Positions 1-24,611 of a stretch of DNA of 24,611 nucleotides are shown in pieces. The notes below the pieces were generated by a model, which worked only from the letters and a program-made list of their open reading frames with translations, was not told the origin of the DNA and did no database searches. The position numbers and the translations under genes were made by a program. The stretch covers positions 1 through 24,611 of IMG/VR virus record IMGVR_UViG_3300020215_000135. One strand, written 5' to 3'. The DNA comes from a virus. Position 1 is the first letter of the stretch. Every line of letters begins with the position of its first letter.

Positions 1-1
1 C

Positions 2-262
2 AAGGTCATCACCCTGCCGGCCGTGGCCACGCCCGTGAACTGCGCGATCATGAACGGCGGCGCCTTCGGCACGATCGCGGTCAATATCTCGCCCAACGCC
101 GCCGACAAAATCCAGGGACCGGATCTGCCCGGCACCGACAACAAGGACCTGATCAACACCAAGGCCACGGCCCGACGCGGCGATTATGTCCGCCTGGAAA
201 CCGGCGACGCCAACGGCCCGATCGTAGCCGAACTGCGCGGCACCTGGGCAACCGAAGCTTAA
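2..262 (+). CDS. 3' end of a phage head gene (partial)
   Basis: The frame is open from the left edge of the window and ends at a TAA at 260-262, so this is the C-terminal part of a gene that begins outside. A GTG at 23 lies in frame but has no visible ribosome binding site, and the residues before it (KVITLPAVATPVN) read as continuous coding sequence. The piece ends in a compact segment with GDYVRLETGDANGPIVAELR. It sits 18 bases upstream of the Mu gpT-like major head gene, where Mu-like phages usually carry scaffold or head-decoration genes. That position suggests a small structural head protein. The family is not recognised from sequence, so this role is inferred from context only. Confidence 0.6.
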   Translation, partial: KVITLPAVATPVNCAIMNGGAFGTIAVNISPNAADKIQGPDLPGTDNKDLINTKATARRGDYVRLETGDANGPIVAELRGTWATEA

Positions 263-280
263 TCTGAAGGATAAAAATAC

Positions 281-1234
281 ATGAGTGCTACTAGAGAAAC
301 CCTGAGTTCCCGCGCCGTTGTCGGCATGTACTACGAGCGCCTGCAGGCGCTGGTGGCGGCCGCCTGGATCGACGCCGTCTCCAACTATTTCACCTCCGAC
401 CAGCCCAGCGAGGAATACGCCTGGCTGAACATGCCGCCGACCTTGCGCGAATGGATCGGCGGCCGCCATGCCAAGGGCTTAACGGCCAACGGCATCGAGA
501 TCAAAAACCGCCATTTCGAGGCGACGATGGAGATTCTGCTCCGCGATCTGCGCCGCGACAAGACCGGCCAGCTGCGCACCCGGATGTCCGAATTCGCCGA
601 ACGCGGCCTGACGCATTTCGCCAGCTTGCTCAGTACGCTGATCGTCAACGGCGAAAGCACGGTCTGCTACGACGGCCAGTATTTCTTCGATACCGACCAC
701 TCGGAAGGCGCTTCCGGCTCGCAGAGCAACGATATCACCACCGATATCTCGGCGCTGCCGGCCAGCGTGCACGGCGCCGCGACCGCGCCGAGCCCCGAGG
801 AAATGCAGCAGGCGATTTTGAAATCCATCGCCCAGATGCACACCTTGGTTGACGATCAGGGCGAGCCGATCAACGAATTGGCCAGCCAGTTCCTGGTTAT
901 GGTGCCGGTGGGTCTGAGCGACGCCGCGCGCTCCGGCTTGTCGACGGCACGGGTCGCAGGCCCCAGCACCTTCGATATCGACGGCATGTCGATCCGCCTG
1001 GCGGTCAATCCACGCCTGACGGCGGCCGGCTGGACCGACAAGTTCGCGACCTTCCGCACCGACGGCAGCGTCAAGCCGTTGATCCGGCAGGAAGAAACCA
1101 AGCCGACGCTGAAAGTGAAAGACGAGAACAGCGAGTTCGCGTTCGATAACGACGCTATCCAGCTCGGCCTCGACACCTGGCGCAACGTTGGCTACGGTCG
1201 CTGGCAGGGCGCTGTCCTGAACACGTTGGTGTAA
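281..1234 (+). CDS. Mu gpT-like major head (capsid) protein
   Basis: This 317-residue protein resembles the Mu-like prophage major head subunit gpT family, which forms the icosahedral shell. Recognisable features are the N-terminal TRETLSSRAVVGMYYERL segment, the WLNMPPTLREWIGGRH stretch near residue 50 and the GQYFFDTDHSE motif near residue 135. The length fits the family (about 300 residues). A GAAGGA ribosome binding site lies a few bases before the ATG. It is followed three bases later by a small gene of the same head module, and further on by gp36- and gp37-like genes, the usual order in Mu-like phages. This is the best single marker that the block is a Mu-related transposable prophage. 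Confidence 0.9.
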   Translation: MSATRETLSSRAVVGMYYERLQALVAAAWIDAVSNYFTSDQPSEEYAWLNMPPTLREWIGGRHAKGLTANGIEIKNRHFEATMEILLRDLRRDKTGQLRTRMSEFAERGLTHFASLLSTLIVNGESTVCYDGQYFFDTDHSEGASGSQSNDITTDISALPASVHGAATAPSPEEMQQAILKSIAQMHTLVDDQGEPINELASQFLVMVPVGLSDAARSGLSTARVAGPSTFDIDGMSIRLAVNPRLTAAGWTDKFATFRTDGSVKPLIRQEETKPTLKVKDENSEFAFDNDAIQLGLDTWRNVGYGRWQGAVLNTLV

Positions 1235-1237
1235 GCC

Positions 1238-1699
1238 ATGGACTTTTATAAAACGCTTGAGACAGTACGGTTGCCCGGCGGCACCGTGCTGGCGCTAACC
1301 TCCAATCAAATCCGCCGGCGTCAGCATTTGCTGGACGTGGCCAAGTACGGCGAAACCTGTTGTGCCAAGCAAGCCGTCGAGTTCAAGGCCGGCGAAGTGA
1401 TCGGCCTGGAACAAGTGCCCTTGGCACTAGAAACCGCTCTGGAACCGGTCAATCTGGCCATGCTGCAAGAAGGCGATTTGCTTTCTGGCGATCTGGAATA
1501 CCGTGGCGAAGGCGAATTGCTGACGATTGATGATTCAATCGGTTCGGCCGGCGCTGGAGAGAAGATCGACGCGACCCTCGAAGAGCGCCCGGACAATGCC
1601 GAGCCCGGCGAGCAGATCCAGCCCGAATCGGGCGATCTGGCGCCAGTCCCTGCAGCCAGGCGAGACGCTAAACCCAAGGATAAGGGCGCAGGCAAATGA
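1238..1699 (+). CDS. Hypothetical phage head-region protein
   Basis: This 153-residue protein of unknown function lies between the major head gene and the gp36-like gene. The first 90 residues look folded (VRLPGGTVLALTSNQ, then VEFKAGEVIGLEQVP). The C-terminal 60 residues are rich in Glu, Asp, Pro and Gly and end in a basic tail (KPKDKGAGK), probably disordered. Proteins with this layout are common at this place in Mu-like siphophages and are left without a name. Its stop overlaps the next start (ATGA at 1696-1699), so the two are probably translationally coupled. A role in capsid decoration or head completion is a guess from position. Confidence 0.75.
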   Translation: MDFYKTLETVRLPGGTVLALTSNQIRRRQHLLDVAKYGETCCAKQAVEFKAGEVIGLEQVPLALETALEPVNLAMLQEGDLLSGDLEYRGEGELLTIDDSIGSAGAGEKIDATLEERPDNAEPGEQIQPESGDLAPVPAARRDAKPKDKGAGK

Positions 1700-2103
1700 G
1701 CTACTGCACGCTGCAAGACCTGATCGACGAGTTTACCGAGGCCGAGCTGGTCCAGCTGACGGACGCGGCCGGCACCGGCGAGATCGATACCGTGCCCGTC
1801 GAAAAAGCCCTTGCGCGTGCGGACCGCACGATCAACCGCTACCTGGCCGGCCGCAACGAGCTGCCGCTGGCCGATGACGAGGTGGTCGATCTGGCCTGTG
1901 ATATCGCCCGTTATTATCTGTACGCGGACCAAGTCCCGAGCCACGTCCAGAAGCGTTTTGACGATGCCGTCAAGGCATTGGAAAAAATGGCGGCCCGCAA
2001 GATCGCCGTCGTCGATACGGCCGGCACGGCAGCCGCCGAAAGCGCCGCCGCGCCGGAAATGGAATCCAGCGCCAGCGTGTTCGGCCGTAGCGGGGATTGG
2101 TGA
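1696..2103 (+). CDS. gp36-like head completion protein (DUF1320)
   Basis: This 135-residue protein matches the Mu gp36/DUF1320 family by pattern: an N-terminal YCTLQDLIDEFTEAELVQLT helix pair, a central RADRTINRYLAGRNELPL segment, then LACDIARYYLY and a helix reading VQKRFDDAVKALEKMAA. Family members are about 140 residues and are thought to act at the head-tail connector, as other head-completion proteins do. The C-terminal 30 residues are Ala/Ser/Glu-rich and probably flexible. It overlaps its upstream neighbour by 4 bases and the downstream gp37-like gene by one base, which marks a tightly coupled operon. Confidence 0.88.
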   Translation: MSYCTLQDLIDEFTEAELVQLTDAAGTGEIDTVPVEKALARADRTINRYLAGRNELPLADDEVVDLACDIARYYLYADQVPSHVQKRFDDAVKALEKMAARKIAVVDTAGTAAAESAAAPEMESSASVFGRSGDW

Positions 2104-2561
2104 TGGAGAACTACCTGGCAGCGGAAGCGCTGATCAAGCAGCGCCTGATCGACAAGGTGCCGGCCATACCGGCCCATCATGTCCTGTCGGCCGCTGATCT
2201 GGACGGCGTGAAGGAAAACGCGCAGGCCACACCGGCGCTGCATGTGATTTATTTCGATGACGAGGTGCCGACCGGCGAAGGTAGCCAGGCCGGCACCGGC
2301 CGGGCTCAGCTCGTCAACCAGTTGTGGCTGGTGACGCTGGTAGTGCGCAATGTCAAAGGCAAGACCGGCGAAGGCAACCGGAGCGACGCCGGCCTGCTGA
2401 TCGGTCCGGTCCTGGCGGCCCTGCAAGGCTGGAAACCCTCCGCCGAACATGGCCCGCTGTACCGGCGCAAATCGCCTTATCGCGTGACCTATCGGAACGG
2501 ATTCGGGTATTTCACCTTTTTATTCAGCACAAAAATTTCAATCACAGGGCTCACATCATGA
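2103..2561 (+). CDS. gp37-like tail terminator / head-tail joining protein
   Basis: This protein of about 152 residues resembles the Mu gp37-like (DUF1834-type) family, which caps the tail tube at the head end. It starts MENYLAAEALIKQRLIDKVP, continues with an HVIYFDDEVP strand region and an LVNQLWLVTLVVRN strand, and ends with a YRVTYRNGFGYFTFLFST strand pair, a compact alpha/beta layout of the terminator type. The ATG at 2103 overlaps the stop of the gp36-like gene. In-frame TTG (2097) and GTG (2100) codons are possible but less likely starts. The order gp36, gp37, tail tube supports the assignment. Confidence 0.8.
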   Translation: MENYLAAEALIKQRLIDKVPAIPAHHVLSAADLDGVKENAQATPALHVIYFDDEVPTGEGSQAGTGRAQLVNQLWLVTLVVRNVKGKTGEGNRSDAGLLIGPVLAALQGWKPSAEHGPLYRRKSPYRVTYRNGFGYFTFLFSTKISITGLTS

Positions 2562-2746
2562 GCGATACGAGAAAGATGATAACCAACCCGATCAGCGGCC
2601 AGCGCGTGCCGGCCGATGAGGCGTTGTTCTATGATCCGGAAACAACGAATAGCCCGTTGTGGCCCTATAGCCGAACGCCCAAAAATGCCGATAAAGCGGC
2701 AACGAATCAATCATCCCCCCGAGGTAGAAATGGCAGCGACAACTGA
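2558..2746 (+). CDS. Small phage protein, unknown function
   Basis: This is a 62-codon ORF whose ATG overlaps the stop of the gp37-like gene (ATGA at 2558-2561), the same coupling seen between other genes here. The product begins MSDTRKMITNPISGQRVPAD and is polar, with a Ser/Asn/Gly-rich C-terminus that overlaps the next gene in another frame. There is no strong ribosome binding site, so expression would rely on coupling. It could be a real small structural or assembly protein. The overlap of its last six codons with the next gene leaves some doubt. Confidence 0.55.
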   Translation: MSDTRKMITNPISGQRVPADEALFYDPETTNSPLWPYSRTPKNADKAATNQSSPRGRNGSDN

Positions 2747-2903
2747 ACCAGTAAAAACCGAAATCAAGCGCGTGAAAGTGAAGCTGAAAATGCGCCACAC
2801 CCACGCCGGCATCGAATACGACGAAGCGGCCGTCAAGGCCGGCGTCGAGATCGAAATTACCGAACAACAAGCCGCCGTCCTGAAAGCCCAGGGCGTTATT
2901 TAA
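2730..2903 (+). CDS. Small phage protein, unknown function
   Basis: This 57-codon ORF starts at an ATG preceded by GAGGT five bases upstream. The product is basic at the N-terminus (EIKRVKVKLKMRHTHAG) and then has an EYDEAAVKAGVEIEITEQQA segment, consistent with a small beta-strand plus helix fold. Small proteins of this type, with a KVKL..HTHAG stretch followed by a helix, are frequent just upstream of tail tube genes in Mu-like siphophages. No function is known to me. It lies 20 bases before the tail tube gene and is probably co-transcribed with it. Confidence 0.7.
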   Translation: MAATTEPVKTEIKRVKVKLKMRHTHAGIEYDEAAVKAGVEIEITEQQAAVLKAQGVI

Positions 2904-2923
2904 CTTAATTACGGGAAATCACC

Positions 2924-3673
2924 ATGTCAGGATTTTTAGGCTCCGGCCGCATTTACGTCGACCGCAAAGTCGGCAGTGTTTTTCAAGGGCTGAAACTCAT
3001 CGGCAACGCCACCAAGTTCGAGATCAAGGAGAACTCGGAAAAAAAGGAGCGGGTTTCGAAAGACCGGTCCAACTACGGCTCGGCCCTCAATACCGTGTTC
3101 GTCAAAAAGCCGGCCGAGGTCAATATCACGCTCGACGACCTGGACCGGGATAACCTGGCGCTGGTGTTTCTGGGCGATGCGTCTGCCGTGTCCGTGACCG
3201 GCGCGACGGTGACCGATGAAGTCGTGTCCGGCTATAAGGACCGCATTTTCAAGACCGCCAAGCGCAAGATCAGCAGTGTCGTGCTGACCGACACGGCCGG
3301 TACGACTACCTATGTGCTCGATACCGACTATGAGATCGTCGATGCGGATCTGGGACTGATCAAAGTGCTGACGGCGGGCGCCATTACCGATGGTCAGTCG
3401 CTGAAGATCGATTACACCTACGGCAGCATGACCTCCAACAAAGTCGCCGGCGGCACCAATTCCAACGTGATCGTCAAGATCCTGTTCGACGGCGTCAACC
3501 AGGCGGACCAGTCCAAAGCGGTCGTCAACGTGCTCGAGGCGGTGCTGTCGCCGACCTCGGGCGTGGATTTCCTGTCTGACGAATTCACGTCGATCGAGCT
3601 GGCCGGCATTGCCAACGTGCCCACCGGCGGCACGGCGGCCTATGAAGTCGAACTGGATGTGGTGTATAGCTAA
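2924..3673 (+). CDS. Phage major tail tube protein
   Basis: This 249-residue protein is the likely tail tube subunit. It has the typical N-terminal GRIYVDRKVGSVFQGLKLIGN strands, a KFEIKENSEKKERVSKDR loop, an AEVNITLDDLDRDNLALVFLGD segment, and a C-terminal core ending in GGTAAYEVELDVVYS. A middle insert (about residues 85-160, with VVLTDTAGTTTYVLDTDYEI) looks like an added beta-sandwich domain that would decorate the tube surface. The tube forms the channel for DNA. It is placed, as expected, between the tail terminator and the chaperone/tape-measure pair. Its stop overlaps the next ATG by one base. Confidence 0.82.
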   Translation: MSGFLGSGRIYVDRKVGSVFQGLKLIGNATKFEIKENSEKKERVSKDRSNYGSALNTVFVKKPAEVNITLDDLDRDNLALVFLGDASAVSVTGATVTDEVVSGYKDRIFKTAKRKISSVVLTDTAGTTTYVLDTDYEIVDADLGLIKVLTAGAITDGQSLKIDYTYGSMTSNKVAGGTNSNVIVKILFDGVNQADQSKAVVNVLEAVLSPTSGVDFLSDEFTSIELAGIANVPTGGTAAYEVELDVVYS

Positions 3674-4047
3674 TGCGCGCACAGAAAGTTATCCCTTTGG
3701 GTGATAACCGGGCGGTCGTTTTGAATGAGCTGCGGGTCAGGGACGCCCGCAAGCTGATAGCGCAAATCAAAGAACTCGGTCAGCTCAATATCGTTGAGCT
3801 GATCACCGATCGATTTGCCGAATTAGAGGCCTTGCTGGGCGATTGCATCGTCATGCCCGATGGCGAACGGCTGGATGATCTGAGTGCTGGCGAGGCCGTG
3901 CCTGTTATAGAAGGGATCCTGGAGGTGAACGCCTCTTTTTTGGACCTGCTGGCTCTTCTCGGTCTGCTGGAGTGGGTACCAGTGACACCACCGGCGACCT
4001 CGACAGAGCCTGTGTCTTCCTCATCGAGCGAGGACACGCCAACGTAG
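3673..4047 (+). CDS. Tail assembly chaperone, short (gpG-like) form
   Basis: This 124-residue protein has the position and shape of the lambda gpG-type tail assembly chaperone, which binds the tape measure protein and recruits tube subunits. It is helical, with VRDARKLIAQIKELGQL near residue 17 and a VPVIEGILEVNASFLDLL helix near residue 77, and ends in a Thr/Pro/Ser-rich tail. The ATG overlaps the tail tube stop. A TTTTTTG heptamer in the correct phase at 3936-3942, with an open -1 frame downstream, indicates that part of the ribosomes make a longer product. Function is inferred from synteny; the sequence alone is not diagnostic. Confidence 0.78.
   Translation: MRAQKVIPLGDNRAVVLNELRVRDARKLIAQIKELGQLNIVELITDRFAELEALLGDCIVMPDGERLDDLSAGEAVPVIEGILEVNASFLDLLALLGLLEWVPVTPPATSTEPVSSSSSEDTPT
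3936..3942 (+). promoter_or_regulatory. Probable -1 ribosomal slippery site (TTTTTTG)
   Basis: The zero-frame codons are TCT TTT TTG, so the heptamer reads T TTT TTG, a canonical X XXY YYZ slippery sequence. After a one-base slip both tRNAs can re-pair on TTT codons. It lies near the end of the chaperone gene, immediately before a stretch where the -1 frame is open and encodes a plausible extension. No stimulatory structure was verified. Confidence 0.6.
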
Positions 4048-4112
4048 CGAACTACGGCTGGCAATTTTTTATAACAACCCTCCAACTCAGCAATAAGGGC
4101 GACAATGGCTAA
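3942..4112 (+). CDS. -1 frameshift extension of the tail chaperone (gpT-like part)
   Basis: From 3942 the -1 frame relative to the upstream chaperone is open to a TAA at 4110-4112 and overlaps the tape measure start by eight bases. It encodes 56 residues that look like real protein, especially ACVFLIERGHANVANYGWQ followed by FFITTLQLSNKG. Joined at the slippery site, the product would be 146 residues (90 from the zero frame plus 56). In lambda and many other long-tailed phages the chaperone gene is read in this two-frame way just before the tape measure gene. The +1 frame is closed by a TGA at 3983-3985, so only a -1 shift works. Confidence 0.65.
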   Translation, partial: GPAGSSRSAGVGTSDTTGDLDRACVFLIERGHANVANYGWQFFITTLQLSNKGDNG

Positions 4113-7100
4113 CAATTCCCGCAATCTGGCATTAAGGCTGCTCATCAATGCCGAAGACAGGGCGTCAGCGGTATTGAACGGCTTGCGCAACAACGCAGGC
4201 AAAGTCGCGGCCGCGATCGCGGGTTATTTTTCCATCAGCGCCTTCAAGGGCATGGCCGATGATGCCGCCGCGTTCGAGCGGCAGATGGCGACCGTAGCGG
4301 CCGTTTCCGGCGTCGCCGGCGAGGACCTGAAAAAACTGGAGCAAGCGGCCAAGGACATGGGCGCCAGCACCGAATTCTCGGCCATGGATGCCGCGCAGGC
4401 GCTGGAAAGCCTGGGGCGATCCGGATTAAATGCCGAGCAGCAGATGCAGGCGCTGCCGCAAGTGCTGGCGTTGGCGCAAGCCAATGGCCTGGAGCTTGGG
4501 CAGGCTGCCAGCTTCATCACGCAGACGGTCTCTGGCATGGGCCTGTCGTTCGGTGATTCCGCCCGTGTCGCCGACGTGCTGACCAAGGCCGCAGCCAGCG
4601 CCAACACCAGCGTTGAAGGCTTGGGAGCCGGTCTGTCTTATGCGGCGCCGGTCGCCCAATCGCTGGGGCTGACGCTGGAGCAAACGACGGCCTATCTGGC
4701 CAGCCTGGCTAATGCCGGCATCGACGCCTCGCGCGCGGGCACGTCATTGAATAATATGATGTTCCAGTTCCAGGACCCGGCCAGCAAATTCCGCCGGGAA
4801 CTGCAGGCCCTGGGTATCAACACCACGGATTTCAACAAAGCGCTGGCGGAACTCGCGAAAGAAGGCAAGGACGGCGAAGGCGCCATCTTGGCATTGGGCA
4901 TGGAAGCTGGCCCGGCTATGCGCGCATTGCTCAATCAGGGCATTCCCTCGGTCCAGAAACTCACCGACACGCTCAATAATGCTGCCGGCGCTGCAAAAAC
5001 CGCCGCCGCGACCATGACCGACAATCTGGTCGGCTCCGTGCGAAATCTGGACAGCGTCTGGGAGGGCCTGCGCCTGCAAATGGCTCAGCCGATCCTTGAT
5101 CCGCTGAAAAACGCGATCAACTTCGTGTCCGGAAAACTGCAGGCCTTGGTCGACGACGGCACGATCAGCCGGGTCGGGGAATTCATCGCGCAAACCTTTG
5201 ACCGGGGCGCCAAAGCGTTCGAATCCTTTATCGGGAAAATCGATTTTAGCGTAGTGGGCGCCGCAGCCAATAATTTCGGCCAGAATTTCAAGATCGTTTT
5301 CAATGCTGGCGTCGAGATCGCCGGTACGCTGGCTGACACGATCGGCCGCGTTTATGCAGCGCTCAATGCCAGTGGCGCTTTCGATTCATTCAAAGCAATC
5401 GCCACCACAGCGATCAAAGCCACTGTTGACGGCGTGCATGAGCTATCAAGGATCGTCACCGAAGCCTTTACGGTCGTTGCCGAATCGAAAGCCTTTACCG
5501 AGTTCGCGGACGCCGCGAAAATCGCCCTCGAAACGGTCATTGCGGTCGGCAAATCGCTGTCCGAGCCGTTTGTCGACCTTTTCAAGTTGCTCGGCGACGG
5601 CAAGGGCGAGGCGCAATCGTTCGGCCAGACATTCGGCCAGGTATTGACAACGCTGGCCCAAACCGTGACCTTGTTCGTCAGCGGATTTTCCACCGGGCTT
5701 GAAACCATAAAAACGGCGTTTTACGGCATCGCCGGCGCCGGTGCTCAGGTGATCAGCACGTTGTTGAATGGCGTGGCGGCCACGCAGGAGGGCCTGGCTA
5801 AAATCACCTTCGGGGACGTTTCCCGTAAATGGGCCGAGGCTGCCGCCGACAACCGATTGATCGCTGAATCATTCGCCGAAAGCGCCGGCGTCAATTTCGC
5901 AAAAGCAGAAGCGGCCATGGATGGCGTCTCAACATCCGCACAGCGCACCAATGCCAGCTTGATGACGTTGGTCGGCGACGGCCTACAGCAATCGAACATG
6001 GGGCTGAGCGCCAATGCCCAGGCGTCACAGCAAGCCTGGGCGGCGGGCGATGCCTTGGCCAATAGTGCCGCTCAGTGGGTTAATCCGCACGCCGCTTTGG
6101 TCGAGCAGCTTAGGGAGCAACAGAATGCGCTGATCGCGACCGGCGCCAGCCAGGCAGAGCTGCAGCAGGTCAGTGCCAAGCTCACCAAAGCTCAGGATGA
6201 CGCCAAGGCGGCCGCCGAACAGCACGCTAAAGCTATCGAAATAGCCGGAAGCAGCGCCAACACCGCGGCGGGCGATGTTGGCAGCCTGAACAAGCAAGTC
6301 AGTGATCTGCCCAAAGAGCCGAAAAAAATCGACATCAATGCCGACACCCGGGAAGCTTTGGACCGCATTAGCGAAATCAAGGCGCCGACCGCTTCCGTGC
6401 ATACGGTCTATGCGGCCACGGGCGTCAATCAGGCGCTGGGGGAAATCAGTAAGCTGAAACAGCCTACCAGCAGTGTGCATACCGTCTATGTGAACCGCGT
6501 CGATAATGGGAGCTTGCCCGTGCAGGCGGCCGGCGACCCGGCCGCACAAGCCACTGGAGGCCCTGCCGGCCAACCGACCGGCCTGCCCTGGCGCTTCAAC
6601 ACCGGCGGCTATGCGCCCAGATCCGGCAAGCTGCCCGGCTTCGGCGGCGGCGACCGCATCAAGGCTTTATTGGAGGCCGGCGAATTTATCGTGCGCAAGG
6701 AAGCCGTGCAAGCCCTGGGCCTGCCGTTCATGCACGCTATCAATGCCGGGCGAGTGCCGACGGCCGGCGACGTGATCAAGCGGGCCATGGGCGGAAGCGT
6801 CGGCTATGACCTGGACGAGGAACTCCGGAAGAAACAGGAGGAACGCGAAAAGAAGATCGTCGAGCGAATCATCGGCAATCCGCTGGCGCTTGGGCTGTCG
6901 GGGACATCCAGCTTTTCACGCTCAAAGATGCTGCGCAATGCCGGCAAGGTATTGAGCCAGATCGGCCGTGCGGATCTGGCGCCGAAGGTCGGCGAACTCA
7001 TGAACGCCCGCCTGGCGGAAACCGGCGGCACGTATAGTACCAAAAGCAAGCTCGGCGACCGGCAAACCCAGTTCGACAAGGCCGCCATCTTAAAGGCGCA

Positions 7101-7392
7101 TTTGTTCGACGAGCCGGCGGACGCTACCCAAAGGCCGCAATTGAATAGCGCCCCGTCCCTCCAGCTGCCCGCATTGCAGACGCCCAAAATCAACATCCCG
7201 ATGCCGTCGATCCCGCGCCTGCCGGAAGCGCCGGCCGGCCGAGGGGCGGCATCGGCCAATGCAGCGCCCGGCCGAACCGAACGCATTCAGTTTATAGCGC
7301 CCAATGGGCAAAGCCTGACCGGCGAATTTAAGCCCGGCGATATGACCCAGATGCTGCAAATCCTCAAGGATGCCGGAGCGCGCACCGCATGA
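4105..7392 (+). CDS. Phage tail tape measure protein (TP901 type)
   Basis: This is the largest gene of the block, coding for 1095 residues. It carries the N-terminal tape-measure core: AFERQMATVAAVSGVAGEDL near residue 55, MGASTEFSAMDAAQALE near residue 90, and LEQTTAYLASLANAGIDASR near residue 192. The middle is long, Ala-rich and helical, with a hydrophobic stretch near residues 515-555. Around residues 745-800 there are two copies of a short motif, KAPTASVHTVYA and KQPTSSVHTVYV. Near residue 830 is the common C-terminal signature NTGGYAPRSGKLPGFGGGDR with GEFIVRKEAVQALG. The protein sets tail length and reaches the cell envelope during infection. Its length implies a long non-contractile or contractile tail; the neighbours favour a siphovirus. 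Confidence 0.92.
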   Translation: MANNSRNLALRLLINAEDRASAVLNGLRNNAGKVAAAIAGYFSISAFKGMADDAAAFERQMATVAAVSGVAGEDLKKLEQAAKDMGASTEFSAMDAAQALESLGRSGLNAEQQMQALPQVLALAQANGLELGQAASFITQTVSGMGLSFGDSARVADVLTKAAASANTSVEGLGAGLSYAAPVAQSLGLTLEQTTAYLASLANAGIDASRAGTSLNNMMFQFQDPASKFRRELQALGINTTDFNKALAELAKEGKDGEGAILALGMEAGPAMRALLNQGIPSVQKLTDTLNNAAGAAKTAAATMTDNLVGSVRNLDSVWEGLRLQMAQPILDPLKNAINFVSGKLQALVDDGTISRVGEFIAQTFDRGAKAFESFIGKIDFSVVGAAANNFGQNFKIVFNAGVEIAGTLADTIGRVYAALNASGAFDSFKAIATTAIKATVDGVHELSRIVTEAFTVVAESKAFTEFADAAKIALETVIAVGKSLSEPFVDLFKLLGDGKGEAQSFGQTFGQVLTTLAQTVTLFVSGFSTGLETIKTAFYGIAGAGAQVISTLLNGVAATQEGLAKITFGDVSRKWAEAAADNRLIAESFAESAGVNFAKAEAAMDGVSTSAQRTNASLMTLVGDGLQQSNMGLSANAQASQQAWAAGDALANSAAQWVNPHAALVEQLREQQNALIATGASQAELQQVSAKLTKAQDDAKAAAEQHAKAIEIAGSSANTAAGDVGSLNKQVSDLPKEPKKIDINADTREALDRISEIKAPTASVHTVYAATGVNQALGEISKLKQPTSSVHTVYVNRVDNGSLPVQAAGDPAAQATGGPAGQPTGLPWRFNTGGYAPRSGKLPGFGGGDRIKALLEAGEFIVRKEAVQALGLPFMHAINAGRVPTAGDVIKRAMGGSVGYDLDEELRKKQEEREKKIVERIIGNPLALGLSGTSSFSRSKMLRNAGKVLSQIGRADLAPKVGELMNARLAETGGTYSTKSKLGDRQTQFDKAAILKAHLFDEPADATQRPQLNSAPSLQLPALQTPKINIPMPSIPRLPEAPAGRGAASANAAPGRTERIQFIAPNGQSLTGEFKPGDMTQMLQILKDAGARTA

Positions 7393-7766
7393 GCATCCTA
7401 TTAGATACGATCACGCTGCCGGACGATCTGATCTGGATCGATGAATACGCCCATACGCCGGTTAAACAGACCGTCTCGACCGCCGTCGACGGTTCGCTGA
7501 TCGTCGAGGCCGCCGCCCAGACCAAAGGCCGGCCGATCACGCTGGCCGGCGGCGCCGATTACGGCTGGATCGACCGGGCCACCCTGGAACTGCTGCGCGC
7601 GAAACAATACCAGCCCGGCCTGACCCTGACGCTGACCCTGCGCGGCACGGCTTACAGCGTGCTGTTCACGCAGCCGGGCGGCATCGAGGCAGCGCCCGTG
7701 GTCGACTACAACACCCCGGATGCCAGCGACTGGTATACCGTGACCCTGAAATTTATCGAAGTGTAG
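7389..7766 (+). CDS. Tail-tip protein downstream of tape measure
   Basis: This 125-residue protein overlaps the tape measure stop (ATGA at 7389-7392). It is mostly beta-strand by appearance: LDTITLPDDLIWIDEYAHTP, then SLIVEAAAQTKGRPITLAGG, a helix with ATLELLRAKQ, and strands LTLTLTLRGTAYSVLF and WYTVTLKFIEV. It holds the place of the lambda gpM-like or distal-tail-type minor proteins that join the tape measure end of the tube to the tip. That role is inferred from order and size. The reading frame and coupling make the gene itself secure. Confidence 0.78.
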   Translation: MSILLDTITLPDDLIWIDEYAHTPVKQTVSTAVDGSLIVEAAAQTKGRPITLAGGADYGWIDRATLELLRAKQYQPGLTLTLTLRGTAYSVLFTQPGGIEAAPVVDYNTPDASDWYTVTLKFIEV

Positions 7767-7768
7767 CC

Positions 7769-8137
7769 ATGACTGATATTTATGAAGACATCAAGCAACT
7801 GGACGAGGCTTACGGGGCTGTCAATCTCCAAAAGACCATGGATGCCGGGAAGCGTGAACAAAGCCAGGCGGCAGCGCTGTTTTACGTCGTATGGTCGCTT
7901 TATAAGCGTGGGAGCGATGACTTTGCCATAACAGGAATTTTTTCAAAAGAAGTCGACGCACATGCGTTAAAAGAACGACTGGATGGCGACTCATCCTGTT
8001 TAGCTGCCAGTGTAGACCGATGGCCCATGCCGGACATCATTGAGCACTTGGTTCGGGATCGATTGGGAAAAATGGCTGATCTCTTATTGCCCATCGAAAG
8101 CGCCATCAGAGCATTTATTAACGAGAAGAAAAATTAA
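7769..8137 (+). CDS. Small protein of unknown function inserted in the tail module
   Basis: This 122-residue protein starts two bases after the previous gene and ends two bases before the next. Its codon use is visibly less GC-rich than its neighbours (for example KEVDAHALKERL and EKKN are coded with A/T-ending codons), which suggests a later arrival. Residues 4-22 (IYEDIKQLDEAYGAVNLQK) match residues 39-57 of the next protein (VFNDISQLDRTYGRVSLRK) at 10 of 19 positions. It may be a partner or a diverged partial duplicate of the N-terminal part of that tail protein, or a moron gene. No function is recognised. Confidence 0.65.
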   Translation: MTDIYEDIKQLDEAYGAVNLQKTMDAGKREQSQAAALFYVVWSLYKRGSDDFAITGIFSKEVDAHALKERLDGDSSCLAASVDRWPMPDIIEHLVRDRLGKMADLLLPIESAIRAFINEKKN

Positions 8138-8139
8138 AT

Positions 8140-10188
8140 ATGGCGATTTCAGAAACCGACTTAAAACTGCTCAAATCCGAGCGCATGACCGATTTCAGCG
8201 ACGGCGGCGGCAAAATGACCGGCAACGAAGTGACGGACGGCCTGGTCAATAACGTGTTCAACGACATCAGCCAGCTCGACCGCACCTATGGCCGGGTCAG
8301 TCTACGCAAGGTGTTCGCGGCCGTGCAGACCGCCAATACCGACACCTACCTGGGTGCCCATATCATCCTGACCGACCCGCCGGACGATCCGAACGTCAAC
8401 GTGACCCTGTTCAGCACCGAGAGCTGGACCGACGAGCGCGACGCGGCTAAGAACCGCATAGAAAGCTACAGCATTCAAGGGCCGGAGGCGGCGTGGATTC
8501 TGTACGGCGACCACGTCGTCGGCCAGAAGCTACTCATGTTGTGGAGCCGCAGCAATGCCGCGAACCTGACCACGCCGACCGCCGACGAAGCGCCCGAGGT
8601 CGGGGACATCTGCGTGCTGTCGGTCGAGAAGGCCGGTTTTACGGCCGATTTCCAGTTCGTGCGCATCACCAAGCTCATCAGCCGCGAGACGGCGCAGTTC
8701 ACCGACGACAGAGGCAACTATTATAAAGATGTGCTGACGCTGGAAATCGCCAACCCGCTGCGCTATCTGTTCAAAGGGGCGACGCCGTCGCGGTACACGC
8801 TGTCGCGCAACGATCCGGCGGCCAGCCCGACCCTGTTTCGGAAAACCTCGGTGGCCGACGCGGCCGAGTATTACGGCGTTAAAAAGATTCTGGCGCCGCT
8901 GGCCATTAACGACCTGACCGTCGAAGTCGGCACGCCTTACAGCGCCCTGGTGCCCAGCGCCCAGGCCGAGACGCCGCTGGTGGACGTGCAGGCCAACCTG
9001 TCCCGGCCCAACTATGTGCAATCGGGCGCGGCGGCCAGTCTGACCGCCTCGGCGACGCTGGCCGGCGATACGGCGCCCGATTACGCCGCCAGCCTGTATC
9101 TGGGTCGGGGCTTTCTGCCCGGCAGCCTGGCGCTGGACATCGGCGGCGCGGACTATAAGGACAACGGCAGCGGCGCTCTCGTGCTGGCCAGCGGCCTGGC
9201 CGGCACCTATAGCGGCACGGTCGACTATGGCTCGGGCCAGATCAGCATTACCAAGGGCTCGGCCTGGTCGGCCACCGTGTCGGCCACGGCCACGCCGGCA
9301 GTCGCGACCTACGACAACGCCGGCACCCTGTCTATCCCTATCACGATCAACAACCGGGCCTTCAACTATGTGCAGACCCTGACGCCGCTCCCGGCGCCCG
9401 GCTCGCTGATCATCGATTACAAGGCGCTCGATAAGTGGTACCGGCTCTACGACGACGGCCTGGGCCACCTGTCCGGCGCCGTCGACGGCATCGGCTCGGG
9501 CACGGTCAACTATGCCACGGGCTCGGTGCTGGTGACGCTGGCGGCCATGCCGGACGTGGACAGCGCGGTCATTTTCGCCTGGACCACGCCGACCGATTAC
9601 ACGATGCAGACCTATGTGCTGCAGCAGCCCAAGCCGTCGGTCCAGGCCACGCTGGCTAATGTGCCCGTCGAGCCCGGCACGCTGGTCATCACCTGGCTGG
9701 ACGGCACGGAGAAAACTGCCACGGCCGCCGCCGACGGCACGATCAGCGGCGATGCCACGGGCCGGATTGTGGCGGCCAACGGCGCCCTGGCGTTTGTCCC
9801 GACCACGATCCCGCCCTCGGGCACAGTCTTCAGCGTGGCTTATCAGCAGTCGCAGGCCCAGCAGGATTTGTTCACCGTGACCGGCGATGTGGAAGGCATT
9901 ATCACCTTCACGCTGACGCAGCTGCCCGTCAAGCCCGGTTCCGTCAACCTGTCGCTGGCCGTGAACGGGGCAGACAGCGGCGGGAATTTCCCCGACACGG
10001 CCGGCAGTTTCGACGCCGGTTTTCAGTCCACGCCCGTGACAATTCAGGACGATGGTCTGGGCGGCTGGCTCGACTTCCAAGGCACGATCAACTACGCGAC
10101 CGGCGCCTGCTCGGTCGATGTGACGAAAACGCGGCAGCGTCAGCAATTTATCGGCTATGAAGCGATGATCCAGTGGGGAGGCGTGTAA
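8140..10188 (+). CDS. Large tail-tip protein with four C-terminal beta repeats
   Basis: This 682-residue probable tail-tip or adhesin-like structural protein has an N-terminal 270 residues that look like a unique domain, with a DISQLDRTYGRVSLRK motif at 42-57 and a TFSTESW-like strand region. From about residue 325 to the end there are four related units of 85-92 residues, each opening with PGSL/PGTL/PGSV (near residues 327, 420, 512 and 598). Three of them show a GTVDYGSG or GTVNYATG/GTINYATG turn. This is the layout of stacked Ig-like or beta-sandwich modules that extend a tail tip. The stop overlaps the next ATG by one base. The specific family is not recognised. Confidence 0.75.
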   Translation: MAISETDLKLLKSERMTDFSDGGGKMTGNEVTDGLVNNVFNDISQLDRTYGRVSLRKVFAAVQTANTDTYLGAHIILTDPPDDPNVNVTLFSTESWTDERDAAKNRIESYSIQGPEAAWILYGDHVVGQKLLMLWSRSNAANLTTPTADEAPEVGDICVLSVEKAGFTADFQFVRITKLISRETAQFTDDRGNYYKDVLTLEIANPLRYLFKGATPSRYTLSRNDPAASPTLFRKTSVADAAEYYGVKKILAPLAINDLTVEVGTPYSALVPSAQAETPLVDVQANLSRPNYVQSGAAASLTASATLAGDTAPDYAASLYLGRGFLPGSLALDIGGADYKDNGSGALVLASGLAGTYSGTVDYGSGQISITKGSAWSATVSATATPAVATYDNAGTLSIPITINNRAFNYVQTLTPLPAPGSLIIDYKALDKWYRLYDDGLGHLSGAVDGIGSGTVNYATGSVLVTLAAMPDVDSAVIFAWTTPTDYTMQTYVLQQPKPSVQATLANVPVEPGTLVITWLDGTEKTATAAADGTISGDATGRIVAANGALAFVPTTIPPSGTVFSVAYQQSQAQQDLFTVTGDVEGIITFTLTQLPVKPGSVNLSLAVNGADSGGNFPDTAGSFDAGFQSTPVTIQDDGLGGWLDFQGTINYATGACSVDVTKTRQRQQFIGYEAMIQWGGV

Positions 10189-11774
10189 TGAGCAAAGCGA
10201 TTTATCAAACCATCAATGTCATGGACTTTCTGTCGCCGAATACGGCGCTGACCGTCAGCTATTCGCTGGACGGCGCTACGCCGGCGGCGAAAAACGAGAC
10301 CGTCAACCTGACAGAACTGAAAGTCGACCTGTCCACGACCACGGCCGAGGCGTTGGTCGCGGGCGGCCTCAAATTCAGCATTGCAGGCGAGACCTTCATC
10401 GACCGGCAGGGCGTTTTGTACCGAGGCCATGACGCCGCCACCGACAGCGCCACGGCCTCAGGCAGCCTCGACTACCAGACCGGCCAGGCGATACTGACGC
10501 AGTGGGCTGGCGGTAGCCCGACGCTGACCATCCACGCGGCGGTCAGCATCAAGGGCACGGCCGCCGTGGTCGGCGTGGCGGGCCGCGCGCCCGGCGCACC
10601 GCTGGCCACCGGGCAGTTCCAGCTGGTCTGCACGGCGCAGGACGGCACCGCCATCGTGGCCAGCGCCGACAACAACGGCGACATCGCGCACGAATGGGTA
10701 AAAGGGCATGTCGACTGGCAGTCCGGCGTGTTCATGATCGGTTTCGGCAAGCTGGTGCTGGACAGCACGATCCCGGCCGACGTGAAAACCAACTCGGGCT
10801 GGTACGACGCGGCCAACGTCGACGGCGACGGCAAGATCTGGACGCCGTTGCTGGTCAAACCTGAAACGATCACCTTCAACGCCGTTTTAGTCAGCTATAT
10901 TCCGCTCGATGCCGACATCCTGGGCGTCGATACGGTCCGGCTGCCGCAGGACGGCCGCGTGCCGATCTTTCGCGTCGGCAATGTCGGCGTCGTGCACAAC
11001 ACGCAGACGCTGACGCTGCCGAATCCGGTTCTGGCCGGCAGCGTGCACGACTGCGGCCGCACGCTGCTCAGCTATGCCAAGGTGTTCGACGCCGACGGCC
11101 AGATCGTGCCCACCAGCAAATACACGGCCGACCTGGACGCCGGCACGGTCACGATGGCCGACCCGCTGGACCTGACCGGCTATGTGCAGCCCCTTTATAT
11201 CGAGCACCGCATCGAGGACATGGCGCTGGTCACCGACGTGCAGATTACCGGCCAGGTCAAATTGATGAAGCCGGTGCGCCATGCCTACCCGGCCAACACC
11301 AGTTATTTTAGCAGCGCGCTCGTGATCGGCGACCTGCAGGCCCGCGTGGCCGATCTGTTAGACCAGCAGACCTGGGGCAATGTCTGGAGCGACACCCTGT
11401 CTGGCTCGCCGGCCGGGGCCTCGTTCAACGATGCGCTGTATCCGATCGACGTGACCAACCTCGGCGCGATCCAGGAGCGCTGGGCGCTCGTGTTCACGGG
11501 CGCGACCGCGTTTAGCTGCTACGGCGAAGACTCTGGACTGGTCGCCGAAGGCACGACCGGCGCCGATTTCGCGCCGATCAACCCGATCACGGGCACGCCG
11601 TATTTCACGATCGACCATCTGGGCTGGGGCGCCGGCTGGAGCGCCGGCAACGCGCTGCGCTTTAACACCATCGCGGCCAATTTCCCGCTGCAGCTGGCTC
11701 GCACGACCCTGCAATCGGACCCGGCCGTCTACACGGATAATTTCAAACTACAAATCAGAGGCGATGCCAACTAA
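10188..11774 (+). CDS. Tail-tip structural protein, unknown family
   Basis: This 528-residue protein has its start placed at the ATG at 10188, which overlaps the upstream stop; an in-frame GTG at 10173 is less likely. The N-terminal third is beta-rich and carries turns resembling those in the preceding protein (SLDYQTGQAILTQW and HVDWQSGVFMIGFGK). The C-terminal half is different, with LMKPVRHAYPANTSYFSSAL, LDQQTWGNVWSDTLSG and a final LQSDPAVYTDNFKLQIRGD. It is probably part of the tip or baseplate-like complex together with its neighbours. No enzymatic motif is visible. The role is inferred from its position between the tape measure and the hub-like gene. Confidence 0.72.
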   Translation: MSKAIYQTINVMDFLSPNTALTVSYSLDGATPAAKNETVNLTELKVDLSTTTAEALVAGGLKFSIAGETFIDRQGVLYRGHDAATDSATASGSLDYQTGQAILTQWAGGSPTLTIHAAVSIKGTAAVVGVAGRAPGAPLATGQFQLVCTAQDGTAIVASADNNGDIAHEWVKGHVDWQSGVFMIGFGKLVLDSTIPADVKTNSGWYDAANVDGDGKIWTPLLVKPETITFNAVLVSYIPLDADILGVDTVRLPQDGRVPIFRVGNVGVVHNTQTLTLPNPVLAGSVHDCGRTLLSYAKVFDADGQIVPTSKYTADLDAGTVTMADPLDLTGYVQPLYIEHRIEDMALVTDVQITGQVKLMKPVRHAYPANTSYFSSALVIGDLQARVADLLDQQTWGNVWSDTLSGSPAGASFNDALYPIDVTNLGAIQERWALVFTGATAFSCYGEDSGLVAEGTTGADFAPINPITGTPYFTIDHLGWGAGWSAGNALRFNTIAANFPLQLARTTLQSDPAVYTDNFKLQIRGDAN

Positions 11775-12919
11775 TGACCGCACCCGTTAAAAACTATCTC
11801 TCTACTGACACCGGCGCCCCGACCTGGAACGGCACGATCGGATCGACCATCGCCGTGCTGGATGCGCTGCTGATCAATGGATTCAACGAAAAAACCCTGT
11901 CGTCCCTGACGCAGGCCGACGGCGTGGCGACGGCGACCACGGCCACGGCGCACGGCTACCGCGTGAATCAGGTCGTCGAAATCGCCGGCGCGAACGAGGC
12001 GGGCTATAACGGCCAGTTCACGGTCATGTCTGTGTCGACCCTGGCGTTTACGTATGCCGTCGATTCCGGCTTGGCGGCCACGGCCACCGGCACGCTCACG
12101 GCCAAAGTGGCGCCGCTGGGCTGGACCAAGGCGTTCAGCGGCACCAACAAGGCCGCGTATCGCTCGAACAATGTTGCGTCGACACAGTGCTTGCTGCGCG
12201 TTGACGATTCGAACGCGCTGTATTCACTGGTGCGCGGCTATAAAACCATGACCGACATCGATACCGGCGCCGACCCGTTCCCGACCACGGCTCAGCAGGC
12301 CAACTATGCCTGGAAAAAAAGCTCGACGGCTGACGCGACGGCTCGCAAATGGACGCTGTTCGGCGACGACATGCTGTTTATGTTTGCGCTGGCCTACTCG
12401 ACGGCTTCGGGCAACACCCCGGGCTCGTCCGCCTGGCCGCCCCTTTTTGGCTTCGGCGATTTCATCTCGTACAAACCGGGCGATGTGTTTAATTGCCTGA
12501 TTTACGCCTACGCGACAACGGCCCCAACCAATATCTACAATGATGCCGGATTTAACCATACTGCCAATATCCCTTATTGCCCACGAGCCTTTACGCAAAT
12601 CGGATCGGCGCTCAGGCTGTCAAAATTAGGCATTTATCCCAATGCATCATCAGGTTTAGCATCTGGCGGGCTGTCGTACCCCAATCCCGAAGATAACGGG
12701 CTGCTGATCTGGAGCCGGCACGTGCTGCAGGATAGCTCCAGCGATGTGCGCGGCATCCAGCCGGGTGCGTATCATCTGCCGCAGGCCGTGCCGATGAACG
12801 ACGGCGATGTCGTATCGGATGTCGAAGGCTACGCGGGAAAGCAATTTTTCATGCTGGGCTGTAGCAATGCTGCCACCGAGGCTCGCATGGCCATCGACAT
12901 AACCGGGCCCTGGCGATGA
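11774..12919 (+). CDS. Tail-associated protein, unknown family
   Basis: This 381-residue protein has an ATG overlapping the upstream stop by one base. An N-terminal section (about 1-45, with KNYLSTDTGAPTWNGTIGS) is followed by a small beta domain around residues 45-110 (ATAHGYRVNQVVEIAGANEA and FTVMSVSTLAFTYAVDSG), a pattern seen in several phage structural proteins. The rest is rich in Tyr, Trp, Ser and Gly (SAWPPLFGFGDFISYKPGD), fitting an exposed tail-tip or fibre-like protein. The stretch near 12530-12660 uses more A/T-ending codons than the rest, which may reflect recombination in a receptor-contact region. Function is inferred from context. Confidence 0.72.
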   Translation: MTAPVKNYLSTDTGAPTWNGTIGSTIAVLDALLINGFNEKTLSSLTQADGVATATTATAHGYRVNQVVEIAGANEAGYNGQFTVMSVSTLAFTYAVDSGLAATATGTLTAKVAPLGWTKAFSGTNKAAYRSNNVASTQCLLRVDDSNALYSLVRGYKTMTDIDTGADPFPTTAQQANYAWKKSSTADATARKWTLFGDDMLFMFALAYSTASGNTPGSSAWPPLFGFGDFISYKPGDVFNCLIYAYATTAPTNIYNDAGFNHTANIPYCPRAFTQIGSALRLSKLGIYPNASSGLASGGLSYPNPEDNGLLIWSRHVLQDSSSDVRGIQPGAYHLPQAVPMNDGDVVSDVEGYAGKQFFMLGCSNAATEARMAIDITGPWR

Positions 12920-13263
12920 GCGCGCGTTCACTCGACCCCTATGGCCGCCTGCCGACGCCCAACCAGCCGACCACGCAGACCAATCGGCTAGTTGATCGAG
13001 GGCTGCCGCGTCATGCCATTTTTGAGCTGGATGGCCCAGGCACGCTCAGCGGCACCGTGAAAGAGGGCGCGATCCCGGTCGCCGCGCGCAAGGTTTTTTT
13101 ATTGGATAAGCGCAACATGGCGCTTTTGCGCTGCACCGTATCGGCCAGCGATGGTTCGTACGCCTTCCCCGGCCTGAACAAATCGCTGAAATACGTCGTG
13201 ATCGCGTTCGATCCCACACAGAATTTTAACGCCGTCATCGCCGACAACGTCACCCCGGTTTAA
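12916..13263 (+). CDS. Small tail protein with a carboxypeptidase-regulatory-like beta domain
   Basis: This 115-residue protein overlaps the previous gene by four bases (ATGA). From about residue 38 it shows the pattern of a carboxypeptidase regulatory-like or transthyretin-like beta-sandwich: GTLSGTVKEGAIPVAARKV, VFLLDKRNMALLRCTVS, then ASDGSYAFPGL and YVVIAFDPTQNFNAVI. Such domains are common as accessory modules in tail-tip and fibre proteins of siphophages, often next to the fibre or hub genes. The N-terminal 35 residues are Pro/Thr-rich and probably a linker or docking segment. Confidence 0.75.
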   Translation: MSARSLDPYGRLPTPNQPTTQTNRLVDRGLPRHAIFELDGPGTLSGTVKEGAIPVAARKVFLLDKRNMALLRCTVSASDGSYAFPGLNKSLKYVVIAFDPTQNFNAVIADNVTPV

Positions 13264-13273
13264 GGAGTAGCTT

Positions 13274-13687
13274 ATGAGTATCATTGGCTTTGCCGACGAT
13301 CTGCGCACGGCCCGCGCCGAGCAGATTATCGCCAAAATTAACGCCGGCGCAGGGCCTGGCACGATGTTGTTTTACACGGCCCCGCAGCCGGCCAAGGGCG
13401 CGGCCATCACTACGCAGACGCTGCTGGGAACGGTTACTTTCTCAGAACCGGCCGGTTCCGTGGTTGATGGCGAGCTGACGTTCGACGTGATCGCCGACGA
13501 CGCCAGCGCCGACGCCGACGGCCCGGCCGTCTGGGTGCGAGTGCTCAATGGCGACGGCGGTTTCGTGATGGACATGCCGGTCACCGATACTAACGGCACA
13601 GGCCCCGTCAAAATGCCCTCGACGCAGATTTACGCGGGCGGCACGATCCACGTCGCCAGCGCCGTGCTGACCGAAGGCAATATCTAA
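13274..13687 (+). CDS. Tail structural protein, unknown family
   Basis: This 137-residue protein is preceded by an AAGGAG ribosome binding site 7 bases before the ATG. It has an N-terminal helix (FADDLRTARAEQIIAKINAG) followed by beta-strand segments (GTMLFYTAPQPAKG, LGTVTFSEPAGSV, GELTFDVIADDASA, PAVWVRVLNGDGGFVMDMPV). Similar short proteins sit beside fibre and hub genes in Mu-like siphophages, without assigned roles. It lies between the carboxypeptidase-regulatory-like protein and the hub-like protein, with 10 and 4 base gaps, so it belongs to the same transcript. Confidence 0.7.
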   Translation: MSIIGFADDLRTARAEQIIAKINAGAGPGTMLFYTAPQPAKGAAITTQTLLGTVTFSEPAGSVVDGELTFDVIADDASADADGPAVWVRVLNGDGGFVMDMPVTDTNGTGPVKMPSTQIYAGGTIHVASAVLTEGNI

Positions 13688-13691
13688 CCCC

Positions 13692-15797
13692 ATGCCCTAC
13701 ACGCCGCCGGCCGGCGATGCGGTCGAGTTAATATTCGCCGGCCCCTATACGCCGCCTGCCGGCGATGCGGTAGCGCTCGATTTCAACCCCCCGCCGCCGA
13801 ATACCGCCACGGCCTCAATCGACGGCACGCTGGACAGCGTGGTCGGCGTTATCGGCGCCACCGTTCATGCGCCGGTCCTTATCGACGGCCTGCTGGACGA
13901 TGTCACCGGCGCCGTCACCGGCGTGGCGCTGGCAGCCGCGACCCTTGAAGGCCAGTTGGACGACGCCGGCGGCGACGTGGCAGCCTATCCGATCGGCCCG
14001 GCCAGCCTCGACGGCCTGCTGGACGATACCACCGGCCTGATCGCGACGGTCGGCGGCGTCAATGCCACGCTCTCGGCGACGCTGGACGACGTGTCGGCAG
14101 TGATCGAGGCCGACTGGAGCGCGGGCGTTTTTCGCGGGCTCACGGCCAGCCGGTCGGCGGTTTTTGAGACGACGCAAACGCGCGCCGAACGACAGTTCAC
14201 GGGCGGCATCCGTCAGGCCGCCGAGCAACGGCCGATGATCCGCGGCGCCTGGCAACCAGCCGACGCCGTGCCGGCCGAGTGGGCTGGACGCTGGTCCGAA
14301 GTCGCGCGCAAGCGCCTGGCCATGACCAGCGGCTGGGATTTTGTGCCGGCCCGCCAAGCCCAAGCGGCCGGCGCTTACCGCGCCTCGCCACGCCGGGCTA
14401 TCGCCGCCCAGGCGGATTGGCAGATCGCCGGCGCATTGGCTCGCGCGTTGCTCGACACCTACCGCAGTCCGCCGAGACGGGACCTGAGTCCCGTTTTTGG
14501 CTATACGGCCGCCCGCCCGGTCGCCGGCGACTGGCTGGCCGGTTACGGCCTGGCCACCGTGACCGACCGGCGCTGGTCCGTGCTGCCCTGGGAGATCGCC
14601 AACCCGCACAGCTGGATCTGGGGCGGCTGGCATTACCCGCCGCCGGAACCGCAGCCCCCTTACGCCGGATCGCCCGACCTGGTCTTCTATCAGCCGATGG
14701 AGGATTTCACCGGCGGCGCCATCCTGGAATTGAACCGCCCGTGCTATGCCTGGTCGCTGGTCCGGCGGCACACGACTATTAATAAAGGAGTCACGATTGT
14801 GCTGCATACCGTCAACGTCACCCGTCTGCCCGATCTAGTCAATGTGCCGGCCTTGTCGGCCTCGCTGCAATTCGACATCGACAGCTGGGCCTGGGGCGTC
14901 ACGCTTAACCTGCGCGGCCCGCAGGCCATGGCGCTGCTGGAGCCGGTCAACGGCGAGCCGCGTCAGGTTCGCGTCGAGATCGATGGCCTCTATGTCACGG
15001 CCATGATCGAATCCTGGGGCGAGCGCCGCCAGTTCGGCGAAACCGTCTACACGGCCACGGGTCGCTCGCCGCTGGCGCTGCTGGCTCAGCCCTTCGCGCC
15101 GCTCCGGTCCTACCTGGAAACCAGCCAGAAAACAGCGGCCCAGCTGATCGACCGCGAGCTGCTCAATACCGGCTGGAGCGCGTCCTATCATGCCAGCCTG
15201 CTGCAGCTGTTCACGACCGACTGGCTGGTGCCGGCCGGCGCCTGGAGTTACCAGAACAAAGCGCCGATCGACGCCATTGTCCAGATCGCCCGCGCCGCCG
15301 GCGCCCGAGCGTTCGCCGACCGCAATGCCGGCCTGGTGCACATTGCCCCTCGCTATCCGGTCAGCCCGTGGAATTGGGCTACGGCCACGCCCGACAAAAC
15401 CATCCCGCTGGGCCTGATCCGATCGATCAATACCCAGCTCAGCCCGCAGCCGGATTACAACCAGGTCTATGTCTCGGGCCAGCACCAGGGCGTTCTGGTC
15501 GCGGTCAAACGCCAGGGCACGGCGGGCGACCAGCCGGCGCCCATGATTACGGACAGCCTGATCACTTACGTCAATGCCGGGCGCGAACGCGGGCGCAACA
15601 TACTGGCCAATACCGGCCGGCAGGCTCGCGTTACCCTGGATCTGCCGATCAACGAGATCACCGGGCTGCTGGAGCCGGGGCAGCTGGTCGAAGTTTCGGA
15701 CGATATCCCCTGGCGGGGGCTCGTGACCGGCATCAACGTCACCGGCGAGCACGGCGCCGCCGGACAACAGGTGGAAATCGAGAGGCATTATTCATGA
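13692..15797 (+). CDS. Tail hub-like protein with N-terminal tandem repeats
   Basis: This 701-residue protein opens with two tandem copies of a 16-residue unit (PYTPPAGDAVELIF, PYTPPAGDAVALDF). Five units of about 22-30 residues follow, with the core (I/L)DGxLDDxxGxxxxxV, up to about residue 140. The C-terminal 330 residues look like a tail hub or late-control-type domain: TVNVTRLPDLVNVPALSASL, FDIDSWAWGVTLNLRGPQA, AIVQIARAAGARAFADRNAG, and a last strand region with PGQLVEVSDDIPWRGLVTGI. The hub sits at the distal end of the tape measure and nucleates tail assembly. An in-frame GTG at 14799 with AAAGGAG eight bases upstream could give a shorter product that begins at the hub domain. Confidence 0.78.
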   Translation: MPYTPPAGDAVELIFAGPYTPPAGDAVALDFNPPPPNTATASIDGTLDSVVGVIGATVHAPVLIDGLLDDVTGAVTGVALAAATLEGQLDDAGGDVAAYPIGPASLDGLLDDTTGLIATVGGVNATLSATLDDVSAVIEADWSAGVFRGLTASRSAVFETTQTRAERQFTGGIRQAAEQRPMIRGAWQPADAVPAEWAGRWSEVARKRLAMTSGWDFVPARQAQAAGAYRASPRRAIAAQADWQIAGALARALLDTYRSPPRRDLSPVFGYTAARPVAGDWLAGYGLATVTDRRWSVLPWEIANPHSWIWGGWHYPPPEPQPPYAGSPDLVFYQPMEDFTGGAILELNRPCYAWSLVRRHTTINKGVTIVLHTVNVTRLPDLVNVPALSASLQFDIDSWAWGVTLNLRGPQAMALLEPVNGEPRQVRVEIDGLYVTAMIESWGERRQFGETVYTATGRSPLALLAQPFAPLRSYLETSQKTAAQLIDRELLNTGWSASYHASLLQLFTTDWLVPAGAWSYQNKAPIDAIVQIARAAGARAFADRNAGLVHIAPRYPVSPWNWATATPDKTIPLGLIRSINTQLSPQPDYNQVYVSGQHQGVLVAVKRQGTAGDQPAPMITDSLITYVNAGRERGRNILANTGRQARVTLDLPINEITGLLEPGQLVEVSDDIPWRGLVTGINVTGEHGAAGQQVEIERHYS

Positions 15798-16036
15798 ATT
15801 TATACCAACAGTTCCAGGCGCTGATCCCCAGAGCCAGCCAGATCATCGCGACCGTGCAGACCGAGCACGCCGACGGCACGACCAGCTGCCTGACGCTGGA
15901 CAATCAACCTATTCGCGTGCGGGGCGTGAACAGTCGAATCGCCGGCGCTAAAGTGTTTATCGAGATCGATCCGGCGCTGGGGGCGTCGATCCTCGGCGAT
16001 GCGCCGGATTTGCCGGGGTATTCGGTAGAGGTCTAA
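15794..16036 (+). CDS. Last tail-module gene: small hub-associated protein
   Basis: This 80-residue protein has its ATG overlapping the hub gene stop (ATGA). It starts with a helix (NLYQQFQALIPRASQI) and continues as small beta strands: IATVQTEHADGTTSCLTLDN, IRVRGVNSRIAGAKVFIEID. Short proteins of this form, with a TVQxxxADGT strand followed by a VRG..xAGAKVFI segment, are common as the last gene after the hub in Mu-like siphophages; their function is not settled. It is the last convincing phage gene before the putative prophage end. Confidence 0.75.
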   Translation: MNLYQQFQALIPRASQIIATVQTEHADGTTSCLTLDNQPIRVRGVNSRIAGAKVFIEIDPALGASILGDAPDLPGYSVEV

Positions 16037-16081
16037 GCTGCGTTAAATACTGCTAAATTTTCGTTAAACGAGGAAAGTTGC

Positions 16082-16213
16082 GTGCGGTTTTTAAAAAATG
16101 TTGTGCCAAATATCGCGCAAATCTACAGGAGCTTTGATGCTTGCACGGTCGGCAATAAATACTATATCCGGGAGTACAAGATCGATGGAGGCGCCGAACA
16201 TGGCGCAGAATGA
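16082..16213 (+). CDS. Possible 43-codon ORF at the prophage right end
   Basis: A GTG with AGGAAA five bases upstream opens a 43-codon frame ending in TGA at 16211-16213. The second half reads GNKYYIREYKIDGGAEHG, which looks like protein. The first half runs through the first 22-bp end repeat, so that part is shaped by the repeat. It could be a small phage gene at the end of the late transcript or a chance ORF. No family is recognised. Confidence 0.25.
   Translation: MRFLKNVVPNIAQIYRSFDACTVGNKYYIREYKIDGGAEHGAE
16102..16123 (+). repeat. 22-bp end repeat, inner copy (R3-like)
   Basis: This copy shares the 20-base core TGTGCCAAATATCGCGCAAA with two more copies downstream, and it ends in TC as the middle copy does. 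It lies exactly 180 bases to the left of the middle copy. Interpreted as an inner transposase-binding site of the right end of a Mu-like prophage. Confidence 0.7.
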
Positions 16214-16281
16214 GGCGGCTATTTAATCAAAGCTAGATTTGCAGAATAAGTAATTAAATTACATTATTTGCAATTAAGAAT

Positions 16282-16303
16282 TGTGCCAAATATCGCGCAA
16301 ATC
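16282..16303 (+). repeat. 22-bp end repeat, middle copy (R2-like)
   Basis: This copy has the same 20-base core as the inner one and directly abuts the outer copy, giving an exact 22-bp period. Mu transposase sites are also 22 bp, and R1 and R2 lie next to each other at the Mu right end. Confidence 0.72.
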
Positions 16304-16325
16304 TGTGCCAAATATCGCGCAAACC
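16304..16325 (+). repeat. 22-bp end repeat, outer copy (R1-like)
   Basis: This is the outermost copy, with the same core, ending in CC instead of TC. Four bases later comes a CA dinucleotide (16328-16329), and the integrase homology begins at 16330. Transposable phage ends terminate in 5'-TG/CA-3', so 16329 is the most likely last base of the prophage. Confidence 0.72.
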
Positions 16326-16329
16326 TACA

Positions 16330-16848
16330 TCTTATCTGACTGATGCCCAGATAAAGGAATTAATCAGTCAGGTTAAATTGAGTAAAAATGAAAGTCTTCT
16401 CTTTGTCGTTTTGATCTGCCTGGTAACGGGTGCAAGATGGTCTGAAGCTGAAGGTTTGACTGCTGCCAATTGCATTAACCAGGGCTTTCAATTTATCGAT
16501 ACCAAGAACGGTCAATCTAGGTTTGTTCCGGTTGAAAGATCTGTTTTTCTTCAGGTAAAAAATCGGCTCAATCAAAAGCCTTTCCAGTCCTGTTACAGTG
16601 CCTACCGATCCGCCTTTAAACGTACCGGCTTTAAAGTTCCTGATGGCCAGCTCGCCCATATATTACGCCATACATTCGCCAGCCATTTTGTCATGAAAGG
16701 CGGTAATATCGTTGCTCTGCAAAAGATTCTTGGCCATTCAAGTTTAAATATTACTATGCGGTATTCTCACTTGGCCCCGGATTATCTTCTTCAGGCGGTC
16801 GATCTGAATCCTTTGGCTGATCCATTGAATAACCTTATACCAGGTTAA
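16330..16848 (+). pseudogene. int: P2-type tyrosine integrase, C-terminal half (5' truncated by prophage)
   Basis: The frame encodes about 172 residues of the catalytic domain of a phage P2-like integrase, a site-specific tyrosine recombinase. Homology starts at SYLTDAQIKELISQVKL. Catalytic residues are visible: Arg in TGARWSEAEG, Lys in DTKNGQSRF, His and Arg in LAHILRHTFASHF, His in ILGHSS, and Tyr in TMRYSHLAP. The C-terminus ends VDLNPLADPLNNLIPG, as in P2-type integrases. Such proteins are about 330 residues, so the N-terminal arm-binding and core-binding half is missing. The open frame upstream runs only into the 22-bp repeats and meets a stop at 16255-16257. A TTG at 16378 might start a fragment, but this would not be a working recombinase. 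The gene was most likely split by the Mu-like prophage. Confidence 0.85.
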
Positions 16849-16909
16849 GGTTATTGGATGAGAAACAGTAGAAAAGTGGAAAGAATGTGGAAAGCTTTTT
16901 GATAGGCAT

Positions 16910-16943
16910 AAAAAAACCAGTTGACCGTGAAGTCTAACTGGTT
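16910..16943 (-). terminator. Rho-independent terminator for minus-strand transcription
   Basis: A stem AACCAGTTGAC / GTCTAACTGGTT (one bulged base, loop CGTGAA) is followed on the minus strand by a run of seven T (A run at 16910-16916). It lies just downstream of the 3' end of the minus-strand tRNA-Lys fragment, so it is probably that tRNA gene's original terminator. It also faces the integrase gene. Confidence 0.7.
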
Positions 16944-16960
16944 GATTCGTTTGGTTTTGT

Positions 16961-17006
16961 TGGTGGGTCGTGTGCGATTCGAACGCACGACCATCGCATT
17001 AAAAGT
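16961..17006 (-). tRNA. tRNA-Lys(TTT) 3' fragment, likely attachment-site core
   Basis: On the minus strand this reads from the anticodon loop (CTTTTAA) to an encoded CCA end. It includes the T arm GTGCG-TTCGAAT-CGCAC and the acceptor strand ACGACCC-A-CCA. This matches the 3' part of gammaproteobacterial tRNA-Lys, whose 5' acceptor strand would be GGGTCGT. No D arm or 5' acceptor strand is present upstream (higher coordinates), and the 5' anticodon stem is imperfect. It is therefore a remnant, as left by integration at a tRNA 3' end, and not a working gene. It sits next to a tyrosine integrase, the usual arrangement for an island attachment site. Confidence 0.8.
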
Positions 17007-17257
17007 GCTATATTGACTTGTAAGTTTTTGAATTAACTGAACTAAAACAAATAGCCCTCACGTTGCCTTGTCTATTTGTGCATATGTTTGTTTATACGAA
17101 TTACCCAGATTTTACCCAGTTGTTATCCACGTTAGCATCAAAAGCACAAGCAGCTTTTTTGATGACACAACGACCATTGTAAACAACTATACTGGCTGAG
17201 AAATCAACGATTACACCGTAACGGCTTGCTGTTGATTATCACCATGGAGCATTTAAA

Positions 17258-18787
17258 TTGTACTTACCTAATCCTATTAATTTTCCGGTCGACGATCTCC
17301 CTCTGCTGATTAGACACGCCGTGAGTGAGATGCAATGGAATACCCGATTTCCGCTGCCGCTCATTGTTTCATCGGCTTTGGGCGCAATTTCGCTCGCCTG
17401 CCAGAACTCCATTGATGTCCACCCCCCAATCGGATCGGCTTCGCCTTGTTCTTTATTCATGTTGCTGGTCGCGGACTCGGGTGAAGGTAAAACACCATCC
17501 GATCATTATTTCACCCAGCCGATTAGGGACTTTGAGGAAAATGAAGCCAGGAAAGCAGAGTTGGCATTGTCTGAAGAAAAGGCTTATCGGAGTACATGGG
17601 CGATTGAGCTTAAGGTAATTGAAGCCGCTCTCAAAAAGAACAGAAAAAAAAGTTTATCCACTGATAAGCCCGAACAGATTGATCTACTCAACGTGGAGTT
17701 CGAAAATCTCCAGCAAAAATTGCAAGCTCATTTATCAAAAGAGCCTCGACCGCAGACGAAGTATAAATTGCTGCATAGCAATACTACGCCGGCCAAGATT
17801 GCGTTGGATTTGTATGAAAATTGGCCCTCTGCTTGCCTGATTTCAGATGAAGCGGGTAGCCTCTTCCGAGGTGAAGCCATGAGGGATTTAGGCATGCTGA
17901 ACCAGTTGTGGGATGGCACGCCGCTAAATGTAGATCGCGTCAGTTCGCCTAGCTTTAAAGTAAGAGATGCCAGATTGACTATTTCCCTAATGGTTCAAGG
18001 CCAAATATTAACTAATTACCTAAAGGGACGTGGCAAAGACGCGCGAGACATTGGCTTTATTGCACGGTGTCTGGTTGCCTTTCCATTTTCGACCAAGGGT
18101 TCAAGAATGGTGAATAATCAGCCCCAGTCATGGCACAACCTAACGGCATTCCAGCAGCGCATTACAGACATATTAACTCAGAATAAATTAGAGGCAGATC
18201 AAGGCAGGCAAACGAGACGTATCCTGGAGTTTTCACAAGAGGCAAAAAACCATTGGATCGACTTTCGTAATCAAATCGAATTGGATCTCAATGCGGGAAG
18301 ATATTTGTCTGACGTTGCTGATGGTGCTTCAAAAATTGCCCTCAATCTTGCTCGAATGGCCGCTTTGTTTCACTTTTTTGAAGGCCGTGACGGCGAGATT
18401 TCCGCTGAAACCCTAAACTCTGCAAGATCAATTTGTAACTGGTACATGCACGAGTTCAAACGTCTATTCACAAAAAATCCGGAGGTTCCCATTGAGGTTT
18501 CTGATGCCAATGATCTAGAGCAGTTTCTAGTAAGATGGTACCAAAATCATCCTGGTATGATAGCTATTCAAAAGAGCCATATCGCACAATATGGCCCTAG
18601 CCAACTTCGCAAAAACGCCTATAGACGTAAGGCTGCTCTAAATGCGCTTGTTTATCACAATAAAATCCGAATACAGCCACAAGGAAAAACGCAATGGGTC
18701 GAATTTAATCTGAATTTCTTGCCAACATCGAGAAACACTAATGCGCAATTTACCGGAATGCCATACCCAATAAATAACGATGTGTAG
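17258..18787 (+). CDS. DUF3987 (YfjI-like) P-loop protein
   Basis: This 509-residue protein of the DUF3987/YfjI family is typical of P4-like integrative elements and CP4-type islands. A Walker A motif ADSGEGKT lies at residues 72-79 and an acidic Walker B-like motif CLISDEAGSLF at about 193-203, so it is probably an ATPase. A charged helical region (about 95-165) lies between them. The family is linked to element replication or primase-helicase functions, but its biochemical role is not established to my knowledge. The start chosen is TTG at 17258, with GGAGC 7 bases upstream; the ATG at 17244 is out of frame. The length fits the family and the frame is intact. It stands alone, without the primase, regulator or excisionase genes that often accompany it. 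Confidence 0.85.
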   Translation: MYLPNPINFPVDDLPLLIRHAVSEMQWNTRFPLPLIVSSALGAISLACQNSIDVHPPIGSASPCSLFMLLVADSGEGKTPSDHYFTQPIRDFEENEARKAELALSEEKAYRSTWAIELKVIEAALKKNRKKSLSTDKPEQIDLLNVEFENLQQKLQAHLSKEPRPQTKYKLLHSNTTPAKIALDLYENWPSACLISDEAGSLFRGEAMRDLGMLNQLWDGTPLNVDRVSSPSFKVRDARLTISLMVQGQILTNYLKGRGKDARDIGFIARCLVAFPFSTKGSRMVNNQPQSWHNLTAFQQRITDILTQNKLEADQGRQTRRILEFSQEAKNHWIDFRNQIELDLNAGRYLSDVADGASKIALNLARMAALFHFFEGRDGEISAETLNSARSICNWYMHEFKRLFTKNPEVPIEVSDANDLEQFLVRWYQNHPGMIAIQKSHIAQYGPSQLRKNAYRRKAALNALVYHNKIRIQPQGKTQWVEFNLNFLPTSRNTNAQFTGMPYPINNDV

Positions 18788-18943
18788 TAGTTCCAACTCG
18801 ATCTGATAGCTGCCAAAATTAGTCTCGGTTGAGTCTGACATTGACAGGCTGAATGCGACCCTAAACTGCCATACACCTTTCTCCAAAGCGGCCGCATGCC
18901 CAAGTATCGTTTTTTGGTTTCGCTTCTACGAAGCGGCCTTTCG

Positions 18944-18987
18944 TGGTCTCTGGCAGTTGGCCAAAAGCGGACGACTGCCAGAGACCA
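18944..18987. repeat. 14-bp perfect inverted repeat (hairpin)
   Basis: The arms TGGTCTCTGGCAGT and ACTGCCAGAGACCA are perfect complements with 16 bases between them. There is no T run on either side, so it is not a simple terminator. It could be a binding site or a repeat-element palindrome. Confidence 0.7.
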
Positions 18988-19173
18988 TCAGTGACAGCAA
19001 TAGAATGAGTACCTGCCTGTGGGTTAAGCTATGGATGCTTGATTGCAAGACCCCTTTGCTTGTGCTTCACAAACAAGACACTCAAACCTTTCAAATACGA
19101 GTTCTTGCCATAAAGTCCAGATCAAGTACTGAGTCAGTACGCTTAAGGATTTGAAATAATCGTATTAACCTAT

Positions 19174-19296
19174 GGTGCTAGTTGTGTTTTGACCCTATCA
19201 ATCAATGTATTGCGAGAGTGATTTCTACTTGAATAGTTAGCCAGATAATTCGTATGTCATTGATTTTTATTGACACACCATTCACCAACTAGCACC
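19174..19296. repeat. 11-bp inverted repeat spaced about 100 bases
   Basis: The arms GGTGCTAGTTG (19174-19184) and CAACTAGCACC (19286-19296) are perfect complements. Outside them lie TTAAC on the left and GTTATTAA on the right, which extend the symmetry imperfectly. The whole unit of about 140 bases could be a small foldback element. It lies just upstream of the small membrane protein gene. Confidence 0.6.
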
Positions 19297-19368
19297 AAAA
19301 GTTATTAAGTAGGGTTTATGATGGTATATTGTGCTACCGTTTGGTTAGACTATTCAAAGTAGATTGAT

Positions 19369-19818
19369 ATGTTATTTGTCCTTGCTTTAATATTTGCAAT
19401 ACCAACTTTTGGGTTATCTATTGTTTCACTATTTGTATATCACTATTTTAGAGTGAAATCTTTTAGAAGAACAATGGAATATGTAATTGTTGATTTAGCT
19501 TTTACTCCCAAATTTCACTCTGCACTGATAGAAGAAATAAAACATATAGATGCTTTCGTTTATGCTGAAGAGGTAGGTGAAAATATTTCTAAGAAAGGCG
19601 ATATAGTAAAATTTACAGTTAACTTGGATGGGTTAAGTTATTCTATAGAGCTTGAACGAGAACCATTAGGTAAAAAAGCAATTATATCTTCAAAGCTCAT
19701 ATTTTCTTCTATGAATTTTTGGGAAACGTATGATATTTTAGAAAATCAGTTATCTTCCGGTAAGATTCCTAAAAAAGAATACGATAGAAGAATAGACTTT
19801 TTGAATGACTATGCCTAA
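19369..19818 (+). CDS. Small membrane-anchored protein of unknown function
   Basis: This 149-residue AT-rich gene has a product that begins with a hydrophobic segment (FVLALIFAIPTFGLSIVSLF, residues 3-22) followed by a basic stretch (FRVKSFRRTM), so it is probably anchored in the inner membrane with the bulk in the cytoplasm. The soluble part has alternating strand and helix segments (IVKFTVNLDGLSYSIELERE) and a C-terminal helix (KEYDRRIDFLNDY). There is no strong ribosome binding site. Codon use is strongly A/T-biased, unlike the prophage and unlike the 515-codon gene downstream, which points to a foreign origin. No family is recognised. The coding character is good but the function is open. 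Confidence 0.6.
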   Translation: MLFVLALIFAIPTFGLSIVSLFVYHYFRVKSFRRTMEYVIVDLAFTPKFHSALIEEIKHIDAFVYAEEVGENISKKGDIVKFTVNLDGLSYSIELEREPLGKKAIISSKLIFSSMNFWETYDILENQLSSGKIPKKEYDRRIDFLNDYA

Positions 19819-19944
19819 GTAACTATAAAAATATAGTTTTTGTTATTCTGGTTGCTCTAAAGACCATTGATGCTTTTATAAACGAAGCAGAAGAATAGGA
19901 AGATAAAAAAGATAATGACTAGCGCCGGAGGGTGTCACCTGGAT

Positions 19945-20742
19945 TTACTTTTTAAGTTCATGTTCTTCGGTATCTACCAGCAAAACCCGCTTCGGGTAAT
20001 ACCCTAATTCATGGTCATACAATTCAGATTGAACCTGCTTCCAACTTGAAAGGTACCCCATTTCACTTATCCAGTCCCATGGATCTGAATAGACTTTAGC
20101 TTCCATGTCAAACTTGGGAATGTATGTTGTGTCATTGCTATCTTGTTGAGCAAAAGCAATATTTGGACACTGAGCTAGACAACGTACAGGTACTGTTTCT
20201 TTGAATTCATGAATTTTTTGAAAAGTTCTGCATCCTCGCCTAGAGATTGCTTTCTTCACATTCTTTAATGGAGTTACAGTGCATCCTAGTTTTTGATAAT
20301 CAATTGGTAAAGAGCAGTTCCATTTTTTAGGATAATCGTTAGGCTCCAAATGATTATAAAAAGCATATAAAGGTATAGCCTTGTTTGCTCGAGCATATTC
20401 TTCGAGTATTTTATGTTGAGCCACTGAGCTAGAGCCTGTACCAACTTTATGATTTAGTGATGAATATCTTCCTGATTTAAAATCTAATTTCTTTGCTTGT
20501 ACCGCATATCTCAGATATCCGGCTTTACGGTTTCCAATCCACCACTCCCAATCAGTTCCCTTGATAGGTTCTAAGTTTTTTGGCGTTTGGATTATTTTTA
20601 TACTCGAAATATTCTGAGATGCTAAATAAAGCAAGATATTATCAGTCAGCGTTTCTTCACCCTGTGAAATTCCAAAGGCTTTAGAGTTCTGTAGGCGATT
20701 CCATATATCATCACACACTGCATTGAAATGATGTTGAAGCAC
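19945..20742 (-). CDS. Putative PD-(D/E)XK-like nuclease (DUF6615-like)
   Basis: This 265-residue protein on the minus strand starts at a GTG with AAGGAG about six bases upstream. Around residues 29-34 is EETLTD, then GTDWEWWIGN at 62-71 and YAVQAKKLDF at 79-88. The series Glu, Asp-x-Glu and Gln-x-Lys fits the PD-(D/E)XK nuclease core (acidic residues plus a QxK variant of ExK). The WEWW and QAKK signature followed by a Q..L...A...PLY.FYN helix-strand recalls the DUF6615 family. A nuclease role, perhaps in defence, is an inference. The gene is a single-gene unit in AT-rich accessory DNA with no methylase or partner beside it. The Cys-rich stretch around 195-215 is an additional feature without a clear match. 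Confidence 0.65.
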   Translation of the reverse strand: MLQHHFNAVCDDIWNRLQNSKAFGISQGEETLTDNILLYLASQNISSIKIIQTPKNLEPIKGTDWEWWIGNRKAGYLRYAVQAKKLDFKSGRYSSLNHKVGTGSSSVAQHKILEEYARANKAIPLYAFYNHLEPNDYPKKWNCSLPIDYQKLGCTVTPLKNVKKAISRRGCRTFQKIHEFKETVPVRCLAQCPNIAFAQQDSNDTTYIPKFDMEAKVYSDPWDWISEMGYLSSWKQVQSELYDHELGYYPKRVLLVDTEEHELKK

Positions 20743-21111
20743 GTACTCTCCTTGTGAATTTCAAGTTATTAAGCTGTTATCAGTATATCTACCTAACATT
20801 TTCTTTTGACATGCTAATTTGTTGATTAGGGGAGAATTTTTCCTTCTGTATATCATTATATCATTGATGTCAGTTAATTATGGCTGGTAATGATCCAATT
20901 GCTGCCATTTAATCATGTTAAGCGATAGACAACAACGGGTCGCTCGGCGACCGTCCGCTCTTCAGATTCATCGCCGGAAAGCTGTCATTGAATTCCGACT
21001 CCTGAAAGCGGTCGTTCGTCACTGAGTCCAACCGACCCTTGTCAGCCGTTCTACCGATATTTCCGGATGTCCGCATATTATTTCAAAGCAGGCAGACAAA
21101 GTTAGCTTTCA
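20743..21111. other. Intergenic region with a short GC hairpin
   Basis: No gene is seen. The left part is AT-rich and should hold the promoter of the minus-strand nuclease-like gene; a TATAAT hexamer on the minus strand near 20860 is a candidate -10. From 20930 the base composition changes to GC-richer, with a perfect hairpin GGTCGC-TCG-GCGACC at 20938-20952 and GCGGTCGTTCG-type motifs. This part looks like a degenerate repeat or the flank of the integrase remnant that follows. Confidence 0.45.
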
Positions 21112-21249
21112 TCAAAGCTCAAAATCCAACGGACTCTTAGCGTGCTTAATCGTGACGCTTTGCACAGTATGAGCATAGATCATCGTGGTTTTTAGAGCTA
21201 AATCAGGAGGAATTGCCAACATCGTCATGATCTCTGGAACTTTATATCA
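21112..21249 (-). pseudogene. C-terminal remnant of an integron-type tyrosine integrase
   Basis: The minus-strand frame ending with TGA at 21112-21114 reads LKTTMIYAHTVQSVTIKHAK followed by SPLDFEL. This is the end of integron integrases and their relatives, where KTTMIYTH carries the active-site Tyr and a KSPLD-like tail closes the protein. Upstream the frame has lost the GH-containing helix (it reads VPEIMTMLAIPPDL) and meets a stop at about 21260, so only some 40 codons remain. It is too short and changed to work. It suggests that an integron or related element once stood here. Confidence 0.5.
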
Positions 21250-21472
21250 TGAAATTTTATGGTGATATACAGCGAGCCGACTTGACTAATATCCCAAATT
21301 TAATAACTAACATCGAAAATTAGTTGACTATAGAAAAAAAGCAGCGTAGATATGCGGAGACCATATAATCATTTGTTAGCATGTTAGAATTTGAGAGTCG
21401 GGCCCATTCTCTTCATGCATCGCCGTCTGTTCGTCAGCATGAATCCACCTTTGATTATTAGGAGGACTTTCG
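21250..21472. other. Short AT-rich leader upstream of the 515-codon gene
   Basis: No gene is visible. The sequence around 21330-21400 is AT-rich and could hold the promoter of the next gene, but no clear -35/-10 pair was found. The ribosome binding site AGGAGG is at 21460-21465. Confidence 0.35.
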
Positions 21473-23020
21473 ATGGAAACGTACTTTGCTACCCCAGATC
21501 CGACCCTGCTGTTGTCGAGTGACGGTATCATCGTTGCTCGTGCGCCAGGGCTGGAGGTTCGTGACCCGACGCGCGAGGAGTTGCCAGAAGTGCTGGCCGC
21601 AGCTTTCGGTCGCGTAATGGACGCGGTGGACCACGTATCGCTCCCGCAGCCTATGATGCCACTGCTGAAGTCAGAGCACGACCTGTACGAGAAAACGAGG
21701 CGCATTTTCGAAAAAATACCAGAGCTCGGTGAGTTTTATGAGTTCGCGTTCGCGATCAGCGATCTCATGGGATGGACGCAAACGCATGACCCGCTTCTGG
21801 AGCAGGTGAAGGCGATGGACAATCTGCTGCACAGCTACTTTAAGTTCGTCGATCAGCAGATGTTCGCCGGCTGGTCCGCGACACGCTTGGCCATGCTCGC
21901 AGACGTTCAAGCGCTCGCCTACGCGGCCCGCGAAACCATCCGAAGTATCGTCCAGAACGAAGACGATCTTCAAGCACCACTCACGATCGCTCGGCTCGCA
22001 CACGCCGACAGCAACTCGTTGCAGGCAGTTGGCACCTTTGTCGCTGCACCCGGCTACTGGCTCCGTCCTTACTCGGAGGCTGCAATCGGCCTTGACGCGT
22101 GGGGCACGAAGATCGACGACCGCACACCGTTGGAACTCGACGGAACCGTCTGGGATCCCCGGCTCGCGCTGCCCACGCTACTCTACGCCCTCACCGTTCG
22201 GGTCATCGTGCTGAAGGCCCTCTACTCGAACAAACGGAAATACTGCCACGAGATCAGGCAGTGGGTATCCTTTCTCCTCCAGATACAGATGAAGTGGCAG
22301 ACGGGCATTCGTCGCAAGCTGAACTTGTCGGCGGACGAGTTTAAAATTGGGGCCGGCTTTTCCGTGCGCCCATTTGCAGCTGGTGCCGTGGATGTGTTCA
22401 CCGGCAATTATGACCTCATCGATGTCGACTACGATGCGCTCAACTTGTATCAAGCACTCGGCTTTTTTGCTGGCCCGCTGCCGCCTCATGTTGCTCCGAT
22501 CCCGCCGGAGTTGGTCGCCCCTACCATCACGGCGGACGACATCGACATGCGATTTGTCACGGAATACCGTCCAATCCTCGAGAAGCAGGCCGCAGTCGCG
22601 TTTACACGCTTACGCTGGTCTACTGGGCTGCAGGCGTTCTCCGACACGATCAAGAGCCTCGGAGCGATCTGCGCTGCGTCCTTGGGGCAGCAGGCCGTTG
22701 TCGTCTATCGCGAGTCGTTATCGCTCGTGCGTGAGTCGAGCCACGGCCTTAAGCCGGCTGGCCCAGCCGACGAGGCCCAAGAGCAGGTGGAGCTGGCGCG
22801 GGCTCTCGCCCGCGTTACGCACTCGGGCAGCAACCGAACAGGCGCCGGGGCGATGGCGGATCGGTACGCACTCTACTGTCTGCTGAGTGAAGAGGATGGA
22901 TCGCTGATCGCGGAGTTACGGGAACTGGTGGCGCGGCACCTGGATCGCGAGCAGCCATGGCGGGTCCGGCGAGAAAGCACGGGTGCAGCACAGGCAGCGC
23001 GAGAGCCTAAGACAACATGA
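21473..23020 (+). CDS. Unrecognised 515-residue protein (helical N-terminal part)
   Basis: This GC-rich intact gene lies in AT-rich surroundings, with a perfect AGGAGG ribosome binding site 7 bases before the ATG. I do not recognise the family. By appearance the first 300 residues are mostly helical: FGRVMDAVDHVSLPQPMM near 45, FYEFAFAISDLMGW near 88, LAMLADVQALAYAARETI near 140. A WDPRLALPTLLYALTVRVIV segment near 222-241, long and apolar, is followed by a basic helix (SNKRKYCHEI) and QWVSFLLQIQMKWQTGIRR. The C-terminal part has more Gly/Pro and ends in a polar tail. There is no signal peptide. A helical bundle with amphipathic segments could suit a membrane-active or toxin-like protein, but this is only a guess. 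Codon use differs strongly from the neighbours, so lateral transfer is likely. A 57-codon ORF abuts its stop. Confidence 0.7.
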   Translation: METYFATPDPTLLLSSDGIIVARAPGLEVRDPTREELPEVLAAAFGRVMDAVDHVSLPQPMMPLLKSEHDLYEKTRRIFEKIPELGEFYEFAFAISDLMGWTQTHDPLLEQVKAMDNLLHSYFKFVDQQMFAGWSATRLAMLADVQALAYAARETIRSIVQNEDDLQAPLTIARLAHADSNSLQAVGTFVAAPGYWLRPYSEAAIGLDAWGTKIDDRTPLELDGTVWDPRLALPTLLYALTVRVIVLKALYSNKRKYCHEIRQWVSFLLQIQMKWQTGIRRKLNLSADEFKIGAGFSVRPFAAGAVDVFTGNYDLIDVDYDALNLYQALGFFAGPLPPHVAPIPPELVAPTITADDIDMRFVTEYRPILEKQAAVAFTRLRWSTGLQAFSDTIKSLGAICAASLGQQAVVVYRESLSLVRESSHGLKPAGPADEAQEQVELARALARVTHSGSNRTGAGAMADRYALYCLLSEEDGSLIAELRELVARHLDREQPWRVRRESTGAAQAAREPKTT

Positions 23021-23194
23021 ATGGGACGACTAATTGGGCAGTCAGGAGTGTTTAGCCCCCGGTACTGGGGAACGGTGTTGGGTCGAGCGATCATGCATTT
23101 GCTAACCAGCTCATACAGCCGGCGCCAAACAGCGGCACGACTGATGGGCATCGTTGAACGACAGCTTTCTGTATTGCAGCCGCCATTAGGTTGA
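23021..23194 (+). CDS. Possible 57-residue partner protein
   Basis: The ATG follows the stop of the 515-codon gene without a gap (TGA then ATG), an arrangement that allows reinitiation. The product includes FSPRYWGTVLGRAIMHLLTS followed by SYSRRQTAARLMGIVERQ, an amphipathic, basic, mostly helical small protein. Base composition matches the upstream gene and not the AT-rich flank, which supports a shared origin. There is no separate ribosome binding site. It may also be the degraded start or end of a longer lost gene. No family is recognised. Confidence 0.45.
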   Translation: MGRLIGQSGVFSPRYWGTVLGRAIMHLLTSSYSRRQTAARLMGIVERQLSVLQPPLG

Positions 23195-23531
23195 AATTCC
23201 TGAATGTCTCTGATTGGCACACTACGGCAGGTGAGCTAACCGTCAATTAATTAAGTTACCTCCGGCATAGCCGGAGGTTTATTAGGTTACGCCCTCAAAG
23301 GGCTCTTATTGCGGCCAAACCGCCATTCATATCCAGCTTGATTGCTCAAAAATCGCATAGTATGAGCTATACTCACGGCCATGACCTCACTCGCTTCACT
23401 TGGCGTTTTTAGTCATTTTTTTAGTCATTTGGTTTTTTATATCAATTTGGATACAATTTTCCATAAAATCGATTCGATTCCTCGGCGACTCACTCAGGTG
23501 CTTGCGCGAAATGGCCTGGCTAATTCAGGTG
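23195..23531. other. Intergenic region with two tandem hairpins
   Basis: No secure gene is seen. Hairpin ACCTCCGGC-ATA-GCCGGAGGT (23258-23278) is followed by GCCCT-CAA-AGGGC (23291-23303). The first can act as a terminator for the genes to its left. On the minus strand a 31-codon frame (23287-23382), reading AGYEWRFGRNKSPLRA at its end, stops within the second hairpin; it may be a fragment of a lost gene. A direct repeat TTAGTCATTT occurs twice near 23420-23430. Confidence 0.45.
23258..23278. terminator. Bidirectional-looking hairpin terminator candidate
   Basis: A 9-bp perfect stem ACCTCCGGC/GCCGGAGGT has a 3-base loop and is followed on the + strand by TTTATTAG, a weak U tract. It lies about 60 bases after the 57-codon ORF, so it may end the transcript of the 515-codon gene. 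Confidence 0.5.
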
Positions 23532-24285
23532 GGCATTGTTAATTTAGTGTGGTTTGAGCTAAGCTGATTCATTTTTTACCGAGTCAGTGATCATGGTTAG
23601 ATGCCCAAAATGTAGCTCAGAAGGTTGTACTAAAGATGGGATGGCGAAAGGCAGGTAGCGTTACTAGCGTTACTACTGTAAGTCCTGTGGCTATAGGCAT
23701 ACGGTCAGTTACCGAGGCATCCATCCGGCGGTTAAGCGGCAAGCGCTCCAGCTTTACCTTGAAAGTCTGGGTTTTCGTTCCATTGGCCGATTCCTGAACT
23801 GCAGCCATGTTGCAGTCTATAACTGGATCAAGGCCTATGGCGAGTCCATTGAATCCATTCGCTCTACCTCTGGCGTTGACGTCATCGAACTCGATGAGAT
23901 GCATACTTTATCGGTTCCAAAAAAATTATTGCTGGATCTGGATGGCTGTTGATCGAAATGGCAAACGATGCCTCCACTGCGAAGTGGGTTCCCGCGGCAC
24001 AGAAACAGGCCGAAAACTATGGACGGCCATAGATCAGCCCGTAACCCAGGCCATGACTGACTATTGACGCCTTATGAACAATTTGTTCCGAAAGAGCTTC
24101 ATACACAATCAAAAGCTGAAACCTATACCGTGGAAGGCTATAACCGCTTATTCAGGCATTTTCTTGCTCGGCTGCGCCGAAAATCAAAATGCTATGGCAA
24201 AAGCAAGAGTATGCTGAAATGTCCGTCATGCTTCTGATGCTCAAATGGAACGGAGAGCTGGATGCTATACTTTATTAACAATGCC
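23532..24285 (+). mobile_element. Degenerate IS1-family insertion sequence
   Basis: This element is about 754 bp long, close to the 768 bp of IS1. Its ends are imperfect inverted repeats: the left end begins GGCATTGTTAATTTAGTGTG and the right end, on the minus strand, begins GGCATTGTTAATAAAGTATA. It contains a decayed IS1-type transposase gene. No 8- or 9-bp direct repeat is seen flanking it, so one side may have recombined since insertion or the ends are slightly misplaced. Confidence 0.75.
23593..24279 (+). pseudogene. IS1-family transposase, broken by stops and frameshifts
   Basis: The protein reads in pieces in the order expected for IS1-type transposases (InsA zinc finger and helix-turn-helix, then InsB DDE part). 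Visible are CPKCSSEGCTKDG and YYCKSCGYRHTV (zinc finger), AVKRQALQLYLESLGFRSIG and NCSHVAVYNWIKAYGE (helix-turn-helix), VIELDEMHT, then after a frame change KNYCWIWMAVDRNGKR and GRKLWTAID, and near the end GYNRLFRHFLARLRRKSKCY. Two TAG codons at 23656 and 23665 lie in a tandem duplication of TAGCGTTAC. Base losses near 23910, 24065 and 24215 shift the frame. The start is the ATG at 23593. It cannot make a working transposase; the shift near 23910 lies beyond the point where IS1 uses programmed frameshifting. Confidence 0.8.
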
Positions 24286-24339
24286 GCTCTGTACACGACA
24301 AAAAAGCTAACTGATTGATTTACAAGGCGGGCAAATAAA

Positions 24340-24417
24340 GGACTTGAAAGTCCATCGCTAATCGATTTCACTCTCTTGCGACCAAATAGGAGGTGAAATG
24401 AAATTAAGCGATGGACT
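24340..24417 (+). promoter_or_regulatory. Inverted repeats around the IS4-type transposase start
   Basis: AGTCCATCGCT (24349-24359) and AGCGATGGACT (24407-24417) form a perfect 11-bp stem, extended by TAAT/ATTA with one bulge. The loop contains the ribosome binding site and the ATG. A second, shorter stem, GGACTT/AAGTCC (24340-24353), uses the same bases of the left arm, so the two structures exclude each other. In IS10 and IS50 a similar structure in read-through transcripts lowers transposase translation. Confidence 0.55.
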
Positions 24418-24611
24418 AAGAGTGATTCTAAAAGGACATTTAGGCTGGGGCAAGTGCCGACTGGATTGTTTTATTGGGATGCTGTTGGCGTTAGTGCGGC
24501 TGAAGCACATTAATCTGACGCAACTGGCGTTGGCTTTCGCGAGCCAGGCTGACCCAAAGTCACGCTATCGCCGGCTGCAACGATTTTTCCGGGAAGTCGT
24601 CTTCGACTACG
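24398..24611 (+). CDS. IS4-family transposase, N-terminal part (cut by window edge)
   Basis: The frame is open from an ATG with a very strong ribosome binding site (TAGGAGGTGA, 24387-24396) to the end of the window, 71 codons. The residues LGWGKCRLDCFIGMLLALVR, INLTQLALAFASQ and KSRYRRLQRFF match the N-terminal DNA-binding region of IS4-family transposases (a helix bundle before the DDE domain), which insert by cut and paste. The element's left terminus must lie between 24286 and about 24340 but was not defined. An inverted repeat brackets the ribosome binding site and start codon and could limit expression from outside transcripts. Confidence 0.72.
   Translation, partial: MKLSDGLRVILKGHLGWGKCRLDCFIGMLLALVRLKHINLTQLALAFASQADPKSRYRRLQRFFREVVFDY

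Follow-up and report, generated by a model that had tools for sequence, protein, structure and literature searches.

Tandem 22-bp repeats as the right end of a B3-type transposable prophage inside a host integrase gene

The window analysed here, a 24,611-nucleotide stretch of viral DNA (IMG/VR record IMGVR_UViG_3300020215_000135), carries three copies of a short repeat beyond the last of its phage tail genes. The locus raises the question of whether these repeats are the end of a transposable phage and, if so, of which type. The evidence favours, with a probability of about 0.96, a right end belonging to a B3-type transposable phage of ~39.9 kb that is integrated inside a host integrase gene, its two outer right-end sites (R1/R2) paired with two left-end sites (L1/L2) and the target sequence TCTTAT duplicated.

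Repeat array and prophage borders

A core of 20 bp, TGTGCCAAATATCGCGCAAA, occurs three times in identical form, at 16102-16121, 16282-16301 and 16304-16323. The start-to-start distances are 180 and then 22 bp, which confirms the coordinates and spacing given in the initial annotation (two copies at an exact 22-bp period and a third 180 bases inward). No further match within 3 mismatches was present in the window, and 100 dinucleotide shuffles of the window yielded no core match. Two of the copies had been described as identical over 24 bases; this holds for copies 1 and 2, numbered by position, which share TTGTGCCAAATATCGCGCAAATCT including one base upstream of the core, but over 26 bp copy 1 is closer to copy 3 (96%, terminal CTACA included) than to copy 2 (88%). 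The window genes left of the repeats are Mu-like head and tail genes, and the G+C content falls from ~65% to ~42% between 15,000 and 17,000. The features of the window are as follows.

281..1234, + strand: Mu-like major head protein (phrog_371, E 6.2e-50)
4105..7392, + strand: tail tape measure protein (phrog_28420, E 1.1e-129)
13692..15797, + strand: phage tail protein (phrog_6079, E 2.7e-118)
15794..16036, + strand: last complete phage gene (phrog_5076, PHROG E 1.3e-14)
16102..16127, + strand: third (inner) copy with its own CTACA and without R2, probably a former right terminus (96% to R1 over 26 bp)
16143..16226, + strand: remnant of another phrog_5076-type last gene, from its 3' part (similarity to phage G2; 22 aa at 68%, then out of frame)
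16249..16274, + strand: conserved 26-bp accessory element.GcAATTa..TTgC......tGcAA. (fixed position in right ends)
16282..16303, + strand: R2, second predicted transposase site (exact 22-bp period with R1)
16304..16329, + strand: R1, outermost predicted transposase site with terminal CTACA (exact core; border from the interrupted integrase)
16330..16335, no strand: right copy of the 6-bp target duplication TCTTAT (left copy at 793-798 of contig G001)
16330..16848, + strand: C-terminal half of a tyrosine integrase, the host gene interrupted by the prophage (Phage_integrase, Pfam E 7.7e-20)

The window is a fragment of the virus record, and the left border was read from the longer contig G001 (IMGVR_UViG_3300020154_000006, 48,758 bp; also L022), which is identical to the window over 1-24413; the two probably come from related assemblies and are not independent of each other. 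The terminal CA of the phage occupies 16328-16329, with 16329 as the last phage base and TCTTAT next to it. The N-terminal half of the integrase lies near the left edge of G001 and ends at TCTTAT (793-798). Rejoining the halves with a single TCTTAT restores an intact ORF of 333 aa, which aligns gap-free with six intact relatives (L031-L036; 322-326 aa) at 72-73% identity. The target duplication is therefore the 6-bp TCTTAT, and the element extends from base 799 of G001 to base 16329 of the window. With the borders and the duplication mapped, the earlier proposal of a transposable phage right end with two abutting sites at a terminal CA is borne out.

The TCTTA that had been anticipated at the left junction is indeed there, as part of a duplication of 6 rather than 5 bp. 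Taken alone, this locus would also allow a duplication of 5 bp, with TTAATT as the start of the left end. TCTTAT is the longest string common to both borders, which share at most six bases, and 5 bp would be a subset of it. With 6 bp, the left core and R1 fall into register, at bases 14-20 counted from their respective ends. This length also agrees with three other B3-type insertions, and phage B3 itself is reported to duplicate 6 bp of its target (PMC8705779). On the host side, a DUF3987 (helicase/primase-like) protein (17258-18787, + strand) and a DUF6615 protein (19945-20742, − strand) are encoded downstream of the broken integrase and may be what is left of an element that integrated earlier.

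Transposase, gene order and left end

The transposase encoded in G001 (587 aa; phrog_310, E 5.4e-79) is 37-40% identical over nearly its full length to those of Pseudomonas phages B3, JBD25 and PM105 (Beetrevirus) and contains the DDE residues D160, D254 and E289. Adjoining it is the gene of the AAA partner TnpB (phrog_296, E 4.7e-71; 49% to B3 TnpB). The transposase gave no match in a Pfam search, the Mu N-terminal domain included, no significant blastp match to the Mu-type (MuA-type) protein of phage G2, and no match in a PDB sequence search; a second, Mu-type transposase gene was not found inside the element. By sequence comparison, the element encodes a transposase of B3 type and not of Muvirus type. 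It belongs to the known B3 family, and the repeats are confirmed as the right end of a transposable prophage of B3 rather than Mu type. Besides the families of the transposase and TnpB, the element shares siphovirus-type tail genes with B3, PM105 and JBD25, the TGTAG right terminus with B3 and PM105, and the right-end 22-bp period and 6-bp duplication with B3. It differs from B3 in a left terminus of TA, in right-end repeats that are much less degenerate and in the extra inner right-end copy.

The gene order also departs from that of B3 (reversed early operon at the left end, repressor, lysis, packaging, head, tail), whose packaging/early half is in reverse order relative to the present element. 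In G001 (799-20000), the terminase, portal, MuF and gpG genes run leftward beside the left end, while the early genes run rightward. The MuA-like gene that had been predicted near the left end is in the element, ~15.6 kb from that end, owing to this variant order. A misassembly or one-off inversion as the source of the leftward packaging block was rejected, as viral contig G250, which is flanked by a separate 6-bp duplication, shows this gene order too; gpG also adjoins several other left ends (L073, L078, L082, L084, L085). The packaging block at the left end is a variant order of the lineage and not an assembly accident, and the type of transposition is not defined by gene order. In G010, another B3-type element, packaging and transposase genes both run leftward.

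At the left end, the inverted core copies that had been expected are present, though degenerate: L1, in register with R1, and L2. The left terminus begins with TA and the right terminus is CA, where B3-type elements have TG...CA, and no description of a mixed TA/CA pair was found in the literature. As TA takes the place of the canonical TG, the left end of this copy may be altered. The TA terminus is not taken as disqualifying the element from B3-type membership, because TA-ended relatives have been reported in Leptospira, with TA-TA ends (PMC8705779), and the left terminus of the sister element G250 is TG. The Leptospira prophages resemble the present element in a B3/Tn552-related transposase, a 6-bp duplication and TA at a terminus, but have TA at both ends, whereas the present element has TA on the left and CA on the right.

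From the observed sites, borders, duplication, interrupted gene and transposase with its DDE residues, we infer binding, pairing and cleavage by the transposase. R1 and R2 are adjacent predicted binding sites, which the transposase and its AAA partner would pair with the degenerate inverted L1/L2 at the left end. The transposase would nick after the terminal CA at 16329; the ends would then be joined to target strands cut with a 6-bp stagger, leaving TCTTAT on both sides, within the host integrase gene. The locus offers an anatomy of the ends that is complete and open to checking, for a B3-like phage from outside Pseudomonas.

Related ends and a core common to several transposase lineages

A degenerate pattern of two cores at a 22-bp period was run on viral contigs and bacterial genomes and located right-end-like sites in further viral contigs and in 22 bacterial genome stretches, a few of which look like unrelated repeats (e.g. 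L067, L079). Most of the right ends terminate in CTACA or TTACA, and the R1 layout with the CTACA terminus recurs in many other prophages. A second set (group II) has a different terminus and adjoins gpG where genes could be placed, which marks these as left ends. While the 22-bp period in the scan-selected sets is imposed by the search pattern, B3 and PM105 were not selected by it and show the period independently. Target duplications of 6 bp were found at matched ends in Halopseudomonas aestusnigri (AGAAGG), Candidatus Accumulibacter contiguus (TCTGTG) and G250 (AATGGC), making four B3-type elements with the present one. The L1-L2 spacing is 23 bp in these three, in G001 and in B3, and 22 bp in the group-II left ends, which were selected for 22. 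The accessory element keeps a fixed place in 19 of 20 right ends, on which the motif was trained, and the same absolute phage-genome direction in 8 of 8 group-II left ends, an independent set. In G001, copies lie beside both ends, at 884-909 (weaker) and 40594.

Among 237 Methylomonadaceae genomes, 10 contain one site each, and a reversed control pattern found 0. According to the initial annotation, such repeats in strains lacking the prophage would speak against a phage end. Seven of the ten sites were followed up, and those of G007, G009, G167 and G241 lie at prophage ends. The G207 site has a CTACA end with no transposase found within 40 kb, and the G159 site is a weak match without a proper terminus; the G110 site has a CTACA end and a head-protein match nearby. 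The left end of G009/G251 and the target duplications of G207 and G014 were searched for and not found. The present locus and its relatives bring methanotrophs and further environmental proteobacteria into the range of B3-type ends. The strong repeats also serve as a search key: a single degenerate pattern of 22-bp period was enough to find the ends of prophages in genomes without annotation.

Read inward from the border and in the same register, the right end of the window is identical to that of Escherichia phage Mu at 27 of 50 terminal bases and likewise has adjacent R1 and R2. The corresponding counts are 31 for Methylobacter marinus and 27 for B3; shuffles give 13-14, and 0 of 20,000 shuffles reach the window-Mu match. 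The claim that the core does not resemble the Mu consensus is therefore not supported. The present element differs from Mu in its B3-type transposase, a duplication of 6 instead of 5 bp, the lack of a conserved R3 and another inner half of the core. A further suggestion had been that the core may define a different transposase specificity. However, many prophages, whose transposases are variously of B3, D3112 and Mu type, carry the core at their ends, so that it does not confer a private specificity.

Right ends of this type accompany Mu- or D3112-type transposases in M. marinus A45 (G007), G167, G241 (variant core) and the Azoarcus MAG G013. The M. marinus prophage is 92.7% identical to the window over 82 bp (16239-16320) and has the core in register at its left end; it differs in its MuA-type transposase and in a 4-bp direct repeat, GCAG, at its borders. 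The direct repeats at the matched ends of these Mu/D3112-type prophages are GCAG (G007; L093-L095), GTAC (G167; L126-L128) and AGTA (G241; L129-L131), together with a 5-bp GTCGC. The 4-bp repeats were spotted by inspection, with ends set by TGTG and TACA termini and no empty-site comparison. Searches for the M. marinus target gene in uninterrupted form returned none, so that GCAG is read from the sequence alone. Mu-type prophages with this core appear to make target duplications of 4 bp, shorter than those of Mu (5) or B3 (6). The end core is common to lineages of transposases whose apparent target staggers differ (6, 5 and 4 bp), which makes cross-recognition between lineages directly testable.

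Two other readings of the repeats can be judged on this evidence. Operators can take the form of tandem 22-bp repeats downstream of genes, and the array could consist of regulatory sites (operators or iterons) near a prophage border by chance. Yet several unrelated insertions have the repeats at a fixed distance from a border that was mapped and bears a target duplication, and the Methylomonadaceae genomes with a site have just one each against none for the reversed pattern; the mapped border strongly disfavours this reading, and we consider it very improbable. The 82-bp match to M. marinus could instead mean that the element is itself of Mu or D3112 type. This is hardly credible for an element whose own transposase is of B3 type, without a significant match to the Mu-type transposase of G2, and whose duplication is up to 6 bp against 4-5 bp in the Mu/D3112-type prophages examined.

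Two arrangements of neighbouring ends were also seen. In G002, a single-copy right end (L025, 659-691; R1 without R2) lies 6 bp (GCGCGC) from an apparent Mu-type left end, as if two transposable phages stood head to tail; the right flank of this contig does not match. In G009 (L092) and G251 (L141), head-region genes belonging to another B3-like phage come directly after a B3-type right end, which suggests nested prophages.

The inner copy and the origin of the right end

The initial annotation regarded the three copies as a Mu-like R1-R2-R3 layout, and the same orientation of all three, with the third exact over the 20-bp core, would suit an array that works as a whole in the transpososome. 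However, the third copy is 180 bp from R2, ends in a CTACA of its own and is followed by a truncated, foreign last gene, and it is not conserved: 22 other double-core right ends were inspected, and not one carries a copy in this orientation at the corresponding place. The third copy is probably not a Mu-style R3, and a working three-site array is unlikely.

On the simplest reading, the inner copy would instead be a fossil terminus, probably a relict, with 16127 as the former right terminus of the phage. Outward from 16143, the window and the right-end region of phage G2, which comes from the same metagenome, are 77.9% identical. The nearest B3-type relatives match the right end less well than M. 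marinus does (L053 and L062; 73.7% over 76 bp and 85.1% over 47 bp). The working right end may have been acquired from a related phage, the inner copy being left behind when a later transposition used this further-out end. A recombination event at the repeat would look much the same, so that the fossil terminus is something we infer rather than observe. A more specific proposal, in which a Mu-type phage of the same host family supplied the working right end by capture, the B3-type transposase then used it and the element's own terminus survives as the inner copy, is possible but tentative. If true, very different transposases could read one another's ends through the common core, and right ends would be exchangeable.

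Two smaller observations concern individual genes. A DNA methyltransferase reading frame in the left arm opens with a long tandem repeat of QTDR codons (G001 ~3540-3760) and is possibly phase-variable. The tRNA-Arg that ARAGORN calls on the minus strand of the window (1764-1854) lies within the head-tail adaptor gene and is in all likelihood a false positive.
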